The notes beneath the pieces were generated by a model. It saw nothing but the letters and a program-made list of their open reading frames with translations. It was not told where the DNA came from and searched no databases. Shown here piece by piece: positions 1 to 48,322 of a stretch of DNA of 48,322 nucleotides. Position numbers and translations under genes: made by a program. Position 1 is the first letter of the stretch, and every line of letters starts with the position of its first letter. This DNA is from an uncultured Flavobacteriaceae bacterium (GTDB taxonomy: Bacteria; Bacteroidota; Bacteroidia; Flavobacteriales; Flavobacteriaceae): NCBI GenBank assembly GCA_947486785.1, contig CANKUU010000025.1, positions 1-48,322 on the forward strand. The letters are read 5' to 3'.

Positions 1-129
1 AATTTGCTGCTTTTCATTATGACAGTTTGAATTTAAAGTTAGTAAATTCGAATTTTGTAATGTCCTATTTTTAGGGAGGCCTACATTACCACTTAAATAT
101 TTGTATTTGACACGGAATAAACATTGAGA
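1..129. other. Non-coding left edge
   Basis: I see no reading frame or structured signal here that I can name. The stretch is AT-rich and ends just before the start of a decayed gene. It belongs to the accessory zone that runs to about 5.2 kb. Confidence 0.4.
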
Positions 130-340
130 ATGGCCTATAAACTGACTTCTAAAGATGAATTAACTTCAATTATAAGAAACAGCGGAATTGAAACGTGGAA
201 TGAATAAATTGAATTCGTAAAAAGGTTACCATACGGACGAAATTCAAATCGAACAGATTTTGAATAAAATCACGAACATAAAACTAATTCTCGACATTTA
301 TCAAATGAGTGAAAAAACACCCCGAGAATTGGATTTCTAA
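130..340 (+). pseudogene. Decayed small gene (nonsense, frameshift, internal loss)
   Basis: An ATG at 130 opens a 25-codon frame ending in TAA at 205-207. The same frame carries on after that stop with a protein-like stretch containing LPYGRNSNRTDF (to about 261), and then stops again at 265. A frame shifted by one continues from 266 (KITNIKLILDIYQMSEKTP) to a stop at 338-340. Together these read like one small protein that has a leucine-to-stop change, a frameshift and a missing middle section. From memory the pieces resemble a short uncharacterised Bacteroidota protein family containing a PYGRN.NRTDF motif; I could not verify this. No function is proposed. Confidence 0.5.
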
Positions 341-416
341 AAATAATTTAGAAAGAGCTTTTGACGAAATATGGTAAATTAGAGAAAAATGTATAACGAA
401 TTTAACCGAATAAGAA

Positions 417-869
417 ATGGAACTAACCATAGAAAACAAAGCGTATATAGATAGAAGTGTTTTATGTTGGCTTGCTTCAGTATCATCTGAAAACATCCCA
501 AATGTATCTCCAAAGGAGATTTTTAACTACTATGGCAATAAAAAAATAATAGTTGCGAACATCGCTTCACCACAGACCATTCGAAATATCAAGCACAACC
601 AAAATGTTTGTGTTAGTTTTATTGATATTCTAGTTCAGAAAGGATTTCAAATAAAAGGCAAGGCAAAGATTATCACAAAAAATAATGCTGATTTTTTAGA
701 AATGGAAAAAATATTAACGAAAATGACTGGCGGAAATTTTCCTTTTTCAACAATAACAGAAATTACAATAAACCAAATTAAGCCAATTATTGCACCAAAA
801 TATATTCTCTATCCAGAAACAACAGAAATGGAACAGATTGAAAATGCAAAAAAAACATATAGGCTTTAA
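417..869 (+). CDS. Pyridoxamine 5'-phosphate oxidase (PPOX) fold protein
   Basis: The 150-residue product has the layout of the small split-barrel flavin-binding PPOX family. An N-terminal helix is followed by strands carrying LCWLASVSSENIPNVSPKE, then NIASPQTIRNIKHNQNVCVSF, typical of flavin-nucleotide binding members, and an IKGKAKI strand. Such proteins bind FMN, F420 or heme and are often annotated only as general stress or flavin-binding proteins, so the substrate is unknown. The length is normal for the family. The gene stands alone in the accessory zone, with a decayed gene before it and a repeat-like spacer after it. I see no convincing promoter. Confidence 0.7.
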   Translation: MELTIENKAYIDRSVLCWLASVSSENIPNVSPKEIFNYYGNKKIIVANIASPQTIRNIKHNQNVCVSFIDILVQKGFQIKGKAKIITKNNADFLEMEKILTKMTGGNFPFSTITEITINQIKPIIAPKYILYPETTEMEQIENAKKTYRL

Positions 870-1078
870 TGTTGGGCTAATAGTCTACGCACAACAATGG
901 CTATAATTAATACGGGTTTTGGTGCTTAAGCCGAAAGCTAGTGTATATTTACTACGTCCGCCCCACCTTAAGATTTGGCTTTAAAAATGAAAAAATAAAA
1001 CAAAATAAAAAGTTTTGGCTAATTCCTTAATTCAAAATTATTTGTATTTTCAATCCCCTACTAACCATAGCAAAGCCT
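870..1078. other. Cassette-type intergenic spacer
   Basis: This 209-bp spacer has no coding potential that I trust. Around 885-965 it carries a compact, less AT-rich stretch (ACGCACAACAATGGCTATAA and, further on, CGTCCGCCCCACC). From memory this resembles dispersed spacer sequences between lone genes in many flavobacterial genomes. Such spacers are seen next to small GNAT-type or other accessory genes, which fits the gene that follows. The family assignment is recollection, not a search result. Confidence 0.35.
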
Positions 1079-1105
1079 ATGTATGCCATTCGAACCGAAA
1101 AAATA

Positions 1106-1657
1106 ATGAAAGTTGAAATAAGAGAATTTGTAGCGTCTGACATTGAAAAAATAGTTGACTATTTTATTGACGCTGAATCAGACTTTCTTAAGGGAATGGG
1201 AGCTGACAAAAGCAAATTGCCTGAACGCCAAAAATGGATTTATAATCTTCAATCGGAATTAATAAAGCCTTATCGAGAAAAAGATTATTACTATATAATT
1301 TGGTTATTAGACGGACAACCTGTTGGACATTCAAATGTGAATCATATAGATTTTGGAGAATCCGCAACAATGCATCTGCATTTGTGGAATAGTGGAACCC
1401 GAAAAAGTGGACTTGGATTAGAATTTCTTAAAATGACAATTCCTCTTTACTTTGAAAAACTAGAACTTAAAAAATTAATCTGCGAACCGTATTCAGAAAA
1501 TATTGCACCAAACCGAACTCTGAAAAAAATAGGGTTTGACTTAATTCGTGCTTATGAAACAATTCCTGGACCCATAAATTTTAGACAAATTGTTAATAGA
1601 TATGAATTGACAAAAGAACAATTGGAAGAAATTAAAAACGATAAAAAATTGAAATAA
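1106..1657 (+). CDS. GNAT-family N-acetyltransferase
   Basis: The product (183 residues from the ATG at 1106) has GNAT organisation: an N-terminal beta strand (VEIREFVASDIEKIVDYF), a central DGQPVGHSNVNHID strand, and a C-terminal acetyl-CoA fold ending in the NIAPNRTLKKIGFD segment typical of motif B. The acceptor cannot be told from sequence. A longer start at 1079 would add nine residues before the conserved first strand; I prefer 1106 because the fold begins there. The stop is two bases before the OsmC-like gene, so the two are probably co-transcribed. It is part of the accessory zone of unrelated small genes. Confidence 0.75.
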   Translation: MKVEIREFVASDIEKIVDYFIDAESDFLKGMGADKSKLPERQKWIYNLQSELIKPYREKDYYYIIWLLDGQPVGHSNVNHIDFGESATMHLHLWNSGTRKSGLGLEFLKMTIPLYFEKLELKKLICEPYSENIAPNRTLKKIGFDLIRAYETIPGPINFRQIVNRYELTKEQLEEIKNDKKLK

Positions 1658-1659
1658 GA

Positions 1660-2130
1660 ATGAAAAGACACAATTACCATATAAAAGTGAAGTGGACAGG
1701 AAACGAAGGAAATGGAACTCTGAATTACAAGTCTTATAACAGAAATCATAAAATCATATCTGACGAAAAATATGATATGATTAATGGTTCATCTGACCCT
1801 TCATTTTTGGGAGATAAAACAAAATATAATCCTGAAGACCTTTTTTTATCATCCTTGTCGGCTTGTCATATGCTTTGGTATTTACATTTATGTTCGGTAC
1901 ACAAAATTATAGTAACTGAATACTTGGACAATGCGACAGGAATTATGGAGGAAACTGAAAATGGAAGCGGAAAATTTACTGAGGTTATTCTTAATCCAAA
2001 GGTGAAAATAACTGACGGAAACATGATTGAAAAAGCAAATGAATTGCACGAAGAAGCGAATAAAATGTGTTTTATTGCTAATTCTTGCAACTTTAAAATA
2101 CGACATAAACCGAATACAACAACTGAATAA
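1660..2130 (+). CDS. OsmC family protein
   Basis: The 156-residue product matches the OsmC/Ohr fold. It has an N-terminal beta domain (HIKVKWTGNEGNGTLNY), the NPEDLFLSSLSACHMLWYLHL helix with the first conserved cysteine, and the second cysteine late in EANKMCFIANSCNF. In OsmC and Ohr proteins the two cysteines reduce organic or fatty-acid hydroperoxides, so a peroxide-detoxifying role in the cytoplasm is likely. The extra cysteine near the second conserved one makes it uncertain which residue is resolving. It starts two bases after the GNAT gene, which suggests one transcript. Confidence 0.8.
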   Translation: MKRHNYHIKVKWTGNEGNGTLNYKSYNRNHKIISDEKYDMINGSSDPSFLGDKTKYNPEDLFLSSLSACHMLWYLHLCSVHKIIVTEYLDNATGIMEETENGSGKFTEVILNPKVKITDGNMIEKANELHEEANKMCFIANSCNFKIRHKPNTTTE

Positions 2131-2247
2131 AAACGGCTTAAAAAAATGGTTGTATCGATGTTTTACTCCTTCTTTCTTAATTAAGAATTTTGTTTGCGTA
2201 CATCGGCTTCGCTCAAGTGAGATTAGTAAATAAGTCTTCTACCAAAG

Positions 2248-2373
2248 ACACAACAACGCATAACAGATACCCCTTATATAAATGAATATGAAATCGCTAT
2301 TTTAAAGTTGAAAGATCCAATCTTCGGGATTTAACTTTGATGTATCTTTATAGAGGTAGAATTTTAGACGTGT
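2248..2373. repeat. 126-bp direct repeat, copy A
   Basis: This is identical base for base to 5084-5209, 2,836 bp downstream. By comparison with copy B it contains, on the minus strand, the last 24 codons (stop included) of the EnvC-like gene plus 54 bp beyond that gene. Here it is detached from the rest of the gene, so this copy is the displaced one. Confidence 0.95.
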
Positions 2374-2455
2374 ATAGTTAACACTTATTATTTAACTACT
2401 TACAAAAATACTCGCAAATGTGGTATTCCGTTTTCAATTACTAACTTAATTGCTG

Positions 2456-2487
2456 AAACACGCCCCTAATCATAACACAAAACCGTT
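2456..2487 (+). repeat. Left arm of imperfect inverted repeat around the hydrolase-sigma cassette
   Basis: The sequence from AAACACGCC to ACCGTT matches the reverse complement of 4509-4539 at 28 of 32 positions (three substitutions and one single-base gap). The two arms enclose the hydrolase, sigma factor and membrane protein genes. Confidence 0.8.
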
Positions 2488-2592
2488 GGGTGCAACCCTA
2501 TTAAAAATGCTGCCAAAAAGAAAAATTAAAAGACGTTGTAACATTTTGTAGTTCCTCGTATCTAAAAGACGAACCCTAAAGAAAACTACAAG

Positions 2593-3438
2593 ATGAAAAA
2601 CACACTTTTTTTAAGCATTTTTCTTCTCATCATCACACAAATATTTGGACAAACAATTTCCGACTATCCATTTGAAGTAAAGAAAAGTGGGTATGGTAAT
2701 CAAACGATTGTGCTAATCCCAGGGTTTGCGTGTTCGGGCGAAGTGTGGGCTGAAACTAAATCTGTTTACGAAAAAGACTTTACGTGTTATACGCTAACAA
2801 TGGCCGGATTTGCAGACGCCGAACCTAGTACAAACCCAAATTTTGAGAACTGGAAGATGGGAATTGCTAATTTCATCAAGAAAAACAACCTTGAAAAGTC
2901 TATTTTAATTGGCCATAGTATGGGCGGAGTTTTGGCAATGGCAATAGCTGCTGATTATCCTGAACGTATTGAAAAAATAGTTGTTGTAGATGCCTTACCT
3001 TGTTTACAAGCAGTAATGAATCCAAATTTTAAGCAGGAAGAAAATATCGATTGTACGGCTACCGTGAATCAGATTACAGCTTTAACAGAAGAACAATTTC
3101 TTCAAATGCAAAAAATGTCTATGCCACAGCTCATCCAAAATAAAGAAATGTTAAAAACCCTTATAAATTGGAGTGTACAATCCGATAGAACAACTTTTGC
3201 CAAAATGTATTGCGATTTTTCAAATACAGATTTAAGAGAAAAAATAGCAGCAATAAAATGCCCTACTTTAGTTCTACTAGAATCGAACTTTAAAAACGTT
3301 AAGCCTGCAATTGAAGCGCAATATAAAAAGCTTGAATCTGCCGATTTACAATATGCAAACAAAGGACTTCATTTTATAATGTACGACGACAAAGAATGGT
3401 ATTTTGAGCAACTAGCGAATTTTTTACCCAACGATTAA
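2593..3438 (+). CDS. Secreted alpha/beta hydrolase
   Basis: The 281-residue protein starts with a signal peptide (hydrophobic to about residue 18, then GQTIS). It then has an alpha/beta hydrolase fold with the oxyanion strand LIPGFACSGE, the nucleophile elbow GHSMGG (Ser109) and a C-terminal histidine in GLHFIMYDD (about residue 260). The substrate is not predictable; esterase, lactonase or peptidase activities are all possible. Export suggests a periplasmic or outer-surface role. The next gene, an ECF sigma factor, begins two bases after the stop, so this is the head of a three-gene unit. It lies between inverted-repeat arms and looks portable. Confidence 0.8.
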   Translation: MKNTLFLSIFLLIITQIFGQTISDYPFEVKKSGYGNQTIVLIPGFACSGEVWAETKSVYEKDFTCYTLTMAGFADAEPSTNPNFENWKMGIANFIKKNNLEKSILIGHSMGGVLAMAIAADYPERIEKIVVVDALPCLQAVMNPNFKQEENIDCTATVNQITALTEEQFLQMQKMSMPQLIQNKEMLKTLINWSVQSDRTTFAKMYCDFSNTDLREKIAAIKCPTLVLLESNFKNVKPAIEAQYKKLESADLQYANKGLHFIMYDDKEWYFEQLANFLPND

Positions 3439-3440
3439 AG

Positions 3441-3908
3441 GTGTTCGAAGAAATCTACAAAAATTATTGGCAAAGAATATTTCGTCTTTGCATGGGTTAT
3501 GTAAACGACAAAGACTTTGCAAAGGATTTAGCGCAAGAAACTTTTATAGTTGTATTGAAAAAACTTCCAGAATTTAGGAACGAAGCGAAAATAGGTACTT
3601 GGATTTTTAGAATTGCATCTAATATTTGTTTACGCCAAATCGAACGCCAAAAGCGTTATCCAAAAGACGAACTACCAAAAAATATTTCAGAAGAAAACAC
3701 CTCCGATATTGAACCAAAAATCAAGTTTTTATACAAGTGTATATCAGAACTAGCTGAAACCGATAGAATAATTATATCACTTGAACTTGAAGACATCAAA
3801 CAGGAAGATATTGCAAATATAGTAGGGCTTTCTAGCACTAATGTTCGCGTTAAAATTCATAGAATCAAAGAAAAAATAAGAACAAAATTCAGGGAATATG
3901 AACAATGA
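3441..3908 (+). CDS. ECF-type RNA polymerase sigma-70 factor
   Basis: The 155-residue product has both ECF domains. Region 2 is about residues 5-70 (DLAQETFIVVLKKLPEF, then GTWIFRIASNICLRQIERQ). Region 4 is about residues 100-150 and has a helix-turn-helix (DIKQEDIANIVGLSSTNVRVKIHRIKE, residues broken by a normal turn). It redirects RNA polymerase to a small regulon. The start is GTG at 3441; this places the start two bases after the hydrolase stop and gives the expected N-terminus (FEEIYKNYWQRIFRLC). The 3' end overlaps the next gene by 11 bp, which implies translational coupling and points to that membrane protein as its partner. Confidence 0.88.
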   Translation: MFEEIYKNYWQRIFRLCMGYVNDKDFAKDLAQETFIVVLKKLPEFRNEAKIGTWIFRIASNICLRQIERQKRYPKDELPKNISEENTSDIEPKIKFLYKCISELAETDRIIISLELEDIKQEDIANIVGLSSTNVRVKIHRIKEKIRTKFREYEQ

Positions 3909-4482
3909 TTTAAACCTCAAAGAATTGTGGTCTAAACAGACCAACGAACCACCTAAAATAGAGGAATTATTTTTAGATTTTGCGAAAATCAAGAAAAAAA
4001 ATTTAATCACATTAATTGCTGCTAATTTTTTGATGGCAGCTACCATTGCGTTTATCATTTTTATTTGGTTTTATTATAAACCAAATTTAATTACTACAAA
4101 AATCGGAATAGGATTAACAATTTTAGGAATAATTATTTATCTATTCTTCTACAATCAACTTATTCCATATTTGAGGAAAATCAACGAAACTCAGAGTAAT
4201 AGTGAATTTTTAAAAGCAGTTATAAAACTAAAAGAGCAACAGAAATTTTTACAAACGAGAATGTTGCAGATATACTTTATTACATTAACCCTTGGGCTCT
4301 GTTTGTATCTATATGAGTATGTATCGCTAATACCGTTTCCGTGGTCTATTTTTGCCTATCTAGTTACCTTGATATGGATTGGCTTTAATTGGTTCTATCT
4401 TAGACCAAGAGTAGTTCGAAAGCAGCGTGACAAACTGAACGGAATTATTAAACAGTTTGAAAATATTAAAAACCAGAACTGA
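3898..4482 (+). CDS. Multi-span membrane protein, possible regulator of the adjacent sigma factor
   Basis: I do not recognise a named family. The 194-residue product has a cytoplasmic-looking N-terminus (LKELWSKQTNEPPKIEEL). It then has four predicted membrane segments in two pairs (about residues 40-60, 70-90, 121-141 and 148-168), with a charged linker between the pairs and a basic C-terminus. It overlaps the sigma gene by 11 bp. A short cytoplasmic N-terminal segment before membrane helices, encoded straight after an ECF sigma gene, is the usual place for an anti-sigma factor. However, no zinc-finger or FecR-type domain is visible, so that role is inference only. Confidence 0.6.
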   Translation: MNNDLNLKELWSKQTNEPPKIEELFLDFAKIKKKNLITLIAANFLMAATIAFIIFIWFYYKPNLITTKIGIGLTILGIIIYLFFYNQLIPYLRKINETQSNSEFLKAVIKLKEQQKFLQTRMLQIYFITLTLGLCLYLYEYVSLIPFPWSIFAYLVTLIWIGFNWFYLRPRVVRKQRDKLNGIIKQFENIKNQN

Positions 4483-4508
4483 AAATAGTACGGAAAAGGT
4501 CTGCTTAT

Positions 4509-4539
4509 AATGGTCTTGTGTATGATTAGTGGCGTGTTT
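4509..4539 (-). repeat. Right arm of imperfect inverted repeat
   Basis: Its reverse complement matches 2456-2487 (AAACACGCC, CTAATCATA, CACAA, ACC blocks conserved in order). It lies 26 bp after the stop of the membrane protein gene, so the arms bracket the three-gene unit tightly on this side and less tightly (about 105 bp) on the other. Confidence 0.8.
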
Positions 4540-5052
4540 AAGAACCTACTTTAGCAAATAAAAACTGAATAGAAAATCCTCTCAGATTTTTTAAGTAGGC
4601 GAGAACTTGCCATTAATTATATAAGTTGTTGTAGCCAGTTTTATTTCTCCTGATGAATCCTATTTAATATTTGATAGTAAAAGAAATAACTGGCCCAAAA
4701 CCTCATCCAAATTAAGTTTCAAATCCAAAGCATTGAAAAAAGATCTTGCAAAAACATAAAAAATTGACTCCATAATAAATCGAGAGGCATTATTAATGAA
4801 TCCTATTTCTAAAAATTGGGTTAGTTCTATAAATGCCTTAAAACACGGCAGGAATAATACCCTTTTGACCACTTTTTAAACGCCTGTAAAAATTGCGCTT
4901 GCCTACACGCTCACTCAACTGAATACGGGCAAACAACTTTTATTGGTGGGCCGTTTACGGCATAAGTAAAGTGGGGTAAAACAGTATTTTTACCAAGCCC
5001 TTATCCAAAGGGCACATTCGAAATAAGCAATTTAGGCGAAAGAAAACCTATA

Positions 5053-5076
5053 GATTTAAGAGAAAAAATAGCAGCT
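5053..5076 (+). repeat. 24-bp fragment identical to part of the hydrolase gene
   Basis: The 24 bases match positions 3228-3251 exactly, and in the same frame they encode DLREKIAA. The surrounding frame from about 4960 reads on with other protein-like residues, but it has a stop before it and is cut by the repeat at 5084. It looks like debris of a second hydrolase-like or related gene, or a small local duplication. Confidence 0.5.
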
Positions 5077-5083
5077 GTAAAAT

Positions 5084-5209
5084 ACACAACAACGCATAAC
5101 AGATACCCCTTATATAAATGAATATGAAATCGCTATTTTAAAGTTGAAAGATCCAATCTTCGGGATTTAACTTTGATGTATCTTTATAGAGGTAGAATTT
5201 TAGACGTGT
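5084..5209. repeat. 126-bp direct repeat, copy B (native copy)
   Basis: This is the native copy, since it is continuous with the EnvC-like gene. It includes that gene's last 24 codons with stop (5138-5209) and 54 bp downstream. It is identical to 2248-2373. Confidence 0.95.
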
Positions 5210-6358
5210 TTGCCCATTAGACCGATTGGTATATATTTTACCAAGCTTGGTTTTAATATGCACTTTGTCTCCCTTTTTTACAAATAATTCTGATAAATTA
5301 TAATAGGTACTAATATAGTTTCCGTGTTTAATTTGAATTCCCTTACCACCACCGGGTACCGATAAAATAGCCAACACTTCACCTTCAAAAATAGAACGAG
5401 CTATAGCCCCTTCATCAGTTGCTATAATAACGCCATTACTTTCATGTTTTATGCCAGGGTAAATAGGATCTCGATATACCCCAAAGCCTTGACTTTTAAT
5501 GCCTTTTTCTACAGGCCAAATTAATTTACCCTTATTGGAGGTAAAATTACTTGCCACTATAGTAGCCTCAGGGGTTAGCATAAACTTGCTTTTATTAAGT
5601 ACCTTTTTACCTGTTTTTTTATTTGCGGCTGCTATCGCATTTCTAATTAATTTTTCAATTTGTTTGTCTATCTTCTTTGCTTCTTTTTCTTTCTTTTTTA
5701 TTCGAGCACTGTATTTACTTTCGTTACTACGAATCGTTTTTAAAAGCGCTTTTTGTGACTGTATTTCTTTAAAAAGCTGGTCTTTCGCTTTTCTGTTTTG
5801 AGCGATTAGCACCTCTTTTACTTTTCGCTCTGCATTTAAATCTTTATTTAACCGAGCTAAATCTTCTGTCTTTACTAAAATTTCTTCTCCTTGTCCTCTT
5901 CTATACTCGGTATATTGCTTCATATATTGCAAGCGTTTAAAGGCCTGAAAAAAGCTCTTAGAAGAAAGTAAAAACATTAACCGACTTTGTTTAGATCGGT
6001 TTTGATACGATTTTCGAATCATTAAACCATAATCATCCTTTAAGCGCTTTAAATCTGCTCTTAATTTGCTAATATTCTTAATATTGGCATTAATTCGACG
6101 GTTTAATAAGTTTGATTGTTGGTTGGTTACCCGAATCAGCTGTTGGCGTACGTTAATCTTCTTATCTAAAGCCTCCATTTGATCTAAAACACTTCCCTTT
6201 TCTTTTTTTTCAGCAAATAGCAAGCGATTAATAGCCCGTATCTCGGTCTGTAATTTTTCGCGTTTTTCTTCGAGTGAACGTTGTTCTTCTGTTTGGGAAA
6301 AGCCATTTTTAGGTACGATGCTAAAAAGAACTAAAGCGATTAGAAAAAACTTTTTCAT
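5138..6358 (-). CDS. EnvC-like murein hydrolase activator (LytM/M23 domain)
   Basis: The 406-residue protein has a signal peptide (about 1-21), a long coiled coil (about 25-240) and a C-terminal LytM/M23 domain (about 278-400). The domain is degenerate: the HxGxD motif reads HESNG (His305, with Gly309 in place of Asp), and the late HxH reads RLK (385-387). Zinc binding is therefore unlikely. This is the pattern of EnvC, which activates amidases rather than cutting peptidoglycan itself, so a role in septal or envelope peptidoglycan turnover in the periplasm is expected. It is last in a co-directional envelope operon and starts one base after the DUF4292 gene ends. Its 3' end is duplicated at 2248-2373. 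Confidence 0.85.
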   Translation of the reverse strand: MKKFFLIALVLFSIVPKNGFSQTEEQRSLEEKREKLQTEIRAINRLLFAEKKEKGSVLDQMEALDKKINVRQQLIRVTNQQSNLLNRRINANIKNISKLRADLKRLKDDYGLMIRKSYQNRSKQSRLMFLLSSKSFFQAFKRLQYMKQYTEYRRGQGEEILVKTEDLARLNKDLNAERKVKEVLIAQNRKAKDQLFKEIQSQKALLKTIRSNESKYSARIKKKEKEAKKIDKQIEKLIRNAIAAANKKTGKKVLNKSKFMLTPEATIVASNFTSNKGKLIWPVEKGIKSQGFGVYRDPIYPGIKHESNGVIIATDEGAIARSIFEGEVLAILSVPGGGKGIQIKHGNYISTYYNLSELFVKKGDKVHIKTKLGKIYTNRSNGQTRLKFYLYKDTSKLNPEDWIFQL

Positions 6359-7159
6359 TTAAATATCATCTTTATCTAAAACAATTTCTTCATAGCCTTT
6401 GGGCAGTTTATAAGGAAAATTTAAATCGGCATCAAACTCCATATTACGATACGCAATAGTAATGGTGTTTTTTTTATCTTTTTCAATTGCTGTTATCAAA
6501 ATATCGTTGGGTAGCACCCATTTATTCACTTTTTGATAGTTTTTGTACGCGATAGTTAATACCCGTTTTTTTAGCGGTTGTGCTAGTTGCTGCATCGAAA
6601 TTTTAAAATTTCTGGGTTCTATTCTAAAAAGAGTTTTAAAGAGAGTTTCTATCTTTTTTGGTTTTAGCTGGTAATTTTCATCGGCTATTTCAAGCATATA
6701 TTTGCTGTCTCGCAAATCAAAAATCGCCTGACCTAAAAGCAAATTTTGAACCTTATCAAAGTCTAAACTTGTACCTAATAATTTACTTAAAAATGAGAAA
6801 TCACCATCAAAATAAGTGCGTTCTAATTTGTTGTAAAAAGATACTCTATTTGGCGTAATGTAGGCTTTTACTGCTCCAAAGGGGGCGCTAATCCATATGG
6901 CACTATCTTTTTTTATTCGCAGACTTACTGAAACAGCATTACTGCTATCGCCATTAGAATATTCAACTTTCATTTTACCGTTTAAGGTCTTAAACTTAAG
7001 GCTGTTTAAATAGTGCTGTTTAATTACAGTTTTAACCGTCATTTTTTTATTCGCTGTACTTGACGATAATACTTTAGAGGAAGTACATGAAATAACACAC
7101 ACTATAACCAAGCAGTAAACTATTGTTTTAGGGATATATTTAAGCGCCAATATCTTCAT
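6359..7159 (-). CDS. DUF4292 family lipoprotein
   Basis: The 266-residue product starts with a signal peptide ending in a lipobox (VISC, lipidated Cys25). It continues with a beta-rich domain (FKTLNGKMKVEYSNG, SVSLRIKKDSAIWIS, then RTYFDGDFSFL) characteristic of DUF4292. The family is Bacteroidota-specific and resembles LolA/LolB-type lipoprotein carriers in overall layout, which would suit envelope assembly, but the biochemical role is not established. It sits between a TPR protein (6 bp gap) and the EnvC-like gene (directly adjacent), a gene order that I recall as common in Flavobacteriia. Confidence 0.8.
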   Translation of the reverse strand: MKILALKYIPKTIVYCLVIVCVISCTSSKVLSSSTANKKMTVKTVIKQHYLNSLKFKTLNGKMKVEYSNGDSSNAVSVSLRIKKDSAIWISAPFGAVKAYITPNRVSFYNKLERTYFDGDFSFLSKLLGTSLDFDKVQNLLLGQAIFDLRDSKYMLEIADENYQLKPKKIETLFKTLFRIEPRNFKISMQQLAQPLKKRVLTIAYKNYQKVNKWVLPNDILITAIEKDKKNTITIAYRNMEFDADLNFPYKLPKGYEEIVLDKDDI

Positions 7160-7165
7160 TAAAAT

Positions 7166-8098
7166 TTACGATTTAATCTTACGAAGATACATATTTGCCT
7201 TGATCGAATTATCAATACTTGTATAAGCTTGTGCTAATTCGTTATAAATTTTATTGCCTAAATTAGTATCATCTATCAAATAATCTAGTGCAGCTTCAAG
7301 AATTTCTATTGCCTTTTTAGGCTTGCCTGTTTTATTTAAAGCATAACCTTGCGCAAAATAAAAATAAGGTTGCGATGGGTAACTATCAAGTGCTTGGTCT
7401 GCAACTTGTTTTAGCTTTGTAAAATTATTTGAATTTATAAGCTTATCAATATGCACCTTGTATTTCTGAATCGGGTTTTCTACCAATTTTGGTTTGGTAG
7501 CTTCGTTTGAGCTTTCGATCTTTTCTCTGCTCTTTTCTACAGAATTTTTAATTTTCGACTCTATTTTTATTAAAAATGCAGATTTATGTAGCGTTTTTAA
7601 AAGTTTTAATGCTTTTTGATAATTTCTTTTGTTGTAATACACCACTACCAAATTTTCTAGTAGTTTAGAATTATCTTTTAGGCCCTCAAGATTTAGCTCC
7701 TCAAAATTGCGCCCTTGTTTTTCTAGTACCCCTATCAAAGTACTCAAATACCAGATGTTGTCTGGTGCCGCTTTTAACGCTGTAATTGCATACTCTTGCG
7801 CGAGCAAATAAGACCTATTTAAGGTGTAAATTTTTGCTAATTCGTGATCTACTACTACGTTCTTAGGATCTAACTTTTTACAAGCTAAAAAGGCATTTAG
7901 TGCTCTGTCATAATTTTCAATTCCTTTTTGCTTTAGTGCTTCAAAAAAAAATTCTTGAAAATCATCTGTATACTGTTCTAGAAAAACCGCTGCACTTTTT
8001 TCAACATTAATATCTAGTTCTTTCTCTTGAGCAGAAAGCTCGTATCTTATACCTAAAAATACGATTAAAAAAACCCAAACTGCGCTTTGCCTTGCCAT
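7166..8098 (-). CDS. Tetratricopeptide repeat protein, exported
   Basis: The 310-residue product has a signal peptide (hydrophobic to about residue 23, ending LSAQE). It has TPR helices at about residues 53-150 (DYFFEALKQKG-type pairs, AREYAITALKAAPDN-like) and again at about 240-305 (PYFYFAQGYALNKTGKPKKA). TPR arrays are protein-protein scaffolds; no enzyme domain is visible. It is in the middle of the envelope operon, so it may scaffold peptidoglycan or lipoprotein assembly in the periplasm. The product between the arrays is lysine-rich and low complexity. Confidence 0.75.
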   Translation of the reverse strand: MARQSAVWVFLIVFLGIRYELSAQEKELDINVEKSAAVFLEQYTDDFQEFFFEALKQKGIENYDRALNAFLACKKLDPKNVVVDHELAKIYTLNRSYLLAQEYAITALKAAPDNIWYLSTLIGVLEKQGRNFEELNLEGLKDNSKLLENLVVVYYNKRNYQKALKLLKTLHKSAFLIKIESKIKNSVEKSREKIESSNEATKPKLVENPIQKYKVHIDKLINSNNFTKLKQVADQALDSYPSQPYFYFAQGYALNKTGKPKKAIEILEAALDYLIDDTNLGNKIYNELAQAYTSIDNSIKANMYLRKIKS

Positions 8099-8221
8099 TA
8101 CCCTACCTAAATAAATCTTATCAATCAGATGTTTAATTTTTGAAAATTACAGCATTTTTAGCTTATTCAAAATGATTAAACTACAAAATTAGCAGCATTA
8201 AAACATATACGAGCTAAAGAA

Positions 8222-9238
8222 CTATTCTAACACGGTATAATCTCCGATACTTATGGTTTTAAAATTTCCATCATAAACTACATGATTACCTACCATGGCC
8301 TTATCTAATGAAGCATTTAAAATTTTAGAATGTGTTTGTATTAAACTATTCTTAATGGTTGAGTTTACAACCGTTGTATGGTTACCTATAGACACATAAG
8401 GCCCAATGGTAGTATCTTTTAAGACCACATTATCTCCTATAAAACAGGGTTCAATAATATTTGCATTTTCTAAATGTAGGTCATTTGAGATTAAGCTTTC
8501 GCCATCTTTTTCTAAAAAGCCTAACATTCGCATATTGGTTTCAAGAGTAACTGCTTTATTTCCACAATCCATCCATTCATTTACCTTGCCAGGAACAAAC
8601 TTCTTACCTTTCGCCATCATTTGTTTGATACCGTCATTTATCTGGTATTCACCACCGTTTATAATTTTGTTATCTAAAACCAACTGAAGCTCGTTCTTTA
8701 AATCTGCTACATTTTTAAAATAGTAAATTCCAATTACTGCTAAGTCAGATACAAACTGTTGTGGTTTTTCAACTAATTCTACAATTTCTTTTTTGTCGTT
8801 TAATTTTACCACCCCGTAGGCTTCTGGTTGATCGACTTGCTTTACCCAAATAACACTATCTGCAGACTTATCTAAATCAAAATCGGCACGTATTAGCGTA
8901 TCTGCATAGGCAATAACCGCAGGGCCACTTAAAGACTCTTTAGCACACATGATAGCATGGCCTGTACCCAATGGCTCATCTTGCCGATAAATAGATGCTT
9001 TTGCGCCTAAACCTTCCGCTAGTGCTTTTAAGCTTGCTACTACTTCGTCTCCAAAAAATGCAGGATCGCCTAAAACGAAAGCTACTTCTTCAATAGGTTC
9101 GCCTAGCACTTTTGCAATATCGCTCACCAAACGGTGAACAATGGGCTTACCTGCAACAGGAATTAAAGGTTTAGGTACTGTTAAAGTATGCGGACGCAAT
9201 CGTGAACCTCGCCCGGCCATAGGAACAATAATTTTCAT
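8222..9238 (-). CDS. Sugar-phosphate nucleotidyltransferase with left-handed beta-helix tail
   Basis: The 338-residue enzyme has the NTP-transferase fold. The nucleotide loop AGRGSRLRPHT is at residues 8-18, followed by PKPLIPVAGKP (22-32) and the metal aspartate in YADTLI (Asp113). After about residue 245 comes a hexapeptide-repeat beta-helix (NANIIEPCFIGDNVVLKDTTIG). Such enzymes make NDP-sugars from sugar-1-phosphates; the base and the sugar cannot be told here (glucose-1-phosphate and dTTP or UTP are the usual guess). It lies between dut and the TPR gene, next to a flippase, which fits nucleotide-sugar supply for envelope glycans. Confidence 0.85.
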   Translation of the reverse strand: MKIIVPMAGRGSRLRPHTLTVPKPLIPVAGKPIVHRLVSDIAKVLGEPIEEVAFVLGDPAFFGDEVVASLKALAEGLGAKASIYRQDEPLGTGHAIMCAKESLSGPAVIAYADTLIRADFDLDKSADSVIWVKQVDQPEAYGVVKLNDKKEIVELVEKPQQFVSDLAVIGIYYFKNVADLKNELQLVLDNKIINGGEYQINDGIKQMMAKGKKFVPGKVNEWMDCGNKAVTLETNMRMLGFLEKDGESLISNDLHLENANIIEPCFIGDNVVLKDTTIGPYVSIGNHTTVVNSTIKNSLIQTHSKILNASLDKAMVGNHVVYDGNFKTISIGDYTVLE

Positions 9239-9326
9239 AATTTGATTTTCAGTTAATTCATTCTCTATGCTAACGCATGTTTCACATTACCATTGTTAAA
9301 CCTTGGTATGTATTTACTAACAATTC

Positions 9327-9761
9327 TTATTTTACACCTGTGCTGCCAAAGCCACCTTCTCCTCTTTTAGTATCTGACAATACTGTAACTTCTTGCCATT
9401 CAGCACGTTCATGCTTAGCAATTACTAACTGAGCAATGCGCTCACCATTGGTTATAGTAAATGGCTCATTTGACAAATTGACTAAAATTACACCAATCTC
9501 ACCTCTATAATCAGCATCAATAGTACCTGGTGCATTTAAAACCGTAATACCATTTTTAGCAGCAAGACCACTTCTTGGGCGCACTTGTGCTTCAAAACCA
9601 ACAGGAAGCTCAAAAAATAATCCTGTTTTTATAATGGCCCTTTGCAAAGGTGCTAAGGTAACCGATTCTGTGAGATTCGCTCTTAAATCCATTCCAGCCG
9701 AGGCTAAAGTTTCATAATGTGGTAATTGATGTGCCGATTTGTTAATGATTTTTATCGTCAT
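9327..9761 (-). CDS. dut: dUTP diphosphatase
   Basis: The enzyme hydrolyses dUTP to dUMP and pyrophosphate, which keeps uracil out of DNA and supplies dTMP synthesis. All five trimeric-dUTPase motifs are present in the 144-residue product: AGMDLRA (22-28), RPRSGLA (61-67), [13 protein letters not shown] (79-91), GERIAQLV (106-113) and the C-terminal [10 protein letters not shown] arm (133-142). Length is normal. It is sandwiched between the flippase and the sugar nucleotidyltransferase genes. This is a conserved order in flavobacteria that I know, but it has no obvious biochemical logic. Confidence 0.96.
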
Positions 9762-9929
9762 TTTCTTTTGATTTTTTAAAGCTTAAAAATATGCTTAAAT
9801 GCGTTATAAATATATTAGAATTTTACCGCTCGTAATTCGCTAGCGCTTATCTATTTATCATTAGCCTATTACAACCACAAATGTTCTAATAAGGCGCTAC
9901 AACATATATTAGCTGGTTAAAAATATGCC

Positions 9930-11390
9930 CTACTTCTTTAAAAATATTTGTCTGAGTTTATCATTTTCAAGTTTGTATACTAAGGCTAAAAATAAAAGTA
10001 ATAAAGGAATTCCTACATAAAGGTTACGGTTAAAACCATAAAACGAAATGGCAGAAAAGAGGATAGATACTCCTAAATAAAATAATATTTTTCTAAAATT
10101 ATAAGGTATAGGGTATCTTGATTTACCTAGATAATAAGATAATACCATCATGGTACCATAGGCCATTAAGGTTGCTATAGCAGAAGCCATGTATCCTATT
10201 ACAGGAATAAACATATAATTAATACCGATAGTTATAATAGCGCCAATACTAGATATTAAGGCGCCGTAGCGAGTTTTATCGGTCACCTTATACCAAACCG
10301 ATAAATTGTGATAGATACCTAAGAAAAAACTGGCAAGCACAATAATAGGAACAATAGACATAGCCTTCCAATACGATTCGTTGGGCACAAAAAGAAGCTT
10401 TAAAACATCTGCAAAAACAATAACTGCTAATAAAATAATACTACCAATTATTATAAAGTAATTGGTAATTTGAGCATAAGCCTTTTGTGGGTTTTTAGTT
10501 GAAGAATGGCTAAAGAAAAACGGTTCTATTCCCATTCTAAAAGCGGTAGCAAAAAGGGTCATAAACACGCCTAATTTATAGCAAGCAGAGTACATGCCCG
10601 TTTGGCTCTCTGCAATATCTGGTGGTAATAAGCGATCAATTAAAATTTTATCTAATACCTCATTGATAGAAAACGCTATTCCTGCAATTAACACAGGCAA
10701 TGCGTAGATCATCATTTTCTTCCACACTATTTTGTCAAAAACATAAGAACTAATCAGATATGGCTTTAGTACTAAGAGTAACGTAACCGCACTAGCAATT
10801 AAATTAGCTATTATGATATAAGAAATTTGAAAATCTGTAATATACATCCAAGACAAAAAAGACGTTGGATTGTCTTTAATGATGTCGGGCAGTACGATTA
10901 AGAAAAATACGGTAAGCCCAAAATTTATTAGCACATTTAAGGTTTTTACCAAGGCGTATCGTTTAGGCTTTTCTTTTGCTCTAAGCCATGCAAAAGGTAT
11001 AATTGCCAATGCATCAAGCATTAAAATAATGATGATATAAGAGACGTACTTTAATTCTACATCAATTAAAACAGCAAAAGAATCTTTAAAAATTAATGCA
11101 AAAAAGGCAAAAGTTAATGAACTAACTAGCAAGGTTAGTAATGAGGTTGATATAACCCTATCTTTATTTTGCTCTTTGTTATAAAATCTAAAGAAAGCGG
11201 TTTCCATACCGTAAGCCAATACCACGTTCATTATAGCAAAATAAGCGAATATAACCGCCAAATTACCATAAACATGGGGTTCCATGGCACTTGTATGCAC
11301 CCGAACAAGAAAGAACGATATCATCCGCGGTAAAACCGTAGCTAGGCCATAAATCGCAGTTTGTTTAAAAAGTTTTTTAAGCGGATTCAA
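9930..11390 (-). CDS. Polysaccharide flippase (MOP superfamily, PST/Wzx-like)
   Basis: The 486-residue protein is predicted to have 12-14 membrane segments. The N-terminus KQTAIYGLATVLPRMISFFL is typical of O-antigen or polysaccharide exporters of the MOP superfamily, and the whole has normal family length. It would flip an undecaprenyl-linked oligosaccharide, or lipid II-like substrate, across the inner membrane. The exact substrate is unknown. It is the first gene of the envelope run toward dut and the nucleotidyltransferase. A gap of 168 bp separates it from dut. Confidence 0.85.
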   Translation of the reverse strand: MNPLKKLFKQTAIYGLATVLPRMISFFLVRVHTSAMEPHVYGNLAVIFAYFAIMNVVLAYGMETAFFRFYNKEQNKDRVISTSLLTLLVSSLTFAFFALIFKDSFAVLIDVELKYVSYIIIILMLDALAIIPFAWLRAKEKPKRYALVKTLNVLINFGLTVFFLIVLPDIIKDNPTSFLSWMYITDFQISYIIIANLIASAVTLLLVLKPYLISSYVFDKIVWKKMMIYALPVLIAGIAFSINEVLDKILIDRLLPPDIAESQTGMYSACYKLGVFMTLFATAFRMGIEPFFFSHSSTKNPQKAYAQITNYFIIIGSIILLAVIVFADVLKLLFVPNESYWKAMSIVPIIVLASFFLGIYHNLSVWYKVTDKTRYGALISSIGAIITIGINYMFIPVIGYMASAIATLMAYGTMMVLSYYLGKSRYPIPYNFRKILFYLGVSILFSAISFYGFNRNLYVGIPLLLLFLALVYKLENDKLRQIFLKK

Positions 11391-11442
11391 TAGTGTGACG
11401 GTTAAGTATCAAAATTAGACATTTAAAGCCTTACAACAAATT

Positions 11443-12684
11443 TTAGTTCTTAATGCTCGCTAACGACGGGTCATCAAGTTTCATTCGCTTCATTGCCAAT
11501 ATCGCAAATATAAAAGCTATCAATAAAAATACCGCTGCTAAAGCATACGGCGCACCCGGAAAGTAAATATTGGTTTCGGGACGAATAAAATAATAAAACA
11601 CAGAGGAAAATACTAATTGCCCTACAATAGCGGTTACGCTCACTAGACCCGTTATTGCCCCTTGTAAATTACCCTGTTCTTTTTCTGATACCTGGTTTGA
11701 AATTACCCCTTGTACCGTTGGCCCTGCAACACCTCCAAACGCATAGGGTATTAAAAAGGCATACAACATCCAAGGTTCTGATGCCTGTGAGAAAAGAAAC
11801 ATTCCAATAGTCCATAAAAGAAAACCACCTATTATAGTTTTTTTCCTGCCAAAGGCTTTTACGACCTTACCTACTAAAAAACCTTGGGCTATTGCTACTA
11901 GTACGCCTACTATCATAAGAGAAATACCTATTTGTTTGGGGCTCCAATCGTAACGCTCTATACCGTAATAAGACCAAGTAGATGGTAATGCCTGACCGGC
12001 TAAATTTGCCAAGAAAAAGGCGAAAATTAACAAAAGAACTCCTTTGTAATTGCGTAAACTCACCAACGACACCCCCGGAATCATTTTTAAATAATTAATA
12101 GGCCGTCTATTTTCTAAATTTAGTGACTCTGGCACAAAAAAGTAACCGAAAATAAAATTAGCAAAGGTAAGACCTGCTGCAATATAAAAGGGCAAGCGAA
12201 TATCTATCTCGCCAAAGAAACCACCAATACCAGGACCAATAATAAAACCCAAACCGAAAGCAGCACCAATTAAACCAAAATTTTTCGGCTTTTCTTCTTT
12301 AGTGCTAATATCTGAAATATAGGCTGAGGCAACCGTAAAACTAGCACCTGTAATACCTGCCAAAAAACGACCTATAAATAACCATACAATAGTTGGTGCC
12401 CAGGCATGTATTAAATAATCGATACTTAAACCCAAAAGGGCTATCAACAGAATTGGGCGTCGGCCATAGCGATCTGAAATTTCACCCAATACAGGAGAAA
12501 ACAAAAATTGCATTCCTGCAAAAGCAGTAGTTAACCACATTCCGTAAATAACAGCCTCTGCGGTACCTTTGCCTGTTAATTCTATAATTAAATCGGGAAT
12601 TATAGGTAAGATGATACCAATGCCAATTACATCTACTAGAATAGTGATAAAAATAAAAAATAGGGCCTTTTTATTTGCTTTCAT
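11443..12684 (-). CDS. MFS transporter, TetA/TCR-like
   Basis: The product (413 residues from the ATG at 12684) has 12 predicted membrane segments and the MFS signature GEISDRYGRRPILL between helices 2 and 3. It also has the helix-1 sequence FIFITILVDVIGIGIILP, which is typical of the TetA-type drug:H+ antiporter group. A longer start at 12723 adds a 13-residue extension out of character with the family. In Bacteroidota such proteins are general efflux pumps; tetracycline export is not implied. It is 100 bp after atpG on the same strand and may share read-through. Confidence 0.85.
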   Translation of the reverse strand: MKANKKALFFIFITILVDVIGIGIILPIIPDLIIELTGKGTAEAVIYGMWLTTAFAGMQFLFSPVLGEISDRYGRRPILLIALLGLSIDYLIHAWAPTIVWLFIGRFLAGITGASFTVASAYISDISTKEEKPKNFGLIGAAFGLGFIIGPGIGGFFGEIDIRLPFYIAAGLTFANFIFGYFFVPESLNLENRRPINYLKMIPGVSLVSLRNYKGVLLLIFAFFLANLAGQALPSTWSYYGIERYDWSPKQIGISLMIVGVLVAIAQGFLVGKVVKAFGRKKTIIGGFLLWTIGMFLFSQASEPWMLYAFLIPYAFGGVAGPTVQGVISNQVSEKEQGNLQGAITGLVSVTAIVGQLVFSSVFYYFIRPETNIYFPGAPYALAAVFLLIAFIFAILAMKRMKLDDPSLASIKN

Positions 12685-12783
12685 AGGCTTGGCTAAAACT
12701 GATAACAAAAATAAACCCCACATTGCTGTGAGGTTATATTGATAGTAGTACCGAAATTAAAATCTACTTAAGTTCTTGTACTG

Positions 12784-13644
12784 TTAATTATTTAAAGCCT
12801 CAGCGCCCCCTACAATTTCGAGAATTTCGTTTGTAATAGCAGCTTGTCTCGCTTTATTGTAACTCAATTTCAATTGATCTCTAAGGTCGGTTGCATTATC
12901 TGTTGCCTTATGCATTGCGGTCATACGCGCCCCATGCTCACTCGCAAATGAATCACGTATACCTTTATAAAGCTGTGTTTTTAATGACTTTGGAATCAGT
13001 TGCTCAATAATTTCAACTTTTGAAGGCTCAAAAATATAGTCTGTATTAGAAACCTCAGCCCCAGCCATAGGTACAATAGGTAAAAACTGTTCTGTTATTA
13101 CGATTTGTGTAGCCGCATTCTTAAATTTATTATAAACGATATCAATACGATCATAATCACCAGATGTAAATTTTTCCATTAAGTCTTCGGCAATTACCGC
13201 GGCTTTGTCAAAATTTAAATCTTCATATAAAGAACTGTGGTTTGCTAGTACATTAGATTTTTTAGAAAGAAAATCATTGGCTTTTTTACCAATAGCAATA
13301 AAATCTACTTGCTTACCCGAATAGGTATCTTCTAATAATACCGTACATTGTTTTAATATGTTCGAGTTAAAAGCTCCTGCAAGACCTCTATTCGAAGTAA
13401 TTGCCACTACTAAAACCTTATTAACTTCGCGGTTATCAGAATATTTACTACCCGAATCGCCATCTAAACTAGCACTAAGACTTTGCAACAATTCAGTAAG
13501 TTTATCTGAATAAGGTCGCATCGCAGTAATCGCATCTTGTGCTTTCTTCAACTTTGCTGCAGAAACCATTTTCATGGCACTTGTAATCTGCATCGTAGAA
13601 GATATCGATGAAATTCTATTTCTTATTTCCTTAAGATTTGCCAT
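12784..13644 (-). CDS. atpG: F1Fo ATP synthase subunit gamma
   Basis: The central rotor stalk of F1 is identified by its long N-terminal helix (ANLKEIRNRISSISSTMQIT, then SAMKMVSAAKLKKAQ) and the matching C-terminal helix (ARMTAMHKATDNATDLRDQL). The central Rossmann-like domain lies between them. At 286 residues it is of normal length. It is the last atp gene in this operon, 19 bp after atpA. The beta and epsilon genes do not follow; an MFS gene does. Confidence 0.97.
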   Translation of the reverse strand: MANLKEIRNRISSISSTMQITSAMKMVSAAKLKKAQDAITAMRPYSDKLTELLQSLSASLDGDSGSKYSDNREVNKVLVVAITSNRGLAGAFNSNILKQCTVLLEDTYSGKQVDFIAIGKKANDFLSKKSNVLANHSSLYEDLNFDKAAVIAEDLMEKFTSGDYDRIDIVYNKFKNAATQIVITEQFLPIVPMAGAEVSNTDYIFEPSKVEIIEQLIPKSLKTQLYKGIRDSFASEHGARMTAMHKATDNATDLRDQLKLSYNKARQAAITNEILEIVGGAEALNN

Positions 13645-13663
13645 CCTTTGTACTTATTACTTA

Positions 13664-15244
13664 TTAAGCTACGTACTTGCCAGATAAATCCTTTGCAACT
13701 GTTGTTAAAACATCAATTACTTCATCTGTTAATTTACCCGACTTTAATGTGTCTAAAATACCTCTGTGCTTTGCATTTAAGAATTCGATAAAATCTGTTT
13801 CAAACTCTTTTACTTTATCTACAGGAACATCTTTTAACAAATTCTTAGATCCCGCATAGATAATTGCTACTTGATCTTCAACCGTAAAAGGATCGTTTTG
13901 TGCTTGTTTTAAAATCTCCACGTTACGGCGTCCTTTCTCAATTACATTTAAGGTTGCAGCATCTAAATCAGAACCAAATTTTGCGAAGGCTTCAAGTTCT
14001 CTAAACTGTGCTTGATCTAATTTTAAAGTACCTGCTACTTTTTTCATAGACTTAATTTGAGCATTACCACCCACACGAGATACCGAAATACCTACGTTAA
14101 TCGCTGGTCTAACCCCTTGGTTAAATAAATCTTGCTCTAAGAAAATCTGCCCGTCTGTAATAGAAATTACGTTGGTTGGAATATAAGCCGAAACATCACC
14201 CGCTTGGGTTTCAATGATAGGTAATGCTGTTAAGGAACCACCCCCTTTAACCAAAGGTTTCAATGAATCTGGAAGATCATTCATACCTTTCGCTAAGTCG
14301 TCATCATTTATCACTTTTGCAGAACGCTCTAATAAACGAGAATGTAGGTAAAAAACATCACCTGGGTAGGCTTCACGTCCTGGAGGTCTTCTTAATAAAA
14401 GGGATACTTCACGGTATGCAACTGCTTGTTTAGATAAATCATCGTATATAATTAACGCTGGACGACCAGTATCTCTAAAATATTCGCCAATTGCGGCACC
14501 TGCCATTGGAGCATAAACCTGCATTGGTGCAGGGTCAGATGCATTTGCCGCAACAATAGTTGTGTAGGCCATCGCTCCTTTATCTTCTAAAGTTTGAGCA
14601 ATACCCGCAACCGTTGATGCTTTTTGACCTATTGCAACATAGATACAATGTACGGGTACACCTGCATCATAAAATTCTTTTTGATTTAAAATGGTATCAA
14701 TACAAACTGTGGTCTTACCCGTTTGACGGTCACCAATAACCAACTCACGCTGTCCTCTACCTACAGGAATCATCGCATCAATTGCCTTAATACCCGTTTG
14801 CAATGGCTCGGTAACTGGTTCACGATAAATAACCCCTGGTGCTTTACGCTCTAACGGCATTTCGTAAGTATCACCGGATACAGGACCTTTACCATCAATA
14901 GGAATACCTAAAGTATTTACTACACGACCCGTAATTCCTTCACCTACTTTTATAGAAGCAATGGTTTGCGTACGTTTTACAACTGAACCTTCTTTCACAT
15001 CACGTGAAGGGCTCAATAGTACTACACCAACATTATCTTCTTCTAAGTTTAATACGATACCTTTTAGTCCGCCATCAAACTCTACTAATTCGCCGTATTC
15101 AGCATTTGCAAGACCGTATACACGTGCGATACCATCACCTACTTGCAATACTGTGCCTACTTCGTCTAAAGAGGCCGTAGCTTCGAATTCTGATAATTGT
15201 TTCTTTAAAATTGCTGATACTTCAGCGGCTTTTACTCCTGCCAT
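13664..15244 (-). CDS. atpA: F1Fo ATP synthase subunit alpha
   Basis: The non-catalytic nucleotide-binding subunit of F1 is full length at 526 residues. It shows the N-terminal beta barrel, the Walker A GDRQTGKT (171-178), [20 protein letters not shown], and the conserved SRVGGNAQ segment that brings the arginine to the catalytic interface. It forms the alpha3beta3 hexamer with a beta subunit encoded elsewhere. It sits between atpH (61 bp upstream) and atpG (19 bp downstream). Confidence 0.98.
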
Positions 15245-15305
15245 TTTATTTAGATATAAAGACGAAAAGATAAAAGGCGAATCTTTTATCTACTCGTTAT
15301 TGATA

Positions 15306-15845
15306 TTATAGACTACTTGTAAATTCTCTTTTTAAATTGCTTAATTTATTTACGATGCTAGCATCATATTGTAAATCGCCAACACGCAATACGAAACCAC
15401 CTAAAATGCTTTCGTCAATTTTATTTTCAATGCTTACTTTGTTACCTGTCATTTCGGTCACCTTAGCCAAAATCTTCTTTTCTAAGTCTGCTGTTAATGG
15501 CACTGCAGTTGTAACGTGAGCAATATCTTTTCCTTTTAATTTCTCGTTGAGGATCAAATATTTTATAGCTACTTCATTCAGCATTGCAACCCTTTTGTTG
15601 TCTACTAACATAGAAATTGCTCCTTCGGTTTCTTTACTGCATCCCTTAAAAATCGCTAGTAACGCCTCCTTTTTCGCTGCCCCTTTTACAACAGGATTAG
15701 TCAACATTTCGCGAAGTTCAACACTACCAGAAATGGTGCCTACGATATTCTGCATATCCTTTTCTAAGGCTTCAGTAGCTTTATTCTCAACCGCAAGATT
15801 AAGAATTGCTTTTGCGTAACGTAAGGCTGCTCTAGAATTACTCAT
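15306..15845 (-). CDS. atpH: F1Fo ATP synthase subunit delta
   Basis: The peripheral-stalk subunit that ties F1 to the b subunits. The 179-residue product has the OSCP/delta layout: an N-terminal helical bundle (RAALRYAKAILNLAVE) and the conserved C-terminal KVDESILGGFVLRVGD-type motif (here IDESILGGFVLRVGD). It starts 7 bp after atpF ends and precedes atpA, the usual bacterial order. Confidence 0.96.
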   Translation of the reverse strand: MSNSRAALRYAKAILNLAVENKATEALEKDMQNIVGTISGSVELREMLTNPVVKGAAKKEALLAIFKGCSKETEGAISMLVDNKRVAMLNEVAIKYLILNEKLKGKDIAHVTTAVPLTADLEKKILAKVTEMTGNKVSIENKIDESILGGFVLRVGDLQYDASIVNKLSNLKREFTSSL

Positions 15846-15852
15846 TTTGCTC

Positions 15853-16353
15853 TTAGTTCAATTTGATATCTCCTAATAAATCGTCAACCAATTTCAATTG
15901 CTTGTCTTTATTAGAAAGTTGTTCTTTTATTACTTTTTCAGCAATTTCTACTGAAAGGCTAGCTACTTGGCTTTTAATATCAGCAACAGCAGCCTTCTTT
16001 TCGCTTTCGATAGCAGCTTGAGCCTGTTTCATCATCTTATCCCCTTCAACTTTTGCTTGCTCTTTTGAATCAGCAATTAGCTTATCCTTTATCTCACGAG
16101 CTTCTTTCAACATTGCTTCACGTTCCGCTCTAGCTTCTTTTAACAACTTCTCGCTATCGGCAGTAACATTCTGCATTTCTTTTTTAGCTTCCTCCGCAGC
16201 AGCCAAGGCATCTTTAATACCATCTTCACGCTCATTAACAGCACTTAAAATTGGTTTCCATGCAAACTTCCACAATAAGAAAAGCAGAAACCCAAACAAT
16301 AAGGTTTGCCAAAAAAATAATCCAAACGAAAATTCCTCTATTAACTTTTCCAT
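15853..16353 (-). CDS. atpF: F1Fo ATP synthase subunit b
   Basis: The 166-residue product has one N-terminal membrane helix (FSFGLFFWQTLLFGFLLFLL) followed by WKPIL and a long charged, alanine-rich coiled coil to the C-terminus, the layout of the peripheral-stalk b subunit. It lies between the c (90 bp) and delta (7 bp) genes. Only one b gene is present, so a homodimeric stalk is expected. Confidence 0.96.
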   Translation of the reverse strand: MEKLIEEFSFGLFFWQTLLFGFLLFLLWKFAWKPILSAVNEREDGIKDALAAAEEAKKEMQNVTADSEKLLKEARAEREAMLKEAREIKDKLIADSKEQAKVEGDKMMKQAQAAIESEKKAAVADIKSQVASLSVEIAEKVIKEQLSNKDKQLKLVDDLLGDIKLN

Positions 16354-16443
16354 TTCTTTTAAATAAACTTTATGATACTTTTAATTTTTAAAGAAGCAGC
16401 AGCTACAACCAACCGTCATAGCTGTTACTTGTACTGTTTCGAA

Positions 16444-16635
16444 TTATACCGCAAATAATGCAGCAAATCCAATACCTTCAATAAGTGCAGCTGCGATTAA
16501 CATCGCTGTCTGAATCTTACCGTAAGCTTCTGGCTGACGTGCAATCGCGTCCATAGCTGAGCCACCGATTCGACCGATACCCAAACCAACCCCAATTACT
16601 ACTAAACCTGCACCTACCATTAGTGGAATTTCCAT
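16444..16635 (-). CDS. atpE: F1Fo ATP synthase subunit c
   Basis: The 63-residue proteolipid is a two-helix hairpin. The first helix carries a glycine-repeat face (GAGLVVIGVGLGIGRIGG), the polar loop has ARQPEA (32-37), and the ion-binding glutamate is in helix 2 (Glu53, in LIEGIGF). The extra glutamine and serine ligands of Na+-binding rings are not apparent at the usual positions, so proton coupling is more likely. That is an inference. It is 31 bp downstream of atpB. Confidence 0.95.
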   Translation of the reverse strand: MEIPLMVGAGLVVIGVGLGIGRIGGSAMDAIARQPEAYGKIQTAMLIAAALIEGIGFAALFAV

Positions 16636-16666
16636 AATATATATAGTTTAAAAATTAAAAATTCAA

Positions 16667-17782
16667 TTAATGTGCTTCTGCATGGTCATGCTCAACAGCA
16701 GCAAAACCGAAATATAAAGCAGAAAGCATTGTAAATATGTATGCCTGCAATAAAGCAACCAACACCTCAATCAAAGAGATAGCGAACGCCAGACCAAAAG
16801 ACAATGGACTACCCAACCAGCTCTTAAACAAAAACATTAAACCAATCAAACTCATTAGCACAATGTGGCCCGCTTGCATGTTAGCATACAAACGAATCAA
16901 TAACGAAAATGGCTTTATAAACACTCCTAACAATTCAATAGGAACTAAAATAGGATACAAAAACAACTTTCCATACCAAGGTAAAGTATCACCAAGAGGG
17001 TCAAAAATATGCATCCAATAATCTTTAGTACCCGTTAAATTAGTAAACAGGAAAGTAAGCAATGCCAAAGCAAAAGTAATAGCAATATTACCTGTTACAT
17101 TAACTCCTAATGGGGTTAAACCAAAAATATTCAAAAACCATATAAAGAAAAAGATAGACAACAAATACGGCATGTATCTTTTGTACTTCTTCTCTCCGAT
17201 ATTTGGGCGAGCAATATCATCTCTAATATAAAGCACTATTGGCTCAAAGAAACGACCAACCCCCGTTGGTATTCCGCCATTCTTAGCATATGATTTTGCC
17301 AAACCACTAAACAAGAAAAACATTAAAAGACAAGTAATAAAAATCATTACCACACTTTTGGTGATTGAAAAATCAATCGGCTTTGCATTTGACGGGTGAT
17401 GTTCTTCATCATAATCTATGTGTCCTTCTGCATTCGTCTTATAAATTTTACCATGGTACAATTTATAATAATTACCATCAACCTCAGCAACCTCTTCTCC
17501 ATGATGAAATTTAGAAGAAGAAAACACCTTTAAACCATCATCCCATAAGATTACAGGCAACGGAAAACCAACATAAACATGCTCATGCGCATCATTTGTA
17601 TAGGAGAATAATGAAAAATCATGAGAATCTTTAAGGTGGTGTTGAATATACTCCTTTATCTCTGTTTTAAGGTCTTTTCCAGACTCGTCAGAAGGCTCGT
17701 TTTCTTTCGCAAAAGAGTTAGCACTCAAAAGCAACGTTATCGCTAAAAGAAATCTTGTAAAGTTTATGCTCATAATTTCCAA
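16667..17782 (-). CDS. atpB: F1Fo ATP synthase subunit a, with exported N-terminal extension
   Basis: The proton-channel subunit of Fo. The C-terminal two thirds carry the membrane helices and the essential arginine in IRLYANMQAGH (Arg297). The first 25 residues look like a signal sequence. About 110 residues follow before the first core helix (near 142), rich in His, Asp and Glu (QHHLKDSHDF, AHEHVY, DEEHHPS). This makes the protein longer than the roughly 270 residues of E. coli; such extensions are known in Bacteroidota. The start could also be the ATG three codons later. Two small membrane genes lie upstream. Confidence 0.95.
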   Translation of the reverse strand: MEIMSINFTRFLLAITLLLSANSFAKENEPSDESGKDLKTEIKEYIQHHLKDSHDFSLFSYTNDAHEHVYVGFPLPVILWDDGLKVFSSSKFHHGEEVAEVDGNYYKLYHGKIYKTNAEGHIDYDEEHHPSNAKPIDFSITKSVVMIFITCLLMFFLFSGLAKSYAKNGGIPTGVGRFFEPIVLYIRDDIARPNIGEKKYKRYMPYLLSIFFFIWFLNIFGLTPLGVNVTGNIAITFALALLTFLFTNLTGTKDYWMHIFDPLGDTLPWYGKLFLYPILVPIELLGVFIKPFSLLIRLYANMQAGHIVLMSLIGLMFLFKSWLGSPLSFGLAFAISLIEVLVALLQAYIFTMLSALYFGFAAVEHDHAEAH

Positions 17783-17891
17783 AACTATCGGTCTCTAAAA
17801 ATCGGGGCAAAGGTACGCTATTATTACAAAAAGAAAAAAGCATTTTTGATGTTTATTTCTAAGCTATTTCGGAAAGAAAATATTCACCCTT

Positions 17892-18287
17892 TTAATCGAG
17901 TTCTTGAAGCATTTTAGCCGTGTAGGTTGTTTCCAACAAAAGACAAATTGAGTAGGGAACAAAAAAAGCAGCAAACTCCACTCTAGTCGTATCTCCGTCT
18001 AACATATATGAAGGATAAAAAAGAATAAAAAAGAAGATGAATTTTAAAAAACTTCCCGCCATAAACAAAAAACCAATGTAATTTCTTAACCTATTTCTAA
18101 ACTTATAAAGAGAAACAAATATTCCTCCCGCCAAAAAACCATTTATAAGGTACGAAAGAATTATTTTATTTCCGTATTGCGGTAGCCCCGCATTTTTTAG
18201 TAAAAAGGCATGAACTACAAATGCTAAGCTCAACAAAAGAACTAGGATCATTAAAAATTTGACTATTACATTTGAATTAGTCATCAA
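17892..18287 (-). CDS. Small four-helix membrane protein (DUF6168-like)
   Basis: The 131-residue product is predicted to have four membrane helices (about 8-28, 42-62, 70-90, 103-123) with short loops. It matches, from memory, DUF6168 proteins that sit in front of atpB in Flavobacteriia. Its place suggests the role of the AtpI subunit, which helps c-ring assembly or Mg2+ supply, but sequence alone does not show that. It overlaps the AtpZ-like gene by 4 bp, so the pair is translationally coupled. Confidence 0.7.
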   Translation of the reverse strand: MMTNSNVIVKFLMILVLLLSLAFVVHAFLLKNAGLPQYGNKIILSYLINGFLAGGIFVSLYKFRNRLRNYIGFLFMAGSFLKFIFFFILFYPSYMLDGDTTRVEFAAFFVPYSICLLLETTYTAKMLQELD

Positions 18288-18514
18288 TATTTAATTCGTT
18301 TTAACTGACGCAACACTACCCAAATAGAAATTGCAACGCCAATTAGTGTGGTAATTGCAGTAAAAATTCTTTTATCGTTTTGATAATGTGCATCCATCCA
18401 CAAACCTCCTTTTGCGAACAAAAATATAATTGCACCCATTTCGAAAGCAATGCCAGATAGCATAGCCATGTTTTTAAGGTTACTATTCTTCTTAGGATGC
18501 TTTTGCTGGTCCAT
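18284..18514 (-). CDS. AtpZ/AtpI family protein
   Basis: The 76-residue product has two membrane helices (AMLSGIAFEMGAIIFLFAKG and TAITTLIGVAISIWVVLRQL), the form of AtpZ/AtpI proteins encoded just ahead of bacterial atp operons. These are thought to act in assembly of the c ring or in ion handling. It overlaps the bactofilin gene by 23 bp upstream and the next membrane gene by 4 bp downstream. It therefore ties the bactofilin and atp genes into one transcript. Confidence 0.85.
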   Translation of the reverse strand: MDQQKHPKKNSNLKNMAMLSGIAFEMGAIIFLFAKGGLWMDAHYQNDKRIFTAITTLIGVAISIWVVLRQLKRIKY

Positions 18515-18941
18515 TAACCTTGCTGCCTAAAGTAGATTTAAAGCTAGACGAAGACGCCGAGGAGCCACTCATTGGTGTGCCTTTACCCTTCATAGAGCAA
18601 GTAGCATTAAAGCTAGCGCCAGGCTCTACTGCCAGCTTAGATACAGAAATAGAACCTTCAATAACAGCCGTTGATTTTAATGATAACAAATCGGAAACAA
18701 AAAGCTCACCATTAAAGTTGCCTTCAATATCAGCATTTACACATTCTACTTTTCCGTGAATGTAGCCGTCTTTACCTATTACAACTTTTCCAGAAGTTTT
18801 TACGTTGCCGTCTAATTTTCCATCAATTCTAAAATCGGCTTCAGAAACGATATCTCCTTTAATTCTTGTATTCTTTTCTATTCTATTTGGCTGGCTTCCT
18901 ATTTCGCTCATAGTTCTGGTTTTTTTGTTATCTGAAAACAT
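18492..18941 (-). CDS. Bactofilin (polymer-forming cytoskeletal protein)
   Basis: The 149-residue product has the bactofilin beta-helix (about residues 20-120: NTRIKGDIVSEADFRIDG, GKVVIGKDGYIHGKVE, SVSKLAVEPGASFNA), with disordered tails rich in serine at the C-terminus. Bactofilins form nucleotide-independent filaments at the inner membrane and localise cell-wall or polarity proteins. The gene is directly upstream of, and overlapping with, the AtpZ-like gene and 19 bp after the SprE-like gene, so it is probably transcribed with both. Confidence 0.9.
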   Translation of the reverse strand: MFSDNKKTRTMSEIGSQPNRIEKNTRIKGDIVSEADFRIDGKLDGNVKTSGKVVIGKDGYIHGKVECVNADIEGNFNGELFVSDLLSLKSTAVIEGSISVSKLAVEPGASFNATCSMKGKGTPMSGSSASSSSFKSTLGSKVNGPAKAS

Positions 18942-18960
18942 TTTTTTAGGGGTTTTGGGA

Positions 18961-21504
18961 TTAAAGTGAATTTTTATACTCCTCTAGGTTTTTATGTACT
19001 TGAACTATTTTATAATTAGAGGATCGTATTACAAAACAACTATTTTTTACGCGGTATTCTTTATTTTTCTCTAAAAGTTCTTGATAACCAAGGGCTCTAC
19101 TTTTTGATTTAAATCCATGTACCACTATAAACTGGTCTTCCAAGTTATAAATATCTTTTGAGACTACATTGCTATAATTTAAATCTTTTATTGATTTTTC
19201 TAGTAACTCTTTAATTTTAAGCGCTTCTTCGTTCAAATTTCGTTTAAATGGAAATACAAGCTTCCAGTTACCGGTACCATTGGCTGCAGACTCTGACAAA
19301 AATTCTTTTTGCTCTAATTTTGGTAGTTGATCGGCTACCATCATTTCTGCTTGTTTACCCTCTGGATTATTAGGGTATGTTAACGCAACATAGTTTAAAG
19401 CTTTTTTAAAGTCTACAAAACCTTTTAACCTTCCTATTGCATTTGCTTTAAGTATTTCAAATTTAGGTACAATTGGATCACCCGTATATAAATTGATGCT
19501 TTTTTCAGCCCCGGTTATAACCTTTGAAAATTCTTGATTTTGATACTGTCTGTATAAGGTTTCATAGCGCGATTCGGGGCTATCTTCACTATCTGATAAA
19601 ACAGCTGACGGATTAAGAATAATTTCTGCGTAACGCGATTCTGGATGATTCTTAATAATATCTTCTTTAATACCAGTTAACAAAGGGCTACCTTCTTCTT
19701 CGTAAATCTTATATAAATTATATTTTGAGGGTAAAACTAAGCGTTCTTGCGGATTTGAACTTAAAACGTTTTCAAGCTTATCGGCTGCCAAATAGTTTTC
19801 TTTAAATTTCTCCTTATATATTAATCCTAATTGGTAATTCGCAAAATTACGCTTTGAATAAAGATCATTAATAACGGCAATATCTGTAGGTACACTATTC
19901 ATATAAAAAGAAACGTTGTACTTATCTTCGTCTCCTATTTTCGAATTACTCGTAGTAGTACTATCTGCTTTTGCGGCAACAGTTTCTTCACTTACTATTG
20001 CTCTACTTTTATTACTCCAGCGCCAGTCATCTTCAAGTTTACGATTACCCCATTTATTAGTAAAATCAGTTTTACCAAAGCCAAGGCTTTTTAAATTGTA
20101 AAAATAAAATTTGCCTTGATTTTCTTGCCCCCCATTGGTTTTGCCAAAAGATGCAAAATTAGCCGTTATCTTTTCTTCTGCCTTTTTATTAGCTTCTTCC
20201 TCTGCCGCCTTTAACTCGTCAATATAAGCTTGAAAATAAGACAACCGCTCTTCGGTACTCATATTATATATCATGATGATACTATCCGTTTCAGCAACTA
20301 TATCTTCATATTTGATGACATCTGCAAGATTGTCTAACTTCTTTTTGGTAGCTCTATATTTTTTACTGTTTTCTGGTAAATTAGCTAACAAGCTATCAAA
20401 ATAGGCCCCTGAAACTTTGTACTTGTTTTTATCAAAATTTAATTGTGCAAAATTTTCATAATTCAATGCATTCAATTTAGGTTCATTGGTAGTGGCTCGA
20501 AGCGATTTATTAAAATACTTAAACGCCAAGCTATCTGACTTATTTAACAAATGAAACTCTCCTATTAGTCTATAAATTTTATCTAAAAAAGGCCGATTTT
20601 CTCTATTTTCCTCCAAATCTGTCAGATACTCTAACATATCTTCTTGATTCGCATCTGTAACCTCTATATTTCTAATTTTCTGAATTTGCGCATTAATCAT
20701 ATATACCCGAGGAGACCTGCGGTTAAGTGCAATCACCTTGTCAAATGCATAGTTGGCACTATCTTTATATCCAAGCTGATTATACAACTGGCCAATAATA
20801 TAAAAATAACGCCCTTTTTCAGGCTGCATTTTGGTGTAATGCGATGCAATTTTCAGCTTTTGTATTGCGGTGTCTGGCGCTTTTAAATTGATAAATGCTT
20901 GCGCCATAATTGCGTTAGCATCTGCATATTCTTGATCTTTTAAATCTTCGTATTTTAGTAAGCGCTTTAGATTTTTTAAAGCTAAATCTTCATTCTCTAA
21001 GCGCAGATTAACTTTTTCGCGCCAGATATGGGCTTCATTTAACTTGTCACTATAACTGTAATTTTTAATGATATAGTTAAACGCTTCTAAAGCAGGTATA
21101 TAGCGTTCATCAAAATAGCGAGCCTTACCCAACAAAAGAAATGCTTCATCTGTTTGAGGGTTGCGCTCTTCTTCATTAATATTCATACTATGCTTTTGAA
21201 TAGCTTTTGTAGCTTTTTCTTCTGCAAGTATAAAATTCGGGTTATTATCTTCTGAATCGAGTTTTATTTCTCCTGAAACAGCAAGCCGTTCAATTGGTAA
21301 TACCTCCCAATAATCATCTTGATAATTTAAGTTAAGTTCTTGTTGCCCTTCATCAAAAGCAATATTACCGTTATAGAGGGTGTTAAACTTGGTGTTTAAC
21401 GCGTGCCAATTACGATTAATAAAAGCATCTTTTTTTGTAGAACAAGCATTAAAAATAAGGCTTGCCAAAAGTGCTGAAATAATAAATTTATGTGTTAGCT
21501 TCAA
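18961..21504 (-). CDS. sprE: SprE/PorW-like gliding and type IX secretion lipoprotein
   Basis: The protein has a lipoprotein signal ending IFNACST, then KDAFINRNWHALNTKFNTLYNGN, which is characteristic of SprE (PorW). It is followed by many TPR helices (about 110-430), a middle region with KFYFYNLKSLGFGKTDF and NKWGNRKLEDDWRWSNK, and a further C-terminal helical region. SprE is needed for gliding and for secretion through the type IX system. I place the start at TTG (21504), which gives a clean 20-residue lipoprotein signal. An ATG at 21618 would add 38 residues with a second hydrophobic stretch and no family support. Confidence 0.85.
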   Translation of the reverse strand: MKLTHKFIISALLASLIFNACSTKKDAFINRNWHALNTKFNTLYNGNIAFDEGQQELNLNYQDDYWEVLPIERLAVSGEIKLDSEDNNPNFILAEEKATKAIQKHSMNINEEERNPQTDEAFLLLGKARYFDERYIPALEAFNYIIKNYSYSDKLNEAHIWREKVNLRLENEDLALKNLKRLLKYEDLKDQEYADANAIMAQAFINLKAPDTAIQKLKIASHYTKMQPEKGRYFYIIGQLYNQLGYKDSANYAFDKVIALNRRSPRVYMINAQIQKIRNIEVTDANQEDMLEYLTDLEENRENRPFLDKIYRLIGEFHLLNKSDSLAFKYFNKSLRATTNEPKLNALNYENFAQLNFDKNKYKVSGAYFDSLLANLPENSKKYRATKKKLDNLADVIKYEDIVAETDSIIMIYNMSTEERLSYFQAYIDELKAAEEEANKKAEEKITANFASFGKTNGGQENQGKFYFYNLKSLGFGKTDFTNKWGNRKLEDDWRWSNKSRAIVSEETVAAKADSTTTSNSKIGDEDKYNVSFYMNSVPTDIAVINDLYSKRNFANYQLGLIYKEKFKENYLAADKLENVLSSNPQERLVLPSKYNLYKIYEEEGSPLLTGIKEDIIKNHPESRYAEIILNPSAVLSDSEDSPESRYETLYRQYQNQEFSKVITGAEKSINLYTGDPIVPKFEILKANAIGRLKGFVDFKKALNYVALTYPNNPEGKQAEMMVADQLPKLEQKEFLSESAANGTGNWKLVFPFKRNLNEEALKIKELLEKSIKDLNYSNVVSKDIYNLEDQFIVVHGFKSKSRALGYQELLEKNKEYRVKNSCFVIRSSNYKIVQVHKNLEEYKNSL

Positions 21505-21652
21505 AATTATAAGTCTGCTTATGTAAACTAAACTGAAAAAGAAAGGTATTATTATGCAGTTTAACGATAAAAGCTTGAAATTTGACAGATAAAATACATC
21601 TCTATTTTGGGTGCGCAAGCTAAAATTAGGGTTTACTACTTTATTTTTTAAG

Positions 21653-22348
21653 TTATGGCGTAAAAAACTGCTCTAGCTCTTTAAGCGTTTTGGCCGAGGT
21701 TTTAATATCTTTTACAATCTCTCCTTGGTTAAGTACAACAATACGCTCGCAGACTTCAGTAAGGTGTATTAAATCGTGACTCGACATTAAAACGGTAACT
21801 TCTTTTTGCTTTGCCAAAGCGGTAATAATTTCTTTTAATCGAATTTGAGTACTTGGGTCTAAATTAGCAAAAGGCTCATCTAGAATAACAACTTCTGGTT
21901 TGCCAATAAAGGAAGCTACAATACCCACTTTTTTTTGATTGCCCTTTGATAGGGATCTCAAATATTTTTTCTGACCCAAGATTTCGCCATTAAAAAAATC
22001 ATTAAAAGTGCTTAATAGTGCATCTACATCGGCTTTATTTTGATGTCTTAAATCACCCAAAAAATAAAAATATTCTTCGGGGGTTAAATAACCTATTAAA
22101 AAGCTTTCATCAATAAATGAAGAAGTAAATGGTTTCCACGCTTCGCTTTCGTCTACGCGCACCCCTCCATTAATTATAAAGCCAGAACTAGGCTTAATTA
22201 AATCTAACAAAAGACTAAAAAAAGTTGTTTTACCGGCACCATTGTTTCCTACAAGTCCAAAACTTTGTCCTTTTTCAATCTGTAAATGTGTTATGCTAAG
22301 AACATGCTTGTTATTATATTTTTTAGTAAGATTTTGTACTGTTATCAT
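21653..22348 (-). CDS. ABC transporter ATP-binding protein
   Basis: The product (231 residues from the ATG at 22348) has Walker A GNNGAGKTT (34-42), the signature LRSLSKGNQKKVGI, Walker B with VVILDEPFANLDPS, and the H-loop SSHD. It has the form of the ATPases that pair with ABC-2 type permeases. The permease gene, DUF5687, ends 10 bp upstream, so the two form an exporter. A start at 22387 would overlap the permease gene and add residues without family support. Substrate unknown. Confidence 0.92.
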   Translation of the reverse strand: MITVQNLTKKYNNKHVLSITHLQIEKGQSFGLVGNNGAGKTTFFSLLLDLIKPSSGFIINGGVRVDESEAWKPFTSSFIDESFLIGYLTPEEYFYFLGDLRHQNKADVDALLSTFNDFFNGEILGQKKYLRSLSKGNQKKVGIVASFIGKPEVVILDEPFANLDPSTQIRLKEIITALAKQKEVTVLMSSHDLIHLTEVCERIVVLNQGEIVKDIKTSAKTLKELEQFFTP

Positions 22349-22358
22349 AAGACACTTA

Positions 22359-23828
22359 TTAGCTGTTTTCCTCTTTAAAACCTGCAATCATTTCATATTT
22401 ATTTTGTTGGTAGCGCTTGGTAATGACATCTAGCAACTGATTTTTGAATGAAATACCTATAATGCCTAGTAAGCCAATAACTGCTATTGCCAGGTTAAAA
22501 GAAAGTACTAATTTAAAAAGTAAAAAAATGAGTATCGGCATGCCAAAAAGTGGCAAAACTATCAAGAACTGAACGGCACCAGCACCTTGCATATTCGCAA
22601 AAGCGCTTTTATCTAAATCTATTCTCTTTTTATTTAATGCACCGCTAGCCAAAATTAGTGGGGTGTTTACACCCAAATTGTACAATGCACAACAAAAATT
22701 TATGACCAATACCTGCCAACCAAAATAAACATAAGGAATAGCAAATAAAAACATAGCTACAATACTCGCCGAGATTAGTAATGCCTTTGACGCTATGTAC
22801 TTGCGAAGGGGTATGTTTTGAGCCATCATCATACTATAATAAGTGCTGTCCCAAGCAGGAATAAATTGTCCAAAATTGGACATAAAAATTCCAGTAATAA
22901 AAATACCCACGAATACAATTACTGTTGATGTTGGCCCAACACCATCCATGGTATAAAAATAAAGGGCGTAAAAAAGCATTGCAAATGAGATAAATACTTG
23001 CGTTTTGGTTCGTTTATTGCGCCAAATCATTTTTAGATCTAACTGTAGAAAAGGGGCGATATCACCAAATTTTTTAGTCCATAGTAGCTCTGAAACCTCA
23101 GCCTCTTTTGTTGTCTCTTCTAAAGACTGATCTAAGAAAATTCGCTTGCACAAAAAATTATAATTTACATAATACGCACCTATTGCAGTTAGTATGGGCA
23201 CCAGCACTAATATGGGGTACTGATACAGGCCATAAAATAGTTTGCCTAGGTATTGCCGCAATGGAAAAATTTCTAAATAAGACAAGCTATATAAAGCTGC
23301 TATAAAAAAGACGATTAAAGCCAACATTTTATCACTTTTATTAATGATAAAATTGATGTAATTAGTGGTTATAATAATACCCAAAATACCAAAAAACCAT
23401 GAAATAACGTGTAATGCGGGATAACCTTTAAAGAGTAGTACAACACAAAACGGAATACATACAAATAGGGCTAAAAAATTATAGATGGAAAAAATAGAAC
23501 TTGACAGCACAAAATGGGTAATCACACTTTTTTTTATAGGAAGCATCAGCAATGGTTTTACATTCATTACAGGTAATTTTTGTAAAAAATAGCGGAGTAA
23601 CAATTCAATAAACAACCAATACATGATATACTCGTTTACCTTAAGCACAGGATCCACATTAGGGAATTCTGTTTTAAGAAGAGTGTATAAAAAAACACCC
23701 AAACCCACCATTACTAATAGCAAATACACCCCAAAAAAAATCATTACTGTTTTTATGATCAAGCTTTTTCCTAAAGCAGAAGCTCTAAAAAAAGATTTAA
23801 TTTTAAGATTAAGAAAGTGTTTAAACAT
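22359..23828 (-). CDS. DUF5687 family ABC-2 type permease
   Basis: The product (489 residues from the ATG at 23828) has about 11-12 predicted membrane helices in two groups joined by a cytoplasmic stretch (about 225-260, with EETTKEAEVSELLWTKKFGD). Its N-terminus, FKHFLNLKIKSFFRASALGK, is that of DUF5687 proteins. It forms the membrane part of an exporter with the ATPase encoded immediately downstream. An ATG four codons earlier (23840) is possible. The upstream PadR-linked gene is on the same strand with a gap of about 110 bp. Confidence 0.85.
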   Translation of the reverse strand: MFKHFLNLKIKSFFRASALGKSLIIKTVMIFFGVYLLLVMVGLGVFLYTLLKTEFPNVDPVLKVNEYIMYWLFIELLLRYFLQKLPVMNVKPLLMLPIKKSVITHFVLSSSIFSIYNFLALFVCIPFCVVLLFKGYPALHVISWFFGILGIIITTNYINFIINKSDKMLALIVFFIAALYSLSYLEIFPLRQYLGKLFYGLYQYPILVLVPILTAIGAYYVNYNFLCKRIFLDQSLEETTKEAEVSELLWTKKFGDIAPFLQLDLKMIWRNKRTKTQVFISFAMLFYALYFYTMDGVGPTSTVIVFVGIFITGIFMSNFGQFIPAWDSTYYSMMMAQNIPLRKYIASKALLISASIVAMFLFAIPYVYFGWQVLVINFCCALYNLGVNTPLILASGALNKKRIDLDKSAFANMQGAGAVQFLIVLPLFGMPILIFLLFKLVLSFNLAIAVIGLLGIIGISFKNQLLDVITKRYQQNKYEMIAGFKEENS

Positions 23829-23936
23829 AGTACTTAACAAGTTGGTTTCTGTATCTAAAAAAAGGTTTTTGGGCTTATTTTAGCTTTACATGTTTTAAGT
23901 GTTGAAAAATAAGAATTTAAATTTTAGTGTACTCAA

Positions 23937-24629
23937 CTAAACCATACGATATTCGGGGTATGTTTGGGCCAGTAATTCTTCTGATTTTTGAGGAATATCG
24001 ACAAACATTATTTTAAATAAAAAAACAGATTGTACCATTATAATTGCCAAAGCCAAATCAGAATATGTGTTGTTCAGAAATTGGGTTTGATTTGTAACAG
24101 ATAGGAGGTTAACAGGAATTATAAATAGGTCAGCTATTCCTAATTGCCTAAAGATGATATCTTGAAGCATCCATTTCTTGGATCGCAATTTCATCTGACG
24201 GTGAAAAAAATAACTTTTTATACTTATCAAAAATACAATTGTTGTAAAAAAAGATGCTATAATCATTTCTTTCATGCTTACATCAACAATACCATTTAAA
24301 ACTTTAAAAATGAGATAGATAAAAGAAGCGCTTAGAATCACCTTTGGCAAAGACCACCACGCTTTAAAATAATTCCAAATAAACCCTCTATATTTTTTAC
24401 ATAGCATTCTTCTGCGCTCTTCAACAACCTCTGAAAATCCAAAAACTCCAAACTTCTTAAATTCTAACGAAAGAGCGTTTTTAAAAGAAATATTCGGGTT
24501 TGTCTGCCATTTCGCCTCAATGCCATTGGCTAAATGATCTACTAACTCAGTTTGTAAGTCGTAGTAATCTACAAAGTGCTTTTGAGTAAACCGATATAAC
24601 TCATCTATTTGTTCATTTGATATTTTCAT
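23937..24629 (-). CDS. Membrane protein co-encoded with PadR
   Basis: I do not recognise a named family. The 230-residue product has a soluble N-terminal segment of about 90 residues (QIDELYRFTQKHFVDYYDLQ, with the VDHLANGIE helix) reminiscent of the DUF1700/HAAS-like modules linked to PadR regulators. It then has about four membrane helices (98-118, 124-144, 165-185, 192-212). It starts 3 bp after padR ends, so it is surely in the same transcript. PadR-linked membrane partners often modulate or depend on the adjacent exporter. That is inference. Confidence 0.65.
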   Translation of the reverse strand: MKISNEQIDELYRFTQKHFVDYYDLQTELVDHLANGIEAKWQTNPNISFKNALSLEFKKFGVFGFSEVVEERRRMLCKKYRGFIWNYFKAWWSLPKVILSASFIYLIFKVLNGIVDVSMKEMIIASFFTTIVFLISIKSYFFHRQMKLRSKKWMLQDIIFRQLGIADLFIIPVNLLSVTNQTQFLNNTYSDLALAIIMVQSVFLFKIMFVDIPQKSEELLAQTYPEYRMV

Positions 24630-24632
24630 AAG

Positions 24633-24971
24633 CTATAGAATATTCCAATTAGGGTTAACTAACTGCTGCATACTTCTTATAAAATCTTCTAGTTCGGCTA
24701 ACCTATTAACCGTTTCTTTTTCACCAAGTTCTGTAAGTTTATAATATTTGCGCAGCCGATTCTGCACTTTAGCGACCTCAACCTCTAAAAGACCTTCAGC
24801 TTCTAGTTTATGAAGCGCTGGATACAAAGCTCCTTCGGTAATTTTAAGCTTACCGTGTGTAAGTTGTTTTACTTTTTGTGTAATCTCATAGCCATACATC
24901 TTCCCTTCCTTGTCTAATAACTTTAAAATGATGGTGCTAAGACTTCCCTTAAACAATTTAGAATTTGGCAT
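24633..24971 (-). CDS. PadR family transcriptional regulator
   Basis: The 112-residue protein has the PadR winged helix: STIILKLLDKEGKMYGYEIT, then KLKITEGALYPALHKLEAEGLLEVE and RKYYKLTELGEKE. These are followed by a short C-terminal dimerisation helix. It represses genes in response to small molecules or stress. It heads a minus-strand unit with the membrane protein and probably the DUF5687 exporter. A perfect 8-bp inverted repeat 40 bp upstream of its start (25011-25031) is a good candidate for its own operator. Confidence 0.92.
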   Translation of the reverse strand: MPNSKLFKGSLSTIILKLLDKEGKMYGYEITQKVKQLTHGKLKITEGALYPALHKLEAEGLLEVEVAKVQNRLRKYYKLTELGEKETVNRLAELEDFIRSMQQLVNPNWNIL

Positions 24972-25010
24972 CTCGTATGTTAAAACCGATTTAAATGTAC
25001 TTTATTTTAC

Positions 25011-25031
25011 ATACATAAACAACTTATGTAT
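25011..25031. promoter_or_regulatory. Palindrome, candidate PadR operator
   Basis: ATACATAA (25011-25018) and TTATGTAT (25024-25031) are perfect reverse complements with a 5-base spacer. They lie in the divergent region between padR and the PaaE-like gene. PadR-type proteins usually bind ATGT/ACAT-containing dyads, and this one contains ACAT and ATGT halves. It sits just upstream of the plus-strand -7 element at 25037, so binding would affect both directions. Confidence 0.6.
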
Positions 25032-25036
25032 ATATA

Positions 25037-25044
25037 TAATTTTG
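25037..25044 (+). promoter_or_regulatory. -7 element of the PaaE-like gene
   Basis: TAATTTTG fits the Bacteroidota -7 consensus TAnnTTTG, about 87 bp before the start codon at 25131. No good TTG lies 19 bases upstream; the candidate operator palindrome covers that place. Confidence 0.5.
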
Positions 25045-25130
25045 AAGTAAAAGCATTTTTTTTGTTCATCCAATTTTATATCCTGCTTTCAATGCTTAAT
25101 TTTACAGACTAATTTTTAGGTAAAGAAACA

Positions 25131-26180
25131 ATGGCTGATTTTTATTCTCTCAACGTACAAAGTATTAAAAAATTGACTCCAAGTTCGGTAGCGATAAGCT
25201 TTGATATTCCTAAAGACCTTGCACAAACTTTTGCTTTTGAAGCGGGCCAGTACATTACCATTAAAAAGGAAATTAAAGGCAAAGAACTTCGTAGAGCTTA
25301 TTCTATAAGTTCTTCTCCTAAAAGCAACCGTATTACTATAGGAGTTAAAAAAGTAGATCGAGGGGGTTTTTCGGATTACGCACATTCAAAATTAGCCGTT
25401 GGCGATACCTTAGAAGTTATGCCGCCAGAAGGGCGTTTTATTTTTAAGCCTTCCGATGAAACAAAACATATTGCAGCTTTTGCTGCCGGTAGCGGTATTA
25501 CTCCTATAATGAGTATTGCTAAAACGGTACTAGATAGCAACCCAAAGAACACCTTTGTTTTGGTCTATGGGAACAAATCGTACGAAGAAACTATGTTTTA
25601 TACAGATTTGGTTAATTTACAGCTAGCAAATTCTAATCGATTTTTTATCTATTTCACTAATAGTCAAGCTATAGAAGAAGATTCACTTGTTGGGCGTATT
25701 AACGCAGCTACCGTAAACTATACCCTAAAAAATAAGCACGAAAATCAAATTTTTGATGCCTTTTACCTCTGCGGCCCAGAACAGATGATTAAAACCGTAA
25801 CCGATACGCTAGTAGAACAAGGGATTTCTAAAGATAAAGTACATTTTGAGCTTTTTACCGCTACTGAGAAAAAAGAAGCGTTACCGTTAAATACCGAAGG
25901 AGAGGCTAAAATTGAAGTAGTAGTTGACGATGAAACCTTCTCTTTTTCAATGGATAAAAAAATGCTAGTGCTTGATGCCGTTTTAAAAGAAAATATTGAC
26001 GCCCCTTATTCTTGTCAAGGTGGGGTGTGTAGTAGCTGTATTGCCCGAGTTAAGGAAGGACAAGCTATTATGGAAAAAAATCAAATTCTTACCGATGGAG
26101 AAATTGCAGAAGGATTAATTTTAACGTGCCAAGCTCGTCCAACAACTTCAATATTAAAAGTAGATTACGACGACGTATAG
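25131..26180 (+). CDS. Ferredoxin-NADP reductase-type flavoprotein with 2Fe-2S domain (PaaE-like)
   Basis: The 349-residue protein is a three-domain electron-transfer reductase. The FAD domain has RRAYSISS (54-61), the NAD(P)H domain has AAGSGITPIMS and YLCGPEQMI, and the C-terminal plant-type 2Fe-2S domain has Cys295, Cys300, Cys303 and Cys333 (CQGGVCSSC and LTCQ). It passes electrons from NAD(P)H to an oxygenase or similar partner. PaaE of the phenylacetyl-CoA epoxidase is the nearest named relative I know, but none of the paaABCD genes is nearby, so the partner is unknown. Its stop is 3 bp from the convergent patatin gene. Confidence 0.88.
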   Translation: MADFYSLNVQSIKKLTPSSVAISFDIPKDLAQTFAFEAGQYITIKKEIKGKELRRAYSISSSPKSNRITIGVKKVDRGGFSDYAHSKLAVGDTLEVMPPEGRFIFKPSDETKHIAAFAAGSGITPIMSIAKTVLDSNPKNTFVLVYGNKSYEETMFYTDLVNLQLANSNRFFIYFTNSQAIEEDSLVGRINAATVNYTLKNKHENQIFDAFYLCGPEQMIKTVTDTLVEQGISKDKVHFELFTATEKKEALPLNTEGEAKIEVVVDDETFSFSMDKKMLVLDAVLKENIDAPYSCQGGVCSSCIARVKEGQAIMEKNQILTDGEIAEGLILTCQARPTTSILKVDYDDV

Positions 26181-26183
26181 TTT

Positions 26184-26978
26184 TTAAGCCTTATTAAGAT
26201 CGCCAAAAGTTTCTTTTAACTGCATTAAAGCATTCTCATAGCCAATGTTATAAGCTTTCTCTAAGCCTTTTCTATCTAAAACACCAATGTTTTCAACTCG
26301 CGTTGGATTAAACATCAAATTACAAGACTCTAGTTTCTTTTGATTAATTGCAAAAATCATTAACCCTGTTACCCTAGCGGTAAGTTGAATAGAGTTCTTT
26401 AAATCCTTTTTCTGAAGTTTACTTACAATTGAAACGTTACTACCAATAATATAATCCGCTTTATCTTGAATAGGTTCTAAAGGAAAATTATTCATAATTC
26501 CACCATCTGCATAAAGCTCACCCTCTAGTTCTACTGGGCTAAACAATGGCGGAAGGGCCGCTGAAGCCAAAAGTGGTCGTATTAATTCTCCACTTGAATA
26601 AAAAGACTGCCTCGCAGTTTGCAAATTAGTTGCCACCACATAAAGCTCGCGCTCTAAGGCTGCAAAGCTATCTTCAGGAAAAAAGCCTTTAAATATTTCA
26701 ATATATCTATCTGTATCGATAAAACCAGATTTTCCTATGGTCAAAAAATTATATTTAAAAAGAGGCGTTTCTTTAAAAAAAGCTAACATATCAGCAATGC
26801 TATTACCATTTGCATATAATGCACCCACCAAGGCACCAACACTACTTCCGCTCACATAATCGGCAGAAATACCATAATCTTTTAAAGCCTTTATAGCACC
26901 AATATGTGCCATACCACGAACGCCACCACCTGATAGCACCAAACCTATCGATTTTGATTGTAATACTTCTAACTCCAT
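26184..26978 (-). CDS. Patatin-like phospholipase
   Basis: The 264-residue product has the patatin fold with the oxyanion loop GGGVRG (17-22), the nucleophile GSSVG (Ser46) and the catalytic aspartate in ADGGIMNNFP (Asp158). These enzymes hydrolyse acyl chains from lipids with a Ser-Asp dyad. No signal peptide is visible, so it should be cytoplasmic, resembling the RssA/YchK group. It converges on the PaaE-like gene with only 3 bp between the stops, leaving no room for a separate terminator. Confidence 0.92.
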   Translation of the reverse strand: MELEVLQSKSIGLVLSGGGVRGMAHIGAIKALKDYGISADYVSGSSVGALVGALYANGNSIADMLAFFKETPLFKYNFLTIGKSGFIDTDRYIEIFKGFFPEDSFAALERELYVVATNLQTARQSFYSSGELIRPLLASAALPPLFSPVELEGELYADGGIMNNFPLEPIQDKADYIIGSNVSIVSKLQKKDLKNSIQLTARVTGLMIFAINQKKLESCNLMFNPTRVENIGVLDRKGLEKAYNIGYENALMQLKETFGDLNKA

Positions 26979-27100
26979 TACTTTTCACTATTTATCTTAC
27001 AAAACCAAAAGGCTTTTCACAAACAACATAGTTTGTTAATCTCTTTTTTAACGTGCTCATAGCGCAGTAAGTGTTTATTCATCGAAACTAAGGTATTCTT

Positions 27101-27121
27101 TATTTAAAGTAACTTTAAATA
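27101..27121. promoter_or_regulatory. 21-bp perfect palindrome upstream of the arsenosugar-type locus
   Basis: TATTTAAAGT (27101-27110), a central A, and ACTTTAAATA (27112-27121) form a perfect odd palindrome in the 279-bp divergent region between the patatin and DUF2064 genes. A related TTAAAG/CTTTAA dyad occurs at 35359-35391 before arsS. An operator is the likely reading, but an AT-rich hairpin is the alternative. Confidence 0.5.
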
Positions 27122-27245
27122 CATTTTTTATAAAGTTAAAAAAAACACATCAGTTTGTTGCCCTAACTTTATTACCCTACAAAATATACGCCGACTTGTA
27201 AGCTATTAATAGCTTTACCGACGAAAGAATTGCTAAATTTTATCG

Positions 27246-27253
27246 TAAATTTG
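27246..27253 (+). promoter_or_regulatory. -7 element next to the GTG start of the DUF2064 gene
   Basis: TAAATTTG fits TAnnTTTG exactly. Transcription from it would begin close to the GTG at 27258, giving a leaderless message or one with a leader of a few bases. No TTG lies at the ideal 19-base distance. Confidence 0.45.
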
Positions 27254-27257
27254 ACCT

Positions 27258-27956
27258 GTGCATCGTATCCATCGAAACCAAACAGCAGTTTTAATTTTTG
27301 CTAATTCTTCTCGCGAAGAGTTAAAGCATAAATTAATGACGCATGGCCTTGAATTATTTGATGCACTTACAGCCGCCACTATTAGTACCGTAAAAAAAAG
27401 TAAGCTTCCTTATTTTCATTTTTCAGAAGAAAATCAAATTGGCACTACTTTTGGCGAACGTTTTTCAAATGCCATTCAAGCAATATTTGATAAAGGTTAT
27501 GAGCACGTTATTACCATTGGCAATGATGCTCCTCAATTAAAAGTATCTCATCTTTTAAAAGCACGGTGCGAACTACAGCGAAAAAAAATAGTTTTAGGCC
27601 CTTCCACTGATGGTGGCTTTTATTTATTGGGATTACATAAATCGCAGTTTAACAGGTCTCATTTTACAAAATTGGCATGGCAAACTTCAAAAATAACGAG
27701 AGACCTTATTTCGTTAGTGTCGAAACAAAATACCAATATTGTTTTTTTAGATCGTCTTTTCGATATCGATTCGGTCAAAGATATTAAAGCCATAATAGCA
27801 TTTAACTGGCCTATACCAAAAACCATTTTGGTAGCACTACTTCAAATTTTAAAGCAGAAAATAGAAATACCTTGCTATATTTCTGAAAAGCCTATTACTT
27901 TTAGCTGCTATAAACTTCAAAATAGAGGATCGCCCCTTCCTTTGCCACAATCTTAA
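27258..27956 (+). CDS. DUF2064/TIGR04282 arsenosugar-type glycosyltransferase
   Basis: The 232-residue product has the glycosyltransferase-A-like fold of DUF2064: TAVLIFANSSREELKHK near the N-terminus, then TFGERFSNAIQ, VITIGNDAPQL and GPSTDGGFYLLGL. NCBI names this family TIGR04282 arsenosugar biosynthesis glycosyltransferase because it co-occurs with ArsS; the reaction itself is not proven to my knowledge. The start must be GTG at 27258: a TGA precedes it in frame, and the next ATG (27336) would remove the conserved first strand. SusC follows after 73 bp on the same strand. Confidence 0.8.
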   Translation: MHRIHRNQTAVLIFANSSREELKHKLMTHGLELFDALTAATISTVKKSKLPYFHFSEENQIGTTFGERFSNAIQAIFDKGYEHVITIGNDAPQLKVSHLLKARCELQRKKIVLGPSTDGGFYLLGLHKSQFNRSHFTKLAWQTSKITRDLISLVSKQNTNIVFLDRLFDIDSVKDIKAIIAFNWPIPKTILVALLQILKQKIEIPCYISEKPITFSCYKLQNRGSPLPLPQS

Positions 27957-27973
27957 AGTAGTACTTTTTAGCA

Positions 27974-28004
27974 TATCTGTTTAGAAAAATCCAAAATACA
28001 GATA
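27974..28004. other. Inverted repeat in front of the SusC-like gene
   Basis: TATCTGT (27974-27980) and ACAGATA (27998-28004) are reverse complements with a 17-base loop, 26 bp before the SusC start. It could be an operator or an mRNA hairpin that sets the level of the downstream transport genes. I cannot tell which. Confidence 0.3.
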
Positions 28005-28029
28005 GGCGATACGCATTCAAAAATATTTA

Positions 28030-31000
28030 ATGAAACACATTTTTACAATGCTGGCTCTATGCACATTTGCATTGAGCTATGCTCAAACCACAATTTCTGG
28101 TTTTGTTAGTGACACAAATAAGCAGCCGATACCTTTTGTTAATATACTAGTTTCTGGCACCACAACCGGATCAAGCACAAACGAATTTGGTAAATTCACC
28201 ATTGAAACTGCATTAAATTCAGGCGAGCTCGAGTTTTCAGTCTTGGGTTATAAAACTCATACTATTCGCTTTACAGGATCTCAAACCATCAATGTTGTTC
28301 TAATAGCATCATCAGAAGAGCTTGACGAAGTGGTATTAACAGCCTTGGGTTTAAAAAGAACAACAAAAGAACTTGGTTATGCAGTACAAAGTTTAGATGC
28401 AAAAAGTATTACCGAGGTAAAATCGGTTAATTTCTTGGATAATTTATCTGGAAAACTTGCGGGCGTAACCATATCACAAGGGGCAACAGGAGTGGGTTCT
28501 TCTTCTAAAATAACCATTCGTGGTGAAGCATCCTTTTCTAATAACAATCCGTTATTTGTGGTAGACGGAGTTCCCATAAACAACAATTCGGTCTTTAACT
28601 TTACCAATGAGGCTGCTGCCGGTTTTCAAGAAATAGATTTCGGTAACGGAGCGATGGACGTAAACCCTGACGATATTGCTGAAGTTTCTGTTTTAAAAGG
28701 CCCTAGCGCTGCAGCGCTCTATGGCGCACGCGCCTCAAATGGTGTAATTGTTATTGCTACAAAAGATGGTTCTAAATCTACCGGTTTAGGCATTAGCTAT
28801 AACACGAGCTTCTTTGTAGATTCAGCTTTTAAACTACCTCAGTTTCAAAATAAATATGGCCAAGGTCAAGCCGGGGTTTTTGAGTTTGTAGATGGGCTAG
28901 GCGGTGGCACTAGTGATAATATTACATATAGCTGGGGACCTCAACTAGATGTAGGCAACCTCATTCCGCAATTCGATAGTCCGGTTACACTAGCTAATGG
29001 TACAACAGTGCGAGGTGGTGACACTTCATTATATAGTGGCTTACCTATTCGTGCAACAGCATTCAACTCCAACCCCAATAATCTGAAAAATTTTTACCAA
29101 ACTGGTCTTACTTTCATCAATAATATAGCCATTTCAAATCAATTTAATTCAAATAGCTATCGACTCTCGTTTACCGATTTACGAAGCGAATCTATTATTC
29201 CTGGAGTAGATTTAAATCGCCAAACCATTTCTGCACGTTTAAGGTTTCAACCAAATAGTGCTTTACGTATTACCTCGGCCATTAGCTATATAAATTCTAA
29301 TAGTGATAACCGACCTAGTAATGGCTATGGTTCTGAAAACGCAAACTACTCTCTAGTAGCATGGGGGCCTCGTTCTTTAAACATTGATTCTCTAAGAAAA
29401 TATTGGCAACCTGGCTTAGAGGGAGTTCAGCAATTTTCGTACAACTATACTTTTTTTGATAATCCTTTTTTTATACTTCATGAAAATCGCAATTCTTTTA
29501 ACCGAGATCGTGTTTTCGGAAATGTTTCTGCTAACTATAAAATAAGCCCGCAATTAACAGCCTCACTAATATCAGGAATGGATTATTCGAGCGAAAGAAG
29601 ACGACTACAACGTGCATTTAGCTCTAATCGTTTTAAAAATGGAGGCTACGCAGAACATGATGTTTTTTTTAGAGAAATTAATACTAGCTTTCTCATTAAT
29701 TATAATAACCGATTTAAAAACCTTAAGCTCGATATCTCTTTGGGCGGAAATCGTCTCGATCAAACTGCTTTTACCAATCAATCACAAGCAACCAGCTTAG
29801 CACAACCAGGTATTTTTGCATTATCAAACGCAGCTTCTCCTGTAGAAGTTTTTGAATTTGAATCTAACAAGCGAATCAATAGTTTTTATGGTTTTGCAAA
29901 GTTTGGGTACAAAGATTTTTTATACCTCGACATTACTGGAAGAAATGATTGGTCAAGTGCATTAGCCACACCCTTTTCTGTAGATAACACCTCTTTCTTT
30001 TATCCATCAGTTTCAAGCAGTTTTGTACTTTCAAATAGCATCGATCTACCACAAATAATCTCATTTGCAAAGCTTCGTGCTAGTTGGGCGCAAGTGGGTA
30101 ATGACACCAATCCCTATCAGACAACGGGCGCATTTGTGGCACAAACTCCTTTTAATGGACAACCAACATTTAGTAATCAAAATACAATAGCCAATCCTAA
30201 TTTAAAGCCAGAAAAAACTACAGCCATTGAAGTAGGCGCTGATATTCGCTTTTTTGGAGATCAATTGACTTTCGATATCACATATTTTAATGCCTTAACC
30301 GAAGACCAAATTATTTCGCTACCAATTGGTATTTCTTCAGGCTTTACCCAGCAAGTGGTCAACGGTGGCAAAGTTCGCTCTAAAGGTGTTGAAATTATCA
30401 TGGGTATTTCACCGGTATTCTCTAATAAATTTAGATGGACTAGTTCTTTAAATTTTAGCACCAATCGGGCTACAGTAGAAGATTTACCACAACAAAATGG
30501 TCGCTTAACCCTAGCATACTCCCGCATTTACAATAGTCAAAACCAAACGGTATTTTTTCAGGTAGAAGAAGGAGGACGTATTGGTGACTTATACGGAACA
30601 GGTTATTTAAAAAATGAAAATGGTGATTTTATACTAACGGATGAAGGACGTTATATACCCGATGATAACCTAAAAAAGTTAGGTAATTATAATCCTGATT
30701 TTACCCTTGGTTTTAACAATGAATTTCAGTTTAAAAAATGGAATATGGGGTTTTTAATTGATTGGCGTAAAGGCGGAATCATTGTTTCTAGAACTAGGGC
30801 ATTAGGTAATGTTGGTGGGCAATTAGCCGAGACTGCCTTTAGACCAGAAGAAGGTATTATTGCCGATGGAGTTGTAAATACCGGTAGTACAGAAAATCCG
30901 GTATATACCCCAAATACCGTTGCCGTAAGTGCTGAAAGTTATTACAGACAATTTTACGATAGAAACCATGAAGAAAATAACACCTATGATGCCTCATTTT

Positions 31001-31233
31001 TAAAATTGCGCCAACTATCGATAGGTTATACTTTTGATAAGCTTGCCTTATTTAGCAAAAATACAAGCTTACGCCTTTCGTTAATCGGAAAAAATCTGTT
31101 CGCTATTACTGAAAATCCGCATTTTGACCCAGAGCAACTTGCTGTACAAGGGCAGGGTTTTATTAGCGGTGTAGAAGATATGTCGTACGCAACTACCCGA
31201 AGTATTGGTATTAAGGCAGGGTTTAAATTTTAA
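28030..31233 (+). CDS. SusC/RagA family TonB-dependent outer-membrane receptor
   Basis: The 1067-residue protein has a signal peptide (1-18), a carboxypeptidase-D-like domain (about 20-105: ISGFVSDTNKQPIPFVNILV), a TonB plug (about 110-230: ITIRGEASF, NNPLFVVDGVPINNN, VLKGPSAAALYGARASNGVI) and a long beta barrel ending in a phenylalanine. It imports a ligand captured by the SusD partner, using TonB energy. Normal length. It is placed inside an arsenosugar-associated gene set rather than a polysaccharide locus: no glycoside hydrolase, SusE/F-like gene or hybrid two-component sensor is nearby. The ligand may therefore be a small sugar derivative. Confidence 0.95.
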   Translation: MKHIFTMLALCTFALSYAQTTISGFVSDTNKQPIPFVNILVSGTTTGSSTNEFGKFTIETALNSGELEFSVLGYKTHTIRFTGSQTINVVLIASSEELDEVVLTALGLKRTTKELGYAVQSLDAKSITEVKSVNFLDNLSGKLAGVTISQGATGVGSSSKITIRGEASFSNNNPLFVVDGVPINNNSVFNFTNEAAAGFQEIDFGNGAMDVNPDDIAEVSVLKGPSAAALYGARASNGVIVIATKDGSKSTGLGISYNTSFFVDSAFKLPQFQNKYGQGQAGVFEFVDGLGGGTSDNITYSWGPQLDVGNLIPQFDSPVTLANGTTVRGGDTSLYSGLPIRATAFNSNPNNLKNFYQTGLTFINNIAISNQFNSNSYRLSFTDLRSESIIPGVDLNRQTISARLRFQPNSALRITSAISYINSNSDNRPSNGYGSENANYSLVAWGPRSLNIDSLRKYWQPGLEGVQQFSYNYTFFDNPFFILHENRNSFNRDRVFGNVSANYKISPQLTASLISGMDYSSERRRLQRAFSSNRFKNGGYAEHDVFFREINTSFLINYNNRFKNLKLDISLGGNRLDQTAFTNQSQATSLAQPGIFALSNAASPVEVFEFESNKRINSFYGFAKFGYKDFLYLDITGRNDWSSALATPFSVDNTSFFYPSVSSSFVLSNSIDLPQIISFAKLRASWAQVGNDTNPYQTTGAFVAQTPFNGQPTFSNQNTIANPNLKPEKTTAIEVGADIRFFGDQLTFDITYFNALTEDQIISLPIGISSGFTQQVVNGGKVRSKGVEIIMGISPVFSNKFRWTSSLNFSTNRATVEDLPQQNGRLTLAYSRIYNSQNQTVFFQVEEGGRIGDLYGTGYLKNENGDFILTDEGRYIPDDNLKKLGNYNPDFTLGFNNEFQFKKWNMGFLIDWRKGGIIVSRTRALGNVGGQLAETAFRPEEGIIADGVVNTGSTENPVYTPNTVAVSAESYYRQFYDRNHEENNTYDASFLKLRQLSIGYTFDKLALFSKNTSLRLSLIGKNLFAITENPHFDPEQLAVQGQGFISGVEDMSYATTRSIGIKAGFKF

Positions 31234-31298
31234 TATATTCAATACTTTAAAAACCAAGAAAACAACAGATTACAAATACAATAAAAATATTTTTTAGC

Positions 31299-32783
31299 AT
31301 GAAAAATATAAACCTTTACTTTAACATAAGAACCCTAAAAGCAAGCTTTAGCTTTGTTATAATTTTAGGTGCCTTTACTTTACATCTCTCCTGTACCAAA
31401 GACTTCGAAGAAATAAATACGAACCCAAATGCGCCTGTCTCAGTTCAACCCAGTCTTCTACTGCGTCAAGTAATATATGACTATGGTGAACAAATGTCTT
31501 ATGAAGGTTTTACCGCCGGTAATTTATTAGGGCAATATACTACCGCTTTAGACTTTAACCTATTTGATCGTCACAACCTAAAATCGCCTCAACTGGGTGG
31601 AAACCCTTGGCCTATTTTTTACAAAAATTTAAGGGATAATCAGCTCATTTTAAATCAAGCTACCAGCAACGCTACATTTGCGGTTTATGAGGGACCCTCA
31701 AGAATTCTTAAGGCATATATGGCCGCGGCATTAACCGATATATTTGGTGATGTACCTTATTACAACGCCTTTAGAGGCCAAAATATGACCGTAACCCCAA
31801 GTTATGATACCCAAGAAAGCATCTATACAGGCGATGAAGGTATTTTAGACAATCTTAATAAAGGAATACTGGCGATAGAAAATTATCAAGGCAATCTATC
31901 TTTAGAAGGTGATATATTATTTAATGGAAACTTAGAGCGTTGGGTTCGTTTTGCAAATTCTCTTAAAATTAAATATATCTTACGTATTTCAGGCAAAATT
32001 CCAGTTTCAGAAGACCTACAAAATATTGTTACTTCCGGAAATTTTATTTCAGAAAATTCGCAAAACGCACATTTTAGTTTTACTGATGGTGAACCAAACA
32101 ACTTTAGATTGGCACGTTTGCGTATCGGTGATTTTAACAATTTTGTAATGTCTGAAACTATAGAAGATATCTTAAAAAAATACAATGATAGGCGAATAGC
32201 AACATTATTTAGGCCATATAGTAATAGTGATCAAGGTGATGAATATAACGGTTTACTTAATGGTATAGATGCTACTCAAAACGCAGCCGTACTTTCAGAT
32301 TATTCATTAGCAGGTCGTATTTTTCGAGAAAATACAGGGCAATTAGATGCCAACTTTATGACTAGCATGGAAACTTATTTTCTTTTAGCAGAGGCCGCAC
32401 TAAAAGGATATATTAACGGTGATGCTAAAGACTTTTATGAAACTGGAGTGCGCCAAGCTTTTGACTACTGGCAGGTACAATTACCAGAAGATTATTTAAG
32501 GGGCAGCGCCGCATATGATGCACCAAATGTAAATCCTTTAGAACAAATTATTACTCAAAAATGGATTGCAAATATGATTAACGGTTATGAAGGATGGATA
32601 GAATATCGTAGAACAGGATTTCCAGAACTGCGCACAATTTCGGCAAGTTTAAACGACAATTTAATTCCCGTTCGAATGCCTTATCCTTCAGAAGAAGAAG
32701 CCTTAAATGCAGCTAACTACGCCGAAGCAGCAAAAGCAACAAACGGAAATAGTATCAATGTAAAAGTGTGGTGGCAAGAATAA
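31299..32783 (+). CDS. SusD/RagB family outer-membrane lipoprotein (SusD-like_2 type)
   Basis: The 494-residue product has a lipoprotein signal (LHLSC, lipidated Cys32), then CTKDFEEINTNPNAP. That motif and the rest of the N-terminus are typical of the SusD-like_2 subgroup of nutrient-binding lipoproteins. The helical TPR core and a C-terminal EGWIEYRRTGFPEL segment are present. It acts as the lid of the SusC barrel and binds the ligand at the cell surface. It begins 65 bp after SusC and 32 bp before the symporter gene. Confidence 0.93.
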   Translation: MKNINLYFNIRTLKASFSFVIILGAFTLHLSCTKDFEEINTNPNAPVSVQPSLLLRQVIYDYGEQMSYEGFTAGNLLGQYTTALDFNLFDRHNLKSPQLGGNPWPIFYKNLRDNQLILNQATSNATFAVYEGPSRILKAYMAAALTDIFGDVPYYNAFRGQNMTVTPSYDTQESIYTGDEGILDNLNKGILAIENYQGNLSLEGDILFNGNLERWVRFANSLKIKYILRISGKIPVSEDLQNIVTSGNFISENSQNAHFSFTDGEPNNFRLARLRIGDFNNFVMSETIEDILKKYNDRRIATLFRPYSNSDQGDEYNGLLNGIDATQNAAVLSDYSLAGRIFRENTGQLDANFMTSMETYFLLAEAALKGYINGDAKDFYETGVRQAFDYWQVQLPEDYLRGSAAYDAPNVNPLEQIITQKWIANMINGYEGWIEYRRTGFPELRTISASLNDNLIPVRMPYPSEEEALNAANYAEAAKATNGNSINVKVWWQE

Positions 32784-32815
32784 AAAACAGTAGTATTACT
32801 AAAAAATACTCATAA

Positions 32816-34156
32816 ATGACTGATATACAAATTTGGCAATGGGGTTTAGTTATAGCATCAAGCACGCTGTTATTTCTAGTCTCACCTTGGGCAAAAAATA
32901 CTAATCAGTTTTTTAATGCCATTCAAAAGAAAAAAGCCCCAAATACGTTTCTATTAATGAGTAGTTTGGTGATCTCTTGGATCTTTGCCAAAAGCATTAC
33001 TAATGCAGCAAACTTGGGTTTAGATTATGGTATTGTTGGTGGGGTTGCTTATGCAGCATACTATCTCTCATTTGTGGTTGCAGGTATTATAATTTATAAG
33101 ATGCGAAAAGAAGGTAATATTAAAAGCATCCATCATTTTTTAAATGACAAATTTGGCACAAAAGCCGTAAGAGTATTTTCAATATTAATTGCAATTCGTC
33201 TTTTTAATGAGGTGTGGAGTAATACCATGGTTATTGGTTCATATTTCGGCGATATTGGCTCTAGCCATTACTACTGGGCCATCATTATTTTTACCTTATT
33301 TACATTAAGTTATGTTCTTAAAGGTGGCATGAGTAGTTCTATTTTTACTGATGTCATTCAAACTGGGCTGTTCGCTATTTTACTGTTTGTAATTTTGTTT
33401 TACATTTTAGGCCCACAAAGTACCTTTACTACTAAAGAAGTACTTTCTTCTGGAGTTTGGTCTTTTGAAATGGGGTTAAATCTTCTGTTTGCAGCAGCTT
33501 TACAATCGCTTAGTTATCCCTTTCATGACCCCGTACTTACGGATAGAGGTTTTATAAGCAGCCCTAAAGTAACCTTAAAGAGCTTTTTATGGGCAGGGTT
33601 ATTAGGAGCTTTATGTATTATACTATTCAGTATTATTGGTGTGTACGCAAGGGCACAAGGATTTGAAGGCCAAGCTGCTGTTGAAGTTGGTAAGGCTTTT
33701 GGTGTGATTATTTTGTTGATTATAAATTTTATTATGATTACCTCAGCGGCATCTACACTAGATTCCACTTTTTCATCCTTTTCAAAATTAACGGCTATTG
33801 ATCTTAAAATGGGGAAAAATCTAAAATTTGGACGCCTGTCGATGATTGTTATTGCAATTTTAGGTACGCTGCCCGTATTTTTTGATGCAGCAATACTCTC
33901 GGCAACCACTATAAGTGGTACCATGGTTATCGGACTTACCCCTATTTTTATATTTTGGAAATCGAAAGCACCCAAAATAAGTTTTCATTTAAGTGTTTTT
34001 TGTGGTATTATTTTTGGATTTCTACTAGTTTTTAAGGTTTTCCCAAAAAGCTTAATTTTTACTGATGGTAACCATGCAGACTTACTCTGGATTAATTTTT
34101 GGGGAATATTATGTTGTTTAATTCTTTATTTTATACCGACTTGGATAAAAAAATAA
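32816..34156 (+). CDS. Sodium:solute symporter (SSS family)
   Basis: The 446-residue product has about 12-13 membrane helices and the layout of the SSS family, with WIFAKSITNAANLGLDYG in the early helices, RLFNEVWSNTMVIGSYFG, and SAASTLDSTFSSFSKLTA, which corresponds to the sodium-site segment. It would carry a small organic solute across the inner membrane with Na+. As it directly follows SusC and SusD, the same ligand may pass from the surface to the cytoplasm. The end overlaps the next gene by 46 bp, which couples the two. Confidence 0.88.
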   Translation: MTDIQIWQWGLVIASSTLLFLVSPWAKNTNQFFNAIQKKKAPNTFLLMSSLVISWIFAKSITNAANLGLDYGIVGGVAYAAYYLSFVVAGIIIYKMRKEGNIKSIHHFLNDKFGTKAVRVFSILIAIRLFNEVWSNTMVIGSYFGDIGSSHYYWAIIIFTLFTLSYVLKGGMSSSIFTDVIQTGLFAILLFVILFYILGPQSTFTTKEVLSSGVWSFEMGLNLLFAAALQSLSYPFHDPVLTDRGFISSPKVTLKSFLWAGLLGALCIILFSIIGVYARAQGFEGQAAVEVGKAFGVIILLIINFIMITSAASTLDSTFSSFSKLTAIDLKMGKNLKFGRLSMIVIAILGTLPVFFDAAILSATTISGTMVIGLTPIFIFWKSKAPKISFHLSVFCGIIFGFLLVFKVFPKSLIFTDGNHADLLWINFWGILCCLILYFIPTWIKK

Positions 34157-35343
34157 AACATATCGGAACTAAAACTGATAAATTACTACTTTTCGGTGGA
34201 GTTTACAGTAATCTACAAGCACTAGCGCAGTTAAAAGCCATCGCAGAGTCTCATAACATAAGCGCTAAGAACTGCATCTGTACCGGCGATATTACAGGTT
34301 ACTGCGCTCAACCTGAAGAAACGATACAACTGTTTCGACAGTGGGGTGCCTTAAGTGTTGCAGGTAACGTAGAACTACAATTGGCAACAGATAGCGACGA
34401 TTGCGGATGCGATTTTAAAGAAGGAAGTCGTTGCGATAGTTTCTCTAAAACCTGGTTTCCATACACAAAAGGGCGCTTGTCTAAGAATTCATTTGAATGG
34501 ATGGCCACTATACCAAAGAACATCAGTTTTGACTATGCTGGCAAAAAGATTACCGTAGTACATGGTAGTTATTCTAATATTTCAGAATTTATCTACCAAT
34601 CTTCTCCAGAAAAAAACAAATTAAAGGTTTTTGAAGAAACACATAGTGATGTAATTATTGCTGGCCATTGTGGTTTGCCTTTTCATCAACATTTACAAGA
34701 TAAATTATGGCTCAACCCCGGTGTAATTGGCATGCCTGCGAACGATGGCACAACTCGTGTTTGGTATATTATACTAGATATAGAAAATGGAAATCTAAAA
34801 TATACACATCGGTCTTTTACTTATGAGCATAAAATTACGCAACGGCTTATGCAACAAAACCACCTTCCAGAAGAATATGCTAGTACTTTAAGTTCTGGTC
34901 TGTGGGATAATATGGAAATTTTACCCGAAATCGAAAAAATGGGGCAGGGTATACCAATTCAATTAGACAAAACACAAGAATATATAGCACCTAAAACCAA
35001 AAAAACAATGGCAGATTCGTATTACAACCCTAAAGATTTAAGAAAATTTGGAAAAATTACAGAATGGAGCGAAGAACTTGGCAACAAATTTTTCGAATAT
35101 TATGGTAAGGTTTTCGAAGAAGGCGCACTAAGTGCAAGAGAAAAGTCATTAATTGCACTTGCGGTTTCACATGTAGTAAAGTGCCCGTATTGTATAGATG
35201 CCTACACCAAAGACGGTTTACAAAAAGGAATTACCAAAGAAGAAATGATGGAGGCCGTTCATGTGGGTGCAGCTATTGAAAGCGGAGCAACACTTGTTCA
35301 CGGAGTTCAAATGATGAATAAATATGATAAATTAAGTATGTAA
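34111..35343 (+). CDS. Degenerate metallophosphoesterase fused to an ArsS-associated peroxidase-like domain
   Basis: Numbering is from the ATG at 34111 (410 residues). Residues 22-240 are a metallophosphoesterase of the YfcE/MJ0936 type, with altered motifs: DxH is GxY (30-32), GNHD is GNVE (85-88) and GHxH is GHCG (185-188). By family knowledge, the ligands of one metal site are largely lost (Gly30, Tyr32, Gly188), while those of the other are kept (Asp60, Asn86, His151, His186). Cysteines at 55, 57, 65, 98, 100, 108 and 187 are unusual. Residues 300-410, beginning with Met300, match the arsenosugar-associated peroxidase-like/carboxymuconolactone decarboxylase family, with CPYC (358-361) and VHVGAAIESGATLVHGVQMMNK. 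It overlaps the symporter gene by 46 bp. A later TTG start is possible. Confidence 0.82.
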   Translation: MLFNSLFYTDLDKKIKHIGTKTDKLLLFGGVYSNLQALAQLKAIAESHNISAKNCICTGDITGYCAQPEETIQLFRQWGALSVAGNVELQLATDSDDCGCDFKEGSRCDSFSKTWFPYTKGRLSKNSFEWMATIPKNISFDYAGKKITVVHGSYSNISEFIYQSSPEKNKLKVFEETHSDVIIAGHCGLPFHQHLQDKLWLNPGVIGMPANDGTTRVWYIILDIENGNLKYTHRSFTYEHKITQRLMQQNHLPEEYASTLSSGLWDNMEILPEIEKMGQGIPIQLDKTQEYIAPKTKKTMADSYYNPKDLRKFGKITEWSEELGNKFFEYYGKVFEEGALSAREKSLIALAVSHVVKCPYCIDAYTKDGLQKGITKEEMMEAVHVGAAIESGATLVHGVQMMNKYDKLSM

Positions 35344-35358
35344 TTGTAGGGCAAACCT

Positions 35359-35392
35359 AAAATTACTTAAAGTTACACTTTAAGTAATTTTT
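35359..35392 (+). terminator. Hairpin between the fusion gene and arsS
   Basis: AAAATTACTTAAAG (35359-35372) and CTTTAAGTAATTTT (35378-35391) are perfectly complementary with a 5-base loop, followed by a T. It lies 15 bp after the stop codon. It is AT-rich, so it may be a weak terminator or attenuator that separates arsS from the transport genes. It also contains the TTAAAG/CTTTAA dyad found at 27101, so an operator is an alternative. Confidence 0.6.
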
Positions 35393-35520
35393 AAATTTAG
35401 CTGTTTACAAATGAAATAAAATATTTGGTAACAGTCTACATAAAAAATTTACGGTAAAAAGTATTCCGTATCTCATAAGAATATAGATTAAGTTAACTTT
35501 TTAGGTTAAAGAAGAACAAA

Positions 35521-36576
35521 ATGGCGACAAAATCATTAAAGGCAAAAGGAGAAGCACTAGCACAAAGCAATAAGCAGCTAGATATTTTAAATGGCGGTAT
35601 CTTTGCAGAGGGCGAACTTCCTTATTTTAAAGATAAAATTGGGGAAATTGGTCATTTTCCACTACGACCAAAGAAATTAGAAATTCTGCAAATTAATGTG
35701 GGCTACATGTGTAACCAGGTTTGCGAACATTGCCATGTTGATGCTGGGCCAGACCGAAAAGAAATAATGACCCGAGAAACCATGACCCAATGTTTAGATA
35801 TAATTCGTAATACCGGAGCACACACTTTAGACTTAACGGGGGGAGCTCCTGAAATGAATCCTGATTTTCGTTGGTTTGTAGAAGAAGCCGCTAAAGCAGG
35901 TATCAAAGATTTTATTGTACGCTCTAATTTAACCATTATTCGTGCTAACAAAAAGTACTATGATCTACCCGATTTCTTTAAAAAACACAATGTTCACGTT
36001 ATTTCTTCGATGCCGCATTACACTCGAGGTAAGACAGATAAACAAAGAGGTAATGGTGTTTTCGATAAATCGATAAAAGCATTACAAGAATTAAACGATA
36101 GAGGCTATGGCATGCCGGGTAGTAGTTTAAGATTAGATTTGGTATATAATCCTTCGGGTGCATTTTTACCAGGAGATCAAATGGCCTTAGAGACTGACTT
36201 TAAAAATGCTTTAAAAGAAGATTTTAATATTCAATTTCACAATCTATTTGCAATAACCAATTTACCTATTGCACGATTTTTAGATTATTTAATTGCATCT
36301 GAAAATTATGAAGATTACATGTATTCGCTGGTAGAAGCATATAACCCAAATGCTGTTGCCAATGTGATGTGTACTAATACCATATCTATTAGCTGGGATG
36401 GATGGCTATATGATTGTGACTTTAATCAAATGCTAGACTTAAAGGTTGCTAACAAAATTAAACACATTAAAGACTACAACGAAGAACTTTTAAATGACAG
36501 AAATATAATCATTTCACAGCATTGTTATGGTTGCACTGCTGGCGCAGGAAGCAGTTGCCAAGGTGTAGTTGCGTAA
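35521..36576 (+). CDS. arsS: Arsenosugar biosynthesis radical SAM protein ArsS
   Basis: The 351-residue enzyme carries the radical SAM cluster motif CNQVCEHC (Cys64, Cys68, Cys71; CX3CX2C), the GGAPEMNPDF glycine motif, and a C-terminal cysteine set (Cys284, Cys299, Cys335, Cys338, Cys346; HCYGC, then SSCQG) that could hold an auxiliary cluster. ArsS proteins (TIGR04167) are thought to attach the 5'-deoxyadenosyl group to dimethylarsinous compounds to make arsenosugars; some relatives are selenoproteins, but this one has cysteines throughout. It follows a hairpin and has its own 128-bp leader, with a poorly matching TAACTTTT -7-like element about 20 bp upstream. No arsM methyltransferase gene is in the window. 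Confidence 0.9.
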   Translation: MATKSLKAKGEALAQSNKQLDILNGGIFAEGELPYFKDKIGEIGHFPLRPKKLEILQINVGYMCNQVCEHCHVDAGPDRKEIMTRETMTQCLDIIRNTGAHTLDLTGGAPEMNPDFRWFVEEAAKAGIKDFIVRSNLTIIRANKKYYDLPDFFKKHNVHVISSMPHYTRGKTDKQRGNGVFDKSIKALQELNDRGYGMPGSSLRLDLVYNPSGAFLPGDQMALETDFKNALKEDFNIQFHNLFAITNLPIARFLDYLIASENYEDYMYSLVEAYNPNAVANVMCTNTISISWDGWLYDCDFNQMLDLKVANKIKHIKDYNEELLNDRNIIISQHCYGCTAGAGSSCQGVVA

Positions 36577-36969
36577 AACAGATATAAGCTAAAGTATACC
36601 CGTAACGAACTACATATTAGAGAAAAATCTTAGGCTTAAACTAAAGAAGAATTGTTAAATTTTACTGTTATCAGCAAACTTTTACTTCTCTTGATATGCT
36701 GAAGCCGAAAATTTAACTGAATTTAAAAATTTCCTCGGCCCATTAACTAATTCAAAATATAGCACAAAAGCAACTTTTAAGCCTTTTTAGAGATCATATA
36801 AACTATTGAATGTCTACTTTAATGTTGCTTTCATGCAGTCTAATCTACCTATGTGTTTAAATGAGGTCATTTTAGCTGTTTTTAAAAAAAAGTGTGCTGT
36901 AGATACCAAAATCAAAATTTTTAAGTTTTTTAAAAACCTACTCATCAGTTGGTCTTAAATCTAAAGCTT
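36577..36969. other. Gene-free spacer upstream of the TetR gene
   Basis: I see no gene in this 393-bp stretch. It contains a small palindrome AAATGA-GG-TCATTT (36859-36872), and near its end the TetR-linked dyad listed separately. The remainder is AT-rich. Confidence 0.5.
36936..36953. promoter_or_regulatory. Imperfect dyad, candidate TetR operator
   Basis: ACCTACT and AGTTGGT flank a 4-base spacer in an 18-bp dyad (six of seven arm positions complementary), ending 16 bp before the TetR ATG. TetR proteins commonly bind such sites in front of their own gene. Confidence 0.35.
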
Positions 36970-37572
36970 ATGGAAAAGTCTATTAAAAGAATGACCACCA
37001 ACAACAGAATGCTCGTTGCTGGACTTGAATTATTCTACCAAAAAGGATATTATACCACAAGTATTGACGATATTCTAACCAAACTAAATCTATCTAAAGG
37101 GGCATTTTATTATCACTTCGAATCAAAAGAAGACTATTTACTCGAAATTATTAAAACACTTCTAGTTCGAAAGGTGTATAGTGCTTTAGTTGAGCCTATC
37201 GAAAGCCATGAAAACACCATAGATTTGATCATAAATTGTTTTGAAAATTCTTTAGAAACCGCCGTACATAATGAAATGGATTGTGGTTTTATTCTAAATA
37301 ATTTTATTGCTGAGTTTAATGGAAGAAACGCTGAGGTAATGAAACATCTCAATGAAATTCTTAAAATATGGGAGGTTACCTTAGTTAGCGCCGTACAACG
37401 CGGCAAGTTTAACGGGCATATAAATAGGCATGCTGATGCAGAAAGTGTAGCTATCTATTTGATGAGCTCTTATATAGGTATTCGTACGCTTATGGCTGAA
37501 ACGAATCCATCAGCTAGAAAGTATCGTTACATGTCACAACTTCGCCAATACTTTAAGTCACTTCAACCCTAA
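36970..37572 (+). CDS. TetR family transcriptional regulator
   Basis: The product (200 residues from the ATG at 36970) has the TetR helix-turn-helix (about residues 8-55: RMLVAGLELFYQKGYYTTSI, then DILTKLNLSKGAFYYHF and SKEDYLLEII). A helical ligand domain of the TetR C-terminal type follows. A TTG at 36949 would add seven residues but has no support. It lies 393 bp after arsS on the same strand and could sense the imported compound, though nothing in the sequence names the ligand. It converges on the GT9 gene with a 25-bp gap. Confidence 0.88.
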   Translation: MEKSIKRMTTNNRMLVAGLELFYQKGYYTTSIDDILTKLNLSKGAFYYHFESKEDYLLEIIKTLLVRKVYSALVEPIESHENTIDLIINCFENSLETAVHNEMDCGFILNNFIAEFNGRNAEVMKHLNEILKIWEVTLVSAVQRGKFNGHINRHADAESVAIYLMSSYIGIRTLMAETNPSARKYRYMSQLRQYFKSLQP

Positions 37573-37597
37573 GAATTAGGTATACTAATAGCGCTAT

Positions 37598-38644
37598 TTA
37601 GCTCACTTTTAAAATTGCCTTAATCTTGGCCACAACATCTTGAGGCCTAATCGTACGCATCGCTTTACCGTAACCATTTGGCATCTTATTACCATAAACC
37701 GAAGTCGGTACAAGCGGAAATTGCTCACGATCGGCTAACAGAGCATTCTCAATGGGTTGACCGAAAGGATAAAAACCCGCATAAGGGTGTGTTATACCCC
37801 AAAGCGTTACGGTTGGCACACCAAAAAGTGCGGCTAAATGCGCATTTCCGCTATCCATAGCTAGCATTAGATCGAGGTTTGAAATAAGTGCTAATTCTTC
37901 CGAAAAGGTATATTTATTTACGACCGAAGTAGTATTGATAAATTTATTTTGTAATTGCTCGAGTACTAATTGTTCTTTATTTCCACCGCCAAAAAGCAGT
38001 ATATGAAACTTCCCAGACTCAGTTAAGTACTTCAGTACTTTTTCCATTAGGTCGATAGGGTACATTTTTCCATCAAAAGCCGCAAATGGTGCCACACCTA
38101 CTATCTTTTTAGCAGCTAGTTTATCACGTAATTTAGCCGTATTTATTGATAGTTCTCTTTTTGGCAAGATCAAATCTGTCGTTAAATTCAATGGGTAACC
38201 CAAGGTTTTAAATACGTCAGCATATCGCTGATGTGTTGGTTTTAATGCTTTAAAAATTTTAGCCTTTGCTCGTGTTAGGGCTGCTTTTTCTGCCCTTCCT
38301 TTATAGATTTGAACAAAAGGAATACCTATAGGTATAAAAAATATTTTTAAAATTTTACTTCGAAGAACATTATGCAAATCTGCAATTGCATCTATTTTAA
38401 GCGTGTTCAATTCTTTAAAAATTCGATATATGCCTAAAAAGCCATTATGCCTGCCTTTTACATCTACTTCAAATATAGATACATTAGAAAATTGACTAAA
38501 AAGTGGTTTAAAAAAAGCCCTGGTAAGCACCGTAATTTTAAGCTCGGGGTATTGCTGAACAAGCGCGGCAATAACATGAACCGTCATTGCAATGTCACCC
38601 ATGGCGGACAAACGTATGACCAAAAGGTGCTTTTTTGTACGCAT
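37598..38644 (-). CDS. Glycosyltransferase family 9 (heptosyltransferase-like)
   Basis: The 348-residue GT-B protein has an N-terminal HLLVIRLSAMGDIAMTVHVI nucleotide loop and the family motif VAPFAAFDGKMYP. The C-terminal donor site contains SNLDLMLAMDSGNAHLAALFG and TVTLWGITHPYAGFYPFG. GT9 enzymes add heptose or other sugars to lipid A core. In Bacteroidota the donor may differ, since heptose is not universal there. It is followed upstream (13 bp) by the DUF4254 gene, an arrangement that I recall in many flavobacteria. Confidence 0.88.
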   Translation of the reverse strand: MRTKKHLLVIRLSAMGDIAMTVHVIAALVQQYPELKITVLTRAFFKPLFSQFSNVSIFEVDVKGRHNGFLGIYRIFKELNTLKIDAIADLHNVLRSKILKIFFIPIGIPFVQIYKGRAEKAALTRAKAKIFKALKPTHQRYADVFKTLGYPLNLTTDLILPKRELSINTAKLRDKLAAKKIVGVAPFAAFDGKMYPIDLMEKVLKYLTESGKFHILLFGGGNKEQLVLEQLQNKFINTTSVVNKYTFSEELALISNLDLMLAMDSGNAHLAALFGVPTVTLWGITHPYAGFYPFGQPIENALLADREQFPLVPTSVYGNKMPNGYGKAMRTIRPQDVVAKIKAILKVS

Positions 38645-38656
38645 ATAATTTGTAGA

Positions 38657-39259
38657 TTACTTCAAACCCCGTAGCACCGGATTCAGCTCCTCGTCATTAT
38701 ACATTTTCATCTGCTTATAGACTTTCATATATTTCTTACCAGACTCAATATCTGCTAATAACTGATCGATAGCATTCGTTAGATCTGATTTTTGTTCAAG
38801 CAATACATTAAGTTTTTGTTGACACTTTTCGATATGAATTGAAGTCGCATCTTTACGTGAAGCTTCTTCTCTCATATGGTATATTTTTAGTGCTAAAATA
38901 GAAAGACGATCAATAGCCCAAGCAGGGCTCTCGGTGTTAATTGTAGCGCCTTCTAATATTTCAACCGATTGGTATTTATTTAAAAAATAACTATCGATAT
39001 ATTCTACTAAATCTGTTCTATCTTGATTACTGGCATCAATTTTTCGCTTTAAGGTTAATGCGGCCTCTGCATCAATATTCGGATCACGAATGATATCTTC
39101 ATAATGCCACTGCACCGTATCGATCCAATTTTTTCGGAATAACAAATGCGCTATTTCGTTTTTATCGTAGGGGTTAGTAAAAGATTGATATACATCGTCT
39201 AATACATGAAACCTAACGATACTTTCTTCAAAAATTTTGAATGCAAATTCACTAAACAT
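38657..39259 (-). CDS. DUF4254 family protein
   Basis: The 200-residue soluble, helical protein matches DUF4254 in its N-terminus (FEESIVRFHVLDDVYQSFTN, then NEIAHLLFRKNWIDTVQWHYED). It also has PAWAIDRLSILALKIYHMREE. The family has no assigned function; it nearly always sits beside a GT9 gene in Bacteroidota, which suggests a role in LPS core or surface-glycan assembly. It is 28 bp from the upstream DUF6427 gene and 12 bp from GT9. Confidence 0.8.
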   Translation of the reverse strand: MFSEFAFKIFEESIVRFHVLDDVYQSFTNPYDKNEIAHLLFRKNWIDTVQWHYEDIIRDPNIDAEAALTLKRKIDASNQDRTDLVEYIDSYFLNKYQSVEILEGATINTESPAWAIDRLSILALKIYHMREEASRKDATSIHIEKCQQKLNVLLEQKSDLTNAIDQLLADIESGKKYMKVYKQMKMYNDEELNPVLRGLK

Positions 39260-39287
39260 TATAAACCTATTTTTTACAAAGTTACTA

Positions 39288-40226
39288 TTATTTCAAAACC
39301 ACACCGAAAACGAATAATAAAAAAGCTAGAAGTATGGAGCTAATCAAAAAAATCTCTTTGATATTTGCCTTTTTAAGAGCATCAACATAATTACTTATAA
39401 ATACAGCTACCGGAAAAAATGTTAGCATAATGGGTTGTTTTATAGCACTTACGCTAATTAGATGTATACATAACCCGATCAGAAAAGAAAAACCTAATAG
39501 CCGATAGGTAGTAAGCTGCCCTAAGCCTGCTTTTCCTAATCTTAAAAAAGAGAATATACCTAAAAAGAGGCCAATTAAAACATAAATGCCAAGTTTTAAG
39601 GCAACCGTCCAGCTTGAAAAGTATGGGGTATTAAATGAAATTTTAAATTGATAATGACTTTTTAAAAAATCTGTTTCGCCAATTACAATCAAAATCGAAA
39701 GTAAAACCATAAAAAAAGTAAAAAAACCAACTAGTGGCACAAACCAATTTCTAAGATTTTTAGCATCATAAATGAGTACCGCTGCATACACAAGCAGCAT
39801 ATAAAGTAGGGCCCAGTCATAACACAAACTAGCAACCAAAATAGCTAAGGTGGCATCAAAGATTTTAGACCTTAAGGTTTTTGATAATCGCATACTTATA
39901 ATGCGCTGTGTTGCTAAGAGTAAAAAAAAGGAACAAATAATAGCTTTCGCATCAAGCAGTGACTCTACAAATACAGCGACTAACAAGCCGTAAAAAAGAA
40001 TTGTAAAAGAGTTAGCAGCGGTTAATTTATTTCTTTTTACTATTAAGTCGCCAACAAAAACACTCGCAAACAACACCAATATTAAAACTAACTTTGATAG
40101 GATAAGATACAAAGAAACGTCACTTTGTAGGTGTACTACGTGCGCAATTAAGTACAAAACAAATAAAAAAGCGAAAACTATAATGAAGTTTACTGGTTTT
40201 GTTTTGCCAAAAATTGTTGAAATCAT
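39288..40226 (-). CDS. DUF6427 family membrane protein
   Basis: The 312-residue product has about 10 predicted membrane helices and begins with MISTIFGKTKPVNFIIVFAF, a start that I recall for DUF6427. It resembles a polysaccharide-polymerase-like or glycolipid-processing membrane protein in general layout only. It is the first gene of the GT9 run, and is divergent from DUF6341 with 59 bp between the starts. No catalytic motif is visible. Confidence 0.7.
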   Translation of the reverse strand: MISTIFGKTKPVNFIIVFAFLFVLYLIAHVVHLQSDVSLYLILSKLVLILVLFASVFVGDLIVKRNKLTAANSFTILFYGLLVAVFVESLLDAKAIICSFFLLLATQRIISMRLSKTLRSKIFDATLAILVASLCYDWALLYMLLVYAAVLIYDAKNLRNWFVPLVGFFTFFMVLLSILIVIGETDFLKSHYQFKISFNTPYFSSWTVALKLGIYVLIGLFLGIFSFLRLGKAGLGQLTTYRLLGFSFLIGLCIHLISVSAIKQPIMLTFFPVAVFISNYVDALKKANIKEIFLISSILLAFLLFVFGVVLK

Positions 40227-40257
40227 CTAGAAATTTTTCTTAGAGAGCGTAATTTTA

Positions 40258-40265
40258 TACTTTTG
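40258..40265 (+). promoter_or_regulatory. -7 element of the DUF6341 gene
   Basis: TACTTTTG fits TAnnTTTG and ends 20 bases before the ATG at 40286, which is the usual distance. The divergent gene starts at 40226, so the DUF6341 leader is short. Confidence 0.5.
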
Positions 40266-40285
40266 CAAGGTAAATATACTATAAC

Positions 40286-40507
40286 ATGAAATCATTTTTT
40301 GAAAGCATACAAGATTTATTTGTAAATGTTCTTTTTGCTCCGTTAGACATGCTACGTTTTATGGACAATTGGTGGGCGTCGAATATAGTGAACTGGCTAC
40401 TTGCCGTTATTGGCTGTGTAGCATTCGTTTATTGGATGCTTCAATTAAAATCTTACAATGACAATGGAGAAGAGGATAAATCTATAAGTTCTCATTCTTA
40501 TTTATAA
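40286..40507 (+). CDS. DUF6341 family small membrane protein
   Basis: The 73-residue protein has an amphipathic N-terminus (MKSFFESIQDLFVNVLFAPL), the MLRFMDNWWASNIVNWLL motif and one membrane helix (about 36-54), with a short acidic tail. It matches, from memory, DUF6341, which is encoded between purD and DUF6427 in flavobacteria. The function is unknown. It converges on purD with a 28-bp gap. Confidence 0.75.
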   Translation: MKSFFESIQDLFVNVLFAPLDMLRFMDNWWASNIVNWLLAVIGCVAFVYWMLQLKSYNDNGEEDKSISSHSYL

Positions 40508-40535
40508 TTTTTAAAGACTTTGATATTAGACTAAG

Positions 40536-41807
40536 CTAAAGGTCAAATCCAATATCTTTTCTATAATTCATCTTATCAAAATGTAGTTTATCTATATTTT
40601 GATAAGATTTTTTTAGTGCCTCTTTAAAATCTTCTCCGAAAGAAGTAACTGCCATAACGCGACCTCCATTCGTTACAATTTCTCCATCTTTCTCAATGGT
40701 GCCGGCGTGAAAAGCTAAAGAATCATCTACTAAATCGCAGCCCGAAATCTGCTTACCTTTTTCATAAGTTTCTGGGTATCCACCAGAAACCAACATTACC
40801 GTAGCCGCCGTTCTATCGTCTAATTCTAATGCTAAGGAATCTAAACTTTCTGAAGCCACCGCTTGAAACAGTTCTACTAAATCGTTTTTTATCCTAGGAA
40901 CTACAACTTCGGTTTCTGGATCGCCTAAGCGCACATTATACTCAATCACAAAAGGATCATTACCTACTTTAATCAATCCTATAAAAATAAAACCTTTATA
41001 AGGCAAGCCATCTGTTTTAAGCCCTTTTACCGTGGGTATTACAATTCTCTGGTGTATTTTATCGGTGAATTCTTTATCGGCGAAAGGAACGGGTGAGATA
41101 GCGCCCATACCGCCAGTATTTAGTCCCGTATCACCCTCGCCTATGCGTTTATAGTCTTTAGCTGTTGGCAACACTTTGTAACCAACGCCATCTGTTAACA
41201 CAAAAACACTAAGCTCGATGCCGTCTAAAAACTCTTCAATTACCACGGTGGTGCTCGCATTTCCAAATTTAGCACCAACAAGCATATTGCTAAGCTCTTT
41301 TTTAGCCTCATTAATATCTGTCAAAATTAAAACACCTTTGCCCGCGGCTAAGCCGTCTGCTTTTAATACATACGGAGGCTTAAGTGTTTCTAAAAAAGCG
41401 TATCCTTCAGTTAATTCGTTCGCAGTAAAACTTTGGTATGCCGCAGTAGGTATATTATGACGGATCATAAATTTCTTAGCGAACTTTTTACTACCTTCTA
41501 ATGCTGCCGCAGCCTTTTGAGGACCAATAATGGCAATGTGCTTTAATTGAGCATCATTTAAAAAATAATCATGAACACCGTTAACCAATGGATCCTCTGG
41601 ACCAACGACTACCATTTCAATAGCCTTCTCAAGAACTAGTGCTTTAATGCTTTCAAAATCATTTACACCAATTGGTATATTATTTGCGATTGCCGCTGTA
41701 CCTGCATTTCCAGGTGCTACAAATAATTTGGTTAACTTTTGACTTTGATGAAGTTTCCAAGCTAGCGTATGCTCTCGTCCACCAGAACCCAATATTAAAA
41801 TATTCAT
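40536..41807 (-). CDS. purD: Phosphoribosylamine-glycine ligase
   Basis: The enzyme joins 5-phosphoribosylamine and glycine with ATP in the second step of purine synthesis. The 423-residue product has the N-terminal GSGGREHTLAWKL loop, an ATP-grasp core (PYVLKADGLAAGKGVLI, then EEFLDGIELSVFVLTDG), NTGGMGAISP, and YNVRLGDPETEVVVPRI. The C-terminal GGYPETYEKGK is also typical. Full length, with normal start at 41807. A well-formed Bacteroidota promoter lies just upstream. Confidence 0.97.
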   Translation of the reverse strand: MNILILGSGGREHTLAWKLHQSQKLTKLFVAPGNAGTAAIANNIPIGVNDFESIKALVLEKAIEMVVVGPEDPLVNGVHDYFLNDAQLKHIAIIGPQKAAAALEGSKKFAKKFMIRHNIPTAAYQSFTANELTEGYAFLETLKPPYVLKADGLAAGKGVLILTDINEAKKELSNMLVGAKFGNASTTVVIEEFLDGIELSVFVLTDGVGYKVLPTAKDYKRIGEGDTGLNTGGMGAISPVPFADKEFTDKIHQRIVIPTVKGLKTDGLPYKGFIFIGLIKVGNDPFVIEYNVRLGDPETEVVVPRIKNDLVELFQAVASESLDSLALELDDRTAATVMLVSGGYPETYEKGKQISGCDLVDDSLAFHAGTIEKDGEIVTNGGRVMAVTSFGEDFKEALKKSYQNIDKLHFDKMNYRKDIGFDL

Positions 41808-41823
41808 GACTTTTAATTTTAAG

Positions 41824-41853
41824 CAAAAATATAAATGTTCAACTCATTTACAA
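41824..41853 (-). promoter_or_regulatory. purD promoter
   Basis: Read on the minus strand, TTG (41853-41851), a spacer of exactly 19 bases, and TATTTTTG (41831-41824) match the Bacteroidota TTG-N19-TAnnTTTG promoter. The -7 element ends 17 bases before the purD ATG. Confidence 0.75.
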
Positions 41854-42241
41854 CATAACTGGTATCTAATGCAAAATGATTTTAATACCGTTGCCCTATA
41901 AATCACAAATTTATGAGGAATATTAAGTCCATATTTATATTACCAGGGCTGTTTACAGTACAAAACTAAAAGGGAGGAGGAAAAAACAAAAAAATAAACG
42001 AAAACATCTGTTAAACCATTATTTTATTGATATTTTGAATAATCGTATACGATTATTTTTTAAAAATTAGCAGCTAAATTTTGAAGAATACCCACCTAAT
42101 TACCGTAATTGGTTGTTTAATACTGACACCGTAAGTAAGCTAAGACCACCAAATGTTAGTTACCTATCATCTTGCGTTGATGTCCTTGTGATAGCATAGA
42201 AAAGATGCACATATCTATAGCACTTCAGCAGTTGTATTCCT
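41854..42241. other. Gene-free stretch left of the glycan island
   Basis: No gene is assigned. A 42-codon plus-strand frame at 42071-42199 reads like protein but has no start codon and no recognisable motif, so it may be gene debris. The rest is AT-rich. Confidence 0.4.
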
Positions 42242-42264
42242 CAACAAAGCTGATTCATACATCA
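42242..42264 (+). repeat. 23-bp direct repeat, copy 1
   Basis: The 23 bases starting CAACAAAGCTGATTC are identical to 48146-48168. Most of it forms part of the hairpin at 42246-42269. The two copies bracket the glycan genes. Confidence 0.85.
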
Positions 42265-42269
42265 GCTTT
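42246..42269. terminator. Hairpin (terminator-like)
   Basis: AAAGCTGAT (42246-42254) and ATCAGCTTT (42261-42269) pair perfectly across a 6-base loop. It has the shape of a bidirectional terminator, but no gene now ends immediately before it on the plus strand. Confidence 0.5.
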
Positions 42270-42292
42270 AGCTATAAATTAGCCAAAAACAA

Positions 42293-42324
42293 AAAACCCT
42301 CTATCGTATACGATAGAGGGTTTT
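42293..42324. terminator. Perfect 32-nt palindrome, terminator of the decarboxylase remnant
   Basis: AAAACCCTCTATCGTA (42293-42308) is followed directly by its exact reverse complement (42309-42324), which ends in TTTT, with further A/T on both flanks. It lies 21 bp downstream of the stop of the minus-strand decarboxylase remnant and would terminate transcripts from both sides. Confidence 0.85.
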
Positions 42325-42344
42325 CTAAAATAGTTAATGCTTGG

Positions 42345-43019
42345 TTACTTTATGTTCCGTTTAGCAAAATCGCGATGCTCGGTACGTTGCAACTCTTCTT
42401 TAGATAAAGTTTTAAAGTAGTTAAACGTTCTTTTCATACCCTCTTCTCTACCAATTTTTGGCTCCCAGCCGAGGATATCCTTGGCCTTAGAAATATCAGG
42501 TTGTCTTTGCATTGGATCATCTTGTGGTAGATCTTTATAAATCACCTTTTGTTCTGTACCAGTTAGTTTAATTATTTCCTCAGCAAAATCTCTAATTGTA
42601 ATTTCATGTGGATTACCAATATTTACAGGCATCGAATAATCACTTAATAACAAACGGTATATTCCTTCCACCTCATCATCAACATAGCAAAAAGATCTTG
42701 TTTGAGAACCATCTCCGAAAACGGTTAAATCTTCTCCTCTTAAGGCCTGCCCCATGAACGCAGGTATAACACGGCCATCGTTCAGTCTCATCCGTGGGCC
42801 ATAAGTATTAAAAATACGTACAATACGTGTCTCAACACCATGAAAGCGATGGTAGGCCATAGTTATAGATTCTTGAAAACGTTTCGCCTCATCGTATACA
42901 CCTCTAGGGCCTATAGTATTAACATTACCATAGTACTCCTCTGTTTGCGGATGTACCAATGGGTCTCCATAAATTTCAGAGGTAGAAGCAATCTGCAATA
43001 GTGATAATCCTACAAACAA
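42345..43019 (-). pseudogene. UDP-glucuronate decarboxylase, 5'-truncated
   Basis: The 224-residue frame corresponds to roughly residues 105 to the end of a UDP-glucuronate decarboxylase (UXS, SDR family), usually about 310-330 residues. It keeps [20 protein letters not shown], the catalytic Tyr-x3-Lys (Tyr42, Lys46 in VYDEAKR) and the substrate-binding IFNTYGPRM and RSFCYVDD segments. The N-terminal Rossmann half with the GxxGxxG dinucleotide loop is missing, and I do not find it upstream. Without NAD+ binding it should be inactive. The truncation edge abuts the glycan operon, which is divergent. I take it as a broken gene. Confidence 0.85.
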
Positions 43020-43431
43020 TTCTCTAGTTTTAATTCCAAAATTTTAAGCAGCTATGAAATAGTCAATTTAATGCCTTTACTTAAAAAAATTGGTAAACTT
43101 TTTCTAATTTCAATTGAGCGATAACTATCAACTATCTCTTACTCCTTACAATAATAAAGACTAATTCGCCATTATTGCTTTATATTTTCCCATTTAAAAT
43201 TAAACTGTTTTTGTTCCTTTGAATTAAAAAATACTAAACAGTATTATTTTAAGAGTTAAAAAATACGCCTATTTCTACTTTAAGTGAGTCATTAGTTCTT
43301 TACTTTTACCTTACATTTCTTACTAATTAAAAGAAAATATTTTTTGTAAAAGTTGCTCATCTATATCCAAACCTATATACTCGCAATAATTAGCCTAAAT
43401 ATTTTTAGATAAATTATAATTAATATTTACG
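43020..43431. other. Gene-free stretch between truncated UXS and the glycan operon
   Basis: This 412-bp stretch should have held the missing half of the decarboxylase gene, but no Rossmann motif is found in it. It is very AT-rich and must contain the promoter of the plus-strand operon. I see no clean TAnnTTTG element; the closest is ATATTTAC just before the ATG at 43432. Confidence 0.5.
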
Positions 43432-44367
43432 ATGAAATCCACAAGACTATCAGTTGTAAGTCCGGTATACTTAGCAGAAGAGCTTATTGACGAATTGACC
43501 AATAGGCTGCATCAAACTTTAAAAAATATCTGTGATGACTATGAGATTATTCTTGTTGAAGATGGTAGCCCAGATAATTCTTGGCAACGCATACAATCAT
43601 TATGCAAAAAAGATGCTAGGGTAAAAGGAATTAAACTCAGTAGAAATTTTGGTCAACATTATGCCATTACAGCAGGATTAGAAAAAGCCCAAGGAAAATG
43701 GGTAGTAGTCATGGACTGCGATTTACAAGACAAACCTGAAGAGATTCCCCTATTATATGCAAAAACAAACGATAATTATGCTATCGTTTACGCCTGTAGA
43801 GCCGTTAGAAAAGATGGTTTTATCAAAAGAATATCATCAAAACTATTTTACAGTCTCTTTGGCTATTTAACCGAAAGCAAGCAAGATTCTTCTATCGCAA
43901 ACTTTGGCATCTATCATAAAGAAGTAATAGCTGCCATTTTAAAAATGAAAGACCATGTACGCTATTTTCCTACTATGGTGCAATGGGTAGGCTTTTCTAG
44001 CGCTAAAGTAAACGTAGACCACGGACATAGGGAGCATGGAAAATCTTCTTATTCATGGAAGAAATTAATTAATCTTGCCTTTAACAACATTATTGCTTTC
44101 TCTGACAAACCATTGCGCATTACAATTAAGTTAGGGTTTACAATCTCTTTTGTCTCTTTTTGTATTGGCGTTTATTACTTGTTTAAATATTCAACTGGAA
44201 GCATTGAAGTGTTGGGTTACACAAGTTTAATAATTTCTATCTGGTTTCTATCTGGGTTGATTATTTTTATACTTGGGATTCTTGCCATTTATATTGGAAA
44301 GATATTTGATAAAGTTAAAAACAGACCTACCTTTATTGTTAGCGATAAAATCAATATCGATGAATAA
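43432..44367 (+). CDS. Family 2 glycosyltransferase with two C-terminal membrane helices (ArnC/DPM1-like)
   Basis: The 311-residue product has the GT-A motifs EDGSPDNS (43-50) and DCDLQD (95-100), with VVSPVYLAEELIDEL at the start. Two C-terminal membrane helices at about 230-250 and 262-285 follow. This is the layout of ArnC- or GtrB-type enzymes that load a sugar onto undecaprenyl phosphate. The substrate is probably the formylated amino sugar made by the next two genes. It overlaps the formyltransferase gene by 8 bp. Confidence 0.9.
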   Translation: MKSTRLSVVSPVYLAEELIDELTNRLHQTLKNICDDYEIILVEDGSPDNSWQRIQSLCKKDARVKGIKLSRNFGQHYAITAGLEKAQGKWVVVMDCDLQDKPEEIPLLYAKTNDNYAIVYACRAVRKDGFIKRISSKLFYSLFGYLTESKQDSSIANFGIYHKEVIAAILKMKDHVRYFPTMVQWVGFSSAKVNVDHGHREHGKSSYSWKKLINLAFNNIIAFSDKPLRITIKLGFTISFVSFCIGVYYLFKYSTGSIEVLGYTSLIISIWFLSGLIIFILGILAIYIGKIFDKVKNRPTFIVSDKINIDE

Positions 44368-45247
44368 AGTAAGCCTTTTTCTAATGTCTAAAAAAGGCTA
44401 CGCGGTCTTAAAAGCCGTTTTATCCTCTTTTCAAGCTCACATTATAGATTGTGTAATTTTATCTAAAGACAACAATATTTCAAAAGATTATGCTACTGAA
44501 ATTTTGAACTTATGCAAAAAGAATCATATCCGGGTATATGACAGAAATGAAAATTACCAAATAACTAGTTCCTATGCACTAGCCATTTCGTGGCGGTGGA
44601 TTATTCCATACTCCCTCAATCAAACCCAACTAATCGTATTTCACGACTCATTACTCCCTAAATATCGTGGTTTTGCTCCGTTGGTTAATCAACTTATTCA
44701 CAGAGAACCAACTGTTGGCGTCACCGCCTTCTTGGCAAATACTGAGTTTGATAAGGGGCCAATAATTAATCAAGAAAGAACGAGCATTTGTTACCCCATA
44801 AAAATAAATGATGCCATTGCGCAAATAACTGTCTTGTATCAAAACTTGGCATTAAAGATTTTTAAACAAATAAAAGAGGGTGAAAAAATAAATACAGTTC
44901 CACAAAACGAAGAAGATGCAACCTATTCGCTCTGGAGGGATACTACAGATTATAAAATTAACTGGAATGATAGTGCTTTAACTATTCAAAGGTTTGTTCA
45001 TGCTGTTGGTTTTCCTTATTTAGGCGCAACAACCCTATTAAAAGAAAAGCTTATAAGAATACTGGATGTGGAAATAGAAAAAGACGTTCACATTGTCAAT
45101 AGAGATCCTGGCAAAGTACTTTTTGTTAAAGAGCATTATCCAATAGTGGTCTGTGGTAAAGGATTACTAAGAGTTACCGAAGCTGTCTATGATGACACTA
45201 AAACATCTATCCTCCCATTAAAAAACTTTAGATCACGTTTTATATGA
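44360..45247 (+). CDS. Sugar N-formyltransferase-like protein
   Basis: Numbering is from the ATG at 44360 (295 residues). The product has the formyltransferase core with FHDSLLPKYRG (His95), the later aspartate in EFDKG (Asp131), and a C-terminal FMT-like domain. In the family, the formyl donor site needs Asn-x-His before SLLP; here the Asn position is Val93 (LIVFHDS). This may impair or change activity. The expected substrate is the amino sugar from the aminotransferase, using 10-formyl-tetrahydrofolate. A start at 44273 would overlap the preceding gene by 95 bp. It overlaps the downstream aminotransferase by 4 bp (ATGA). Confidence 0.82.
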   Translation: MNKVSLFLMSKKGYAVLKAVLSSFQAHIIDCVILSKDNNISKDYATEILNLCKKNHIRVYDRNENYQITSSYALAISWRWIIPYSLNQTQLIVFHDSLLPKYRGFAPLVNQLIHREPTVGVTAFLANTEFDKGPIINQERTSICYPIKINDAIAQITVLYQNLALKIFKQIKEGEKINTVPQNEEDATYSLWRDTTDYKINWNDSALTIQRFVHAVGFPYLGATTLLKEKLIRILDVEIEKDVHIVNRDPGKVLFVKEHYPIVVCGKGLLRVTEAVYDDTKTSILPLKNFRSRFI

Positions 45248-46392
45248 CAATACCGTTCAACAAACCTTTTTTAACAGGAAAGGAAACTGCTTATATTGAA
45301 CAAGCCGTAAATTCTGGCAAAATTTCTGGCAATGGGGATTTTACCAAAAAGTGTCACAAATTTTTTGAACAAACCTATAATTTTAAAAAATGTCTATTAA
45401 CGACTTCCTGTACAGACGCTCTTGAAATGGCAGCCCTTTTAATTAACATTAAAGAGGGGGATGAAGTAATTATGCCTTCATTCACATTTGTATCGACTGC
45501 CAATGCTTTCGTGCTAAGGGGTGCCCATATTGTATTCGCTGACAGTTACCCCGAGAATCCGAATATAGACCCATCCCAACTTGAAGCTTTAATCACGCCC
45601 AAAACAAGAGCCATAGTGGTCGTGCATTATGCAGGCATAGCCTGTGACATGGATTACATTATGAAATTAGCTAAACAACACTCTCTTTACGTTATTGAAG
45701 ATGCAGCACAAGCAATAGACTCCTATTACAAAGGACAGCCCCTGGGCTCCATTGGGCATTTTGGAACATTTTCTTTTCATGAAACCAAAAATATTATTAG
45801 TGGAGAAGGAGGTATGTTGGTCATCAATGATGAAAAATTTATTAATCGATCGGAAATTATTTGGGAGAAAGGCACAAATAGATCAGCCTTCTTCAGAGGA
45901 GAAATTGATAAATATGGCTGGGTAGACATTGGATCTTCCTTTTTGCCTTCTGAAGTAATAGCAGCTTTTCTTTTTGCGCAATTGGAGAATTTAACACAAA
46001 TACAAAATGTAAGAAAAAAGATTTGGGAACACTATTCTCAATCTTTAGCTCCATTGCTCAAGAACACAGAAACCTATCTGCCTAAAATTCCCGCTTATGC
46101 CACCAATAATGCACATTTGTTTTTCTTGAAATGTGCCAATCAAAAAGAGCGAAATCAATTAATTTACCATCTCAAGAATAGTGGTATTCTTTCTGTTTTT
46201 CATTATTTGCCGTTACATAAAAGTTCATTTTTCAAAAAAAAACATGATGGAAGACAGTTATTAAATGCTGAAAAATTTGCAGACTGCATTATACGACTCC
46301 CCTTATTTTATGATCTAACACCAAAAGAGCAATCAACAATAACACAAGCGATTCATCTGTTCTATAGAAACTCAAAATCGATAATAAAATAA
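45244..46392 (+). CDS. wecE: WecE/RffA-like sugar aminotransferase (DegT/DnrJ/EryC1/StrS family)
   Basis: The 382-residue PLP enzyme has VIMPSFTFVSTANAFVLRGA, EDAAQ (152-156), the PLP lysine in SFHETKN (Lys182), and EKGTNRSAFFRGEIDKYGW. From memory these and the overall run match E. coli WecE closely; WecE makes dTDP-4-amino-4,6-dideoxygalactose (Fuc4N). It supplies the amino sugar for the adjacent formyltransferase. Start overlaps the upstream stop by 4 bp, so translation is coupled. No rmlA or rmlB gene is in the window to make the dTDP-4-keto precursor. Confidence 0.88.
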   Translation: MTIPFNKPFLTGKETAYIEQAVNSGKISGNGDFTKKCHKFFEQTYNFKKCLLTTSCTDALEMAALLINIKEGDEVIMPSFTFVSTANAFVLRGAHIVFADSYPENPNIDPSQLEALITPKTRAIVVVHYAGIACDMDYIMKLAKQHSLYVIEDAAQAIDSYYKGQPLGSIGHFGTFSFHETKNIISGEGGMLVINDEKFINRSEIIWEKGTNRSAFFRGEIDKYGWVDIGSSFLPSEVIAAFLFAQLENLTQIQNVRKKIWEHYSQSLAPLLKNTETYLPKIPAYATNNAHLFFLKCANQKERNQLIYHLKNSGILSVFHYLPLHKSSFFKKKHDGRQLLNAEKFADCIIRLPLFYDLTPKEQSTITQAIHLFYRNSKSIIK

Positions 46393-46405
46393 ATTTAAGA
46401 GACAA

Positions 46406-48157
46406 ATGATAACTAAAGAAAACAAGTTAGCTACTATTTTTGCATGTATTTTATCCTTAATAAACAGCTTTGTAATAATCGTCGTAATTTGGTCTTGTTA
46501 TAGAGGACTAGATCTCAGCGATGAAAGTTATTACTATTTAGGGTATTTGTTTTATGACTACCAACCTAACCTATATCCAGTATCATTTCATATGATATAT
46601 CACCAACTCTTTTCTCCTTTTAATTTCACTATAATAGAAATACGTTTTTTACGCCTATTTTTGACAATAGTAACGGCGCTTCTACTGTTTTTTAGTATTA
46701 AAAAAAGAATCAATTTCACTAAAAAACAAGAACACATCATCCTTTTCAATATACTATTGAGTGGAATGCTTTTGAGCTATACATTGGCTCCTTTGACCTT
46801 ATCCTATAACTCAATGTCATCAATATTAATAGGCCTAATAATTGGGGTTTGGATACTTGGTGTCTCGAGTAATAAATTTTATCACACTCTAATTTACTTA
46901 TTTTTATTAGGCGCGTTCTTTTCGATTCTTTTTTTCGTTAAAATAACCAATTTGCTTTTATTACCTCTTTTATTAATTGCAACTGCAACCTTATATCTCG
47001 TCAATAAAAAAAGCTTTTTTAAAGAAAAAACAACAACGTTTGCATATCTATCTGCCTTTATAATTGGGGCATTGACTATTCTTATATTTATTTCGAAAGG
47101 TGGAACAGGAGCTATAAAATCATTGGTAACAAATCATTTACAAGAATCTTTTGGAATGCTCAACAATGACCCAACGCACTCTTTACCACATCTTTTAAAT
47201 CGATATTACGAAAATGCTAAAATGGTCTTAACTCGTTTAAAGTATCCTTTGCTGTTTTTAATTTTACTTTTTACTCTGTTACGTGGAAGTTGGCTTAAAT
47301 TTAGCAATGCCAACCAACACATAAAGCCTATTTTGTTTAAAATAGTAGGTCTTGGTATTCTTACTGTTATGATAATTCAAAACAGCTACTGGAAGGGGGG
47401 AAGTAAAATGGTTTATACAATGGTAATTGTCTACCTTTACATAATTATTTTTGCTTTGTTGGATCAATTTTTGGATCGAAAAAAAACAAATCCCATATTA
47501 ATTATTACATTATTACTTATTCCCATTTGTGGGGCCCTTGGAACCAACAATGGGCTCTCTGGCCAGGTTCTCTTTTACGGCGTTTTTATATTCTTCACCA
47601 TATATTACCTTGTTTTTTCATCAAAAACAGCCTATTTTAAAAATGTCATATCGATCTGTATAGTTGGTCTTTGCGCTTCTCAAGTGATTTTCGCAACCAT
47701 TTTTCATCCTTACCGACAAACTAAATTACAAGAATCTACGATTAGCCTCAAAAACAACACTGCACTATCAAAATTATTAGTAGACAATTCCTTATTAAAA
47801 TTGAGTAAGGAATTAGCATTTTTAAAACAACATGATGCGGAATATATATTTGCGTATAGTGCGCAGCGAGGCATGGTTCTGTTAACCGATAAAAAACCAT
47901 ATTCATTAGAATGGTTTGGTGCAAATGCCTCTCAAAAAATATGCAGTATTATCAATAAATCAAACATTGCTCCGAACAAAATTATTTTTTTACTTCCCGA
48001 AAAAGCACCTCTTACAGACGAGGTACTCAAATGCTTTGAAAATAATGGTCTATTTTTTAAAAAAGATTATTCTTTGAAAAAGCAAATAAACTACTACGAT
48101 CAATATTATAAAAAAACAATTAACTTGAACGTTTATATACCTTACCAACAAAGCTGA
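46406..48157 (+). CDS. Large membrane protein, GT-C-like (GT39/ArnT-type)
   Basis: The 583-residue product has about 12 membrane helices. An acidic pair lies in the first outer loop (LDLSDESYYYLGY, about residues 32-44), and a soluble C-terminal domain spans about 450-583. This is the layout of GT-C enzymes, in which the acidic residues after helix 1 are catalytic and Und-P-sugars are donors. I cannot place it in a named family. It starts 13 bp after the aminotransferase. The stop codon lies inside a 23-bp repeat (48146-48168). Confidence 0.65.
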   Translation: MITKENKLATIFACILSLINSFVIIVVIWSCYRGLDLSDESYYYLGYLFYDYQPNLYPVSFHMIYHQLFSPFNFTIIEIRFLRLFLTIVTALLLFFSIKKRINFTKKQEHIILFNILLSGMLLSYTLAPLTLSYNSMSSILIGLIIGVWILGVSSNKFYHTLIYLFLLGAFFSILFFVKITNLLLLPLLLIATATLYLVNKKSFFKEKTTTFAYLSAFIIGALTILIFISKGGTGAIKSLVTNHLQESFGMLNNDPTHSLPHLLNRYYENAKMVLTRLKYPLLFLILLFTLLRGSWLKFSNANQHIKPILFKIVGLGILTVMIIQNSYWKGGSKMVYTMVIVYLYIIIFALLDQFLDRKKTNPILIITLLLIPICGALGTNNGLSGQVLFYGVFIFFTIYYLVFSSKTAYFKNVISICIVGLCASQVIFATIFHPYRQTKLQESTISLKNNTALSKLLVDNSLLKLSKELAFLKQHDAEYIFAYSAQRGMVLLTDKKPYSLEWFGANASQKICSIINKSNIAPNKIIFLLPEKAPLTDEVLKCFENNGLFFKKDYSLKKQINYYDQYYKKTINLNVYIPYQQS

Positions 48158-48168
48158 TTCATACATCA
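48146..48168 (+). repeat. 23-bp direct repeat, copy 2 with a broken hairpin
   Basis: This copy is identical to 42242-42264 and includes the last codons and stop of the membrane protein gene. In copy 1 the sequence continues GCTTT and completes a hairpin; here it continues AGACCGTTGC and the second arm is cut after ATCA. That looks like an insertion or recombination edge. Confidence 0.8.
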
Positions 48169-48322
48169 AGACCGTTGCAAAAGGACTCATGATTTTGACT
48201 TGGTTTCTGATTTTTCTCTTTTGAGTTTTTTTTACGTCTTTTTATTGTTTTTATAGTGTATTCACCTCTTTTATATGGGTTATTTCTCTTAATTTTTAGA
48301 ATTAGACGCAATTATCCCTGGA
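48169..48322. other. Right edge of the window, unassigned
   Basis: No gene is assigned. The AT-rich stretch begins with AGACCGTTGCAAAAGG, which would be the end of whatever disrupted the hairpin, possibly a mobile element whose body lies beyond the window. No transposase sequence can be read in these 154 bases. Confidence 0.3.

Follow-up and report, generated by a model that had tools for sequence, protein, structure and literature searches.

Results

Gene content of the locus

The window, a stretch of 48,322 nucleotides from an uncultured Flavobacteriaceae bacterium, contains six near-contiguous open reading frames between positions 27258 and 36576, all on the + strand. An earlier description made from the DNA letters alone (hereafter the sequence-only reading) had placed six co-directional genes here, and open reading frame and family assignments bear this out. 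The first gene (27258–27956, +) encodes a divergent TIGR04282/DUF2064-like protein, which we call cofDIV. It passes the PF09837 model (77.8 bits, cut-off 25.8) but reaches only 105.8 bits against TIGR04282, where the cut-off is 134 and only model positions 70–189 are matched; of the two names that the sequence-only reading gave this protein, DUF2064 stands and TIGR04282 does not. When the window copy was aligned with six divergent and six canonical proteins, cofDIV lacked the N-terminal K-T/S-R-L-A stretch of the canonical copies; cofDIV was also included in a 66-row alignment.

The following two genes encode a SusC/RagA TonB-dependent outer-membrane receptor (28030–31233, +; TIGR04056 574.5 bits, cut-off 368.25; TIGR04057 52.4 bits) and a SusD-like lipoprotein, the probable lid of the SusC pore (31299–32783, +; PF12771 295.6 bits, cut-off 27). 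Adjacent, co-directional and both above their cut-offs, they form a SusC/SusD pair. Cys32 of SusD is invariant in 58 alignment rows, and the nearest solved chain by profile is 5j5u (158 bits); the predicted model of SusD is poor (mean pLDDT 54.8). A sodium:solute symporter (SSS) of a distinct subfamily, probably responsible for the inner-membrane step, is encoded at 32816–34156 (+). Its assignment to this family holds at the level of PF00474 (31.0 bits, gathering score 22.8), though as a remote member: TIGR00813 gives 45 bits against a cut-off of 184, and the match to the PDB is a weak one to a choline transporter.

The fifth gene (34099–35343, +) joins two domains in a single open frame, a metallophosphoesterase-fold domain (MPE, 34099–35013, +) in its 5′ half and a peroxidase-like AhpD/CMD domain with a CPYC motif (PERX, 35014–35343, +). 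Residues 306–414 of the fusion match TIGR04169 with 196.5 bits (cut-off 120). The last gene (35521–36576, +) encodes the radical SAM enzyme ArsS, a member of TIGR04167 (436.9 bits, curated cut-off 300). As a member of this family it would be expected to adenosylate dimethylarsinous acid. Its translation contains CNQVCEHC, which fits the CX3CX2C cluster motif of radical SAM enzymes as given in the available text of PMC8552651.

Nine proteins encoded between 25131 and 37572 were scanned with general family models, as distinct from a dedicated CAZyme library, and no glycoside hydrolase or other carbohydrate-active enzyme was found among them. The absence of a glycoside hydrolase beside SusC/SusD, remarked on in the sequence-only reading, is thus upheld for these nine proteins, and the locus does not qualify as a polysaccharide utilisation locus. 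No RNA family was found in 24500–38700, and scans for promoters and terminators gave results no better than shuffles.

The phosphoesterase-fold domain has lost its metal-1 ligands

MPE passes PF12850 with 43.4 bits (gathering score 27), and its predicted structure is confident over the MPE domain only of the fusion. The best Foldseek matches are 3qfm (TMt 0.76), 3rqz and 1nnw, followed by entries of Vps29, a largely non-catalytic relative of these phosphoesterases. The fold is thus shared with SapH-type Ap4A hydrolases and YfcE-type phosphoesterases, whereas their DxH and GHxH motifs are replaced by GxY and GHxG, accompanied by invariant cysteines. In an alignment of 62 rows, representing 57 distinct sequences, the segment G33-G34-V-Y36 aligns to S-D-V-H of the solved relative 3rqz and is kept in all 57, so that G34 and Y36 occupy the places of the aspartate and histidine of DxH. 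Likewise, G192, assigned by motif, stands at the second histidine of GHxH in 57/57 sequences, and D64, N90, H155 and H190 are retained in every one. Judged by the roles of these motifs, the substitutions presumably remove the metal-1 ligands and leave those of metal 2. The single-frame phosphoesterase-peroxidase fusion that the sequence-only reading described is therefore real and keeps its fold, but it lacks the complete two-metal ligand set of a full phosphoesterase active site.

Five cysteines of MPE (C59, C69, C102, C104 and C112) are present in every one of the 57 distinct sequences; C61 (50/57) and C191 (53/57) are not fully conserved. C69, C102, C104 and C112 remain in MPE from three distant families, in which C59 does not. 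Dimethylarsinate is similar to a phosphodiester, and arsenic in its trivalent state binds to thiols, which makes a phosphodiesterase fold whose motifs have cysteines close by in the sequence a plausible handler of an imported arsenical. MPE may therefore act on the arsenical itself, a role suggested by its residues and fold, and if so, a protein whose nearest families are named phosphoesterases would gain a candidate function to try.

The cassette recurs beside ArsS across Flavobacteriaceae

A scan for ArsS gave at least 591 loci, of which the best 80 were taken as a locus set and their neighbours read from open reading frames and clustering. SusC of this type adjoins ArsS in 15 of these best 80 of at least 591 loci. 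Fourteen of the 15 have SusC-SusD-SSS-MPE (the cassette), and the other, L066, ends at the contig end after SusD; one further locus of the 80 (L057) has SSS-MPE beside ArsS without SusC/SusD. Cassette status in this set was judged at the ArsS locus. Two layouts were observed. The window, Maribacter and Flagellimonas have cofDIV-SusC-SusD-SSS-MPE-PERX-ArsS, and Winogradskyella, Algibacter, Cochleicola and others have PERX-ArsS-cofDIV-SusC-SusD-SSS-MPE-rhodanese-TIGR04282-PNP.

We also searched an even draw of 348 Flavobacteriaceae genomes with profiles. ArsS was present in 254 and the arsenosugar-type methyltransferase model AsSugarArsM in 199, and the SSS profile matched 48, with one copy each at 641 bits or more. 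ArsS accompanies SSS in 47 of these 48 genomes, the sole exception being G285; one genome (L104) has its cassette apart from ArsS. The MPE profile matched the same 47 genomes (at least 448 bits), had no match in G285 and matched one other genome weakly (111 bits). Among the 46 regions read, with the window excluded, SusC-SusD lies directly upstream of SSS in 43 and MPE directly follows SSS in all 46; ArsS is near the cassette in 45, always on the same strand. MPE is fused to PERX in seven of the regions, and PNP is followed by ArsM in 14. A search of flavobacterial genomes, as the sequence-only reading had proposed, thus recovers the gene set in both samples, and its suggestion that SusC/SusD and the symporter belong with arsS is supported by co-occurrence within the family and beyond it, contrary to the lack of co-occurrence that it had named as a refutation. 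The two samples overlap, with six identical ArsS cores among 58 compared.

The cassette extends to three further families

In 277 genomes drawn from the phylum, SSS was found in five. Two of these are the window's genome and a relative; the others represent three further families, with a single genome each. All three of the latter carry SusC-SusD-SSS-MPE in that order, with best identities of 48–63%, and none has cofDIV alongside. One of them has an MPE-PERX fusion followed by ArsS; in another, PERX-ArsS is separated from the cassette by one gene and runs convergently to it; in the third, ArsS is elsewhere in the genome. The conserved order without cofDIV indicates a core of SusC, SusD, SSS and MPE with PERX and ArsS, and cofDIV looks like an extra of Flavobacteriaceae. 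The occurrence of the MPE-PERX fusion in two distant families suggests, from gene structure, that MPE and PERX act together. AsSugarArsM was not found above its cut-off in any of the three genomes, two of which have weaker matches of 116 and 91 bits.

Other pathway genes are present in the window's genome, but ArsM is absent

The typical flavobacterial cluster reads PERX-ArsS-rhodanese-TIGR04282-PNP-ArsM-(fatty-acid hydroxylase-like)-DUF547-TIGR04283, and examples of ArsM, TIGR04282 and TIGR04283 from such clusters pass models named for arsenosugar biosynthesis. The window's genome carries the second half of this pathway on another contig, as a rhodanese, a canonical TIGR04282 protein (211.9 bits), PNP (342 bits), DUF547 and a TIGR04283-like protein in that order, with no ArsM between PNP and DUF547. 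At the same place in 18 other genomes, ArsM directly follows PNP in seven, four of them cassette carriers (G005, G207, G099 and G130) and three cassette-free (G008, G007 and G017); the 11 genomes without ArsM there are all cassette carriers. The ArsM gap was also inspected for a substitute methyltransferase across the regions read. In two carriers of one genus (L114 and L121), it holds a 387-residue protein that appears MFS transporter-like on reading its sequence.

AsSugarArsM (NF038099) has no match in the window's genome (99.8% complete) at E values up to 1e-12 and up to 1e-50. A general-type arsenite methyltransferase was rejected as a replacement, as matches to NF008823 in this genome reach at most 46 bits against a cut-off of 263. 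The sequence-only reading had noted that no arsM lies in the window and had advised looking elsewhere in the genome; by these two models, the absence extends to the whole assembly. The nearest relative by ArsS among the best 80 of at least 591 loci, L003, has an ArsS 95% identical to that of the window, in a patatin-PERX-ArsS locus with no cassette there. Its ArsM directly follows PNP and is 87–90% identical to the ArsM of clade relatives.

Absence of ArsM is associated with the cassette

ArsM lies inside the locus in 47 of the 80 ArsS loci; of the other 33, 17 have it at another place in their genome. It was not found above cut-off in 10 of the 15 genomes with the SusC/SusD cassette, although L031, among these ten, shows a match of 73 bits, and L034 and L066 (2.3 and 2.5 Mb) are assemblies of metagenome type, in which absence carries less weight. 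Among the other 65 genomes of this set, ArsM above cut-off was missing from six, two of them metagenome bins; these six comprise four with weak matches (93–107 bits), one with a partial match (85 bits) and one with none.

In the 348-genome sample, ArsM is absent from 27 of 47 genomes with SSS and ArsS and from 29 of 207 with ArsS and no SSS (odds ratio 8.3; Fisher p 2.5e-9, ignoring kinship). Owing to the overlap of the two samples, their ArsM counts are not independent. Among ArsS-bearing genomes at least 95% complete, the figures are 26/46 with SSS and 21/170 without. There are 72 genera with two ArsS genomes, and in 10 of these the two differ in SSS: in five, ArsM is missing from the SSS carrier alone; in the other five both members have it; and in none is it missing from the SSS-free member alone (p 0.0625). 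One of two SSS-free members lacks ArsM in nine further genera, which shows that ArsM is also lost without the cassette, and one of two SSS carriers lacks it in one genus.

On a tree of 136 tips, a maximum-likelihood model in which the rates of ArsM gain and loss depend on SSS is favoured over independence (LR 26.2, p 2e-6), and 40 histories simulated under independence all fell short of this LR. This tree was built from ArsS by a quick search and is a gene tree, not a species tree, and the fitted rates are not to be trusted because the loss rate of ArsM without SSS lies at its lower bound. Paired tests with treekit point in the same direction (a mean of 3.0–3.7 pairs versus 0.1–0.5), though they are underpowered and do not reach 0.05. 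On the ArsS tree, carriers that have ArsM are mixed among carriers that lack it. ArsM is kept in 20 of 47 cassette genomes and lacking in 29 of 207 cassette-free ones; its loss thus neither follows from the cassette in every case nor requires it, and the cassette may be a supplement to ArsM, not always a replacement.

Discussion

A candidate uptake route for a methylated arsenical

We propose that the locus is dedicated to taking up and activating a methylated arsenical and is coupled to the assembly of arsenosugars, thereby making ArsM dispensable, a reading to which we give even chances. SusD would catch the methylated arsenical at the cell surface, SusC would pass it through the outer membrane with energy from TonB, and SSS would carry it across the inner membrane, driven by sodium. 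In the cytoplasm, the MPE-PERX fusion might handle or reduce the arsenical and ready it for ArsS, which would attach the 5′-deoxyadenosyl group; PNP and the TIGR04282 and TIGR04283 proteins encoded on the other contig would then complete the sugar. The imported compound would stand in for the product of ArsM, which could explain why ArsM is absent here and in many carriers. Adenosylation of arsenic by a radical SAM enzyme in the biosynthesis of oxo-arsenosugars is described in the available text of PMC12159101, and in that of PMC8552651 the first steps are attributed to Synechocystis ArsS acting together with ArsM.

The sequence-only reading had inferred import and processing or re-use of an organoarsenical or nucleoside-like sugar, and with it a possible TonB-dependent uptake system for arsenosugars, instead of only their synthesis from arsenite. 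Import and re-use of arsenosugars in place of making them is not supported by what the genome retains: ArsS, PNP, TIGR04282 and TIGR04283, the assembly steps, are kept, and ArsM, the step before ArsS, is missing, which argues for import of a substitute for the ArsM product and not of a finished sugar. A broader proposal is that TonB-dependent scavenging of methylated arsenic through SusC/SusD and a sodium symporter would enable marine Bacteroidota to make arsenosugars with no need to methylate arsenite, with MPE as a phosphodiesterase fold converted to a cysteine-based handler or reductase of dimethylarsinate and the system repeatedly swapped with ArsM in evolution. We advance this version tentatively, as possible but short of probable.

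Alternative explanations

The cassette could instead import arsenosugars or arsenosugar phospholipids intact from algal material, to be broken down or re-used, with MPE cutting the phosphodiester. SusC/SusD usually import molecules larger than dimethylarsinate, a point that favours such ligands and counts against uptake of a methylated arsenical, and the closest folds to MPE are Ap4A hydrolases and phosphodiesterases. However, ArsS beside the cassette in 45/46 regions and the retained PNP and TIGR04282 would be needless for a finished sugar, and the loss of the metal-1 ligands from MPE in 57/57 sequences makes ordinary phosphodiester hydrolysis doubtful; we regard this explanation as distinctly unlikely, and uptake of a precursor as the better supported of the two. 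An artificial gut system, in the available text of PMC6656958, converted an arsenosugar to its thio form and yielded no dimethylarsinate. Import of a partner compound free of arsenic that the pathway would use as acceptor, for instance a nucleoside, a sugar or the head group of a lipid, is unlikely. The SSS family transports many small organic solutes, and with ArsM kept in 20/47 carriers, import may serve another step, yet such a partner offers no reason why ArsM, rather than a later gene, should be the one missing in carriers.

Arsenic itself might be absent from the chemistry if, in bacteria without ArsM, ArsS had another substrate that the cassette brings in. ArsS is assigned here from family score alone, but ArsS, PNP, TIGR04282 and TIGR04283 are kept as in ArsM-bearing relatives, and the interleaving of carriers on the ArsS tree also speaks against this idea, which we find quite improbable. 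Recapture of the cell's own secreted arsenosugar or an intermediate would suit the ArsM-keeping carriers, in which complete clusters are linked to the cassette (the 14 regions with PNP then ArsM); the pathway of ArsM-less genomes, the window's included, would not be supplied in this way, and recapture appears very improbable. That a glycan locus simply came to lie next to arsenosugar genes is scarcely credible. SusC/SusD pairs are common in these bacteria, but the gene order is the same in the two Flavobacteriaceae layouts and three further families, SSS and MPE co-occur exactly in 47 genomes, and the shared occurrence of SSS, ArsS and MPE together with the recurring order contradicts chance adjacency of the cassette and ArsS.

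Relation to known systems

Each component family is already known, as are the class of transporter and the pathway of biosynthesis. With arsenosugar biosynthesis as represented by ArsM-ArsS of Synechocystis and the NCBIfam models NF038099, TIGR04167, TIGR04169, TIGR04282 and TIGR04283, the window's genome shares ArsS, the peroxidase-like protein, a canonical TIGR04282 protein, a TIGR04283-type protein and PNP. It differs from the Synechocystis-type pathway in having no ArsM and in placing a SusC/SusD/SSS route and a degenerate phosphoesterase beside ArsS. A TIGR04056 SusC with an adjacent, co-directional PF12771 SusD is common to the window and the nutrient importers of Bacteroidota (polysaccharide utilisation loci and RagAB), whereas the partners of the pair here are SSS, MPE and ArsS, and the nine proteins scanned include no glycoside hydrolase. 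None of the matches listed by a limited literature search, which left subscription papers mostly outside, concerned uptake of arsenosugars or other organoarsenicals by TonB or SusC/SusD systems. On this limited search, the combination of parts, its conservation over families and its exchange with ArsM appear to be new.

If uptake of a methylated arsenical is correct, the cassette would provide a route for organic arsenic through the bacterial outer membrane, and arsenosugar synthesis would divide into makers and scavengers of methylated arsenic. The prediction is testable at once in cultured Maribacter and Winogradskyella relatives with or without the cassette.

ArsS clusters at four loci (L008, L015, L035 and L067) encode a different large outer-membrane receptor of ~1040 aa and lack SusC and SusD of the type found in the cassette, which comprises SusC, SusD, a sodium:solute symporter (SSS) and a degenerate metallophosphoesterase-fold protein (MPE). 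In the two of these four receptors that were scanned, CarboxypepD_reg and OMP_b-brl_4 domains are present, and it is as if the place of the cassette SusC/SusD could be filled at these four loci by another receptor. At L093, L123, L128 and L057, SSS and MPE adjoin the radical SAM enzyme ArsS while SusC and SusD are missing, indicating that MPE and the inner-membrane component do not need the SusC/SusD pair beside them.

The divergent TIGR04282/DUF2064-like protein cofDIV is encoded by the first of the six co-directional genes in the window (27258-27956, + strand). Across this protein and 65 relatives, the N-terminal motif of TIGR04282 enzymes is missing and a C-terminal tail, N-K/R-G-S-P, is conserved. 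cofDIV also adjoins the genes for the TIGR04169 peroxidase-like protein and ArsS in cassette-free loci (L008-L012, L014 and L015).

Immediately after ArsS lies a gene for a TetR-type regulator (36949-37572). Among the 80 best of at least 591 ArsS loci, such a regulator occurs near ArsS in 10, all from the Maribacter/Muricauda-type group, so it probably does not belong to the system. Two long window ORFs, 18961-21618 (885 aa) and 46406-48157 (583 aa), gave no Pfam match.

ArsS is retained without the arsenosugar methyltransferase ArsM and without an SSS importer in 29 genomes (for example, L138-L150), eight of which are less than 95% complete. In L114 (genome G390) and L121 (G216), a 387-aa protein whose sequence reads like that of an MFS transporter is encoded between PNP and a fatty-acid hydroxylase-like gene, the place of ArsM in other genomes.

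Among the carriers read, L104 (G130) is the sole case in which the cassette is separate from ArsS within one genome. The SSS profile search of 348 genomes also recovered a divergent copy in G285 (L137; 641 bits). MPE, SusC/SusD and ArsS are all absent from its neighborhood, ArsS was not found in a search of the whole genome, and this copy possibly represents an older function of the symporter subfamily.
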